A stretch of DNA of 40,691 bases from a virus: positions 1 to 40,691 of the IMG/VR virus record IMGVR_UViG_3300025030_001266. The stretch is one strand, 5' to 3'. The position numbers and the translations under genes were made by a program. Positions 1 through 40,691 of the stretch are shown here, piece by piece (position 1 is the stretch's first letter; every line of letters begins with the position of its first letter). A model generated the notes under the pieces. It searched no databases. It was not told where the DNA came from and worked only from the letters and a program-made list of their open reading frames with translations.

Positions 1-1
1 C

Positions 2-268
2 AGTATCACCACCTGGAAATATGCGGAATTGTTTATGTCGCCGCTTCCAAGCGGGGCCAGCGTGCAATTTTGGTATCGGGTGGACAAAACAGGAAGTTTC
101 ATTCAAGCATATACGGCAGACGGAAGCACCAGCTTTTCAACCGCAAGTGGAGACAAGGTTGTTTTCAGGATAGGTGTGGATGGGGAGATATTTGAACCTA
201 AGATTGTTTTAGTTCCCACTGTAAATAGTAGTCCCGAAGTGTTTAGGTGCAGGATATTTTTTGAATAA
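2..268 (+). CDS. Partial structural protein, left-truncated
   Basis: The reading frame is open from base 2, so the gene begins outside the window; an internal ATG at 29 is probably not the true start. The visible 88 residues are rich in Ser, Thr, Val and aromatics, as expected of a beta-structured appendage or tail protein, with no motif I can name. The stop at 266-268 lies just before the ATG of the next gene at 270, so it is co-transcribed with the fibre-like genes that follow. Function is unknown; a structural role is inferred only from neighbours and composition. Confidence 0.6.
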   Translation, partial: SITTWKYAELFMSPLPSGASVQFWYRVDKTGSFIQAYTADGSTSFSTASGDKVVFRIGVDGEIFEPKIVLVPTVNSSPEVFRCRIFFE

Positions 269-269
269 T

Positions 270-776
270 ATGGCCGAAGAGAAAGTCTACCATCCAACAG
301 AAATAGCTGATAATCCCTTTCCAGGCCAAGAGGGAGCAATTGGAACAGACACTTTGGCTGGAGTGGGTGGCCAAGTTGTCACGGCAGAAAAGATTAAAGA
401 TAATCCATTTCCGCAAAAGAGAGTGGCGGTTGAGTTGTTGTCTGTAACTTTTAATACAAAGACCAAAAAGATACTAGCAGAGTATAAATTTAGTCCATCG
501 GGGGCAATTCAAATAGGGGAATTGGTAGCTGGTGTGTCAGGTGATTTAAGGATTTCTCCAGATGGAATAGTAGCTAGAGATTCTGCGGGGAATACTACTT
601 TTGTTTTAGATGGTACTGATGGAAGTGCGGTGTTCAAAGGAGAAGTGCGGGCAGGAACATTTATCTCAGGATTAGTTATAGTGGGAGACAATAGTGTTGT
701 AATAGATGGTGCAAATAGAAGGCAGGTTTTTTATGATGCTGATGGAGTCCCACAAATTATCATAGGGAACGCATAA
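270..776 (+). CDS. Putative tail/appendage protein, beta-rich
   Basis: This 168-residue protein starts at ATG 270; a TTG at 261 in the same frame would overlap the upstream stop and is less likely. The N-terminal part carries a DNPFP motif twice. The C-terminal half has Gly/Asp-rich strands of the kind ISPDG, DGTDGSAVFKGEVRAG and VVIDGANRRQVFYD, the repeating pattern often seen in phage tail fibre shafts and DUF1983-like tail regions. No enzyme motif is present. Its stop overlaps the next ATG (TAATG at 774-778), indicating translational coupling in a run of appendage genes. Family assignment is inference. Confidence 0.65.
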   Translation: MAEEKVYHPTEIADNPFPGQEGAIGTDTLAGVGGQVVTAEKIKDNPFPQKRVAVELLSVTFNTKTKKILAEYKFSPSGAIQIGELVAGVSGDLRISPDGIVARDSAGNTTFVLDGTDGSAVFKGEVRAGTFISGLVIVGDNSVVIDGANRRQVFYDADGVPQIIIGNA

Positions 777-1117
777 TGGCTCAAGTATTTAAAATAGCTC
801 TCCCCGGGTATAACGCTCTTACTGACACTGATCCTAACCATTTCGCCCTATATGTGGATCAGTTAGTTGACTATGTTTTGATTAAAGAAAAATTGGCAGC
901 TACTGTCTCAGTTACCTCTTCACTCACGATTGCCCATGGATTGAGTTATGTGCCATTTTGTTTAGTATTTTTTGAAATTTCAAGTGGAGTATGGAGAAAA
1001 ACCATGGGCAATCCAGCCGATGGTATAGGGGGTAGCTTCACTATTGATTCTACCAATTTAACCCTTTACGGTACTGGAAATTGCTCCTATCGCATTTTTT
1101 ATGATAACTTAACATGA
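776..1117 (+). CDS. Small appendage-domain protein (family A, copy 1)
   Basis: This 113-residue protein resembles the 1114-1518 product and the C-terminal domain of the 1521-2576 product. All three open with K-(I/V)-A-x-x-G followed by a TDPN-like stretch, then a Y-x-x-x-K segment, and later a conserved H-G/N-L-x-x-x-P core. No catalytic motif or membrane segment is present. The gene is coupled at both ends (TAATG upstream, ATGA downstream). The shared domain is best read as a virion attachment or receptor-facing module that exists alone or fused; that role is inferred. Confidence 0.65.
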   Translation: MAQVFKIALPGYNALTDTDPNHFALYVDQLVDYVLIKEKLAATVSVTSSLTIAHGLSYVPFCLVFFEISSGVWRKTMGNPADGIGGSFTIDSTNLTLYGTGNCSYRIFYDNLT

Positions 1118-1518
1118 TACAAGTAGTAAAAGTAGCTAAAATAGGCAAAAGTGCAAATTCCACTGATCCCAACGACTACATTTTCCATTCCAATTACAAC
1201 ACTTTTAAAATAATTCTTGAAGGAACTAAGTCTGTGACGCTGGCTGCCTCGACTAATAACCAGTCCTTTACACAGAGTCATGGCCTAAGACCTACAATTC
1301 CAGTGGTGGCCGCTTTTGCCAAAAGATCTACCGTCAGTCAGGTTTTTGCACCTAACGGCGTGGATGTTGAGTCATTTGGAGTCCCAATAGGGTTTAGCGG
1401 TGATATCAGATTTAATTATGTTGCGGCCGATAATACTAACATTTTTTTTAATTTTAACAATGCGAAGGTATCAACGGTCGATGTTAGTATTAGATACTTT
1501 GTGTTAGAAAAAGTTTAG
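1114..1518 (+). CDS. Small appendage-domain protein (family A, copy 2)
   Basis: This 134-residue paralogue has VVKVAKIGKSANSTDPNDY at its N-terminus and a THGL-like SHGLRPTIPV core matching its neighbours. The ATG overlaps the preceding TGA in an ATGA junction. The protein is Thr/Ser/Asn-rich and predicted to be beta-structured, with no Cys and no catalytic motif. Two adjacent free-standing copies followed by a fused third copy suggest tandem duplication within the appendage locus. The function is unknown beyond a probable virion structural role. Confidence 0.65.
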   Translation: MIQVVKVAKIGKSANSTDPNDYIFHSNYNTFKIILEGTKSVTLAASTNNQSFTQSHGLRPTIPVVAAFAKRSTVSQVFAPNGVDVESFGVPIGFSGDIRFNYVAADNTNIFFNFNNAKVSTVDVSIRYFVLEKV

Positions 1519-1520
1519 CT

Positions 1521-2576
1521 ATGGCTACATTTACAAAACGGGTCCTGGCTAGTGTAGACGACGGTTACTATGCTGCTGGGTGGTTTAACAATACATCAAC
1601 CTTTAGGTTTGGGAGATCTTTTGCGGGGACCGCAGTTATTGGAGCTGTCCGGTTTAATAACGTATCAATTCCTCAAGGGGCGACTATAACTTCAGCAAGT
1701 ATTCAGCTCAGAGCAGAGAACACCGACAGTGATGTGGTTGAGTCAAGAATTTATGGTTTAAATGAAGACGATACTGCTGACTTTTCTTCCGATCCCACCG
1801 GAAGGCCGACCACGACTGCAACAGTGGAGTGGAATTTCAGTAGTGGAACCACTGTTAATACGGATTATACGTCTCCAGGTATAGCTTCAGTAGTTCAAGA
1901 GATTGTCAACAGAGCTGGCTGGGCATCTGGTAATGACATGGGTTTTTTGATTAATGGTGATGATGGTAGTGCTAACGACAAGATATTAGATTTTAAGGCA
2001 TATGATGGAGATACCACCAATTGTGCTCTTTTGACCGTTGTATATGTAGGGGCTTCTCCATCTGCATCACTATCTCCTTCAGCATCCGCTAGTGGGTCCG
2101 CATCCGCATCAGCATCGAAATCTGCCAGCTTATCAGAGTCTCCATCTCCGTCTCCTGCTCTACCGTTTTTTGGCCTGAAAATAGCAAAGCCCGGTATAAA
2201 CGTTTTGGAAACAGGTAACCCGACTGATTTGATTTTCAGTTCTGACTATGGCACCTTAAAGTACTTTACCAAACAGACAACGTCTTTCACCATAGACGCT
2301 AACAACGGGCAAATTGGAGGTTCGGCGACCTACACCCATAACCTCGGCTACTATCCATATGTAGAAGTACTTGTGTCGGTTTATATCGGTGCAGCAACTG
2401 GAATCTATGAACTTTGTCCCTTTGCCGGTGCTGGAGCCACCGTGCTTTATGATGCTACCTACAAGATTACTACTAGCCAGATAGTGCTTTACGGTCAAAT
2501 TGACGGTGTTTCCAGCAGTGTATGGAATTACGACTTTATTATCTTTGTCTACAAAAACGACTTAAACCTTTCATAA
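1521..2576 (+). CDS. Appendage protein: DNRLRE-like, Ser-rich linker, family A domain
   Basis: The 351 residues fall into three parts. Residues ~1-175 resemble a DNRLRE-type beta domain: a regularly spaced pattern with ASIQLRAENTDSD and a conserved terminal LTVVYV strand. Residues ~177-214 are a serine-rich repeat with alternating Ser and Ala, Pro, Lys or Glu. Residues ~215-351 are a third copy of the domain encoded alone by the two preceding genes, including THNLGYYPYVEVLV. It is probably a receptor-binding or adhesin-like appendage. The serine-rich linker links it to the proteins at 26437, 37503 and 39639. The 53-bp gap after it holds a weak promoter for the next gene. Confidence 0.75.
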   Translation: MATFTKRVLASVDDGYYAAGWFNNTSTFRFGRSFAGTAVIGAVRFNNVSIPQGATITSASIQLRAENTDSDVVESRIYGLNEDDTADFSSDPTGRPTTTATVEWNFSSGTTVNTDYTSPGIASVVQEIVNRAGWASGNDMGFLINGDDGSANDKILDFKAYDGDTTNCALLTVVYVGASPSASLSPSASASGSASASASKSASLSESPSPSPALPFFGLKIAKPGINVLETGNPTDLIFSSDYGTLKYFTKQTTSFTIDANNGQIGGSATYTHNLGYYPYVEVLVSVYIGAATGIYELCPFAGAGATVLYDATYKITTSQIVLYGQIDGVSSSVWNYDFIIFVYKNDLNLS

Positions 2577-2590
2577 GAAATAAAAAACAA

Positions 2591-2620
2591 TTGTTGCCTT
2601 CCAATAGTTTGGTGTCTTAA
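2591..2620 (+). promoter_or_regulatory. Weak promoter candidate for adaptor gene
   Basis: TTGTTG at 2591-2596 and TCTTAA at 2615-2620 are separated by exactly 18 bp, the spacing seen at better promoters in this phage. The predicted transcription start is about 2627, three bases before ATG 2630. The hexamers themselves match the sigma-70 consensus poorly, so this call depends on shared geometry. Confidence 0.3.
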
Positions 2621-2629
2621 CCTTGTCTC

Positions 2630-3343
2630 ATGGACTTATTCAGTGATTTAATCACGGGAGTACAAGACGACCTGACGGTGGGTAACGAATCTTCCCTGTT
2701 TCCTTTGGCACTTGTAAAAAGAGCTATCAATCGTGCCTACCGCAAATCAGCCAGCCTTTTTAGATGGCCGGAACTTGAAGATGCCAAAAAAACTTCTTCC
2801 GTAGCCAGCCAGGAGTATTACGACTTTCCTCAAACATGGCAAACCGATTCTATCTGGAGGCTCGAAATGGATAGCGATCAGTGGGGAGAAGACCCAGATG
2901 GCAGCCCCATGTCTTATGAGGATTATCTTCAGTGGCGGGCAGACGATGATAATGCCGACAGTACCGACAAAAAGTGGTCTGTTCAGTACCGCAGGTACTT
3001 TATCTATCCGGTTCCCACCACCAATGGGACTAACAATATAGTTGTATGGGGACAGAGAGTACCGGATGCTTTATCAAGCGATGGAGACGCAACCATTTTT
3101 TCCTACTCTATGCCGGAATGTAACGAGGCGATTGTATTGGAGGCGGTGGCTATCCTCAAAGCTAAAGGTGAAAACGAAAAAAGCTCCGGATTCAAGAGTG
3201 CCGAAGCCAAGCAGATTCTTGCAGTGGCTTGGGGTAAAATAAGGCAGAATCAGGCCAAGTATGAAAAAGTACAACCTTTCTTTGAGGTTGACGATATGTT
3301 TGGCCCCAGCAATGTTAAGCAGATCACGGGGAACTTTCAATAA
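2630..3343 (+). CDS. Head-tail adaptor/connector-like protein
   Basis: This 237-residue protein begins with a helical stretch (IT-G-VQDDLTVG, then LVKRAINRAYRKSASLFRWPEL), a pattern typical of phage neck or adaptor proteins of the gp6/gp4 type: a short helix, Arg-rich helix with NRAYR, a Trp-Pro turn, then YDFP and a beta region with an RRYFIYPVP strand. The C-terminal helices (AIVLEAVAILKAKGE) fit the same fold. Such proteins form a ring below the portal. The gene sits before the LysM and giant internal-protein genes. Assignment is by pattern resemblance and is moderately secure. Confidence 0.6.
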   Translation: MDLFSDLITGVQDDLTVGNESSLFPLALVKRAINRAYRKSASLFRWPELEDAKKTSSVASQEYYDFPQTWQTDSIWRLEMDSDQWGEDPDGSPMSYEDYLQWRADDDNADSTDKKWSVQYRRYFIYPVPTTNGTNNIVVWGQRVPDALSSDGDATIFSYSMPECNEAIVLEAVAILKAKGENEKSSGFKSAEAKQILAVAWGKIRQNQAKYEKVQPFFEVDDMFGPSNVKQITGNFQ

Positions 3344-3345
3344 AT

Positions 3346-4584
3346 ATGGCTAATTACGTCGTAAAACCGGGGGACACTCTCAGTAAAATAGGGGCGCAGT
3401 TCGGCGTACCTTACCAGCAAATTACAGGTTACAGATCGGGCAATCCCAACTTGATTTATGCCGGTGAGACACTAACCATTCCTGACAAGACGGGCGCTAC
3501 CGCCCCGGTTCCTGCGCCACCGGCCATGCCAACGTCAACCCCTACGGCTCCACAGCCGACGCCAACTCCTACTGCTACTCCTGCACCCGCCCCTGCCGGT
3601 CAAGTTAATCCCAATGACGCCAATTCTATAAAAGCGGCATATCAAGGTTATGCCGGGTGGAACGATCCTAACGCCATAATTGCTGATTTCAAAGCGACTG
3701 GTGGTCAGGGCAAGGGTGGGCCAGTTAGTGCTCCCACGGGGACTCCGGGGGGCGCGGGAACTGCTTTTACCGGCTTAACCAATCAACCAACTATTGATCT
3801 GCCGAAGATTTATCAGAATCTGTATACCTCATCCGGAATTTCTGACAAAGAAGCTCAAATTACTCAAAAAGAAAAACAATATCTTGAAGCCAGGACCAAA
3901 ATATCGGACAACCCATTCTTGTCGGCTTCAATGGTGGACAAAAGGCTGGCCAGGCTCCAGAATCTTTACAATACTGAAACCCTACCCTTAAAGAACGAGA
4001 TTGCCATGAAAAAGGCAGACGTAGAAACGCAATTAAATCTCCAGATGAAGCAGTTTGATATAAATAGCCAACAGGCTCAATTAGCCATGAGCCAGTTTAA
4101 TGCTCTTCTTGCCACTGGCGCGTACAATAATGCCAGTGGAGAAGATATAGCCAATATCACAAGGGCAACGGGATTAAGTAGCACTATAATTCAGTCGGCG
4201 ATAGGGGCCACAAAAAAGAAGGGCGTTGAGGCGTATGCGGGGACAGTAGATGACGCTAGTGGCCAATGGGCATTTATAATTGACAAGAACACTGGCGCCT
4301 TAATTTCCAAAACGAAAATAGCGGAGGCAAAACCAAAAGAACCTACTGCTACAAATCAAAAGATTGCAGATGAACAACAAACCCAAAAAAATGCAGTTGG
4401 AGATATACAGAGAGGTGTAAGTTTGCGAGACATTGTTAATCACTATGGAATTGCTGGTGGCCTAGCTGTGGAAGATTTACTTAGAATTTACAATAGTTAC
4501 TCTCCATATGGGGTGGCCACGGAATCGATGGAGGAAGTCAAAAGTGGAATTTTTTATGATTTACAATCAAAATCAAAAAAGTAA
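3346..4584 (+). CDS. LysM-domain virion protein
   Basis: Residues ~3-47 form a clear LysM peptidoglycan-binding domain (YVVKPGDTLSKIGAQFG ... NPNLIYAGETLTIP). A Pro/Thr/Ala-rich linker follows (~50-85), then a Gly-rich segment and a long helical, Gln-rich region (~165-260) with coiled-coil character, and a C-terminal helical part. There is no hydrolase motif, so it probably binds the wall rather than cuts it. Lying between the adaptor and the 1565-residue protein, it is likely a virion component that engages peptidoglycan during entry or anchors internal proteins. The cell-entry role is inferred. Confidence 0.75.
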   Translation: MANYVVKPGDTLSKIGAQFGVPYQQITGYRSGNPNLIYAGETLTIPDKTGATAPVPAPPAMPTSTPTAPQPTPTPTATPAPAPAGQVNPNDANSIKAAYQGYAGWNDPNAIIADFKATGGQGKGGPVSAPTGTPGGAGTAFTGLTNQPTIDLPKIYQNLYTSSGISDKEAQITQKEKQYLEARTKISDNPFLSASMVDKRLARLQNLYNTETLPLKNEIAMKKADVETQLNLQMKQFDINSQQAQLAMSQFNALLATGAYNNASGEDIANITRATGLSSTIIQSAIGATKKKGVEAYAGTVDDASGQWAFIIDKNTGALISKTKIAEAKPKEPTATNQKIADEQQTQKNAVGDIQRGVSLRDIVNHYGIAGGLAVEDLLRIYNSYSPYGVATESMEEVKSGIFYDLQSKSKK

Positions 4585-4590
4585 ATATGT

Positions 4591-7500
4591 ATGGTAATAC
4601 AGCCAATTGGATCAACGACCATAATTTCTAAAACCTCTCAAGGGAGTAGGGTGATTCAGCCTCTTGTTAGTACGAGCCAACCAATATTACAAGGACGGGA
4701 AACTCCATCTTCAACGTCAACTCCGACCCCACTTTCAGGACTTGTCAAATTATCATCATCTGTTATCAAAAAAGTCCAATCCTATTTTCAGCCGGGAGCC
4801 AGAATAAATATTCCCTCTGTGGATTTTTCAGGAATTAAGCCCGAAATTGTTCGACCAAAAACTGACTTACTTGGACCAACTCCTTCGGTAGCGGGGGCAT
4901 CGGCACAATTAACTCCGCAGGCAAAAAGATTAGCAACGGGCAGAATACAAAGTTATATAGAAAAAGTAAAACCCGGACTTAAAGAAGCTGTTATGTCCCC
5001 CATTGATCCGACAATTGGATTTTTTGGTGAGTATATTGCGGCTTTTAAGCGGGCTGAAGGAGATCAAACAGTCAAATTTGAACCCCAGACCACCAATCAG
5101 GCTATTGGAGTCGTTGCTCATAATTTTCTTAGAGACTTGACAGCGATGGAAGCTGGAGGCATTAACACTGCATTTATCAATGGTATGAAAACTTTAGACG
5201 CTGTGATTGGAGCTAGTCCCACATTAACTGCTATTAACAACATTCCGGATGCTGTTACCAAAAAGATTATGAAGGCTATCTCCCCCAAATTGGGATATCT
5301 GGAGAATTATTATGCCAAAAACAAACTCACTTTTGATGTGGTTCGTGAAGTGCAGGCAGGCCGGGGAACTCCGGAACAAATATCCGCAGTTAAAAAAGCA
5401 AATGCGCGTGGGTCACTACCGGAAATTGTCAGAGCAAGCAGAAAAATGGGGGTGAAGGAAAATTCAAAGATTTCCGAATTTGTCAGACAACTTGTGGGTG
5501 GAGTTAAAAAAGTATTTTCCGGCGTTGGAAAAGACAGAAGTGGAGTTAAATTATTTTCGGAGATAAAACCCGGAGAAAAAGTAGACCCAAGAATTTTGGA
5601 AACCGGGAAAGCGCCGGCAGCGCCACCGACAGAAGTCGGGGGGAGACTTGCAATTCCAATGGACAAGTCAAAATACACTGGTCTCAAGACAGCCTCGGTT
5701 GTTGTTAGACCTGACGGTACAGGTTCTATGTTTGTTGAGTTCAACAAAGAAGCGCAAGGGCAGGGACAGGGGACAGCTTTTGTAAAAGAAGCCGAGCAAA
5801 AACTTTTAGAAAAGGGAGTAAATAAAGTACAGATTCAATCTTTCAAAGAATCTTTAGGTTTTTGGGAAAAGTTAGGCTACAGAGAAACAGGAGTATCGAC
5901 AGGTAGAGGGGACTTAGTAAATATGGAGAAAAGTTTAACCGTTCTCCCCCCTAGTGTTAAGCCAGTTATCCAGTCCCAAGAAGCCCCAGTTAAGCCGATA
6001 GGGGAGGGGATACCCAAAGAACTAGAATCTCTTGCCCAAGAAGCAAGGAAGTACAAGAGTGCGGAGGAGTTTGTAAAAGGAATTTCAAAAGACACTTATG
6101 CCCCAGAATATAGAAATCCTTTGGCTGATTATTACAGGAAGTCTGTTTATGAACCATTGTCACACGAGGCATATCAAAAAGGTGTTGGGTTTAGTACAAA
6201 TCCAATTCAACTTGAAGGTAACTTAGATATGGTTTTGGAGAAAACCATTAGTAAAAACAAATTAGAAAATATGTCAGTTAAACAGAAGGCTGAAATGGTA
6301 TTGGGTAAGAATTGGACTAAAAGGTATCTAGATTCGTTAAACAAGGGAGGAGTAATAGGTTTTGTTAAAGACTTCTACACCCAAGCTACTAAGGGAGTAG
6401 AAGCTAAACCCCAAGGCATCGAGATGCCACCCACCGCTAAAACAGCCGTTGTAGAGGCCCCAAGCGGGATAAAGGCAGTTGAAAAAGAATTGGCTGGTGA
6501 AGTTGAAAAAAGGATCGGTGAAATTGTTCCCCCCATAGGGCTCGGTATTAAGCGGGTTTTCAAACCAGCCATAAGTGATAAGGTAATAGGCTTAAAAAAA
6601 CAAGTGAAGTTTAACGATCCAGAAATAGAAAGTCGGTACAAAAATGCAAAGGGAATAAATACACGGGGATATTATATGAAAAGAGTTAAAGATTTTGTAC
6701 AAAATTTTTATCACCGGGCTACAAGAACTTATCCAGACTTGCCCAACAAACCGGAATTTGCGGAAGTGAAAATTATTCTTGGCAGAACCCAAAATGTGAG
6801 GTCAGTAGTTCAGGACAAAACCGCTAGAATCTTACAAGGTATCACCGCTGACATTGGCCCCAATAAATTAGACGTGTTTACCAGAAAAGTAATTTTGGAC
6901 GATTTGGTACAGGAGGCAAAAGAAAAAAGAGCTTTGCCCTTGGGATATTCCGAATATGATGACGCCGGTAATTTAACTATCAAGGAAGAACTGTTAAATG
7001 TTGACAAGGAAAAGATTGATAAATTGGTATTTGCAAATCCAGACATTGCGGAAGCATTGGCTCGGAGAGACAAAATGTGGAAAGCAATTACAGATGAGTT
7101 GGTCGAGTACGATATTTTGAAAGAGGAACAAGTCAAAAAAGATTACTTTAGACATCAAATTTTGGAATATGTCAATGCAAAAAGCCGTGTGACTAAAGGG
7201 GTCGGCCCAGCTCTCAAACAGAGAAAGCCTGGTTATGCCAAACAAAGGCAGGGTTCTACTTATGATATAAATACAGACTATTTGCAAGCGGAATTTGAGG
7301 TTATGTCCCAAGCTCTGCACGATATTGAAATAGCAAAACTTTTAAAGAGAGTCGAGAGGCTTCCAATTAACATAAAATCTGATCTAGTAAAAAAGGCCAA
7401 AGAGGGAGAAGACTGGCACGATCTAATTCCGGAAGGATATGTAACATGGCAACCAAAAGACGGCAGAGTTTTTTATCAAGTCAACACAATTCCAGAAAGA

Positions 7501-9288
7501 ATCGTTAATCAGTTTATTGATGACATCGGCGCCGGAGTCCTCAAAATAGACCAGGGTTTGATAAACAAGGCTCTTGCTGTCGGCGGAAAAAGAAAAGAAC
7601 TTGTCTTGCCAGAGGAGGTTGCGAAAACTCTTGATAATTTATGGATAGCCAAGCAGCCAAATTGGGTAACAGATTCGACAAAAGCCTTAACGACTTTGTG
7701 GAAAAAATGGGTATTGTTCAACCCCCGCAGGGCTATCAAATATAACTACCAAAACTTTTTGGGAGATGCAGATGCGGTGTTTGCTGCAAATCCCGCTGTT
7801 TTCAAGAAAATGCCACAAGCGACCAAAGAACTTTATGCTGTTTTTAAGGAAGGTGCCCCCATGACAGATACAATGAAAGACTTTTTTGAAAGAGGAGGAT
7901 TTTCCAGTATGCTTACTATTCAAGAAATCCCAGACATTAAGAATATAAGAATTTTTGAGAGACTTTATGAAAAAGCGGGGCGGGCGAAAACTCTGTCCCA
8001 AAAATTAAACATTGTTAAAGGATACTGGGACGGCGTGATTAAGTTTACACAGTTTAGGGAGAGTCAACTTCGGTACGCCGCCTACTTGGATTATGTCGAA
8101 AGGTTTACCTCTGGAAAGAATCTCAACTATGGGGCAAGCAATAGATTAGAAGTTGATGCTCTAGGCGACATTAAAGACAAGGCGGCAAAAGTTGCAACTG
8201 AATTACTGGGTGATTATGCCAACATTACAGCACTGGGTAAAGATTTACGAGAATCCGCAATCCCTTTCTATTCTTGGATGGAAATAAATATGAGACGTTA
8301 TCCCGCCATTTTAAGAAATGCTTGGCAGGAAGGGGCTGGAAAGGGAATGGGAACTTCCGCAAAGGTATTGGGGTTAGGAACTATTAAGGGGGCATGGGCC
8401 ACCTTGGGAACCCTACTTAGAATAATTGCGCTTACGGGGGGAGTAATGACTTACAACCAACTGTTTCATTCTGACGCTGAACAAGATTTGCTCGATTATG
8501 ATCGAGGACGGATGCACATAAATTTGGGGTATGACAAAAATGGAGAGGTTTCCATCCTGCGTGGGCAGGGGGCGCTTTCTGATTTCTTGGAATGGTTTGG
8601 ACTGGACGAAGCCCCTATTTTATGGAGAGAGTATTTTGAAGGAAAGGCTTCCTTGACAGACATTTTCGGGAAGATTCCTCTTGTAACTGGAAAGATTGGA
8701 ATAAAACCCATTGTCTCCAAATTCATGGGAAGTATTACCCCCACCTATAAAATTCCTTTTGAAATCATAAGTGGCCGGAGCTGGCCGTTTCAGGGTACAG
8801 AGAGTTATCCCATTGAAGATAAGTGGAGAAAATTATTCCAGAACATTCAACTTGAAAATGAGTACGATTTCATATTTCAAAAACCATCGCGGGGCTATCT
8901 AAAATCGTGGGGGATGGCGGTTATCACTAAAACTAATCCGCAAGAAAACGCTTATCGCCACATTCAAAGTCAAAAGTATGCGTATCTTGAAACAAAGGGA
9001 AAAGGAGGATCCAGCAATTATTATAGCCCCAGAAGCATTGTCTATCGTGCGTACAAAAAGGCTCTGATATATGGTGACAAAAGGGCAGAAGAAAAGGCGT
9101 GGGACGAAATGAAAAAACTGGGAGTAAAGCCAGCCGATCTAAAAAAGTCATTAGAATGGACTGATCCTTTATCGGGATTAAGTAAAGAGGAAAAGAAAGA
9201 ATTTGTTAATGAATATCTTAGCCAGTCTGATAGGGAGAGACTTAAAAAGGCAAATGAATACTACAAAAAAGTTTTTCTCAATCGTTAA
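4591..9288 (+). CDS. Giant multidomain internal virion protein with GNAT-like domain
   Basis: At 1565 residues this is the largest product here. Residues ~1-130 are low-complexity Ser/Thr/Pro. Residues ~353-450 resemble a GNAT acetyltransferase: a strand VVVRPDGTGSMFVEF, the acetyl-CoA loop QGQGQGTAFVKEAEQ, then SFKESLGFWEKLGYRETG. From ~690 onward it is a long helical region. Residues ~1040-1300 (NPRRAIKYNYQNFLGDADA onward) resemble the large polyvalent-protein domains of phage polyproteins, with a hydrophobic segment near residue 1275-1295. The C-terminus is Lys-rich and helical. No protease or polymerase catalytic motif was recognised. Position beside adaptor and lysis genes suggests an ejected internal protein. 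Start ATG 4591 follows an out-of-frame ATG at 4587, and no clear Shine-Dalgarno is present. Confidence 0.75.
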   Translation: MVIQPIGSTTIISKTSQGSRVIQPLVSTSQPILQGRETPSSTSTPTPLSGLVKLSSSVIKKVQSYFQPGARINIPSVDFSGIKPEIVRPKTDLLGPTPSVAGASAQLTPQAKRLATGRIQSYIEKVKPGLKEAVMSPIDPTIGFFGEYIAAFKRAEGDQTVKFEPQTTNQAIGVVAHNFLRDLTAMEAGGINTAFINGMKTLDAVIGASPTLTAINNIPDAVTKKIMKAISPKLGYLENYYAKNKLTFDVVREVQAGRGTPEQISAVKKANARGSLPEIVRASRKMGVKENSKISEFVRQLVGGVKKVFSGVGKDRSGVKLFSEIKPGEKVDPRILETGKAPAAPPTEVGGRLAIPMDKSKYTGLKTASVVVRPDGTGSMFVEFNKEAQGQGQGTAFVKEAEQKLLEKGVNKVQIQSFKESLGFWEKLGYRETGVSTGRGDLVNMEKSLTVLPPSVKPVIQSQEAPVKPIGEGIPKELESLAQEARKYKSAEEFVKGISKDTYAPEYRNPLADYYRKSVYEPLSHEAYQKGVGFSTNPIQLEGNLDMVLEKTISKNKLENMSVKQKAEMVLGKNWTKRYLDSLNKGGVIGFVKDFYTQATKGVEAKPQGIEMPPTAKTAVVEAPSGIKAVEKELAGEVEKRIGEIVPPIGLGIKRVFKPAISDKVIGLKKQVKFNDPEIESRYKNAKGINTRGYYMKRVKDFVQNFYHRATRTYPDLPNKPEFAEVKIILGRTQNVRSVVQDKTARILQGITADIGPNKLDVFTRKVILDDLVQEAKEKRALPLGYSEYDDAGNLTIKEELLNVDKEKIDKLVFANPDIAEALARRDKMWKAITDELVEYDILKEEQVKKDYFRHQILEYVNAKSRVTKGVGPALKQRKPGYAKQRQGSTYDINTDYLQAEFEVMSQALHDIEIAKLLKRVERLPINIKSDLVKKAKEGEDWHDLIPEGYVTWQPKDGRVFYQVNTIPERIVNQFIDDIGAGVLKIDQGLINKALAVGGKRKELVLPEEVAKTLDNLWIAKQPNWVTDSTKALTTLWKKWVLFNPRRAIKYNYQNFLGDADAVFAANPAVFKKMPQATKELYAVFKEGAPMTDTMKDFFERGGFSSMLTIQEIPDIKNIRIFERLYEKAGRAKTLSQKLNIVKGYWDGVIKFTQFRESQLRYAAYLDYVERFTSGKNLNYGASNRLEVDALGDIKDKAAKVATELLGDYANITALGKDLRESAIPFYSWMEINMRRYPAILRNAWQEGAGKGMGTSAKVLGLGTIKGAWATLGTLLRIIALTGGVMTYNQLFHSDAEQDLLDYDRGRMHINLGYDKNGEVSILRGQGALSDFLEWFGLDEAPILWREYFEGKASLTDIFGKIPLVTGKIGIKPIVSKFMGSITPTYKIPFEIISGRSWPFQGTESYPIEDKWRKLFQNIQLENEYDFIFQKPSRGYLKSWGMAVITKTNPQENAYRHIQSQKYAYLETKGKGGSSNYYSPRSIVYRAYKKALIYGDKRAEEKAWDEMKKLGVKPADLKKSLEWTDPLSGLSKEEKKEFVNEYLSQSDRERLKKANEYYKKVFLNR

Positions 9289-9394
9289 AAAAATGAGTAT
9301 TATTGTCCTAGCGGCCTATTTTGTTTTTGGTGTTATTTACAATGTGTGGAATATCTTTTCCAGGGTGTTTCCTTGCCCAGATGGTATTTGTTGA
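9254..9394 (+). CDS. Small single-pass membrane protein
   Basis: A 46-codon frame overlaps the end of the giant gene: a Lys-rich N-terminus, one hydrophobic segment (MSIIVLAAYFVFGVIYNVW) and a Cys-containing tail CPDGIC. ATG 9254 has an AAAAGG-like site just upstream; ATG 9293 is the alternative and would give 33 residues with the membrane segment at the very start. A short N-in membrane protein between the internal-protein gene and the lysis genes could be a spanin- or holin-related accessory, but nothing identifies it. Confidence 0.4.
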   Translation: MNTTKKFFSIVKKMSIIVLAAYFVFGVIYNVWNIFSRVFPCPDGIC

Positions 9395-9399
9395 ACAAT

Positions 9400-9429
9400 T
9401 TGCTTATAAATAGATTTATCAAACATAAT
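9400..9429 (+). promoter_or_regulatory. Promoter giving a leaderless lysis transcript
   Basis: TTGCTT (9400-9405), an 18-bp spacer and CATAAT (9424-9429) match the recurrent promoter geometry of this phage. The predicted start is about 9436 and the ATG is at 9437, so the mRNA would have essentially no leader. There is no Shine-Dalgarno before the ATG. Confidence 0.5.
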
Positions 9430-9436
9430 TAAAAAC

Positions 9437-9652
9437 ATGGCAACTAACTACGACTTACTAAAAGAAACTTATGTTATTGTCGGCCGGGTAGAAACCAAAC
9501 TGGATAAAATTGATGGCCGGGTAAGCGACTTAGAAATCTGGCGGGCGGGAGTGAAAGGCCAAGTGGCAACTATTGCGGCAGTCTTTTCTATTGTAATTGG
9601 TGTCCCCATCGCATTGTTCACCGATTGGATAAGAAAAAAATTAAACACCTGA
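9437..9652 (+). CDS. XhlA-like holin-associated membrane protein
   Basis: The 71 residues match the haemolysin XhlA plan: a short amphipathic coiled coil (VIVGRVETKLDKIDGRVSDL), then one transmembrane helix (VATIAAVFSIVIGVPIALF) and a basic end (WIRKKLNT). Proteins of this type act at the inner membrane with a holin and endolysin. It lies directly before the M23 endopeptidase and one gene away from a holin-like protein, which supports a lysis role. It has its own probable leaderless promoter. Confidence 0.7.
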   Translation: MATNYDLLKETYVIVGRVETKLDKIDGRVSDLEIWRAGVKGQVATIAAVFSIVIGVPIALFTDWIRKKLNT

Positions 9653-9658
9653 TATAAT
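9650..9658 (+). promoter_or_regulatory. Extended -10 promoter for endolysin gene
   Basis: TGATATAAT combines a perfect TATAAT with the TG extended -10 motif. No good -35 lies 16-18 bp upstream. The predicted start is about 9665, next to ATG 9666, so the endolysin could be read from a leaderless mRNA. It could also be chance in AT-rich sequence. Confidence 0.4.
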
Positions 9659-9665
9659 AAAGGCA

Positions 9666-10637
9666 ATGGCAATACGGTTGTCAGACATTTTTATAGGAAA
9701 ATTTCCCCAAACGCAGGGCTTTGGAGAACGGCCAGAATATTACAAACAATTCGGACTTGCGGGACATGAAGGCGTAGATTTTGGAACCCCCAATGGTACA
9801 CCCATAATTTCAGCCACCGACGGCGTGGTGGTTAGAGACATAGACGATCCTAAGTCCGGGGCCTATGGAATACATTGTGTGGTATGGGACAAAATTCAAT
9901 CTTGTGCCACATGGTATTGTCATTTACAAGAAAACAAAGTCAATATAGGCCAAGTGGTTGTCAAAGGTCAACTTTTAGGATATTCAAACAACACGGGCAA
10001 TTCCTCTGGTCCCCATTTACATTTCAATCTTTGTCGGACAAATGCCGCTGGAGCAAGAATAGACACCGATAATGGCTACAAGGGCTTTATCAACCCCAAT
10101 GATGGCAGGATCGCCAGATGGAACATTACCAATCCTACTAAACCCACAGAGCCTAACGCCATCGTCACCCCCCCGCCTATTGTGCTTGCCAGCGACCAAA
10201 CAAAAGTAGATTTGGGTTCCCTGGGGATAATGGAAGTTCAAGCCATCCGTTCCCTCATTACTGATTTACAAAAGAACATTCCCGTTTTTGAAGCCAAAGC
10301 CAAACAACTGGATGGATTTATCTCCAAGTGGGTGGAAGAACTAAAACTCCCCACAGGAAGCAATCTGGTGGAAATCGAAGCAGACTTGGCTCAATATCTT
10401 CCTATCCTCGACACCATGCAAAAGTATCGTGATGCCATCGAGGGGGTAGTAGGACCCAGGAATGGAGACAACGCCCTTTTACAAGCACTAGGCGACTTCA
10501 AGGGCGATTCTGACAAGGCCGTCAAAGACTTGGCGGACAGAATAACAGAACTCGAAAACAAACTCACTAATCGCAAGGTTCTATTTGTGTTGCCTCTATG
10601 GAAATTCTTATTAAAGATTTATCCAAACGAGAAATGA
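9666..10637 (+). CDS. M23 family peptidoglycan endopeptidase (endolysin)
   Basis: Residues ~15-125 are an M23 (LytM/lysostaphin-type) zinc metallopeptidase: zinc ligands H34 and D38 in HEGVDFG, catalytic H86 in WYCHL, and H117-L-H119 in GPHLHF. It should cleave peptide cross-links of peptidoglycan. The C-terminal ~200 residues are helical and end in a basic, hydrophobic segment (LFVLPLWKFLLKIYPNEK) that may be a membrane anchor or wall-binding tail. There is no signal peptide, so export would rely on the adjacent holin-like proteins. The core resembles other phage M23 lysins; the helical extension is unassigned. Confidence 0.88.
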   Translation: MAIRLSDIFIGKFPQTQGFGERPEYYKQFGLAGHEGVDFGTPNGTPIISATDGVVVRDIDDPKSGAYGIHCVVWDKIQSCATWYCHLQENKVNIGQVVVKGQLLGYSNNTGNSSGPHLHFNLCRTNAAGARIDTDNGYKGFINPNDGRIARWNITNPTKPTEPNAIVTPPPIVLASDQTKVDLGSLGIMEVQAIRSLITDLQKNIPVFEAKAKQLDGFISKWVEELKLPTGSNLVEIEADLAQYLPILDTMQKYRDAIEGVVGPRNGDNALLQALGDFKGDSDKAVKDLADRITELENKLTNRKVLFVLPLWKFLLKIYPNEK

Positions 10638-10647
10638 GGTGATTTTT

Positions 10648-10872
10648 ATGATAGTCTCACAAAGATTTCAACTAATCAAACAAGACTTGATGGCATGGTT
10701 TCCTAAAGCGCTACTGTTTTTAGCACCAGCTCTAATTGCGGGTATTACTGCACTAGTCGCAAGTGTTCAGGGTCTAAATATAAACCCGATGTGGGTTGCC
10801 GTTATTGTCTGGGTTTTACAGCAAGCAACTGCATTATTAAAAGCGTATTTACAAGAATCAAAATACAAATGA
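10648..10872 (+). CDS. Holin-like small membrane protein
   Basis: The start is set by a GAGGTGA ribosome-binding site at 10637-10643 placed five bases before ATG 10648; an in-frame GTG at 10639 lies inside that site and is rejected. The 74-residue product has two hydrophobic segments (ALLFLAPALIAGITALVA and WVAVIVWVLQQATALL) with a short Gly/Asn turn and a basic C-terminus, the plan of a two-helix holin. It directly follows the endolysin gene. Its stop overlaps the next start (ATGA). Confidence 0.7.
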   Translation: MIVSQRFQLIKQDLMAWFPKALLFLAPALIAGITALVASVQGLNINPMWVAVIVWVLQQATALLKAYLQESKYK

Positions 10873-11201
10873 AACCCCCATACCAAGGCTACCGAAAATC
10901 TAAAAATAGATGGAGGCTTTGGCTCGTTGACCTCGACCACACTCTTACGGATAGTAATTGCTTTACAGCAGAAGAGTGTTTGAAAGCTAAACCCATTCAA
11001 GTAATGATAGACAAGGTTAACCAGCTTGCTATTAGAGACTATGTAATTATTTACACCGCCAGACACGACGAACTTATTCCCACTACGCTCAAATGGTTAA
11101 GGAAAAACGATGTTCATTACCACGGCATAAGTAACAACAAGGTCCCCGGATTTTATATAGACGACCGCTCTCTTACTTTTAGCGAGTTTCTAAAGTTATG
11201 A
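10869..11201 (+). CDS. HAD-superfamily phosphatase
   Basis: The start is ATG 10869, overlapping the holin stop. The 110-residue protein has HAD motif I, DLDHT at residues 21-25 (D21 nucleophile, D23 general acid), a motif II-like Thr in IIYTARHDE, and motif IV IDDRS near the C-terminus. The layout resembles the phosphatase domain of polynucleotide kinase/phosphatase and small phage HAD proteins without a cap domain. The substrate is unknown; 3'-phosphate repair of nucleic acid or nucleotide dephosphorylation are possible. Position between lysis genes and an HNH-like gene gives no decisive clue. Confidence 0.75.
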   Translation: MKPPYQGYRKSKNRWRLWLVDLDHTLTDSNCFTAEECLKAKPIQVMIDKVNQLAIRDYVIIYTARHDELIPTTLKWLRKNDVHYHGISNNKVPGFYIDDRSLTFSEFLKL

Positions 11202-11869
11202 GCCCAGACCGCATCAGGGATTGGAAACGGGCCTATGATCCAGATTATGACGTGGAAAATCCGGAATATCCTCAACGGATAGATTTGTCTTCCGCTCAAA
11301 AGAATTGGATTAAAAGAGCTTGGACATGGGCCTCTACTATCCTCTTGGGAATGTCGGAAGAGGTCTTGCCGGATGCGGTTTTCCGGTACAACGAAGAAAG
11401 GGGTATTCATTACGTTCCCGCTATTAAACCCGACCTCAATCATATCCGACCTGTAGGGGAAAGTTTGAGATTAGATGGCAATGATGGCTACAACGACCCC
11501 CGCAATGTCGTTCCTGTTAGCAGGAGAACCCATACAGGTTTAGGAGTACATGAGTCCGAAGCTGAAGACGAAACCATAATTCACCCTGATACTTATAGAG
11601 CCAGAAGCGGTTGGGGAGCTTGGTATCGGGGGGGACGAAAGGGTCCAAATCCCATGCAAGAACTCCACGAAGAAAGAAAAGGGAAAACCGAAAGGGGCGA
11701 GGGGTATCATGACACAGCTTATGATGAACATTTCGAGAAACTGACTGACCAAGTAGTCACCGTTTACACTGCTACCCATCCCAAAGACAAATGGCCCAAA
11801 CATCCCAAAGAGAAAAAACCGAAAAATACCTGGGATCCCGTTCTGATGAGATGGAGAGAGGGGGAGTAA
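11198..11869 (+). CDS. HNH-like nuclease candidate
   Basis: The 223-residue protein contains a possible betabeta-alpha-metal core near residues 80-115: DLNHIRPVGESLRLDGND then DPRNVVPVSRRTHTG, with N-H, D-x-x-N and a distal H at the spacings expected of HNH domains that lack zinc cysteines. The remainder is basic, Trp-rich and has a Lys/Pro-rich C-terminus. It begins in an ATGA overlap with the HAD gene. A role in genome maintenance or packaging is possible. I cannot confirm activity from motifs alone. Confidence 0.5.
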   Translation: MSPDRIRDWKRAYDPDYDVENPEYPQRIDLSSAQKNWIKRAWTWASTILLGMSEEVLPDAVFRYNEERGIHYVPAIKPDLNHIRPVGESLRLDGNDGYNDPRNVVPVSRRTHTGLGVHESEAEDETIIHPDTYRARSGWGAWYRGGRKGPNPMQELHEERKGKTERGEGYHDTAYDEHFEKLTDQVVTVYTATHPKDKWPKHPKEKKPKNTWDPVLMRWREGE

Positions 11870-11878
11870 AATAATATA

Positions 11879-11995
11879 ATGAAAGAAACACCACTTGGCA
11901 TGAACAGAAGAACGGCTCTTAAATGGGGCTTGTTAGGATTGGAAACAATCGCTCTAGGAAAAAGCAATCGATTATTTTTCTGGAAATCGTTATAA
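11879..11995 (+). CDS. 38-residue ORF with Tat-like N-terminus
   Basis: The frame encodes MNRRTALKWGLLGLE preceded by MKETPLG, i.e. a twin-arginine followed by a short hydrophobic run, and then a basic end. A GGGGGAG stretch lies about 13 bases upstream. It resembles the start of a Tat signal peptide with no mature domain, so it is a remnant, a micropeptide or coincidence. It is the last plus-strand frame before the convergent minus-strand operon, whose last stop is only 8 bp away. Confidence 0.3.
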   Translation: MKETPLGMNRRTALKWGLLGLETIALGKSNRLFFWKSL

Positions 11996-12003
11996 TTCGA
12001 CTT

Positions 12004-12087
12004 TCAAAATAGAATCTTGATTAAAGTCTTTTTCTGCTCTAATCCTTTAGTCTTTGCTTTCTTCTCTACTGATGGTGATTTAGTCAT
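12004..12087 (-). CDS. 27-residue basic micropeptide
   Basis: A strong AGGAGA ribosome-binding site precedes the ATG at 12087 with ideal spacing, and the ATG overlaps the TGA of the upstream 30-residue ORF (ATGA). The product is Lys-rich (KSPSVEKKAKTKGLEQKK) with a short hydrophobic end. Length alone would not justify a call; the ribosome-binding site and coupling do. Function is unknown. It is the promoter-distal end of the minus-strand operon. Confidence 0.45.
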   Translation of the reverse strand: MTKSPSVEKKAKTKGLEQKKTLIKILF

Positions 12088-12176
12088 GGTTTTTCTCCTG
12101 GTATCATCCATTTATTTGAGGTGTCTATCCAAACGGGATTTACTATTTCCTTTACTACGGTTTGTGGACTTCCCAT
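12084..12176 (-). CDS. 30-residue micropeptide
   Basis: The frame runs from ATG 12176, preceded by an AGGA-type site six to seven bases upstream, to a TGA that overlaps the next ATG. The product is uncharged to mildly acidic with Trp at two places (NPVWIDTSNKWMIPGEKP). The frame is open further upstream, so a longer product with a non-ATG start is possible. Function is unknown; support comes from its junction with the next small ORF. Confidence 0.4.
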   Translation of the reverse strand: MGSPQTVVKEIVNPVWIDTSNKWMIPGEKP

Positions 12177-12189
12177 TTTTAGTCCTAAT

Positions 12190-12465
12190 TCAAAACCCGT
12201 AAGATAACAATATTCCCAATGTTTTCCTTTTGTCTTTGTAGGTAGTAATTGCTATACTGGGTCTGTTTACTTCACCCGCCAAGGTCGCACCGAGGCGGGG
12301 TCTTTGTTTAATGGATTTATTCTGTCCCTTGGGGTTTGTGAATTTGGACTCGCAATATTTCCCTTTTCTAGCTGTTTCGCACTCAATACAAACACACTCT
12401 CCTGGATGTGAATTGGGCCAGCGATCAACTTCGGAGACTATCTTAATTTTCTTCTTGCTTGTCAT
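12190..12465 (-). CDS. Cys-containing hypothetical protein
   Basis: The 91-residue product has a Lys-rich start, then HPGECVCIECETARKGKYC, four Cys that could bind zinc, followed by a basic region. It overlaps the end of the upstream gene by 23 bp. The ribosome-binding site is weak. A GC-rich plus-strand hairpin is embedded in this gene (12275-12309). A zinc-binding nucleic-acid-associated role is conceivable, but I recognise no family. Confidence 0.5.
   Translation of the reverse strand: MTSKKKIKIVSEVDRWPNSHPGECVCIECETARKGKYCESKFTNPKGQNKSIKQRPRLGATLAGEVNRPSIAITTYKDKRKTLGILLSYGF
12275..12309 (+). terminator. Plus-strand intrinsic terminator candidate
   Basis: CCCGCC (12275-12280) pairs with GGCGGG (12294-12299). 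Inside the loop GGT can pair with ACC around CGC, extending the structure. TCTTTGTTT follows on the plus strand. It would stop rightward transcription 280 bp past the last rightward gene, inside the antisense minus-strand gene. The T-tract is interrupted, so termination may be partial. Confidence 0.45.
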
Positions 12466-12913
12466 TTTCTTTCAAACTAGATAACTTTTGGAGGCGGTCA
12501 GGCCAAACTCCTTTATCTATCGCCTCCCAACTCATTGCTCCCCAAACTTCATCACTTGCATTCCGCCACTCCCTGACAACATCCTTCCCCCAACTGGTAG
12601 GGCGGGATTTTATCGCTCGGGAAAGAATTTTTATCCAATCTAACCGTGCCAAATCAAATCTAACCGCCCCCACCACTCGGTCTATTTCAGATTGAAGAAG
12701 ATCATCTAGTTTGCTGATAGCAAGAGAGTATTCGTCTTTCATGTCTGCCGATATGAGCATACCATTCATAATTCTTGTATAAATTTCGGCCCAGCGAAGA
12801 TTAGTCAAGAACAGATAATCTTTAATGATTTTCTCCCGCTTTCCGGCGTTTTGTTTTATATTATCAAAGGGAGTCTTGGGATTAGTTTTCATTTTATTTG
12901 TTGGGTTGGTCAT
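12443..12913 (-). CDS. Hypothetical helical protein
   Basis: The start ATG at 12913 has AAGGAGAAAT immediately upstream, which decides against the longer frame reaching 13033. The 156-residue product is helical and charged, with WAEIYTRIMNGMLI and ALARLDWIK-like segments, and ends in a Lys/Glu-rich tail. No motif or membrane segment is recognised. It overlaps the upstream YopX-like gene by 20 bp and the downstream gene by 23 bp, so it belongs to the compact early-type operon. Confidence 0.6.
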   Translation of the reverse strand: MTNPTNKMKTNPKTPFDNIKQNAGKREKIIKDYLFLTNLRWAEIYTRIMNGMLISADMKDEYSLAISKLDDLLQSEIDRVVGAVRFDLARLDWIKILSRAIKSRPTSWGKDVVREWRNASDEVWGAMSWEAIDKGVWPDRLQKLSSLKENDKQEEN

Positions 12914-13325
12914 ATTTCTCCTTAAATAATTCTGGGTTTTCGTAGATATTACCGATAACTTCAAAATCCCACAGACTATCGACATTACAATTACAAACCC
13001 TCCCCAAAATATCACTAAAAAAACAGTCCCCAAACTCCATACTTACTAGAGACTTTCTTTCCATCAATTTGAAACTTGCATTGCACCACAAAACATCAAA
13101 CTCACATTCCTTGTGTAAAACAATATCCCCCTCATATATCTCTTTACCGTTTTTATCTTTTAAGCCTGTGAATTGCATGAGTTCAAATTCTCCACTTGAT
13201 TCTTTGGTATGATCTTGACGGAAAAATAACAGACCTTCACTTTCCTCGGTCAGAATTCCATAATTAGCAAACTCTGTCATTTCCTTATTCTTTTTATCCC
13301 AAGCTCTAAAGCGAATGCTACGCAT
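12894..13325 (-). CDS. YopX-family phage protein
   Basis: The start is ATG 13325 (MRSIRFRAWDKKNKEM), preceded by GAAAGG six bases upstream. The 143-residue product shows the YopX pattern: N-terminal IRFRAWDKKNKEM, then LMQFTGLKDKNGKEIYEGDIV, and a C-terminal EVIGNIYENPEL. YopX proteins are common accessory proteins of phages of diverse hosts; their biochemical role is not established. It sits between an HNH gene and a hypothetical gene in the minus-strand operon. Confidence 0.85.
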   Translation of the reverse strand: MRSIRFRAWDKKNKEMTEFANYGILTEESEGLLFFRQDHTKESSGEFELMQFTGLKDKNGKEIYEGDIVLHKECEFDVLWCNASFKLMERKSLVSMEFGDCFFSDILGRVCNCNVDSLWDFEVIGNIYENPELFKEKYDQPNK

Positions 13326-13689
13326 TTTTAGCCTTTCTAGCCCTGATAGTTTCCCAGAGCTTATATCCATGTCCATCAAATTTTCTGTGGCAAGAAGTAC
13401 ATAATCTTTTCCAATCTGATAAGTCCCGCAAATAATGTTTACTTTTACTAGCCCATTCGTATTTCCTTTTTCTATAAGAGTGGCAAGTTACACAATATCT
13501 TGGTTCTCCTAAATATCTTTTGACCCAATCATGCAAAGCTCCATAACCAACAGCATCGCCCTTCCATATAGGATTTTCTTCACCAACCATACCTTTATGT
13601 CCTTTCTGGAATACACCAGAATTAGATTTTGACTTTGCTCTGTCGTATTGACCTCGTTTTGGATACCTTTTTATTTCTCTTGTTTTCAT
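13318..13689 (-). CDS. HNH endonuclease-like zinc protein
   Basis: The 123-residue product has an N-terminal basic region with FQKGHKGMVGEENPIWKGD, a NUMOD3-like DNA-contact segment, and a C-terminal zinc/HNH-like core: RYCVTCHS, then WASKSKHYLRDLSDWKRLC and TSCHRKFDGH. The paired C-x-x-C motifs with the intervening Asp-Trp match small phage homing-type nucleases. It is one of several HNH genes in the window. The ATG at 13689 overlaps the stop of the upstream 58-codon gene. Confidence 0.75.
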   Translation of the reverse strand: MKTREIKRYPKRGQYDRAKSKSNSGVFQKGHKGMVGEENPIWKGDAVGYGALHDWVKRYLGEPRYCVTCHSYRKRKYEWASKSKHYLRDLSDWKRLCTSCHRKFDGHGYKLWETIRARKAKNA

Positions 13690-13862
13690 GTCTGTTTTTT
13701 GGTGGAAAGAAAATTAAAAGCGTCTTCTACTTTTTTTAGATCATCACTATTCAATGTCCAAACCCCAACACTATTGCCTTTTACTTGTAAGTGAAGATTA
13801 AGTGTACTAAATATCTCCTTCCGTATTTTCTTTGCCCATTTCTCTTTATTAGTAAGTTTCAT
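13686..13862 (-). CDS. 58-residue hypothetical protein
   Basis: A strong AGGA site (GGAGGAAATAAA) lies directly upstream of ATG 13862, and the TGA overlaps the next ATG. The product is amphipathic with a basic N-terminal helix (TNKEKWAKKIRKEIF) and a C-terminal DDLKKVEDAFNFL helix, consistent with a small alpha/beta protein. The ATG also overlaps the TGA of the preceding zinc protein. Both junctions are ATGA type, so the pair is translated in series. Function is unknown. Confidence 0.65.
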   Translation of the reverse strand: MKLTNKEKWAKKIRKEIFSTLNLHLQVKGNSVGVWTLNSDDLKKVEDAFNFLSTKKQT

Positions 13863-14002
13863 TTTATTTCCTCCGCACGGACTTGGATAACTCCTTTTGA
13901 AAGGGGGAGAGAGATATCAATCCCACAGTCTTGACATTTTCTCCCCCCCTTAATTTTTAAGTTAATATATCGCTCGTGCCTTTTTTGTTTATCGTATGCC
14001 AT
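13859..14002 (-). CDS. 47-residue CxxC protein
   Basis: The frame starts at ATG 14002 inside the end of the transglycosylase gene and stops in an ATGA overlap with the next gene. The product is basic at the N-terminus and carries RKCQDCGIDI, a single C-x-x-C-G knuckle that could bind zinc as a dimer or with other ligands, followed by a short beta-like segment. Function is unknown; coupling on both sides is the main support. Confidence 0.55.
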   Translation of the reverse strand: MAYDKQKRHERYINLKIKGGRKCQDCGIDISLPLSKGVIQVRAEEIK

Positions 14003-14459
14003 GGCATTTTATTGAGCTGGCCCAGGGCTGATACCCGCGCTTGAGAAATAACTGATAACCAATGTCAATATTGTCGCGCCAATCAAGAAGCCGAGACATA
14101 GGTATCCCGTGTACTGGAGCAATTTGGAGTAATCCTCCATCCCCCGTTTTACTGATAACTGTGGGGCGAAAACTACTTTCGCAAGCGATGATTTTAAGTA
14201 TCTTTTGACAGCTCCATTTGAATCTGGGGTCGCAGACATATCTTTTAATTTCTTCCACTTCTCTGCTTCTTTGGTTACCGGTCGCAGAAAGTTTGGGTCT
14301 ACCCGGATTTTCTCTGGTGCCGTAGATTTGTAATGTTTGAGGGTAGGCATACTTTACTGATGAATCAGCCAAATAACCAGCATGAGCAGTAGCAACCCCA
14401 GCAAGAATCCCTGCACCAAGGCCGATAAGGATAAGTCCCAAAATTGTTTCATGTCGCAT
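13989..14459 (-). CDS. Lytic transglycosylase-like protein
   Basis: The 156-residue product has an N-terminal hydrophobic signal or anchor (ILGLILIGLGAGILAGVATAHA) and a C-terminal lysozyme-like domain: catalytic E94 in ACESSFRPT, then TGDGGLLQIAP, and DNIDIGYQLFLKRGYQPW. This is the SLT/goose-type arrangement, cleaving glycan strands outside the inner membrane. An AAAGG site precedes ATG 14459. Unusually for a lysis-type enzyme it lies in the replication operon, not with the M23 lysin, so it may serve superinfection, egress or virion assembly. Confidence 0.75.
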   Translation of the reverse strand: MRHETILGLILIGLGAGILAGVATAHAGYLADSSVKYAYPQTLQIYGTRENPGRPKLSATGNQRSREVEEIKRYVCDPRFKWSCQKILKIIACESSFRPTVISKTGDGGLLQIAPVHGIPMSRLLDWRDNIDIGYQLFLKRGYQPWASSIKCHGIR

Positions 14460-15225
14460 TTTTCCTTTCTTTTTCTTTGAAATACTCTGTCTTCATAAAC
14501 TGCTGCCATTCCCATAGCTTTTTTGCGCTCAAAAAAGCCTCAAAACATTTATCTATATTATTAGCCGTCTTAAACTCAAACGATCCGTCCCGGCCGATCC
14601 GGATGATCCCCTGATGTTTGTATTTCTCTTGAGGGAACTCTTCCTGCCGGGCAATTCCATAAGAAGATAACTGAATAAAATATTCGTCATATATTCCAGT
14701 AGATGTTTTTATATCTCCCAAAAACAGTTCACCATTCACCTTGGCTACAAAATCCAGCGTCCCGCAATATCCATGAATTTTGGAGTATACCGGCTGTTCA
14801 GACAAAAGGAAATTTACTTTATGTTCTTCTTTCCAGGCCAAGAAATTATTGATGGAATCCCGCAACTGTTGGTTGATTGGCATTTCTGGGTTCTCACCTT
14901 TTATGTGTTTGCTGATCCACTCGTGTACCATGCTGCCAATATCGGCAGTCTCTTGCTTGCGTGTCATGTGAGCTTTTCTGGCTGTCGTAAAAAGACTGTT
15001 TAGTTGAATTTCGTCATAAGATACTCCTGGTTTGATATTCGCCACCAAATAGTCTACCGCTTGTCCGGCGGCCCAGTTAATAAGCGCCGGCTTATTTATA
15101 ACCGACAAGACAGTAGTCACACTGGGAATCTTTTTGCCTTCTGGCAAAAGAGTGTAGACATGCCGGAAAGAATCGAACTCCAATTTAATCTTACCCTTAT
15201 ATAATTCAAGAAGAGTTTTAGCCAT
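14449..15225 (-). CDS. PD-(D/E)XK exonuclease-like protein (RecB/Cas4-like)
   Basis: The 258-residue protein carries the full PD-(D/E)XK set in order: H101 in VHEW, E143 in SEQPVYS, D158 in GTLDFV, D171-x-K173 in LGDIKTS, and Q185-x-x-x-Y in QLSSYG. This matches PDDEXK_1 nucleases such as RecB C-terminal domains and Cas4. No Cys cluster for an iron-sulfur site is evident. In phages such proteins act in recombination or DNA processing beside ssDNA-binding proteins, as here. Substrate polarity cannot be told from sequence. Confidence 0.8.
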
Positions 15226-15682
15226 GTCTCTTATTTTTATAATTGTCAGTTAATTTGTGACAGTCTAAACAAAGAGTTACTCCATTATCCAAAATATAAC
15301 GCAACCCTGGATGTTGAGACCAAGACTTAATATGATGGGCCTCTAGATAACATCCCCGATTACCACAAGTTTGACATGTCCAGTTATCCCTCTGAAAAAT
15401 ATTACTTAACCATTGTTTGTAATTTTTGTCACGAATATGTATATATCTTTTATATTTCTTTCGTCCAACCCTGTCATACCTTTTTATTTGAGCAGTAGAC
15501 ATTTTTTCAATAGCTTTTTTGGTTGGATGTTTTCCCTTGTGGGCGAGAACAGCCGCATCTCTAGTTTTTTGTGATGGAACTCGTCCTTTCATCACCACAG
15601 AAATTTTTGCACCAGCCATTTTATAGCTTTCCTCCGTGCGAAATCCGGAATGATTCCTTTGAAATCCTTGTTTACCTTTCAT
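15218..15682 (-). CDS. HNH homing-type endonuclease
   Basis: The chosen start is ATG 15682, preceded by GGAG with good spacing; a longer Arg-rich frame to 15784 overlaps the upstream gene and looks like a shadow. The 154-residue product has an N-terminal NUMOD3-like region ([23 protein letters not shown]) and a C-terminal HNH core: [30 protein letters not shown]. It resembles the HNH proteins at 32894 and 39221. It probably makes site-specific nicks or breaks and spreads by homing. Confidence 0.85.
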
Positions 15683-15737
15683 AAGTTTCTCCATTCTGGC
15701 CGCCATCCTGCCCGGTTGACGGCCAGCAAGCAGAATC

Positions 15738-16316
15738 CTATGCTTTGACCTTTTTGGCCACCGCTTTGTCCATTTCTGCCTCAAAGTCCTCTCCGGAATC
15801 GACTACTGCCGGAGCGCTTTTCCTGACCGCTTCTTTACGGTTGGACGCAAACTCGCTGTCATCATACTTTTCGAGTTGCTTATCCGCTTTGGAAAATGAC
15901 AAGATTTTGTTGCCGATACTGCCATCCTCGCGGTTCTTCTGTCCTACCAACAGGCACAACTGTTTACCCAAAAGGTCTGTTTCGTCGAAGACCTCTACCT
16001 CTGCTGGTTCAAGTTCGTGACCAAAGACCGCGGCTACCAGCTGGGTTAAATTGGTTGACTTCTTTGATCCGACAGGAGAAAACTTAGTGGTTGTTTGCAA
16101 CCACAGTCTCCGTCCTCTTGCTGGAACTTCTATGTCACCTTCAGGAATCATCTTGTCGTTATTTAGCACAACGAAAGTAAACTTAACCTGATCTTGGGGA
16201 TTCGAGGTTCCGTACTCTGTGCCGGTAAATGGTTTAGCCTCATATATTTCGGCAGTATATTTATCAGCAGGCAAAGCCTCAAAAACTCGTCCTTCACTCA
16301 CTACATATTTTCCCAT
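15738..16316 (-). CDS. Possible ssDNA-binding/recombination accessory protein
   Basis: The start is ATG 16316, four bases after an AGGTGA-ATAGTTG context; a TTG at 16319 is an alternative. The 192-residue product has a beta-rich N-terminal half ([35 protein letters not shown]), a central [14 protein letters not shown] helix and an acidic, then Lys-rich C-terminal tail. The overall plan recalls DUF669/ssDNA-binding proteins encoded next to PD-(D/E)XK nucleases and primases in phages. No motif proves it, so the function is an inference from fold pattern and neighbourhood. Confidence 0.5.
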
Positions 16317-16319
16317 CAA

Positions 16320-16919
16320 CTATTCACCTCCCCCCGCAAAGCTGTAAAGGTAATTAACAGCGTTGTTCATTACCGATAAGTCTTCCTTAAAATTTCCGAT
16401 TGCGGAATTACAATGTCTGCATAATAATTTCCTTAATTGTCCACTCTGATGGTTATGGTCAACAAAAGCTCGGCTCTCGTCAGTCCTTTTAACATCCATT
16501 GATATTTCATGTAAACAAATAGCACATTGGCCATTCTGTTTTTTAAGCATATCTAGGAGAAAATCTATATTAACCCCATATGCTTTCTTATAGTGATATT
16601 CTTTATAAAGATTTTCGTGGGTCAGATAATGTTTTTTCTGTTTTTCAAGAATTAAATCACGATTCTTCAAATGATAAACTTTACCTAACTCCTTGAATTT
16701 GTCCTTGTGGGTTAAATAATATTCTCTTTTGTATTTAAGTATCTTGTCCCTGTTTACTAAATAGTATTCCTTTTTATGTTCAGCACATTTTAAGGAAGAT
16801 TTTTTATAAATTCCTTTAATTTTTTCGGGATGGGCTACGCGGTATTTTTTATCATATTCTTTGAAATATTCTTTGTTAGCCATACGATATCTTTTTCTAT
16901 ATTCTTTCTCGTTAAACAT
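16320..16919 (-). CDS. Endonuclease VII-like recombination endonuclease
   Basis: The start is ATG 16919, preceded by AAGGAG seven bases upstream; the longer frame to 17018 would overlap the upstream gene heavily. The N-terminal ~110 residues contain degenerate repeats of a K-x-Y-Y-x-x-N/H-x-D-K unit, a basic helical stretch. The C-terminal domain (~115-195) is EndoVII-like: QNGQCAICLHEI, then AFVDHNHQSGQLRKLLCRHC and NSAIGNF, giving the C-x-x-C ... DHNH ... C-x-x-C signature. T4 EndoVII resolves branched DNA before packaging; homing relatives share the domain. Repeats point to the homing-type subset. Confidence 0.82.
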   Translation of the reverse strand: MFNEKEYRKRYRMANKEYFKEYDKKYRVAHPEKIKGIYKKSSLKCAEHKKEYYLVNRDKILKYKREYYLTHKDKFKELGKVYHLKNRDLILEKQKKHYLTHENLYKEYHYKKAYGVNIDFLLDMLKKQNGQCAICLHEISMDVKRTDESRAFVDHNHQSGQLRKLLCRHCNSAIGNFKEDLSVMNNAVNYLYSFAGGGE

Positions 16920-17133
16920 TTTCTTCTCCTTCTTTATCCTCCATATGGGAATTTTCAAAAACGCCAGCCAGCCAACCTTCCAAGATAGCGCGGGAGACGC
17001 GGGGGCTTTGTTCACCAATGTTTCTGATTACAGGCAAAGGGTCTTGTTTCCTTTTAATCAACTCATATACTTTTTGCCTAGACACTTGTAAGTATCCGGC
17101 AACTTGCGTCACAGTCATCAATTCGTTAACCAT
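16912..17133 (-). CDS. HTH (excisionase/MerR-type) DNA-binding protein
   Basis: The 73-residue protein has a winged-helix/HTH_17 pattern at residues ~6-60: MTVTQVAGYLQVSRQKVYEL, then IRNIGEQSPRVSRAILEGWL, the wing and final helix typical of excisionase-like regulators. It is first in the minus-strand operon and divergent from the primase gene. The promoter's predicted start lands on ATG 17133; ATG 17118 (MTVTQ) is an alternative start. It probably regulates its own divergent promoter region. Confidence 0.8.
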   Translation of the reverse strand: MVNELMTVTQVAGYLQVSRQKVYELIKRKQDPLPVIRNIGEQSPRVSRAILEGWLAGVFENSHMEDKEGEENV

Positions 17134-17139
17134 AGCCTC

Positions 17140-17167
17140 ATATTATCACAACTAAACTACTTGTCAA
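17140..17167 (-). promoter_or_regulatory. Promoter of the minus-strand operon
   Basis: On the minus strand a perfect TTGACA (17162-17167) lies 16 bp from TAATAT (17140-17145). The predicted start is about 17133, the A of the ATG. The -35 sits in a 7-bp inverted repeat (TGTCAAG/CTTGACA) shared with the opposite promoter. Confidence 0.75.
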
Positions 17168-17185
17168 GCACCAACTAATACCCAC

Positions 17186-17214
17186 TTGACAGGCTATTAA
17201 GATTAGAGTAATGT
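17186..17214 (+). promoter_or_regulatory. Promoter of the replication operon
   Basis: TTGACA (17186-17191), a 17-bp spacer and TAATGT (17209-17214). The predicted start is near 17221, three bases before ATG 17224, and no Shine-Dalgarno is present. It is back-to-back with the minus-strand promoter, so one bound regulator could act on both. Confidence 0.65.
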
Positions 17215-17223
17215 GGTCATACC

Positions 17224-17529
17224 ATGTTAAATTCCAAGCCCCGATACATTGTCCACTCCGCATGGAACCGGTACACAAAAGACAACAATCTCTCCACGGC
17301 AAAGAAATTTCCCATTGAAAAAATGTACGAGGGAAGATTGAGACAGGTAGGCAAGGTGATGATGGGCCGTTGCCCCTTCCATGAAGAAAAGACCCCCAGC
17401 TTTGCTATCTATCCGGAAAATAACACCTGGTATTGCTTTGCTTGTTCATCCGGCGGTGATGCAGTTACATATTATATGAAGAAAACCGGAAGTAATTTTG
17501 CCCAGGCAGTGGAGGAATTATCAAGATGA
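17224..17529 (+). CDS. DnaG-type primase zinc-binding (CHC2) protein
   Basis: The 101-residue protein is a free-standing CHC2 zinc domain: C50 and H53 in GRCPFHEEKTPSF, C71 and C74 in WYCFACSSGGDAV, followed by a helix that ends AVEELSR. In DnaG-type primases this domain selects template and initiation sites. Here it is separate from the TOPRIM-helicase gene, which overlaps it by four bases. The start lies directly behind the divergent promoter. Confidence 0.88.
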   Translation: MLNSKPRYIVHSAWNRYTKDNNLSTAKKFPIEKMYEGRLRQVGKVMMGRCPFHEEKTPSFAIYPENNTWYCFACSSGGDAVTYYMKKTGSNFAQAVEELSR

Positions 17530-19130
17530 CAGCCGACCAATATTTCAAAGACCACGGCGTAAATCCGGACTATGCCAAATCCATGGGTCTGTCGTGGGAC
17601 GACCAAGAGATACACATTCCCATCAAAGACGCCGAAGGCAATACTATATTCTCGAAGCACCGGAACCTCCATTACAGCAAAGACAATCCCGAATCAGCCA
17701 AGTACCGCTCCGATAGCGGTTCCCGCGCCGCTCTGTTTAATTATCACGTTGTCAAGGGCAGGCCCTATGTGGTGATCTGCGAGGGAGAAATCGACTCCGT
17801 GAGACTTAATCAGGAGGGCATACCCTCGGTGTCTTCAACAGGCGGGAGTCAAAAGTTCGACCAAGACTGGTCGACTCTATTGGAGTCAACGCAGACCTTT
17901 GTCTGCTACGACTCTGATTTCGCCGGCCAGTCTGGGGTCAAAAAAGTATTGGAGCTGCTGCCAGAAGCCAAAGTAATCCAGCTTCCAAACAAGTACAAAG
18001 ACGTGTGCGACTTCTTTGTAGACGGCCACAACAAGGCGGATTTTATAGCCCTGATGCGCAAGGCGCTGACAAAAGAAGAATGGGAGAGAGTGAACCGCCC
18101 GGAGGATTATGCCCGGATTAGCGCTCAAGAACTGGCCAATATGATGTTTCCTCCAGAGCAATGGCTGGTGGACAAGATCATATATAAGGAAGGGTTTTGT
18201 TTTATATATGGCGCTGAAGGTACCGGCAAGAGTTTCATCACTCTTTCACTGGCCCAAGCCGTAGCCTCTGGCACCGACTGGTTGGGCCAATTCAAAGTCC
18301 CGCAAGCCGGCAAAGTGATGTTTATAGACAAAGAGAACCCCAAGCCCATGCTGGCCCGCAGACTCAAAGCGCTGGGAATGGATAGCCCGAACATTACTTG
18401 GATCAAGTACCCGGAGAAGTTGCAGTTGGTGGATGAGAAAGGCCAAGTGACCCCATTCGCTCAAGCCTTAGCCGATGATGTGGTCGCGGAAGGAATCCAA
18501 ATGATAGTTATAGACAGTTTTGTAGACCTCATGGTCGGGAATGAGAATGCTGCCTCAGACACTCAAATGTTCTTTGATACCATGCGGGCGCTGTTTCCAA
18601 ACGTGGCCATGGTAGTCATTCACCACGAGAACAAACCCAGCCAGGGAGTGTTTAGATCAGATAGTCAAAGGGCCAGAGGTTCCAGTAACATCAGCGCCCA
18701 GACTGTTACCCAGTTTAGGTTGGAAGCGGTAGCCAAAAGTAAAACCGATTTGACGCTCAAGCAAACTAAAGCCAGGGACGCCCAGAAGATAGATAAGTTT
18801 ATGGTTCGGATGGTGGTAGCTACCAACGAAGATGGCGCTACTCAAGTAACGGGATTTGAGTATGTGGGGATAGTCGCTGGAGACATAGATGAGAAAACCG
18901 ATGAAGCTCGAGCAACCATAGAAGAAATGTTGAGCGTAGAATCTCTCATTTCCCGAAAGGAGATTATAGAGTTATGTCAGAATAGAGGAATATCCGAAAG
19001 CACTGTCAGAAGAAGTCTGAAAAAAATGCTGGAGGATGAAATTATTGATGAGACAAGTGATCCGCAAAACAAAAGCAAAAAGAACTATTTTTTAATTAAC
19101 GCCGTGAAAATTGAAGAGGATGGGGAGTAA
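17526..19130 (+). CDS. Primase-helicase (TOPRIM + RecA-like ATPase + winged helix)
   Basis: The 534-residue protein contains TOPRIM at ~80-165 (E86 in ICEGEID, D129-x-D131 in CYDSDFAG), then a RepA/AAA_25-like ATPase at ~205-440: Walker A GAEGTGKS at 229-236, Walker B IVID ending at 330, and VVIHHENKP. A C-terminal winged helix spans ~455-525 (SRKEIIELCQNRGISESTVR). It should prime and unwind DNA at the phage origin. The N-terminal zinc domain is supplied by the upstream gene. A repeat cluster immediately follows and may be its origin. Confidence 0.85.
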   Translation: MTADQYFKDHGVNPDYAKSMGLSWDDQEIHIPIKDAEGNTIFSKHRNLHYSKDNPESAKYRSDSGSRAALFNYHVVKGRPYVVICEGEIDSVRLNQEGIPSVSSTGGSQKFDQDWSTLLESTQTFVCYDSDFAGQSGVKKVLELLPEAKVIQLPNKYKDVCDFFVDGHNKADFIALMRKALTKEEWERVNRPEDYARISAQELANMMFPPEQWLVDKIIYKEGFCFIYGAEGTGKSFITLSLAQAVASGTDWLGQFKVPQAGKVMFIDKENPKPMLARRLKALGMDSPNITWIKYPEKLQLVDEKGQVTPFAQALADDVVAEGIQMIVIDSFVDLMVGNENAASDTQMFFDTMRALFPNVAMVVIHHENKPSQGVFRSDSQRARGSSNISAQTVTQFRLEAVAKSKTDLTLKQTKARDAQKIDKFMVRMVVATNEDGATQVTGFEYVGIVAGDIDEKTDEARATIEEMLSVESLISRKEIIELCQNRGISESTVRRSLKKMLEDEIIDETSDPQNKSKKNYFLINAVKIEEDGE

Positions 19131-19134
19131 ACCC

Positions 19135-19293
19135 TGTTCATGGAGTCTGTTCATGAACACACTTTACAATATAGCTTATTATAGCCATAATTATAAAACA
19201 GTGTTCAAAAGCCTGTTCAAAATTCCTGTGTTATCTAAAAAAGTGTGTTCACTGTTCACTATGTAATAGTGAACACTCTTTTTGAACACACTT
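19135..19293 (+). repeat. TGTTCA/TGAACA repeat cluster, candidate origin
   Basis: Nine TGTTCA or TGAACA hexamers occur in about 155 bp (direct at 19135, 19148, 19202, 19214, 19246, 19253; inverted at 19154, 19270, 19283). They form a 12-bp palindrome (19148-19159), a 10-bp-arm hairpin (19253-19262 with 19266-19275) and an 11-bp inverted pair (19241-19251 with 19283-19293). An AT-rich stretch lies at about 19163-19200. Position next to the primase-helicase suggests an origin. The central hairpin followed by CTCTTTTT could instead or also be a terminator. Confidence 0.6.
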
Positions 19294-19311
19294 GTTTTCA
19301 CGAATAATTTT

Positions 19312-19527
19312 ATGAATGGTGAATTGTTAGAAATTAAATCCTTATTTAAGAAGCTGGCGTCCGCCAGTGTGTGGTGTCAGTCGCACCAGCAAACAGAGCA
19401 ATCGCAGCTCTTGATTGAAAGCTACTGCGAAGCGCTGGAACGATTAGGAGTGTGGCGGCAGTTTGCGGAGGCGGTGTTCGTGTTTGGAATAAACAGTGAA
19501 GTAGCATACAGGGCGTGGAGAGGTTGA
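19312..19527 (+). CDS. Small hypothetical protein
   Basis: The start is taken as ATG 19312; an earlier TTG at 19282 lies inside the inverted repeat. The 71-residue product is helical with two Trp and no recognised motif (LFKKLASASVW, LIESYCEALERLGVW). There is no clear ribosome-binding site. It is the first gene after the repeat cluster. Function unknown. Confidence 0.45.
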   Translation: MNGELLEIKSLFKKLASASVWCQSHQQTEQSQLLIESYCEALERLGVWRQFAEAVFVFGINSEVAYRAWRG

Positions 19528-19599
19528 GGCTAATGCAGAGGTAGGAAGGGCAGGGGAACCACTGGAACCGCCGTTTACGGGGCTTACAGAGGGTGTATA

Positions 19600-19902
19600 A
19601 TGGCTAAAGTTGGTATGAAAATGCCCCAAGCTGTTTATTCTAGTCTTAGTGAGATAACGAAACTACAAACTGATATAATGACTTTTGTGAATTCTTGGGC
19701 GAGGGAGAAAAAGACTCCCATCCCCCAAAAAGAAATAGTTGAATATATGATAATTGCAGAAGTAGGACAACCGACGACGTTGAATGCTTTGACTGGTTTG
19801 TTGCAGAAGGGTTATTTGAGGAAAGCTACGATGACGATATGCCCTTATTGTTCGTCATCGTTATCTAATAAGGCTTTTTATGTAGGATTGAGGACAGTAT
19901 GA
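19600..19902 (+). CDS. Winged-helix DNA-binding protein
   Basis: A GAGGGTG ribosome-binding site lies before ATG 19600. The 100-residue protein has a winged-helix pattern: TDIMTFVNSWAREKKTPIPQ, KEIVEYM, then TTLNALTGLLQKGYLRKA, the alternation of helices and wing seen in LexA/MarR-type domains. A C-terminal CPYC could bind zinc. It is probably a transcriptional regulator of the packaging or replication block; the target is unknown. The next gene starts in its stop (ATGA). Confidence 0.65.
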   Translation: MAKVGMKMPQAVYSSLSEITKLQTDIMTFVNSWAREKKTPIPQKEIVEYMIIAEVGQPTTLNALTGLLQKGYLRKATMTICPYCSSSLSNKAFYVGLRTV

Positions 19903-20147
19903 GTGAAGAAGTTAAGGACAAGGGATTGAGAGTCAGGAGCAGTGCGCCGTTTAAGTTGAAGGATAGACCGGGGCGGAACTTTATGCCTATTCATCTTTTA
20001 AAGAACTTTGGATTTGTGCCGGAGATTATTATAATTGAAAAGGTGCGGGGTGAGTCTAATCGTTTGATTGTTAGGGCGGTGCTGACGCCGGAGGAGATTA
20101 AAAAAGAGGATGTGGAGTTGGCAAAGCAGAAGAAGGAGAAAAAATGA
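19899..20147 (+). CDS. Small basic hypothetical protein
   Basis: The 82-residue protein is Lys/Arg-rich with a central hydrophobic strand (FVPEIIIIEKVRG) and a Lys/Glu-rich C-terminal helix (TPEEIKKEDVELAKQKKEKK). It overlaps genes on both sides by ATGA junctions. The composition suggests nucleic-acid association, but no family is recognised. Confidence 0.6.
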   Translation: MSEEVKDKGLRVRSSAPFKLKDRPGRNFMPIHLLKNFGFVPEIIIIEKVRGESNRLIVRAVLTPEEIKKEDVELAKQKKEKK

Positions 20148-20236
20148 TTGTCTTGGCTATATTGTTTTTGGCTATTGGATATGTGTTCGGTGTGAAATTG
20201 TGTGATGAGTTATATAGAGATATGGAAGGAAAATAA
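20144..20236 (+). CDS. 30-residue membrane micropeptide
   Basis: The ATG at 20144 is preceded by AGAAGGAGAAAAA, an excellent ribosome-binding site, and overlaps the upstream stop. The product is a single hydrophobic helix (IVLAILFLAIGYVFGVKL) with a charged tail. Its TAA overlaps the next ATG (TAATG). It is a small inner-membrane protein of unknown function. Confidence 0.6.
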   Translation: MIVLAILFLAIGYVFGVKLCDELYRDMEGK

Positions 20237-20592
20237 TGGCAGAAGAGGGGGTTATTGTTGTGCAATCCACACAGCAGTTAAGTAACAGGGATGAGCGGGG
20301 GAAGTTTAAGCCTGGTTTTTCTGGCAATCCCGGGGGGCGTCCCAAGGGTTTTTTAACTTCGATAATGTACGATATTTTGAAGAAAGACGGTAATCAGTCA
20401 GAAAATATCATAAAAAAATTATTAGAAATGGCCTTATCTGGTGATATTGCTGCGATTAAAGAGATACTTGATCGGATAGAGGGCAAGTCGGTGATGAAAG
20501 CTGAAGTTAAAACAGTGGACGCGCCAAAGTCTATTTTGGAAACCTATGTACCAACAAACGACAGCAACCAAGAAATTAAGGGCGTTGAGTAG
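20236..20592 (+). CDS. Terminase small subunit-like (DUF5681)
   Basis: The 118-residue protein has the DUF5681 signature DERGKFKPGFSGNPGGRPKG near residues 18-38, followed by a helical part (ENIIKKLLEMALSGDIAAIKEIL). This domain is found upstream of terminase large subunits and probably recognises packaging sites. Its C-terminus overlaps the start of the large subunit by 47 bp, supporting a functional pair. Confidence 0.75.
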   Translation: MAEEGVIVVQSTQQLSNRDERGKFKPGFSGNPGGRPKGFLTSIMYDILKKDGNQSENIIKKLLEMALSGDIAAIKEILDRIEGKSVMKAEVKTVDAPKSILETYVPTNDSNQEIKGVE

Positions 20593-21721
20593 GCGTATCC
20601 GGGGGGTTGGTGGGGGAACTTCGGCTTCAAAGACTGTTTCAATTCTTCTCATCTTAATTGATTATGCTCAATCGCGCGCTGGTGAGTTAATAAGTGTAGT
20701 TTCAGAGTCTTTTCCGCATTTAAAACGGGGCGCTATTAGGGACTTTATGAGTATTATGGTTGAGCATGGATATTTTTTAGACGATAGGTGGAATAAAACA
20801 GATTGTGTTTATACTTTTGAAACGGGTTCTATTATAGAATTTTTCAGCGCCGACCAGCCGGGTAAGGTACGCGGTCCCAGGCGGGATGTGCTTTTTATCA
20901 ATGAGGCGAACAATATTTCTTATGAAACTTATACCCAACTCGAAATTCGGACAAAGAAAGTAGTCTGGCTTGACTGGAACCCGGTGAGTGAGTTCTGGTG
21001 GTACACAGAGGTGGTAAATAAGCAAGACGTGGATTTTATTACTTTGACTTATCGGGATAATGAGGCATTAGACCCGCAGATTATTCAGGCTATTGAAGCT
21101 CGGCGGGATAATAAGCGTTGGTGGGTTGTGTATGGCGAAGGCCAGCTTGGGGAGGCGGAGGGCAAGATTTACCGGGATTGGCAGATTATAGATGAAGTGC
21201 CACATGAAGCTAGACTTGAAAGATACGGGTTGGACTTTGGTTACAGCAATGATCCAACTGCGTCAGATGCTATTTATCGATGGAACGGGGCGTACATCGT
21301 GGACCAGGTAATTCATCAAGTTGGGTTAAGTAACAAACAGATTGCTGACATTTATATCAATATGGCGAGAGCGTTGGTGGTCGCAGATAGTGCGGAACCG
21401 AAAAGTATTGATGAAATAAAGAGCTATGGAATTAACATCTTAGCTTCAACTAAGGGTAAGGGGAGTGTTTTGCAGGGGATACAATATGTTCAGGACCAAC
21501 GGATTTACGTCACCAAGAGGAGTACAGAGACACTGAAAGAGTACCGGAACTACTTTTGGATAACGGACAAGGATGGAAAAAATGTGAATGAGCCTAGCCC
21601 GATTTGGAATCATCACATGGATGATGTTCGGTATGGTATTGTGAGTTGTGCTGGTCGGACGTTATGGAAACCCAATGACCCCGGTGGTGTTAAACCATTA
21701 TTCGAAGGCCTACCGGGTTAG
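20546..21721 (+). CDS. terL: Terminase large subunit
   Basis: The 391-residue protein has the two domains of a packaging motor. The ATPase carries an atypical Walker A, GGTSASKT at 23-30, and Walker B with catalytic E120 in DVLFINEAN. The nuclease domain has D230 in LDFGYSNDPTA, D281 in VVADSAEPKS and a C-terminal HHMDDVRYG acidic motif. The lack of a classical GKT and the arrangement match the Terminase_3/PBSX-like family. It translocates and cuts genomic DNA at the portal. The start at 20546 lies within the small-subunit gene. Confidence 0.92.
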   Translation: MYQQTTATKKLRALSRRIRGVGGGTSASKTVSILLILIDYAQSRAGELISVVSESFPHLKRGAIRDFMSIMVEHGYFLDDRWNKTDCVYTFETGSIIEFFSADQPGKVRGPRRDVLFINEANNISYETYTQLEIRTKKVVWLDWNPVSEFWWYTEVVNKQDVDFITLTYRDNEALDPQIIQAIEARRDNKRWWVVYGEGQLGEAEGKIYRDWQIIDEVPHEARLERYGLDFGYSNDPTASDAIYRWNGAYIVDQVIHQVGLSNKQIADIYINMARALVVADSAEPKSIDEIKSYGINILASTKGKGSVLQGIQYVQDQRIYVTKRSTETLKEYRNYFWITDKDGKNVNEPSPIWNHHMDDVRYGIVSCAGRTLWKPNDPGGVKPLFEGLPG

Positions 21722-21751
21722 TTGCGTCTGCATACTTTGGTGGTTTAATGT
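21722..21751 (+). promoter_or_regulatory. Promoter of portal gene
   Basis: TTGCGT (21722-21727), 18 bp, TAATGT (21746-21751). The predicted start is 21758, exactly the A of the portal ATG, so the portal mRNA would be leaderless. The spacer (CTGCATACTTTGGTGGTT) resembles those of the scaffold and capsid promoters. Confidence 0.6.
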
Positions 21752-21757
21752 ATAAAT

Positions 21758-23485
21758 ATGGCAGACCAAAAAGTAATCATTGACCCAATGAGCTTGGAAC
21801 TCCAGACACTTTTGCTTAACAAAGATGGTGGGTATAACTATCAACAGCGCCGGCATGATCCCTGGGAGGAAACGTACAGCTTTTACAGGGACAAAGTGGT
21901 TATCAATCGCTTGACCCAGCGTCAGTCGGTGCATCTTCCCATGATGAAGTTGGCTTGTCAGACAAACTTGGCCAGCATGGATGATATGCCGGTGAATTAC
22001 TTTGAGAATTTGGACAACGACAAACAAGCAGAGTATTTTAAGAATGAGTATTGGAGAATTACTGGGGAAGACAATAACTTTGAGTTGCAGGACATTGTGG
22101 ACAAAAAGCAGGAGTGGTTGTTTGGACGCACATTCGATCAGTGGCAAGTTGTAGACGGCAAAATTAAGATGACAGTAACTGATCCGCAGGACATTTTGGT
22201 GGATAGATATTGTGATCCATACAATCTTCACTCCTCGCGGTTTCTGATTCACTCACATATCTTCGTGCCGTTATCCTCGCTGGAGAAAAACCAGGACTAT
22301 GACCAGAAGAAAGTGGCGGAACTGAAAGAATGGCACGCTACGAATCAGGGATTGATAAAGAATGTGGCTAATCAGAGGATGTTGACTGAAAAGAACCGCA
22401 AAATGTCTAATATGGGAGTACCGGATGTAGACAATCCTATACTTGGAGAAGTGATAGTCGAACTTAGTCTGCATTTTGTTTTCAGGAAAGAGGGGAACGA
22501 GGAAGAACAGATTTGGTTGTATGTTGAAGCGGATGACCAGAAGATTTTGATGAAAAAGAGGCTGGAAGAAGTGATTGGTACAACCAAGGATCATTTCTTC
22601 AGAAACCATTACCCATACGTTACTTGGGCTGGCGACGTGGAGAAACAGGACTTTTGGAGCGACGGCAAAGGGGATTCAGTTAGACCGTTGAATAAGGTGC
22701 TGGATTCGTGGTTCTCGCAGCTGGTTGAGAATCGGACGCTTAGAAACTTTGGGATGCACTATTACGATTCAACGATTGAGGGTTTTGTTCCGTCTACATT
22801 TAATCCCATTCCTTGGGGATGGTACGGGGTGCCGGGCAAACCAGACGAGGTAATGAAGAAAGTGGAGATTCCAGACTTGTCAGAGTCTTTGGACGAGATG
22901 AACTTTATCATGCAGATGATTGAAAAGAATACAGCAGCTACACCAACTCAACAGGGTGTCCAGACTCAAAACAGAATTACATTAGGAGAGGTAGAGTTAG
23001 CCCTCGGTCAGGCTCAAGAGAGGTCGAAAAGTGTCTCTAAGTTTTACACCCAAGCATGGTTGGATCGGGGAAATATGTTTATCAAGTTGATTGAAGCTGC
23101 CAGCAATAGATTGGATGTTGTAAAGTTTTATAAGAGCGGCAAAAATACGCAGGATTTGTATGCCCGTGAGATTGGTCCTAAAGATTGGATGACGGCGTCC
23201 GGGTATCGGTGCCGGGTTTGGAGTCAAGATGAAAGAAACAAGCAAAGTACAGACACTCTCCAGAAGTTAAATGCGGTAAAGGCGGTTATGCCGTTTAATA
23301 AAAAGTTGAATGAGGTGTATCAGAGGAAGTTGCTGGAGTTTGCTAATCTTACTCCAGAAGATACCAATGCTATAATGCAGGAAGAGAAACAAACTATGGA
23401 AGTGGGACAAAATATGCCAAGTGCTCAACCGACAGGTTCTTTAATGGCGCAGCCAGTTGTTAGTGGTCAACCTACACAAGCATGA
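21758..23485 (+). CDS. Portal protein
   Basis: The 575-residue protein follows terL and precedes scaffold and capsid, the standard position. It shows the portal plan: an N-terminal helical region with a conserved WEETYSFYRDK, a wing region with TVTDPQDILVDRYCDP, a FRNHYPYVTWAGDVEKQDFWSDG stretch before the central stem, and a long helical C-terminal region (GEVELALGQAQERSKSVSKF) ending in a low-complexity Gln/Pro/Met tail. It forms the dodecameric DNA channel at the head vertex. Confidence 0.85.
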   Translation: MADQKVIIDPMSLELQTLLLNKDGGYNYQQRRHDPWEETYSFYRDKVVINRLTQRQSVHLPMMKLACQTNLASMDDMPVNYFENLDNDKQAEYFKNEYWRITGEDNNFELQDIVDKKQEWLFGRTFDQWQVVDGKIKMTVTDPQDILVDRYCDPYNLHSSRFLIHSHIFVPLSSLEKNQDYDQKKVAELKEWHATNQGLIKNVANQRMLTEKNRKMSNMGVPDVDNPILGEVIVELSLHFVFRKEGNEEEQIWLYVEADDQKILMKKRLEEVIGTTKDHFFRNHYPYVTWAGDVEKQDFWSDGKGDSVRPLNKVLDSWFSQLVENRTLRNFGMHYYDSTIEGFVPSTFNPIPWGWYGVPGKPDEVMKKVEIPDLSESLDEMNFIMQMIEKNTAATPTQQGVQTQNRITLGEVELALGQAQERSKSVSKFYTQAWLDRGNMFIKLIEAASNRLDVVKFYKSGKNTQDLYAREIGPKDWMTASGYRCRVWSQDERNKQSTDTLQKLNAVKAVMPFNKKLNEVYQRKLLEFANLTPEDTNAIMQEEKQTMEVGQNMPSAQPTGSLMAQPVVSGQPTQA

Positions 23486-23805
23486 GCATCATAGATGATT
23501 TATTATCGAAAGCCGGACTTAAATATGAAGAGTTAAAACCTATAGAGAAGGAAACGCTTAATACTTGGCTTCAAGCGTTTCAGCAGTCAGAATTGAATGT
23601 GGGAGTAATTAAACAGTATATCGCTACAATGCGGGACGCTGTGGAGCAGGAACTCACTAAAACAGGAAATACCAAGGATCAAGATATTTTGTTAAAAGCT
23701 AGACTAAGGAACTATATGTTACTTGAAGCGTTTTTATCTACGCCAGAGAAGGCTAAACAGCAAATGGAGAATGCGATAGCTGGACTGGCTAATTCATTGA
23801 GGTAA
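23482..23805 (+). CDS. Hypothetical helical protein between portal and scaffold
   Basis: The 107-residue protein is almost entirely helical (SKAGLKYEELKPIEKETLN, WLQAFQQSELNVGVIKQYI, MLLEAFLSTPEKAKQQMENA) with no Cys. It overlaps the portal stop by four bases. The location suggests a head-assembly accessory. No family recognised. Confidence 0.65.
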   Translation: MSIIDDLLSKAGLKYEELKPIEKETLNTWLQAFQQSELNVGVIKQYIATMRDAVEQELTKTGNTKDQDILLKARLRNYMLLEAFLSTPEKAKQQMENAIAGLANSLR

Positions 23806-23815
23806 GGTGATTTCA

Positions 23816-23983
23816 ATGCAACACGGAAAACGCATGGGCAATGGGAAGAAATTGACCAGTGCTAAAGCCAAGAAGATTTTGGCTGACGGCACGGTTCGTG
23901 GTCACAAATTGACTAAAAAACAAAGGAGATTCATGGGTGCGATTGCTGGCGGCCAAAAACCACGAAAGAGCAAAAGAGCTTGA
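23816..23983 (+). CDS. Small basic conserved phage protein
   Basis: An AGGTGA site at 23810-23815 region precedes ATG 23816. The 55-residue product is very basic, with LTSAKAKKILADGTVRGHK followed by LTKKQRRFMGAIAGGQKPRK, a motif I recall in small proteins encoded near phage head genes (a KAKKIL-DGTV-G-LT-KQ-F-GA-AGG pattern). It may bind DNA or the portal; the role is not established. The following promoter begins at its last codon. Confidence 0.65.
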   Translation: MQHGKRMGNGKKLTSAKAKKILADGTVRGHKLTKKQRRFMGAIAGGQKPRKSKRA

Positions 23984-24009
23984 CACCTGATAATTCTTGT
24001 GGTTAATAT
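23980..24009 (+). promoter_or_regulatory. Promoter of scaffold gene
   Basis: TTGACA (23980-23985), 18 bp, TAATAT (24004-24009). The spacer CCTGATAATTCTTGTGGT closely resembles that of the capsid promoter. The predicted start, about 24016, leaves a 35-nt leader that carries a hairpin, unlike most promoters here. Confidence 0.75.
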
Positions 24010-24022
24010 CTAATTGTTGAAC

Positions 24023-24046
24023 CTAACCCCGTAAGGGACTGGTTAG
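24023..24046 (+). promoter_or_regulatory. Leader hairpin before scaffold gene
   Basis: CTAACC (24023-24028) pairs with GGTTAG (24041-24046), with CCC and GGG inside the loop able to pair further. A related CTAACC plus GACTGGT pair occurs in the capsid leader (25180-25201). It may control translation or mRNA stability of the two head genes; that is inference. Confidence 0.5.
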
Positions 24047-24050
24047 AATT

Positions 24051-24851
24051 ATGCCTAAAGGACATACAAAACCAACTAAAGAAGAACTTGATGCGGATAT
24101 TAAGAAGTCCCTTGAAGAAGCGGAAGCGTTGAAAGATCAGCCGGAACCAAAACTAGATGAGCCAGCACCTGAACCTGAACCTGTTGTGGAGCCAGGGCTT
24201 GTTGTAGAGCCAGCACCTGAACCTGAACCTGTTGTGGAGCCGGAGCCGGAAATAGATTACAAGAAAAGATTTGTGGAATCCACTAAAGAGGGGCAAATTC
24301 TTCATTCTAAGACGAAGAAGATGGCCGAGGCGATTGATAAGGCTGGTGAGATACCTGAATCTACTGATGAAGAAATGATTAAAGAATATCCAGATTGGGA
24401 AATCATGGACGAGGCGACCAAGAAGATCGCCAAAAGCAATACTCGCAACGAACGCAGATTTGCCATTATTGCTGAAGCGCACAAAGAATCTAAAGATATA
24501 GAAGTATGGCATGAAAAGGTGGATGCTTTTATATCTGATCCCCGGACTTTGATAGATAACTCGGAACTTGAGGGGCGTGAGACTGATTTCAGGGTGTTTG
24601 CCACTAAACCAACTCGTCGGGGGGCCGATCTTAAAGACATAGTATCTTCATTTTTGTGGGAATTGGGCAGAAGTGTTAAACCGGCCAGCAAAGGACAAAT
24701 GTTTCCTACGGGGTCGGGGGGTCCGAACGACAGGCCTAAGCCAAAATCCGATAAATTGTCTATTGACGAGGCTCGTATGCTTCGTAAAAATGACTATCCT
24801 AAGTATGTAGAGCTTCTGAAGGCGGGGAAAATTGATCTAACTACCATTTGA
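24051..24851 (+). CDS. Capsid scaffolding protein
   Basis: The 266-residue protein directly precedes the major capsid. It is acidic and helical, with a Pro/Glu repeat at ~35-65 (PEPVVEPGLVVEPAPEPEPV), a coiled-coil-like centre, and a C-terminal basic and helical part (SDKLSIDEARMLRKNDYPKY) of the kind that docks to coat protein. These features and position fit a scaffold. No protease motif is present. Its end overlaps a minus-strand gene by 15 bp. Confidence 0.75.
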   Translation: MPKGHTKPTKEELDADIKKSLEEAEALKDQPEPKLDEPAPEPEPVVEPGLVVEPAPEPEPVVEPEPEIDYKKRFVESTKEGQILHSKTKKMAEAIDKAGEIPESTDEEMIKEYPDWEIMDEATKKIAKSNTRNERRFAIIAEAHKESKDIEVWHEKVDAFISDPRTLIDNSELEGRETDFRVFATKPTRRGADLKDIVSSFLWELGRSVKPASKGQMFPTGSGGPNDRPKPKSDKLSIDEARMLRKNDYPKYVELLKAGKIDLTTI

Positions 24852-25079
24852 TCCATTTCTTATCTGATAGACTCGTTGTCTTGATATTCCGAGATGCTTG
24901 GCGATGAATTCATAAGACTTTCCTTGGGCCCGTATTTCCTCAATAATCTCTAATGTAGGGTGTGAGAAGCTAAGTGCTTGACCATGTGCTTCGGCATGAC
25001 AGTTTTTACATAGCCGGCGTTTGTCGTGTATCACTAACAGTTCTTCAGACCCGCATTCATCACAAGATTTACTTGCCAT
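24837..25079 (-). CDS. Zinc-ribbon/HTH regulator, antisense to head operon
   Basis: The 80-residue protein has a zinc ribbon (CDECG ... CKNCHAEAHG) followed by an HTH of the Trp/resolvase type (IIEEIRAQGKSYEFIAKHL, GISRQRVYQIRNG). It is on the minus strand, between scaffold and capsid, and overlaps the scaffold end. It has its own promoter with a near-leaderless start, divergent from the capsid promoter. It is probably a regulator of capsid transcription and of itself. Insertion as a mobile cassette is another reading. Confidence 0.75.
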   Translation of the reverse strand: MASKSCDECGSEELLVIHDKRRLCKNCHAEAHGQALSFSHPTLEIIEEIRAQGKSYEFIAKHLGISRQRVYQIRNGSNGS

Positions 25080-25088
25080 TAGTAAAAT

Positions 25089-25118
25089 ACTTTACACTGT
25101 CAGCCTCGTTGAAGACAA
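25089..25118 (-). promoter_or_regulatory. Promoter of antisense HTH gene
   Basis: On the minus strand TTGTCT (25113-25118), 18 bp, TAAAGT (25089-25094). The predicted start is near 25082, three bases before ATG 25079. An AATACTT repeat at 25086-25092 overlaps the -10 and its inverted partner AAGTATT (25125-25131) abuts the capsid -35. Confidence 0.5.
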
Positions 25119-25129
25119 CTCAAGAAGTA

Positions 25130-25159
25130 TTGACACCTGGTAATTTGGCAGATTATAGT
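25130..25159 (+). promoter_or_regulatory. Promoter of major capsid gene
   Basis: TTGACA (25130-25135), 18 bp, TATAGT (25154-25159). The spacer CCTGGTAATTTGGCAGAT parallels the scaffold promoter. The predicted start, about 25166, leaves a 60-nt leader with hairpin CCAGT-GAG-ACTGG (25188-25200). Confidence 0.75.
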
Positions 25160-25179
25160 TGCAGATAGATAACATCTTC

Positions 25180-25201
25180 CTAACCTCCCAGTGAGACTGG
25201 T
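25180..25201 (+). promoter_or_regulatory. Leader element before capsid gene
   Basis: CTAACC (25180-25185) and GACTGGT (25195-25201) repeat, at nearly the same spacing, the element in the scaffold leader. In addition CCAGT and ACTGG form a 5-bp hairpin with a 3-base loop. A shared translational or stability signal for the two abundant head proteins is inferred. Confidence 0.5.
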
Positions 25202-25225
25202 AAAGAAAAATCTACAAACTTTACC

Positions 25226-26332
25226 ATGTCAGCATACGCAACAAAAATAGCCGAAGGATTTTCCCAGAGATTGATGTTGGAGTTCTATGACCGGAATTTG
25301 GTGGATTCAATTGTAAACCGTGATTATGAGGGTGGAATTAACGCAGTGGGTTCTAAATTAAATATTCTTAATCTGGACAGACTTTCCGAGAAAACTTACA
25401 CTGGCGCGAACTTGACTGCAGACTCTTTAACTGAAAACAATGCTACTCTAACGATTGACCAATATAAATCCTTCTATTGGAAAGAATTAACTCTGGACCG
25501 TTGGCTGTCCTACATCAAGAATCCCCATGCAACTGTCGTGTCTCAAAAAGCGGATGAGAGATCCAAAAATGTAGACTCCTTTGTGTTTGGCCTATATGGA
25601 GATGTGGGAGGCGGAAACTGGGTGGGAACTGATTACACAGATGGCACGGTTACGGTGGCCGTGACAACCGGAGTTGTGACCGGAAGTTCAACGGTCTTTA
25701 CTTCCGCGATGGTTGGTCGCCCGTTCAAAGCAACCGGACACACAAGATGGTACAGAGTTAAGACTTTTACTTCCACAACCTCTATTACCATTGAAGATGA
25801 CCTTGACGATGCGACTTCTGCCTACACTGGTGGAGCTATCGTTGCGGGTGCAACTTACACGATTCAGGCTGCGACTGTTCTGCAGATTACTACGGCCAAT
25901 ATTCTGAACAATGTTGCTAAATTAAAGCAAGCTCTGGATCTGGCTGAAAAGAATGGTTACTCCAGCGTCCCCGACTCTGACCGCTGGCTGATTGTTCCCC
26001 CAGAGTTTGAGACACTATTGGTGCAAGGAACCGGCATTGCTCTGCACGTGCCGGCAGTCTACGAAGGATTGGTGCAAAAGGGCATGATTACTGAATTGCA
26101 AGGATTTAAGGTATTCAAGTCTAACCGCTTGACCGGCGACAACACTGATGGTTACCGTGTCCTGGCTGGCCACAGCAATTGGATGACCTTTGCCGAGAAA
26201 TTGCTTGAGGCAGACATTGAGGAAGACCTAATTGGAAACTTCGGTTCAGCATACAAAGACCTCTTTGTATACGGGGCTAAAGTGACAGACGCCCGCAGAC
26301 ATTTCGCTGCACAGGGCTTCTGGAAGTTCTAA
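25226..26332 (+). CDS. Major capsid protein with inserted beta domain
   Basis: The 368-residue protein follows the scaffold and has P22/HK97-type coat features: N-terminal arm, long helix with FVFGLYGDV, late PDSDRWLIVPPEFETLLVQ, and a C-terminal FKVFKSNRLTGDNTDGYRV then YKDLFVYGAKVTDARRHFAAQG. Residues ~130-210 form a Thr/Val-rich beta insertion (VTGSSTVFTSAMVGRPFKA ... TSITIEDDL), plausibly a surface domain. It forms the head shell. Expression is driven by a strong promoter with a structured leader. Confidence 0.85.
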   Translation: MSAYATKIAEGFSQRLMLEFYDRNLVDSIVNRDYEGGINAVGSKLNILNLDRLSEKTYTGANLTADSLTENNATLTIDQYKSFYWKELTLDRWLSYIKNPHATVVSQKADERSKNVDSFVFGLYGDVGGGNWVGTDYTDGTVTVAVTTGVVTGSSTVFTSAMVGRPFKATGHTRWYRVKTFTSTTSITIEDDLDDATSAYTGGAIVAGATYTIQAATVLQITTANILNNVAKLKQALDLAEKNGYSSVPDSDRWLIVPPEFETLLVQGTGIALHVPAVYEGLVQKGMITELQGFKVFKSNRLTGDNTDGYRVLAGHSNWMTFAEKLLEADIEEDLIGNFGSAYKDLFVYGAKVTDARRHFAAQGFWKF

Positions 26333-26368
26333 TCGTAGATTCCTAAAATTTATAGTCCGGTTTCTCTT

Positions 26369-26429
26369 AAAGCCTAGAGTTTTAAGCCTAGAGTTTAATG
26401 ATCTCCAGGTTTTAACGAAAGGCTTTTTT
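26369..26429 (+). terminator. Tandem repeats and terminator-like hairpin after capsid
   Basis: AAGCCTAGAGTTT occurs twice in tandem (26370-26382, 26384-26396). AAAGCCT (26369-26375), or the second copy, can pair with AGGCTTT (26420-26426), followed by T's. The two alternative 5' arms and the large loop recall an attenuator more than a simple terminator. It ends a few bases before ATG 26437, so it could set the ratio of capsid to the downstream Ser-rich protein. Confidence 0.4.
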
Positions 26430-26436
26430 CATTATT

Positions 26437-27456
26437 ATGGCTATATTCAAAATCAAAACAGATTTGTCAAAGGCGGTTCAAAACGAGATTGACAGGGTTC
26501 TCGCGATTTCCAGTGCTAATCGAACTACGGCGGAGGCCAATTTCTTGGCGGCCTTACTTCCTTATCAGACTAATGCCATTCTCCGGTGGGATACTGACCA
26601 AATCTATGGCGCCCAGACTCCTAATGCCCAACTTTCTACAGATTTGATTGCAGAGGCCGAAGGTGACAGTCTGCCAACCGGAGACTCTGGATTCAAAAGG
26701 GGAGCGCTTTTTTACAAGCTGAACAAAGACGGGAACAGGATATTTGTCAATGTTGGTACGGGCACGTCTGCCGTTTGGGAACTGATAACCTCGGCTACAA
26801 CGACTGATCTATCGAGTTCTCCATCAGCATCAGTATCACCAAGTGCAAGTCTCTCACCATCAGCCAGTCTCTCGCCGTCAGCGTCACAGTCGCCGTCAGC
26901 GTCCAGTTCGGCTTCAGCCTCTAAGTCTGCATCTGCCAGTCTTTCACCGTCAGCGTCGGCGTCGTCTTCTGTATCAGCTTCTCTTAGCCCATCTGCGTCT
27001 GCTTCAAAGTCACTATCGCCATCAGCGAGTGCTTCCGCGTCTAAATCCGCGTCAGCTTCGCCATCTCTTAGTCCGTCTGGGTCTGCCAGTGGTTCTGCCT
27101 CGGCTTCTCTTAGTCCGTCAGCATCAGCATCAGCGTCCGCATCGGCTTCTGCTTCTAAGTCTGCCAGTGCGTCAGCTTCTGCCTCTCTCTCGCCGTCTGC
27201 ATCAGAATCAGCGTCGGCCAGCGCTTCGCTGTCACCATCTGCTAGTCAGTCACCATCGGCTAGTGCAAGTGCTTCTCTTAGTCCTTCAGCGTCTGGGTCT
27301 GCGTCAGGATCGGCGTCTGCTTCAAAGTCGTTGTCTCCGTCTGCGTCAGCCTCGGCTTCAGGATCGGCCAGTGGTTCAGCTTCAGCGTCTAAGTCTGCAA
27401 GTCCATCTGCGTCTATTTCACCATCGGCATCGCCGTCACCATCTTTGCCTTTCTAG
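26437..27456 (+). CDS. Serine-rich-repeat head-associated protein
   Basis: Residues 1-127 form a folded N-terminal domain (AIFKIKTDLSKAVQNEIDRV, FYKLNKDGNRIFVNVGTG). Residues ~128-337 are a serine-rich repeat, alternating Ser with Ala, Pro, Lys, Leu or Gly, then ending PSLPF. Codons vary widely, so the pattern is kept at protein level. Immediately after the capsid gene, the protein is likely a head fibre or decoration with an extended Ser-rich stalk. Streptococcal adhesins with such repeats are O-glycosylated by clustered transferases, and a sugar cassette follows here. Confidence 0.8.
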   Translation: MAIFKIKTDLSKAVQNEIDRVLAISSANRTTAEANFLAALLPYQTNAILRWDTDQIYGAQTPNAQLSTDLIAEAEGDSLPTGDSGFKRGALFYKLNKDGNRIFVNVGTGTSAVWELITSATTTDLSSSPSASVSPSASLSPSASLSPSASQSPSASSSASASKSASASLSPSASASSSVSASLSPSASASKSLSPSASASASKSASASPSLSPSGSASGSASASLSPSASASASASASASKSASASASASLSPSASESASASASLSPSASQSPSASASASLSPSASGSASGSASASKSLSPSASASASGSASGSASASKSASPSASISPSASPSPSLPF

Positions 27457-27467
27457 TCTGAAGATAT

Positions 27468-27785
27468 ATGCAAGTAATAAACTACAACATCATCAAAACA
27501 GGAGAAATAGCCGGATCGCTTTCCATCGAACAGTTGCCGGACATTCCTTGTGTTATGGTTAAAATCAAAGCTAAGGCAGGCAACTCCGGCAAAGTGTATA
27601 TTGGTGGGTCAAGCGTAACTGTTGTGGATGGGACAACCGATACTACTACTGGCTATCAATTGGCTGCCAGCGCAGACACCGACTGGTTATACGTCGGAAA
27701 TTTGAATCAGCTTTATGCTATTTGCGACACCGGGGGGGATGGTTTAGTATACATCGCTCTTATGTCAAAAATAACTGCGGCTTAG
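27468..27785 (+). CDS. Head decoration/structural protein
   Basis: The 105-residue protein is beta-rich: KIKAKAGNSGKVYIGGSSVT, GYQLAASADTDW, then LNQLYAICDTGGDGLVYIAL. This pattern is common in small phage proteins encoded just after capsid genes. The stop at 27783-27785 directly abuts the next -35 element. No enzymatic motif. A capsid-surface role is inferred. Confidence 0.65.
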   Translation: MQVINYNIIKTGEIAGSLSIEQLPDIPCVMVKIKAKAGNSGKVYIGGSSVTVVDGTTDTTTGYQLAASADTDWLYVGNLNQLYAICDTGGDGLVYIALMSKITAA

Positions 27786-27815
27786 TTGACACACACCTCT
27801 TTTCATGGATATAAT
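27786..27815 (+). promoter_or_regulatory. Promoter of the sugar-modification cassette
   Basis: Both hexamers are perfect: TTGACA (27786-27791), 18 bp, TATAAT (27810-27815). The predicted start is about 27822, two bases before ATG 27824, so the first glycosyltransferase would be read from a leaderless mRNA. It is the best sigma-70-type promoter in the window. Confidence 0.8.
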
Positions 27816-27823
27816 GGAAGACA

Positions 27824-28729
27824 ATGTTGTCAGTGATAATTCCGAGCCGGAATTGCCAGTTTTTGACCCGTACGATTCAGGATATTTTGGAAAAAGCAGT
27901 AGACGAGATCGAGGTAATCGTAAATATAGACGAGAATTTGCCAGATACGCGCGTAGAGGATTCAAGGGTCACATATCTTCATCCAGACGCTCCAATAGGT
28001 TTGAGGAAGGGTATTAATGCTTGTGTAGCAGTGGCTAAGGGTAAGTACATAATGAAAACAGATGACCACTGTTTGTTTGGTCCCAAGTTTGACAGGATCC
28101 TCATAGAGGCCCATTTAGACGACAAGTGGGTACAGATACCCCGTAGGTACTCTTTAGACGCAGAGAACTGGTGTATTAATTATTCAAGACCATACAGGGA
28201 CTATATGTATATAGATTTTCCCCGGAAGGGAAAAGACCACGACGACGGTATGCATGGGGTGGAGTGGTATGGGAGACAACGAGAACGAATCGGTCCGGAG
28301 TACGACATGGATGATACAGCCTCAATGCAGGGGAGCTGTTATTTTATGGCTAAAAATCATTTTGATAACTTTTTGCATGGATTAGAAGAGTATCCAGTAC
28401 CAGGAGAGGTGGGGTACGGCCAGTTTTCGCAAGAGTCACAAGAAATTGGATTCAAGACATGGTTGGGTGGAGGAGCGATGAAAGTCAACAAAAAGACCTT
28501 CTACGCTCATTTACACAAAGGTAAGACTTATGGACGGATGTACAGTATACCCAGCTGGAACGACTACACGGTCAAGGCTTCGGCTTGGAGTGCCGATTAT
28601 TGGTTAAATAATAAGTGGAAGGACAGAGTACATGACTTTGAGTGGTTTGTTGATGAGAAGTTTCCAAGTATGCCGAGTTGGCCGTTAGATTGGAAGAGAC
28701 AAGTAAAGGAGATGGGATGGATACTATGA
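27824..28729 (+). CDS. GT-A glycosyltransferase, GT27-like (copy 1)
   Basis: The 301-residue protein starts MLSVIIPSRN, the GT-A nucleotide-sugar entry strand. It has D80-D81-H82-C83 in KTDDHCLF, E207, W213-L-G-G-G, and H229/H231 in FYAHLH. The D-x-H-C metal motif and W-x-x-G-G ... H layout match polypeptide GalNAc-transferases (GT27) better than the usual D-x-D of GT2. Those enzymes attach GalNAc to Ser/Thr of proteins. Paralogues are at 29571 and 35852. A virion protein substrate, especially the Ser-rich proteins, is inferred. Confidence 0.8.
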   Translation: MLSVIIPSRNCQFLTRTIQDILEKAVDEIEVIVNIDENLPDTRVEDSRVTYLHPDAPIGLRKGINACVAVAKGKYIMKTDDHCLFGPKFDRILIEAHLDDKWVQIPRRYSLDAENWCINYSRPYRDYMYIDFPRKGKDHDDGMHGVEWYGRQRERIGPEYDMDDTASMQGSCYFMAKNHFDNFLHGLEEYPVPGEVGYGQFSQESQEIGFKTWLGGGAMKVNKKTFYAHLHKGKTYGRMYSIPSWNDYTVKASAWSADYWLNNKWKDRVHDFEWFVDEKFPSMPSWPLDWKRQVKEMGWIL

Positions 28730-28845
28730 AATGGCTAGTTTTTTGTTTAGCTGCTACTTATGGTGGTTTTGCATCATTATCTGGAAACGTGGCAGCAGTA
28801 TTATACTCAATCTTTATTATGTTAATAGTTTTGTTAAGTAAATGA
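28726..28845 (+). CDS. 39-residue two-segment membrane protein
   Basis: ATG 28726 overlaps the glycosyltransferase stop and its own TGA overlaps the next ATG at 28842, both ATGA-type. The product has two hydrophobic segments (WLVFCLAATYGGFASL and VAAVLYSIFIMLIVLL) around a short polar turn. It could anchor cassette enzymes at the membrane or be a small transporter-like protein; function is unknown. Confidence 0.6.
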   Translation: MKWLVFCLAATYGGFASLSGNVAAVLYSIFIMLIVLLSK

Positions 28846-29384
28846 ACGATCTTGATACTTTGGCCTTGAAATATAATGCGGATAAATGGGGTAAACATCA
28901 TTACACCCCTGTTTATTACGACTTATTCAAAGACCGGAGGGAATCTGTAAAAAAAGTAGTCGAGTTGGGAATAGGAGAAGGAGCAAGCCTAAGAATGTGG
29001 AATGAATTTTTCCTTAATGCGATTATATATGGGGCAGACATTGATCCTGATAGATATGTTGCCGAACCCGGCGATCCTCGTATCCAGATAATAAAATGTG
29101 ACCAAACTTCTGATGATAGTTTGATTGACCTGACAAACTTGACGGATTCAGATGTAGATTTGTTTATTGATGATGGTTCACACAAACCGGAGGATCAGAT
29201 TTTTACTGCGTTAACTCTTTTACCTTTATTAAAAGAGGACGCAATTTACGTTATAGAAGATGTAGCAGATGTTTCTATTGATAAACCCATTCGTATCTTT
29301 GCACATAATTTAAATCGGCTCGTAGAGTTGAAAAGACTTGGTAAAAGACGTGACGATCAGTTAATAATTATTAAACCTATATGA
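28842..29384 (+). CDS. Class I SAM methyltransferase
   Basis: The 180-residue protein has LALKYNADKWGKHHYTPVYY, a stretch typical of sugar and cephalosporin-hydroxylase-like methyltransferases, motif I KKVVELGIGEGASLRMW, an acidic ADIDPD after strand 2, and DLFIDDGSHKPEDQ. These are the SAM-binding features of a Rossmann methyltransferase. It probably methylates a glycan or sugar. It is embedded in the glycosyltransferase operon; the acceptor is unknown. Confidence 0.75.
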   Translation: MNDLDTLALKYNADKWGKHHYTPVYYDLFKDRRESVKKVVELGIGEGASLRMWNEFFLNAIIYGADIDPDRYVAEPGDPRIQIIKCDQTSDDSLIDLTNLTDSDVDLFIDDGSHKPEDQIFTALTLLPLLKEDAIYVIEDVADVSIDKPIRIFAHNLNRLVELKRLGKRRDDQLIIIKPI

Positions 29385-29578
29385 GTATATTTTCGACAGC
29401 GGGAATGAAAGAGTTAGTAAAGCCAAAACCTATTAAGTGTCCAGTCTGTAAAAAACTGCTTGATTGGTATATTTATGACGATCAGAAACACTATACAACG
29501 AGTCACCATTTTGTTTGGGAGAATACCGAGGCATTATTGCACCATACCTTTTATTTAATTAAACCCAGATATGTCTAG
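29381..29578 (+). CDS. Small zinc-ribbon-like protein
   Basis: The 65-residue protein has IKCPVCKKLLDW near residue 18, then a distal cluster of His (TTSHHFVWEN, LLHHTF). One C-x-x-C plus His residues could bind zinc. It overlaps the upstream methyltransferase (ATGA) and the downstream glycosyltransferase by eight bases. Function unknown. Confidence 0.55.
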   Translation: MSIFSTAGMKELVKPKPIKCPVCKKLLDWYIYDDQKHYTTSHHFVWENTEALLHHTFYLIKPRYV

Positions 29579-30458
29579 AGTAAGTATCATTATTCCCGCA
29601 AGGAATGAGAACCCAGATAATCTTAATAGAACAATACAGAGTATTTTTGATAATGCTACTGGTGAATATGAGATTATAGTTGGGTTTGATGGTAATTATC
29701 CTTACGATCTTCCTATGAAAGTAGGAGTAGAGATAGAAGAAATTAGGTTCCCCGATGTGGTGGGTATCAAAACCAATATCAACGCCATGTGTGCTATGGC
29801 TACTGGTAAATATATCTATAAGTCAGATGCGCATTGTTCATTCAGTAAAGGTTTTGATGAGGTTTTACAGGCAGACATGAGAGAAGACTGGATTGTCACT
29901 CCAAGATTCTATGTACTTAATGGTGAGACCTGGAAATGGCAAGATGGGAGATTCTATGACTATTTTTATTTGTGTTGTCCGTTCACTGATCCCAAAGGCT
30001 TTAGATTTAAAGCTGGTGGCCATTGGCCAGAGAGAACCCAAGAGAGGTTATTAAGTCACCTAGATATAGACGAAACTCCGCAGATACATGGATCGGGTTG
30101 GTTTATCAGCAAAGACAGATACTTTGAGTTGGGCGGATTCCCAAACATCGATCCCTATGGTCATGCTCAAGAACCTATTTGGTTGGGACTAAAGAACTGG
30201 TTGGCCGGAGGAAAAGTCATGGTAAACAAGAAATGCTGGTATGCGCATCTGCATCAGCAGGGTAATGAGAGGGGATATAACATGGATCACGCACAAGAAG
30301 TTAAGAGTTACGACATTGCAGCGAAGTATTGGGTTGGTGACAAATGGCACGAAAGGAAATATGACTTTAGTTGGTTTGTAGAGAAATTTGGTCCAATGCC
30401 AACATGGCCAGATAACTGGATAGAACTCTATTCAAAATGGCTAGTTGACAACCGATAA
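29571..30458 (+). CDS. GT-A glycosyltransferase, GT27-like (copy 2)
   Basis: The 295-residue paralogue has SIIIPARNEN, D86-A87-H88-C89 in KSDAHCSF, E201, W210-L-A-G-G and H226/H228 in WYAHLH. It therefore shares the D-x-H-C and W-x-x-G-G ... H pattern of polypeptide GalNAc-transferases. It starts in an overlap with the small zinc protein. Its stop is followed by a promoter for the Tad2-like gene. Acceptor unknown; Ser-rich virion proteins are the proposed target. Confidence 0.8.
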   Translation: MSRVSIIIPARNENPDNLNRTIQSIFDNATGEYEIIVGFDGNYPYDLPMKVGVEIEEIRFPDVVGIKTNINAMCAMATGKYIYKSDAHCSFSKGFDEVLQADMREDWIVTPRFYVLNGETWKWQDGRFYDYFYLCCPFTDPKGFRFKAGGHWPERTQERLLSHLDIDETPQIHGSGWFISKDRYFELGGFPNIDPYGHAQEPIWLGLKNWLAGGKVMVNKKCWYAHLHQQGNERGYNMDHAQEVKSYDIAAKYWVGDKWHERKYDFSWFVEKFGPMPTWPDNWIELYSKWLVDNR

Positions 30459-30474
30459 TTTGTGTGTGTAAAGT
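30445..30474 (+). promoter_or_regulatory. Promoter of the Tad2-like gene
   Basis: TTGACA (30445-30450), 18 bp, TAAAGT (30469-30474). The spacer ACCGATAATTTGTGTGTG resembles those before scaffold and capsid. The predicted start is about 30481, six bases before ATG 30487. It lies inside the end of the upstream glycosyltransferase gene. Confidence 0.6.
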
Positions 30475-30486
30475 TATGGGTGAAAT

Positions 30487-30738
30487 ATGGATGACTTTAA
30501 AACATTGGATTTTTACGAAGCACTGAAGGCTGTAGCCGAAGGTAGGAGAATTACCAAACTTGAGTGGAATGACAAGCGAAGTTATGGGTTTATGAGAGCT
30601 GGTTTACTAGAACTCCATAAGGCTGGGGAAACAGATGACAAATTTCATGCCTGGATTCTGAACGATGGCGACCTTGGAGGACTCGACTGGATAGTTTTAG
30701 AGGATAAACCTAAGGTCGTCACCCAGGTTGTAAACTAA
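30487..30738 (+). CDS. DUF2829/Tad2-like protein (candidate anti-Thoeris)
   Basis: The 83-residue protein has the DUF2829 plan: FYEALKAVAEGRRITKLEW at the N-terminus, a beta region, then FHAWILNDGDLGGLDWIVLE with the conserved D-W near the end. Tad2 proteins of this family sequester the cyclic ADPR-type signal of Thoeris defence. Not every DUF2829 member is shown to do so. It has its own promoter in the middle of the sugar cassette, suggesting early or independent expression. Pocket residues cannot be judged without a structure. Confidence 0.6.
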   Translation: MDDFKTLDFYEALKAVAEGRRITKLEWNDKRSYGFMRAGLLELHKAGETDDKFHAWILNDGDLGGLDWIVLEDKPKVVTQVVN

Positions 30739-30739
30739 C

Positions 30740-31501
30740 ATGAAAGTAGGGATAATCGGTTTGGGTTGGGTAGGAAACTCAATGTCTAAATTGTTTCCGG
30801 ATAATTATGTATATGATCCTGCCATTGGATTTGATGACAAAAAAAGAGTCAATCAAGCCCCAGTTGCTTTTATTTGTGTACCCACGTCAAACATCAAAGA
30901 GGGAAAACTAGATACATCTATAGTCGAAGAAACAATTAAGTGGTGTAAGTGTAAATTGTTAGTAGTCAGATCAACAGTAAACCCGGGCGATTGCGATAGG
31001 TGGGTTAAAAAGTATAAAAAGAAAATTGTATTCCAGCCGGAGTATCTTGGGGAGACACCATCTCATCCCATGCTTAATCCAAAGACTCGGCAATTCTTAA
31101 TCCTTGGGGGAGACAAGAAAGACACCAGAGAACTCATCAACCTGTATGCAACCGTCTACAATGCCAACATAACGATCCGGCAGACCACTTTGTTAGAAGC
31201 AGAAATAATCAAGTTGAGCGAGAACCGGGCGATTTCCTTCAAAGTAGCCCAATGCCAAGAGCTTTACGATGTCTGCGAGAGAGCTGGTGTAGATTACTAC
31301 ACGATCCGTGACGCAGTATACGGTGACGATTCCCGCTTCAATCTGTGGTGGACGTTTGTATATCCGAATAAGCGTGGTTTTAATTCCAAGTGTGTTCCCA
31401 AAGACGTCTATGCGTGGTGTGCGTGGGCGGAATCTGTGGGATATAAACCGGATATAACCAGAGCATTACTTAAAAGAAATAAAATATGGCTCAAAGAATG
31501 A
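30740..31501 (+). CDS. NDP-sugar dehydrogenase-like enzyme, short form
   Basis: The 253-residue protein matches the UDP-glucose/GDP-mannose dehydrogenase family: Rossmann GIIGLGWVGNSM at ~4-15, VRSTVNPGDC, FQPEYLGE, the central helix EAEIIKLSENRAISFKVAQ (K158, N162), and catalytic C218 with K221-D222 in SKCVPKDV. Full-length enzymes have a further NDP-binding domain (~400 residues in total), which is missing, so this is a natural short form or a truncation. It would oxidise or otherwise process a sugar nucleotide for the adjacent transferases. Confidence 0.75.
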   Translation: MKVGIIGLGWVGNSMSKLFPDNYVYDPAIGFDDKKRVNQAPVAFICVPTSNIKEGKLDTSIVEETIKWCKCKLLVVRSTVNPGDCDRWVKKYKKKIVFQPEYLGETPSHPMLNPKTRQFLILGGDKKDTRELINLYATVYNANITIRQTTLLEAEIIKLSENRAISFKVAQCQELYDVCERAGVDYYTIRDAVYGDDSRFNLWWTFVYPNKRGFNSKCVPKDVYAWCAWAESVGYKPDITRALLKRNKIWLKE

Positions 31502-31995
31502 ACGTAAGTGGAAATTATGGTACTCATTTGCCGGCATTGATTAAAGCTATGGAAAAAACTACGGGCGATGTGCTTGAGTTGGGCCTGGGCGTATTTAGCA
31601 CCCCCTTTCTACATTACCAGTGTATTCTTCAAAACAGAAAGCTAGTATCCTATGAAAACTACAAAGAGTGGATAGATTTTTTTTTGAAATATAATTATTT
31701 GTGCGAGAACCACGAGATAAAATTTGTCGAAAAATATGAAGATGCGGATATAGATAAGCCTTGGAGTGTAGCGTTGATAGACCAGACTCCCGACTCAAGT
31801 CGGATAGAGACAGTCAGAAGACTCGCAAACTTGGCCAAGTACATAATTATTCACGATTCAAATGGCAGAAAAGAAAATGTGTATCACTATTCGGAGATTT
31901 ACCCTTTGTTTAAGTACCGGACAATTTGGGATAAAGACAGTAATCACGCTACTGTATTATCAAATTTTGTTAATTTGGATGATTTTTGGAAATGA
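31486..31995 (+). CDS. SAM methyltransferase-like protein
   Basis: The 169-residue protein has VLELGLGVFSTPFLH, a motif-I-like glycine strand, then LVSYENYKEW (acidic end of strand 2), WSVALIDQTPDSSR and KYIIIHDSNG. These are the landmarks of small class I methyltransferases. The gene overlaps the dehydrogenase by 16 bp and the next gene by four bases. Substrate unknown; glycan methylation is plausible from context. Confidence 0.6.
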   Translation: MAQRMNVSGNYGTHLPALIKAMEKTTGDVLELGLGVFSTPFLHYQCILQNRKLVSYENYKEWIDFFLKYNYLCENHEIKFVEKYEDADIDKPWSVALIDQTPDSSRIETVRRLANLAKYIIIHDSNGRKENVYHYSEIYPLFKYRTIWDKDSNHATVLSNFVNLDDFWK

Positions 31996-32237
31996 AGATC
32001 GTAATTCGCATTTACAACAAGAAAAACAAGCTGGTGGCTAGAAGGATGGGTGGTCGGGATAATTGGCCGAAACTATATGGGAAGCTAGCCTCGGCAGTCG
32101 GCCACAAGTGGGTTATAAGGGTTGATTATGGTTACGCTGAGAATGTTTTTGGTGAAAGAGTGATGTTTAAGAATGAAGGAGTCTATTACAATGTTTTAGA
32201 GGCAAGACGGGCTCTTGCGGTGTTTATAGAGAAATAG
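31992..32237 (+). CDS. Small hypothetical protein in sugar cassette
   Basis: The start is ATG 31992 in an ATGA overlap; an in-frame TTG at 31986 is less likely. The 81-residue product is basic, with MKIVIRIYNKKNKLVAR, HKWVIRVDYGYAENVFG and an ARRALAVFIEK helix, a small alpha/beta pattern. It is not recognised. It is next to two methyltransferases. Confidence 0.55.
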   Translation: MKIVIRIYNKKNKLVARRMGGRDNWPKLYGKLASAVGHKWVIRVDYGYAENVFGERVMFKNEGVYYNVLEARRALAVFIEK

Positions 32238-32238
32238 C

Positions 32239-32892
32239 ATGGATACTTTTGACTACATTATCAATAAATACAATATCAAGGTCAAAAATCAATACATCAT
32301 TGAAATTCCCGATATGGGCCGGGATGACCTGGCTAAATTGTTTGCGGAGTTAGATTTTAAGGTTGGTGCAGAAATTGGCGTTTGGAGAGGAGAATACTCT
32401 GAAACTTTGTGTAAGGCCAACCCCAATCTTCATTTGTACAGCGTCGATTCCTGGCAGTTATCCTCTTACGAGAAACTGGAACAGGAAATTGCTCTAAATG
32501 CGCCCCAATCTTATTTTGATACTAAATACAGGGAAGCGGTACAAAGACTGAAACCGTATAACTGCACTATCGTCAAAAAAGATTCTATGCCGGCGTTGGC
32601 TGATTTTGCCGATAACTCACTTGATTTTGTGTATATTGATGCCAATCATGATTTTGTAAATTTTACCAATGATTTGCATTATTGGCTAAAGAAAGTCAGG
32701 CCCGGCGGAATTATGTCTGGACATGATTATGTTTACTACTCTTACAAGAAGTTTAATCACGTCAAGCGGGCGTTAATTCCCTATGCTCGGTGTTACCGCA
32801 TGATCCCGTTATTTATTGTGGGGGCAGGAACTTACGACGAGGGGTTCACTAGAGACAAATATAGGAGCTTTTTCTGGGTTAAAGACAAATAA
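32239..32892 (+). CDS. Class I SAM methyltransferase (paralogue A)
   Basis: The 217-residue protein has the Methyltransf_24-type pattern: [17 protein letters not shown] (motif I), LYSVDSW at strand 2, [13 protein letters not shown], and [18 protein letters not shown]. It closely parallels the 33358 product, indicating gene duplication, and an HNH gene lies between the two. It probably methylates a sugar or glycan in this cassette. Confidence 0.75.
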
Positions 32893-32893
32893 T

Positions 32894-33352
32894 ATGAGAA
32901 ATAAAATGGGTGGATTTTTATCGGGAGTAAATCACTGGAATTGGAGAGGGGGAATAACTCCAGAAATCAAAAAGATTAAAAACTCTATTGAATTTAAGAT
33001 GTGGCGTAAATCTATCTTTGAAAGAGATGGTTATGTTTGTATCTGGTGTGGCTCAAAAGATAGGTTAATTGCTGACCATATAAAACCATTTGCCTATTAT
33101 CCTGAATTGAGATTTGCGATAGATAATGGAAGGACGCTTTGTGATGGGTGTCACCGAACTACAGAAACTTATGGTAGTCATCCTGTATTAAAAGAATCAG
33201 TTGAAACCTTGGTCGCATACAACCATAGCAAAAAAGGTAAACCACTCCCAGCACAACACCGACATAATATAAGCAGGGCTAAGAAGGGTAAAAAATTTAC
33301 TCCCGAACACATAAAACATTTAAGTGAGTCTCATAAAAGAAAAGATCACTAA
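32894..33352 (+). CDS. HNH homing-type endonuclease
   Basis: The start ATG 32894 lies just past the methyltransferase stop; a longer frame would overlap it. The 152-residue protein has a NUMOD3-like start ([13 protein letters not shown]), an HNH core ([36 protein letters not shown]) and a basic C-terminus with [20 protein letters not shown]. It resembles the 15218 and 39221 products. It is inserted between two paralogous methyltransferases, as expected of a free-standing homing nuclease. Confidence 0.85.
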
Positions 33353-33357
33353 TAATT

Positions 33358-34014
33358 ATGGAAAACGAAACAGTCTTAAACTATCTTCAGAGAATGTATC
33401 ATGGCAACCTGCCGTTTGCTGGCAACGGTCAGGTGGTTTTGAGACATTTTGGCAGAAAGCACGGAATCTTGAAGATGTTTAACGACTTGGACTTTAAGGT
33501 AGGGGTAGAAGTGGGAACGGAGCGGGGAATCTACGCGCACAGGATTTGCGAGAAATGTCCAAACCTGAAACTTTATTGTGTCGATCCCTGGTTGGCATAT
33601 TCAGAAGCCGGACTTGTTTATACCCAGGAAGATTTTGACTCAAGGTATGAAGAGGCAAGAGCTAGGTTAAAAGATTTTAACTGCGAGATAATCAAGGAAA
33701 AGAGCATGGATGCTCTAAGTAAATTTGAGGATGACTCCCTTGATTTTGCTTTCATAGACGGCGACCATCACTACGAACACGTTTTGGAAGACATAAGGGG
33801 GTGGTACAAAAAAGTCAAACCAGGGAGAGTCCTCTACGGACACGACTTTGTTGAAAGAGACGATTTTGGAGTAGTTAAAGCCGTAAGAGGGTTTGTTAAA
33901 GAAAACAACATTCCCCCCTTGTTTATTTGTCACGTCCCATTTAAAAGTAACGGGGTGGGATTTGTAGATTGTTGGATGCTACTTAAAGGGGGTACGCATG
34001 CCGATATGCGGTAG
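33358..34014 (+). CDS. Class I SAM methyltransferase (paralogue B)
   Basis: The 218-residue protein matches paralogue A over its length: FKVGVEVGTERGIYAHRIC, LYCVDPW, SLDFAFIDGDHHYEHV and WYKKVKPGRVLYGHDF. It belongs to the same SAM methyltransferase family. The gene overlaps the next one by 17 bp. Divergence from paralogue A in the C-terminal region may reflect a different acceptor. Confidence 0.75.
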   Translation: MENETVLNYLQRMYHGNLPFAGNGQVVLRHFGRKHGILKMFNDLDFKVGVEVGTERGIYAHRICEKCPNLKLYCVDPWLAYSEAGLVYTQEDFDSRYEEARARLKDFNCEIIKEKSMDALSKFEDDSLDFAFIDGDHHYEHVLEDIRGWYKKVKPGRVLYGHDFVERDDFGVVKAVRGFVKENNIPPLFICHVPFKSNGVGFVDCWMLLKGGTHADMR

Positions 34015-34489
34015 GGGAGATATTGCCACGGCCCTTGTAGACCACCCAGGACGGCTTTTCTTTGCCAGTGGTGTGTCAAATTCTCTTGAGACTAGAGAAT
34101 CAGAGTATCAGAGGGAAAAAGACTTACTAATGGCCCAGACCAGGGAACTGCAGTTGGTGTACTTCAGTTCGTTGGCGATCTTCTACTCGGAGACGCGATA
34201 TACACGTCACAAAATGGAGATGGAGTCTTTAGTTAAGGAATTTCCTTGTTACGCACTTATAAGGTTGGGAAATATTACCTGGGGGACTAACCCTAACACT
34301 CTTATCAACGCTCTTCGAGCCAGGGTAACTAAAGGAGAGCCGATTGAAATTAGGGATACTACCCGGTACGTCATTGATAAGCCGGAGTTTCAACATTGGA
34401 TGAATTTGATTCCCAAGTGGAACGTGGAAATGAATATTACCGGCCAGCCAATGAAAGTTAGTGACATTGTTAGAGAGTACGTCTTGTGA
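33998..34489 (+). CDS. Compact SDR/epimerase-like protein
   Basis: The 163-residue protein resembles extended SDR enzymes: an N-terminal ICGRGDIATALVDH (partial Rossmann), LFFASGVSNS, then the strand LVYFSSLAIFYSETRYTRHK with the Y-x-x-x-K catalytic pair, and YALIRLGNITWGTNPNTLI. It is much shorter than typical sugar epimerases (~300 residues). It may be a shortened NDP-sugar epimerase or dehydratase. Cofactor binding is not certain, because the glycine loop is atypical. Confidence 0.6.
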   Translation: MPICGRGDIATALVDHPGRLFFASGVSNSLETRESEYQREKDLLMAQTRELQLVYFSSLAIFYSETRYTRHKMEMESLVKEFPCYALIRLGNITWGTNPNTLINALRARVTKGEPIEIRDTTRYVIDKPEFQHWMNLIPKWNVEMNITGQPMKVSDIVREYVL

Positions 34490-35304
34490 TTAACATTATT
34501 GCGCAGCCCCCCTACGTGTTAAGGCATTTGCAGCGTGTTTCAACGATCATTCGTGGTGAACAGATAGCTGCTTATATGGGAAACGCCAGATTAAATCCCC
34601 CCGACGGATCTAAGGATGACGTTTATGTTTACGTGAAACCCAACGTAAAAGATACGCAGGACTTTGTGTTTGAAGGTAAGCCCTACCTTGACATTCTTGA
34701 CGGGTTTAATCTTAGACACTTACTCAACAAGCATCCCGAAGTACCCGTGATCGTGTTTTCAGAGTTAGACGTTGAAACAATGTCCCGATATGTAAAAAAC
34801 AAGATTGTCTTGATTCCCCATCACCACGTTAACTTTGAGAGAGGGAAGAGAGAAAGAAGCAAGGTTAAAAAGGTGGGGGTTATCGGATCGCTGGATGCTT
34901 TTAAGTGGATCCCCGATGAAATACGCCAGGGAATTGCGGGTAGAGGTATGCAACTAGTAGAACACTCCACGTTTTACCCAAGGATGTCAGTTACCAGCTT
35001 TTACAAACAGATGGACGTAATGTTGGTTTGGAGGCCGTATAACCGCGACGTCCCCGGTTTATACAATCCTTTCAAGATAGTGAACGCCTCGGCTTTCGGA
35101 ATACCGACGATAGCTCTCGATGAACCCGCCTTTAAAGAGATGGGGGGTTGTTATATTCCAGTTAAGACTCCTGAAGAATTTTTGACCCAGCTGGACGCGA
35201 TCAGGACTTCTTCTTCTTTATACGCCGACATGTCAGGAGTATGTTTACAAAAGGCGGAGAAATACCATATTAGTAGAATAGCAGAGCTGTATCAAAAACT
35301 ATGA
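34486..35304 (+). CDS. GT-B glycosyltransferase-like protein
   Basis: The start is GTG 34486 in a GTGA overlap with the upstream gene. The 272-residue protein has GT-B C-terminal-domain features: VGVIGSLDAFKWIPDEI, QMDVMLVWRP, then NPFKIVNASAFGIPTIALDE, which holds the donor-binding region of GT4-type enzymes. The N-terminal acceptor domain is short. It would transfer a sugar from an activated donor onto a glycan begun by the GT-A enzymes of this cassette. Donor unknown. Confidence 0.65.
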   Translation: MINIIAQPPYVLRHLQRVSTIIRGEQIAAYMGNARLNPPDGSKDDVYVYVKPNVKDTQDFVFEGKPYLDILDGFNLRHLLNKHPEVPVIVFSELDVETMSRYVKNKIVLIPHHHVNFERGKRERSKVKKVGVIGSLDAFKWIPDEIRQGIAGRGMQLVEHSTFYPRMSVTSFYKQMDVMLVWRPYNRDVPGLYNPFKIVNASAFGIPTIALDEPAFKEMGGCYIPVKTPEEFLTQLDAIRTSSSLYADMSGVCLQKAEKYHISRIAELYQKL

Positions 35305-35855
35305 AGGCATACATAAAATATAACAAGCCACTACCGCTAGTAGATTACCTCTTGCCACTGGTTGGAGATAAAAAAGAAGTCAAAATCGCGGACATCGGTT
35401 CCGGCCCATGGTCTGTTATCGGATCGTATTCACCCGGAATAAAGGTCGAGATTTATCATTCTGATATTCAAGACTTTGGCTCCTTTTGGGAACAACGCCA
35501 GATGAAACCAGTCATCTCGGTGGAACGCCAGGATATGGAAAAACTGACATATCCGGATAACTTTTTCGATATCGTCCATTCCAACAACGCGTTAGATCAT
35601 ACTAAAAACGCTAAAGAGGCGGTTAAAGAAATGATCCGCATATGCAGAGCCGATGGTTGGGTTTATGTCCACTGCTGGCTTAATCAGCTTTCAACGGGAT
35701 ACCGACATTGCTGGAACGCCAAAGAAGATGGTACTTTTACGAACAACAAAGACACGTTTGACCTAAAAGAACTTGGCTTTCAGATTCAATTTATAGACCG
35801 AGGTGGTGAGAGTAGGTATAACGAAATAATTGCGACTTTAAAAAAGAAGGTATGA
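35301..35855 (+). CDS. SAM methyltransferase (Methyltransf_11-like)
   Basis: The 184-residue protein has KIADIGSGPWSVIG as motif I, EIYHSDIQDFG as strand 2, then FFDIVHSNNALDHTKNAKEA and EMIRICRADGWVYVHCW, the canonical motifs of type-11 methyltransferases. It overlaps genes on both sides by four bases. A role in methylating a cassette sugar is inferred. Confidence 0.75.
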   Translation: MKAYIKYNKPLPLVDYLLPLVGDKKEVKIADIGSGPWSVIGSYSPGIKVEIYHSDIQDFGSFWEQRQMKPVISVERQDMEKLTYPDNFFDIVHSNNALDHTKNAKEAVKEMIRICRADGWVYVHCWLNQLSTGYRHCWNAKEDGTFTNNKDTFDLKELGFQIQFIDRGGESRYNEIIATLKKKV

Positions 35856-37480
35856 TCGGACTTTCTGTACTTATTCCGGCTCGTGGAGAAGAATTTTTGG
35901 GTCGCACTATTCAAGACCTCTTAGAAAACATCCAAGGCGATACGGAGATAATAGCCGTTTTGGATGGTTACTTGCCCGACCCCCCCCTCCCGACCAGCGA
36001 CAAGGTAATGGTCATATATAACCCCGTATCGGTTGGTCAAAGAGCAGCAGCAAATCAGGCTGCTAAACTAGCTAAGGGTAAGTACGTAATGAAAGTAGAT
36101 GCTCACTGCGCTTTCGACAAAGGACTTGATGTCAAAATGATAGAGGCTTTCGGGGAAACAGGTGACAACGTAACAATAATACCTGTCATGCGCAACCTTC
36201 ACGCTTTTGACTGGGTGTGCGCGGAAGGTCATAGACGCTACCAAGGCCTCTCCGGCCCCTGTGAGACTTGTGGTAAACCCACGGTTAAGGATGTGGTCTG
36301 GATACCCAAAACAAGTCCAGCTACTCATTCCTTCAGATTCGATAAGACTATGCATTTTCAGTATTATTCCGAATACTCTAAAAGGCCAGAAGTTCAGAAG
36401 GGAATAGAGATAAACGGGGTCTATAACAAAGACCTGCGGGAAACTATGAGTATACAGGGGTCTTGTTTCATGCTTACTAAAGAAAAGTGGTTTGAGTTGG
36501 ACATTTGCAGTGAGCACTTCCACTCCTGGGGGCAACAGGGAGTCGAAGTTGCCTGTAAAACGTGGTTATCGGGTGGGAGAGTAATTGTTAATATGAAGAC
36601 TTGGTACGCCCACATGTTCAGAACCAAGGGTGGAGACTTCGGCTTTCCCTATTCCAACCCCCAAGACAAGGTAAACGAAAATAGAGAATTATCCAGAGAG
36701 CTGTTCCAGAGAGACAAGTGGCCCCTAGCGACCCGCAAGTTTCAGTGGATACTCGACAAATTCAATCCTCCAGATTGGGGAGTCAGCCGGGGGATAATCT
36801 TTTATACTGATAATCAGCTGGATGAAAAAATAGCAAAGCCCGTGAGAGATAATCTTCTAAAAATAAGCCAGGATAAAAAGGTAAACATCGTCAGCTCTTC
36901 TTTGAAGAAGATGGACTTTGGGGTGAAGAACGTACGCTTCCCCTCCCTTAAAAGGGGATTTTTGACCATGACCAAGCAAATTATAGGAGCTTTGGAGAAC
37001 AGTAGGGATGATTATGTATTTTTTTGTGAACACGATGTCTTATATCATCCTTCCCATTTCGACTTTATTCCACCCGATAAGCAGACTTTCTATTACAACC
37101 AGGCCGTCTGGCTACTTCGTCTCTCGGACGGCCATGCGCTTCACTACGACGTGAATCAGCTGTCTGGGCTGTGTGTATACCGTGAGACAGCTCTGGCTCA
37201 CTACCGGGAGCGCTACGAGTATATAGAGAAGAATGGCTGGAGTAATGAAATAGGACACGAACCCATGACTCACGGAAGAATAAAGTGGCACAATCAATTT
37301 AAATACGATACCTGGAAGTCGGAGTTTCCGAATGTGGATATAAAACACGGAGCAAACGCTACTGGACAAAGGTGGCGCAAGGATCAATATCGTAATCAAA
37401 ATCTTTTAATAAATTGGCAAGAAACCGACAACTGGCAGATCCCCGGATGGGAGAAGTCTTCTTTAGTTGTCTTGGGATAA
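35852..37480 (+). CDS. Two-domain glycosyltransferase: GT27-like plus second GT-A
   Basis: At 542 residues this is the third paralogue, fused to another domain. Residues ~1-290 are GT27-like: SVLIPARG, D83-A84-H85-C86 in KVDAHCAF, then WLSGGRVIVNMKTWYAH. It contains an extra zinc-like insertion with C123, H127, C137 and C140. Residues ~310-460 look like a second glycosyltransferase-type domain with FFCEHDVLYHP and GFLTMTKQIIGALENS. The fusion suggests two sequential transfer steps. Operon position directly precedes a Ser-rich LamG gene. Confidence 0.78.
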   Translation: MIGLSVLIPARGEEFLGRTIQDLLENIQGDTEIIAVLDGYLPDPPLPTSDKVMVIYNPVSVGQRAAANQAAKLAKGKYVMKVDAHCAFDKGLDVKMIEAFGETGDNVTIIPVMRNLHAFDWVCAEGHRRYQGLSGPCETCGKPTVKDVVWIPKTSPATHSFRFDKTMHFQYYSEYSKRPEVQKGIEINGVYNKDLRETMSIQGSCFMLTKEKWFELDICSEHFHSWGQQGVEVACKTWLSGGRVIVNMKTWYAHMFRTKGGDFGFPYSNPQDKVNENRELSRELFQRDKWPLATRKFQWILDKFNPPDWGVSRGIIFYTDNQLDEKIAKPVRDNLLKISQDKKVNIVSSSLKKMDFGVKNVRFPSLKRGFLTMTKQIIGALENSRDDYVFFCEHDVLYHPSHFDFIPPDKQTFYYNQAVWLLRLSDGHALHYDVNQLSGLCVYRETALAHYRERYEYIEKNGWSNEIGHEPMTHGRIKWHNQFKYDTWKSEFPNVDIKHGANATGQRWRKDQYRNQNLLINWQETDNWQIPGWEKSSLVVLG

Positions 37481-37502
37481 AGCTTGGGCGTAAGGTGTAA
37501 AT

Positions 37503-38519
37503 ATGAACACCCACTCTCTCGATTTAGAGCTAAGCAGTTCCCAGTATGCTTCACGGGCGGACACGGCTTCTCTTTCCCAAACTGGGGACATCTCAATTGA
37601 AGCCTGGATTAAATTAGAGCAACTCCCGAGTACCGCTGGATCACGCTTCACAATCGCCGCTAAGTTTCAGGACACCCCATCCGAAAAGCGTTCGTATCGC
37701 TTTGCAATCAGCTCCACAGACAAGCTAGAAATTACCTGGTCGGCGGACGGGACTGCCAACAATTTTGCCGCCTGGGTGGCAGATGCGGCCCTGTCGGGGG
37801 CTGGGGTGTGGATTCACGTAGCAGTAACAGTAGATGTGTCCACGGAAACGGCAGTAATATATGTCAACGGCAGCTCGGTGGCGGTAACGAAAACCTCAGA
37901 TGTTGGCGCTGCCACATCCATACATGATAATGACGCCATATTTTCAATTGGTAATACTCCAGAGACGACCACGGCCGCCTTTTTTGACGGCCTTCTTGAC
38001 GAGATAAGGCTGTGGAGCGATATAAGGACAGGAACAGAAATAACCAACAACTACCAGGCCGAGCTAATAGGTAATGAAGCGGGACTAGTGGGTTACTGGA
38101 AATTAAACAATGATTACAATGACGAAACGGCAAATAATAACGATCTCTCCCCCAATAACAGTCCTGTTTTTTCAACTGATGTACCCACTGGTTTTGAAAG
38201 TCCGTCCCTCTCACCGTCCCAATCCCCATCTCAATCTCCTTCTGTTTCCGGTTCGGCTAGCGCAAGCGCCAGCTCTAGTGCCAGTGCTTCTAAATCCCTC
38301 AGTCCCAGCTCTTCAGCCAGTGCTTCAGGATCAGCTTCGGGATCGGCATCGGCCAGCGCTTCGGAATCTAAATCCTTAAGCCCCTCGTCCAGTGCCAGTG
38401 CTTCAGGATCAGCTTCGGAATCCGCCAGCGCTAGTGCTTCTCCTTCTCCTGCCGAATATACAAATAAGTACTCAACGACAGGAAATACCTATACCGATAA
38501 ATACTCAAGTACGCTTTAA
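37503..38519 (+). CDS. LamG-domain serine-rich-repeat appendage protein
   Basis: AAGGTG lies before ATG 37503. Residues ~1-230 are a LamG/concanavalin-like domain (SIEAWIKLEQLPS, WIHVAVTVDVSTETAVIYVN, DGLLDEIRLWSDIRT, GLVGYWKLNND). Residues ~233-312 are a serine-rich repeat with Ser-Ala, Ser-Pro, Ser-Lys and Ser-Glu units. The C-terminus YTNKYSTTGNTYTDKYSSTL is a Tyr/Thr tail. LamG domains bind carbohydrate or surfaces, and the Ser-rich part is a likely stalk. It is immediately downstream of the glycosyltransferase operon. Confidence 0.82.
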   Translation: MNTHSLDLELSSSQYASRADTASLSQTGDISIEAWIKLEQLPSTAGSRFTIAAKFQDTPSEKRSYRFAISSTDKLEITWSADGTANNFAAWVADAALSGAGVWIHVAVTVDVSTETAVIYVNGSSVAVTKTSDVGAATSIHDNDAIFSIGNTPETTTAAFFDGLLDEIRLWSDIRTGTEITNNYQAELIGNEAGLVGYWKLNNDYNDETANNNDLSPNNSPVFSTDVPTGFESPSLSPSQSPSQSPSVSGSASASASSSASASKSLSPSSSASASGSASGSASASASESKSLSPSSSASASGSASESASASASPSPAEYTNKYSTTGNTYTDKYSSTL

Positions 38520-38555
38520 AGTATGGCAGACTTTTTAATTACGCCATTGTGAGCG

Positions 38556-38585
38556 TTTAACGCTATCTTCGGATAAGTGTATAAT
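38556..38585 (+). promoter_or_regulatory. Promoter of terminal appendage genes
   Basis: TTTAAC (38556-38561), 18 bp, TATAAT (38580-38585). The -10 is perfect. The predicted start, about 38592, falls on the ATG at 38591. The -35 overlaps AGCGTTTAACGCT, a 5-bp-arm palindrome that might bind a regulator. Confidence 0.55.
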
Positions 38586-38590
38586 AAATT

Positions 38591-38680
38591 ATGGCCTCAA
38601 GGTTTTTTAGTAAGCGACTTTTCAACAGACCAACTATAGGTATCCAAATAACACAAGAAGGGGGTGGTTACCATCGCTAG
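38591..38680 (+). CDS. 29-residue leaderless micropeptide
   Basis: ATG 38591 coincides with the predicted transcription start. The product is basic (MASRFFSKRLFNRPTIG) and ends in QEGGGYHR. Its TAG overlaps the start region of the next gene by 17 bp. It could be a leader peptide that couples translation to the next gene, or a short free peptide. Confidence 0.4.
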   Translation: MASRFFSKRLFNRPTIGIQITQEGGGYHR

Positions 38681-39170
38681 TACAGATACACTTTTTGTAG
38701 CAACGGCAAATTCAAACGAACCGCCCGCAAGTGCGTTTATGACTTTAGATACTAGGAATGCTCATCTGGTTTTAGACGCAGATGATACTACAGACGAAGA
38801 ATGTGTCTTCAGCGGGGTTATGCCACAGAATTTTACTGCTAGTGGAGGATTAACTATTAAAATCCATTTTATGGCTACGACTGCCACTTCTGGTAATGCA
38901 GTTTTGCAGGCCGCAATAGAAACTGAAGCGTCACTTGATAGGGACGCAGACAGCTTCGCGGCATTTCAAAGTTCGGGAGCAGTTGCGGTAAATGGTACCA
39001 GTGGTATTGAATCTATCGCTACAGTTACAATGACAAACGCACAGGCTGATTCTGTTGCCGCTGGAGACGCATTTAGAATAAAAATAAGACGTGATGCTGA
39101 TGATACTTCCGCAACCGATTCTGTAACGGGAGATTTAGAAATAGTTGAAGTTGAAATTCGTGAAACTTGA
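38664..39170 (+). CDS. Beta-rich appendage protein
   Basis: The start is taken as GTG 38664, with AAGAAGGGG immediately upstream. The 168-residue protein is Thr/Ala/Asp-rich and beta-structured: FMTLDTRNAHLVLDADDTTDE, FSGVMPQNFTASGGLTIKIHF, DADSFAAFQSSGAVAV. This arrangement (a TLDTRN-LDFD motif, then a jelly-roll-like core) is frequent in phage fibre-locus proteins. It has no catalytic motif. A virion surface role is inferred. Confidence 0.65.
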   Translation: MVTIASTDTLFVATANSNEPPASAFMTLDTRNAHLVLDADDTTDEECVFSGVMPQNFTASGGLTIKIHFMATTATSGNAVLQAAIETEASLDRDADSFAAFQSSGAVAVNGTSGIESIATVTMTNAQADSVAAGDAFRIKIRRDADDTSATDSVTGDLEIVEVEIRET

Positions 39171-39220
39171 TATAAAAGGGGAAAACAAAAAGTGAAGACA
39201 ATAGAATTGCTCAACCCTGG

Positions 39221-39556
39221 TTGGGTAAAGAAAGAGATCAGGAGACAAGAGACAAGATATCAAAGGCAAAACGGGGCAAAAGGTCGGCTAGTTGGAAAGG
39301 GGGAACAAGAAGGTATCGTAAAATGGAAATGGGCAGATATCAATATATTGAGTGGCGGAGTTTTGTTTTTGAAAGGGATAAATACACCTGTCAAGATTGT
39401 GGAGAGAAGGGTGGTTATTTACATGCACATCACATAAAGTCATGGGCAAGATATCCAAAATTAAGGTATGAATTAAATAACGGAATAACTTATTGTAAAG
39501 AATGTCATGCAAATCACGATAAACATTACGCACATTTTTATAAATATATAAACTAA
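39221..39556 (+). CDS. HNH endonuclease, possibly 5'-truncated
   Basis: The frame opens at TTG 39221; no ATG is available and the frame is open upstream to 39176. The product has LGKERDQETRDKISKAKRGK (NUMOD3-like) and an HNH core: ERDKYTCQDCG, LHAHHIKSW, NNGITYCKECH. It is close to the 15218 and 32894 HNH proteins. Another reading frame (39192-39437, GTG start) overlaps here, so the start or integrity is uncertain. Confidence 0.7.
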   Translation: MGKERDQETRDKISKAKRGKRSASWKGGTRRYRKMEMGRYQYIEWRSFVFERDKYTCQDCGEKGGYLHAHHIKSWARYPKLRYELNNGITYCKECHANHDKHYAHFYKYIN

Positions 39557-39560
39557 AGCA

Positions 39561-39635
39561 ATGTTAAAAAAAATACTTTCCATCTTCTTTGAGCCTCCGA
39601 CTATCCTATTTTTAAGATGGATTTATAAGGAGTAA
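39561..39635 (+). CDS. 24-residue hydrophobic micropeptide
   Basis: The short frame (MLKKILSIFFEPPTILFLRW) has a Lys-rich start and a hydrophobic core, and its end contains GGAG, which serves as ribosome-binding site for the next gene. It may be only a leader. The evidence is weak: an ATG and an uninterrupted frame. Confidence 0.25.
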   Translation: MLKKILSIFFEPPTILFLRWIYKE

Positions 39636-39638
39636 ATA

Positions 39639-40691
39639 ATGGCAAGAACATTTGATAATAATGCGGCAAATTACCTTGAGGTGGCAACTGTCCCCGCAAC
39701 GGGTACTCCTGTTTCAATGGCGTGTTGGTTTAATACTGCCACAGTAAACGCTAATGACACCATGATTTCACTTGCAGATAGTGGAACGACAAATAATTGG
39801 TTAATTATGAACATGAGGGGAGGGGTTGCCGGAGATCCCATTGCGGTTTGGATAAACGCAGCAGGAAGCCAACAAATAACAGTAACCACATCAGGTGTAA
39901 CAGCGGGGCAATGGCATCACGGTCTTGCCGTATTTGCATCTTCTACCAGCAGGACTATCTATCTTGATGGTGGGTCAAGTGCAACAGGAACAACTAACCT
40001 CACCGCAACTGGATTAGACAGGCTTAGTGTTGGTCGAGTAGGAGATTCTACACCATCATCAGAATTTAACGGACAGATAGCAGAGGTTGCACTTTGGGAT
40101 GTTGCGTTAACGGCTGCTGATGCTTTGATGCTATCTAAAGGTTATTCTCCTTTGTTTGTTAAACCCGGAAACTTAATCGCTTATTATCCAATAATAGGTA
40201 ATAACTCCCCCGAAACAGACTTGATAGCGGGTGCAAATTTAACAGTCAACGGTACTGTAGCAAAGGCTGTCCATCCCCGCATCATCTATCCTTCTCCTGC
40301 CCAGATAAGGAGGTTTACAACAGCATCTGCCGCTTCCGCTTCTTTATCACCAAGTGCCAGTGAAAGTAAGTCAGCTTCTGCATCTGAATCCAAGTCACTT
40401 TCACCATCAGCTAGTGAGTCGAAATCAGCCAGCGCTTCTGAATCCGCTAGCGAGTCACCATCAGAATCAAAGTCTTTAAGTCCTAGCACATCCGCCTCTG
40501 CCTCCGCTAGTCCGAGTGAATCAAAATCTTTGTCTCCTTCGGCCAGTGAATCAAAAAGTGAGTCCAAATCCGCGAGTGCTTCCTTGTCGCCTTCAACCAG
40601 TGAGAGTAAATCGGAGTCAGCTTCTAGTAGTGCTTCGGAATCTAAATCTCTCAGTCCGTCTGCCTCCGCTTCTGCTAGTGAGTCTAAGTCA
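39639..40691 (+). CDS. LamG-domain serine-rich-repeat protein, right-truncated
   Basis: ATAAGGAGTAAATA precedes ATG 39639. The frame is open to the last base (351 codons), so the gene is cut by the window edge. Residues ~1-225 are a LamG-like domain (YLEVATVPATGTPVSMACWF, WHHGLAVFASSTSRTIYLDG, FNGQIAEVALWDVALT, LIAYYPIIG). From ~228 the sequence is serine-rich repeat with Glu- and Lys-containing units (SESKSASASESKSLSPSAS). It is probably a second carbohydrate-binding appendage with an extended stalk. Confidence 0.82.
   Translation, partial: MARTFDNNAANYLEVATVPATGTPVSMACWFNTATVNANDTMISLADSGTTNNWLIMNMRGGVAGDPIAVWINAAGSQQITVTTSGVTAGQWHHGLAVFASSTSRTIYLDGGSSATGTTNLTATGLDRLSVGRVGDSTPSSEFNGQIAEVALWDVALTAADALMLSKGYSPLFVKPGNLIAYYPIIGNNSPETDLIAGANLTVNGTVAKAVHPRIIYPSPAQIRRFTTASAASASLSPSASESKSASASESKSLSPSASESKSASASESASESPSESKSLSPSTSASASASPSESKSLSPSASESKSESKSASASLSPSTSESKSESASSSASESKSLSPSASASASESKS

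Follow-up and report, generated by a model that had tools for sequence, protein, structure and literature searches.

Organization of the locus

The DNA analysed here (hereafter the window) comprises the 40,691 bases of an IMG/VR virus record that is classed as linear and is thus possibly incomplete. The locus under study comprises a CHC2 zinc-ribbon ORF, a primase-helicase gene and, directly behind the latter, an array of short repeats (Table 1). By exact hexamer counting, nine copies of TGTTCA/TGAACA were located in the array, six in forward (starts at 19135, 19148, 19202, 19214, 19246 and 19253) and three in reverse orientation (starts at 19154, 19270 and 19283). Whole-window shuffles gave a chance expectation of 0.10 copies for a 154-bp stretch. 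A previous sequence-only reading, which had reported nine copies in both orientations and about 0.1 expected by chance, was thus reproduced. In the entire window the word was found 34 times in both orientations (26.7 in shuffles), and no second TGTTCA cluster was present in the 40.7-kb record, itself possibly incomplete. None of the other hexamers was clustered with more than five copies in 200 bp in a whole-window scan, and hexamer clusters in the shuffled 9.6-kb locus around the helicase gene never exceeded five copies in 250 bp.

The array begins 4 bases past the primase-helicase stop codon (19130) and finishes before the next conserved ORF (ATG at 19312). A+T content is 69% in this 181-bp gap compared with 57% in the window, and reaches 80% at 19171-19200. 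Three inverted-repeat pairs were identified at the array (19238-19256/19265-19283, 19253-19262/19266-19275 and 19148-19159), with the dyad at 19253-19275 standing out most clearly, and as single-stranded DNA the array folds with a z-score of -4.0. The position just after the gene, the AT-rich segment and the nested inverted repeats had all been described in the sequence-only reading and proved to be real. At 19245-19286, a hairpin with a trailing T-run matches a terminator pattern (2 found vs 0.5 expected), and six promoter-like matches are located within the array (1.9 expected).

Table 1. Positions of genes, domains and repeat elements at the locus (window coordinates).
Feature	Position	Strand	Basis
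CHC2 zinc-ribbon ORF, primase zinc-binding half; 4-base overlap with next gene	17224-17529	+	Pfam Zn_ribbon_DnaG, E 3.9e-20
Primase-helicase: Toprim_2, AAA_25 (RepA-like RecA fold) and C-terminal winged helix	17526-19130	+	Pfam/PHROG
Winged-helix domain, residues 452-527, proposed iteron reader	18879-19106	+	HTH_24 below Pfam cut-off; AlphaFold
Turn and recognition helix GISESTVRRSLKKML, residues 488-502	18987-19031	+	Position best tracking iteron sequence among relatives
TGTTCA array, nine iterons, both orientations	19135-19288		Hexamer count
Abutting inverted iteron pair TGTTCATGAACA	19148-19159		Inverted-repeat search
A+T-rich spacer between iteron groups; candidate unwinding element	19160-19201		80% A+T at 19171-19200
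Dyad TGTTCACTAT-gta-ATAGTGAACA: inverted iteron pair, CTAT/ATAG centre, outer arms to 19238-19283	19253-19275		
Small ORF 3' of array, bounding the intergenic gap; also encoded by related locus L002	19312-19527	+	

Domain structure of the primase-helicase

The primase-helicase ORF encodes 534 aa. Among solved structures, the protein is closest by sequence to RSF1010 RepA, T7 gp4 and DnaG. Its AlphaFold model (mean pLDDT 86) matched T7 gp4 in Foldseek with an E-value of 3.5e-19, and the C-terminal winged helix was predicted with three helices and a two-strand wing. When searched in isolation, the winged helix yielded weak Foldseek matches to generic MarR/MecI-type winged helices, none at E <= 0.001, and no P4 alpha entry among the top 50. 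A Pfam search of the helicase returned neither a DUF927 nor a D5/primase-C-terminal match. In its model the protein thus resembles the T7 gp4 primase-helicase, extended by a winged helix at the C-terminus.

Arrays at related helicase genes

For the survey, loci were picked by helicase homology only, blind to repeats, and reduced to 72 non-redundant loci (<80% identity). In 50 of these, a single hexamer is repeated seven or more times within 250 bp. Of these strong clusters, 46 start between -150 and +450 relative to the helicase stop codon (9.5% expected; binomial tail ~1e-42). In these pattern-limited scans, whose percentages describe the sampled loci and not all phages, clusters with at least seven copies occurred at 64% of the 72 helicase 3' ends vs 0.3% of 913 other ORF ends. 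The 46 helicase-end arrays use 41 different hexamers and, with one exception, employ both orientations (45/46). Constant layout with a changing word is as expected of a cognate protein-site pair.

Conservation of the array, suggested as a check in the sequence-only reading, was thus strongly positive: most relatives share the layout, and L002 retains all nine hexamers despite substitutions in the surrounding gap. Two near-identical records (L001 and L003) carry little information on conservation. Named phages with an array are Alteromonas phage XX1924 (GGTTCA), Streptococcus phage Javan46 (GGGACA), Wolbachia phage WO (TGGCAA) and Roseobacter phages CRP-406 (GCTGGA) and CRP-831 (GTATAA). Three of five circular plasmid-collection records that were checked have the array at the same place, namely Caenibius p1 (TGCGGA), a 17-kb Klebsiella element with a capsid gene (TGCGGC) and a Methylobacterium plasmid (TGTTGC); in the Shewanella and Photobacterium plasmids it was not found.

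About a quarter of the surveyed loci had no array of at least six copies at the helicase end. Named phages that depart from the layout are Mycobacterium phage Minerva, Caulobacter phage RLK and Gordonia phage Wooper. In L006, L040, L087, L089 and L091 a winged helix is present, yet no array of at least six copies was detected at the helicase end. In L086 (+993), L029 (+874) and L035 (+839), the array is shifted 0.8-1.0 kb downstream of the helicase stop; array and gene end can therefore be separated. Several distantly related arrays (L005 ~3690-3800, L008 ~3980-4085, L046, L053 and L081) share the word GGGACA/TGTCCC (or AGGGAC); some iteron words therefore seem to have been reached repeatedly.

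L087 (3468-5081 of the locus; JAAZNV010000003.1, a candidate division WWE3 MAG), the closest relative to turn up in a bacterial genome, has ~48-50% identity and no clear iteron array. Further downstream, the sequence resembles the beginning of a serine recombinase gene; L087 is perhaps an integrated or decayed element. This relative gives a hint to the host group, to be taken as a lead, and with it a relevance to phages of mostly uncultivated bacteria.

Inside the variable arrays, a dyad centred on CT(A/T)0-6AG recurs (for example ACACCCCTTTAGGGGTGT and TTCCTATAGGAA). Helicase 3' regions (43 kb) contain 21 CT(A/T)nAG dyads with perfect arms of at least six pairs, compared with a single one in the other 442 kb of these loci. 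T-runs are generally absent after the dyads of relatives. With its centre CTAT-gta-ATAG, the dyad of the window is a variant and not an exact match to CT(A/T)nAG.

Covariation of iteron word and recognition helix

The close-relative set consisted of proteins with helicases 32-60% identical to that of the window, except for L002; all but L087 have arrays. The beginning of the recognition helix reads SESTVRRS in the window and L002 and SESTIRRS in L085, all with TGTTCA. SDSTLRRA (L010) is accompanied by TGGTCA, SETTVDRV (L009) and SESTFDRT (L102) by TGACGA, SRSTADRT (L106) by TGAGTA, SERTFITT (L083) and SERTIDSV (L084) by TTGCAA, and SKRTADTV (L104) by TTTGCA. Motif groups are thus SEST(V/I)RRS with TGTTCA, SE(S/T)T(V/F)DR with TGACGA, and S(E/K)RT with TTGCAA or TTTGCA.

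Repeat similarity was compared with protein identity by a partial Mantel test. For 13 proteins only, and with motif groups noticed before the test was designed, repeat similarity correlated with recognition-helix identity (r 0.36; partial r 0.42 given the core; permutation p 0.0002), vs r -0.02 for helicase-core identity (n = 13). Because the groups had been seen before the helix window was chosen, all 507 ten-residue windows over the whole protein were scanned; top correlations start at residues 483-491, which correspond to the helix-turn-helix.

Between L002 (4001-5602) and the window, residues 1-194 are identical and the repeats unchanged, the RecA-fold core is ~67% and the winged helix 91% identical. 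Other pairs at similar core identity share 20-43% in the winged helix. The helicase pair looks like a mosaic, as if the core had been swapped by recombination with winged helix and iterons retained. Judged from these sequence comparisons, winged helix and array behave as one unit.

Comparison with known replication systems

In the P4 database record, alpha type 1 repeats are annotated in two places, namely ori1 and the crr element that immediately follows the alpha gene. The repeat (TGTTCACC) contains the TGTTCA of the window, and both elements have TGTTCA-type repeats directly behind a primase-helicase gene. The P4 alpha helicase belongs to superfamily 3 (D5-like), whereas that of the window has an AAA_25/RecA fold. 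Furthermore, P4 needs two separated arrays and the window has one, and the C-terminal domain of alpha is without evident sequence similarity to its counterpart in the window. The shared word was rejected as a sign of homology, as the alpha C-terminus shows no evident similarity and the Foldseek matches listed for the winged helix were only generic winged-helix repressors. Since 46 arrays use 41 words, the shared word is probably a coincidence. The alpha protein, too, is a primase-helicase, and it binds short repeats of both orientations through a winged helix at its C-terminus, as is proposed for the protein of the window (PMC4234260).

In SaPI Rep and SCCmec Cch2 systems, the origin is located directly downstream of the helicase gene and its iterons are bound by the C-terminal domain (PMC7581432). 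Short iterons directly downstream of a helicase gene are likewise present in the window. The SaPI and SCCmec proteins are DUF927 or D5/primase-C-terminal helicases (PMC7581432), in contrast to the AAA_25/RecA helicase described here. Because its helicase is of another fold family, the system of the window would work like P4 and SaPI without being a member of either group.

The helicase domain is closest to RepA of RSF1010 (IncQ), whose oriV also combines iterons with stem-loops. In RSF1010 a separate RepC reads the iterons, whereas in the window one polypeptide joins primase, helicase and DNA-binding domain. IncQ iterons are ~20 bp long; the window, in contrast, has hexamer iterons and a proposed initiator domain that is fused to the helicase. 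The RSF1010 primase uses ssi stem-loops (PMC4234260), and by analogy we infer that the recurrent dyad may be an opening or priming site. Finally, pRN1 encodes a replication protein with a C-terminal winged helix and has a stem-loop origin directly downstream of its gene (PMC4234260). The window resembles it in the C-terminal winged helix and in the candidate origin directly 3' of the replication gene; unlike the window, pRN1 has an archaeo-eukaryotic primase with an SF3 helicase and a stem-loop origin without iterons.

By these comparisons, the array is best read as an iteron origin of the known kind in variant form, coupled to a helicase of another family than those of P4 crr/ori and SaPI. 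In the open-access literature searched, the arrangement was not found described for RepA-like phage helicases; subscription papers were not covered, so the claim of novelty is soft.

Interpretation of the array

Iteron origins generally comprise short repeats beside an initiator gene, an A+T-rich unwinding region beside the repeats, and an initiator domain that matches them. In the window, nine repeats are located 4 bp after the gene, and the gap is A+T-rich (69%) with its richest stretch at 19171-19200. The winged helix, by its presence and its covariation with the repeats in relatives, would be the matching domain. The array is very probably the replication origin, or the main initiator-binding part of it, read by the phage helicase's own winged helix. 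Origin activity and the steps below are inferred from the array itself, its position, the domain make-up of the protein, the conserved layout and the covariation. The primase-helicase would bind the TGTTCA iterons through its C-terminal winged helix, and a helicase multimer would build up on the array. The A+T-rich stretch and/or the dyad would be opened, the RecA-fold ring would load on the single strands with no separate initiator, and the fused Toprim domain would prime.

The iteron origin proposed in the sequence-only reading is thus supported by layout conservation and recognition-helix covariation and not by GC skew, which had been suggested as a check. Cumulative skew has its local minimum at 17747, the point of divergent transcription, and the array was likewise away from the minimum in three complete circular phage genomes. 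GC skew is dominated by gene direction and was dropped as uninformative.

Alternatively, the array might play the part of P4 crr, a second cis element that the helicase binds and that replication requires, with the true start elsewhere. The P4 array that follows the alpha gene is indeed crr, with ori1 located ~2 kb past the far end of that gene. SaPI origins, in contrast, occupy the position of the array (PMC7581432), and with a single TGTTCA cluster in the window the two-array P4 model was dropped. A crr-like role is unlikely.

Still less probable is that the array serves as operator and terminator, with the winged helix controlling its own operon or downstream late genes and the hairpin ending the primase transcript. 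The hairpin with its T-run and the promoter-like matches inside the array would fit this, and MarR/MecI-type winged helices are mostly repressors. However, the array is placed behind the gene rather than at its promoter, its downstream neighbours vary between phages, and iteron numbers of 7-16 are higher than in usual operators. Termination of the primase transcript, also considered in the sequence-only reading, is possible in this phage; as a general function it does not hold, and a pure terminator was rejected because T-runs are not conserved after the dyads of relatives.

A packaging (pac/cos) or terminase recognition site, to which the terminase genes within ~1.5 kb in the window (large subunit at 20546-21721) might point, is very improbable and was rejected, as the array stays with the helicase and not with the terminase in relatives (in MW202867 the array is at ~14430-14540 and the terminase starts at 16949, with a methyltransferase and other genes intervening; in CRP-831 the distance is ~3.5 kb or more), is also present in plasmid-collection records and covaries with the winged helix of the helicase.

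Extending the origin reading to the relatives, we lean slightly towards a widespread, so far unnamed origin class of phages and plasmids. In this class a RecA-fold primase-helicase would read its own 3' iteron array, a constant CT(A/T)nAG-centred dyad would be the common opening or priming site, and the iteron word would be repeatedly rewritten via a few residues of one recognition helix. Rewriting would perhaps be driven by incompatibility or by origin-targeting enzymes such as ICP1 Odn (PMC8263062). For uncultivated phages, a rule for finding origins would be to look just behind the RepA-like primase-helicase gene. With its changing word and stable layout, the family lends itself naturally to the study of how winged-helix specificity changes together with its site. 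That the dyad stays constant while the arrays vary points to a common step (opening or priming), which is testable in one member and transferable to others.

Additional features of the window

Glycosyltransferase family 2 domains were found in three genes (27824-28729, 29571-30458 and 35852-37480) and a methyltransferase domain in a fourth (33358-34014); for a phage of such size, this sugar chemistry is unusual. Several predicted proteins contain long Ser/Ala/Pro-rich low-complexity coding repeats (26869-27419, 38264-38446, 40491-40660 and 2061-2146), one of which adjoins a laminin-G/lectin-like domain (37503-38519). A predicted protein of 1565 aa is encoded at 4591-9288, with an acetyltransferase (GNAT) domain at residues ~385-439.
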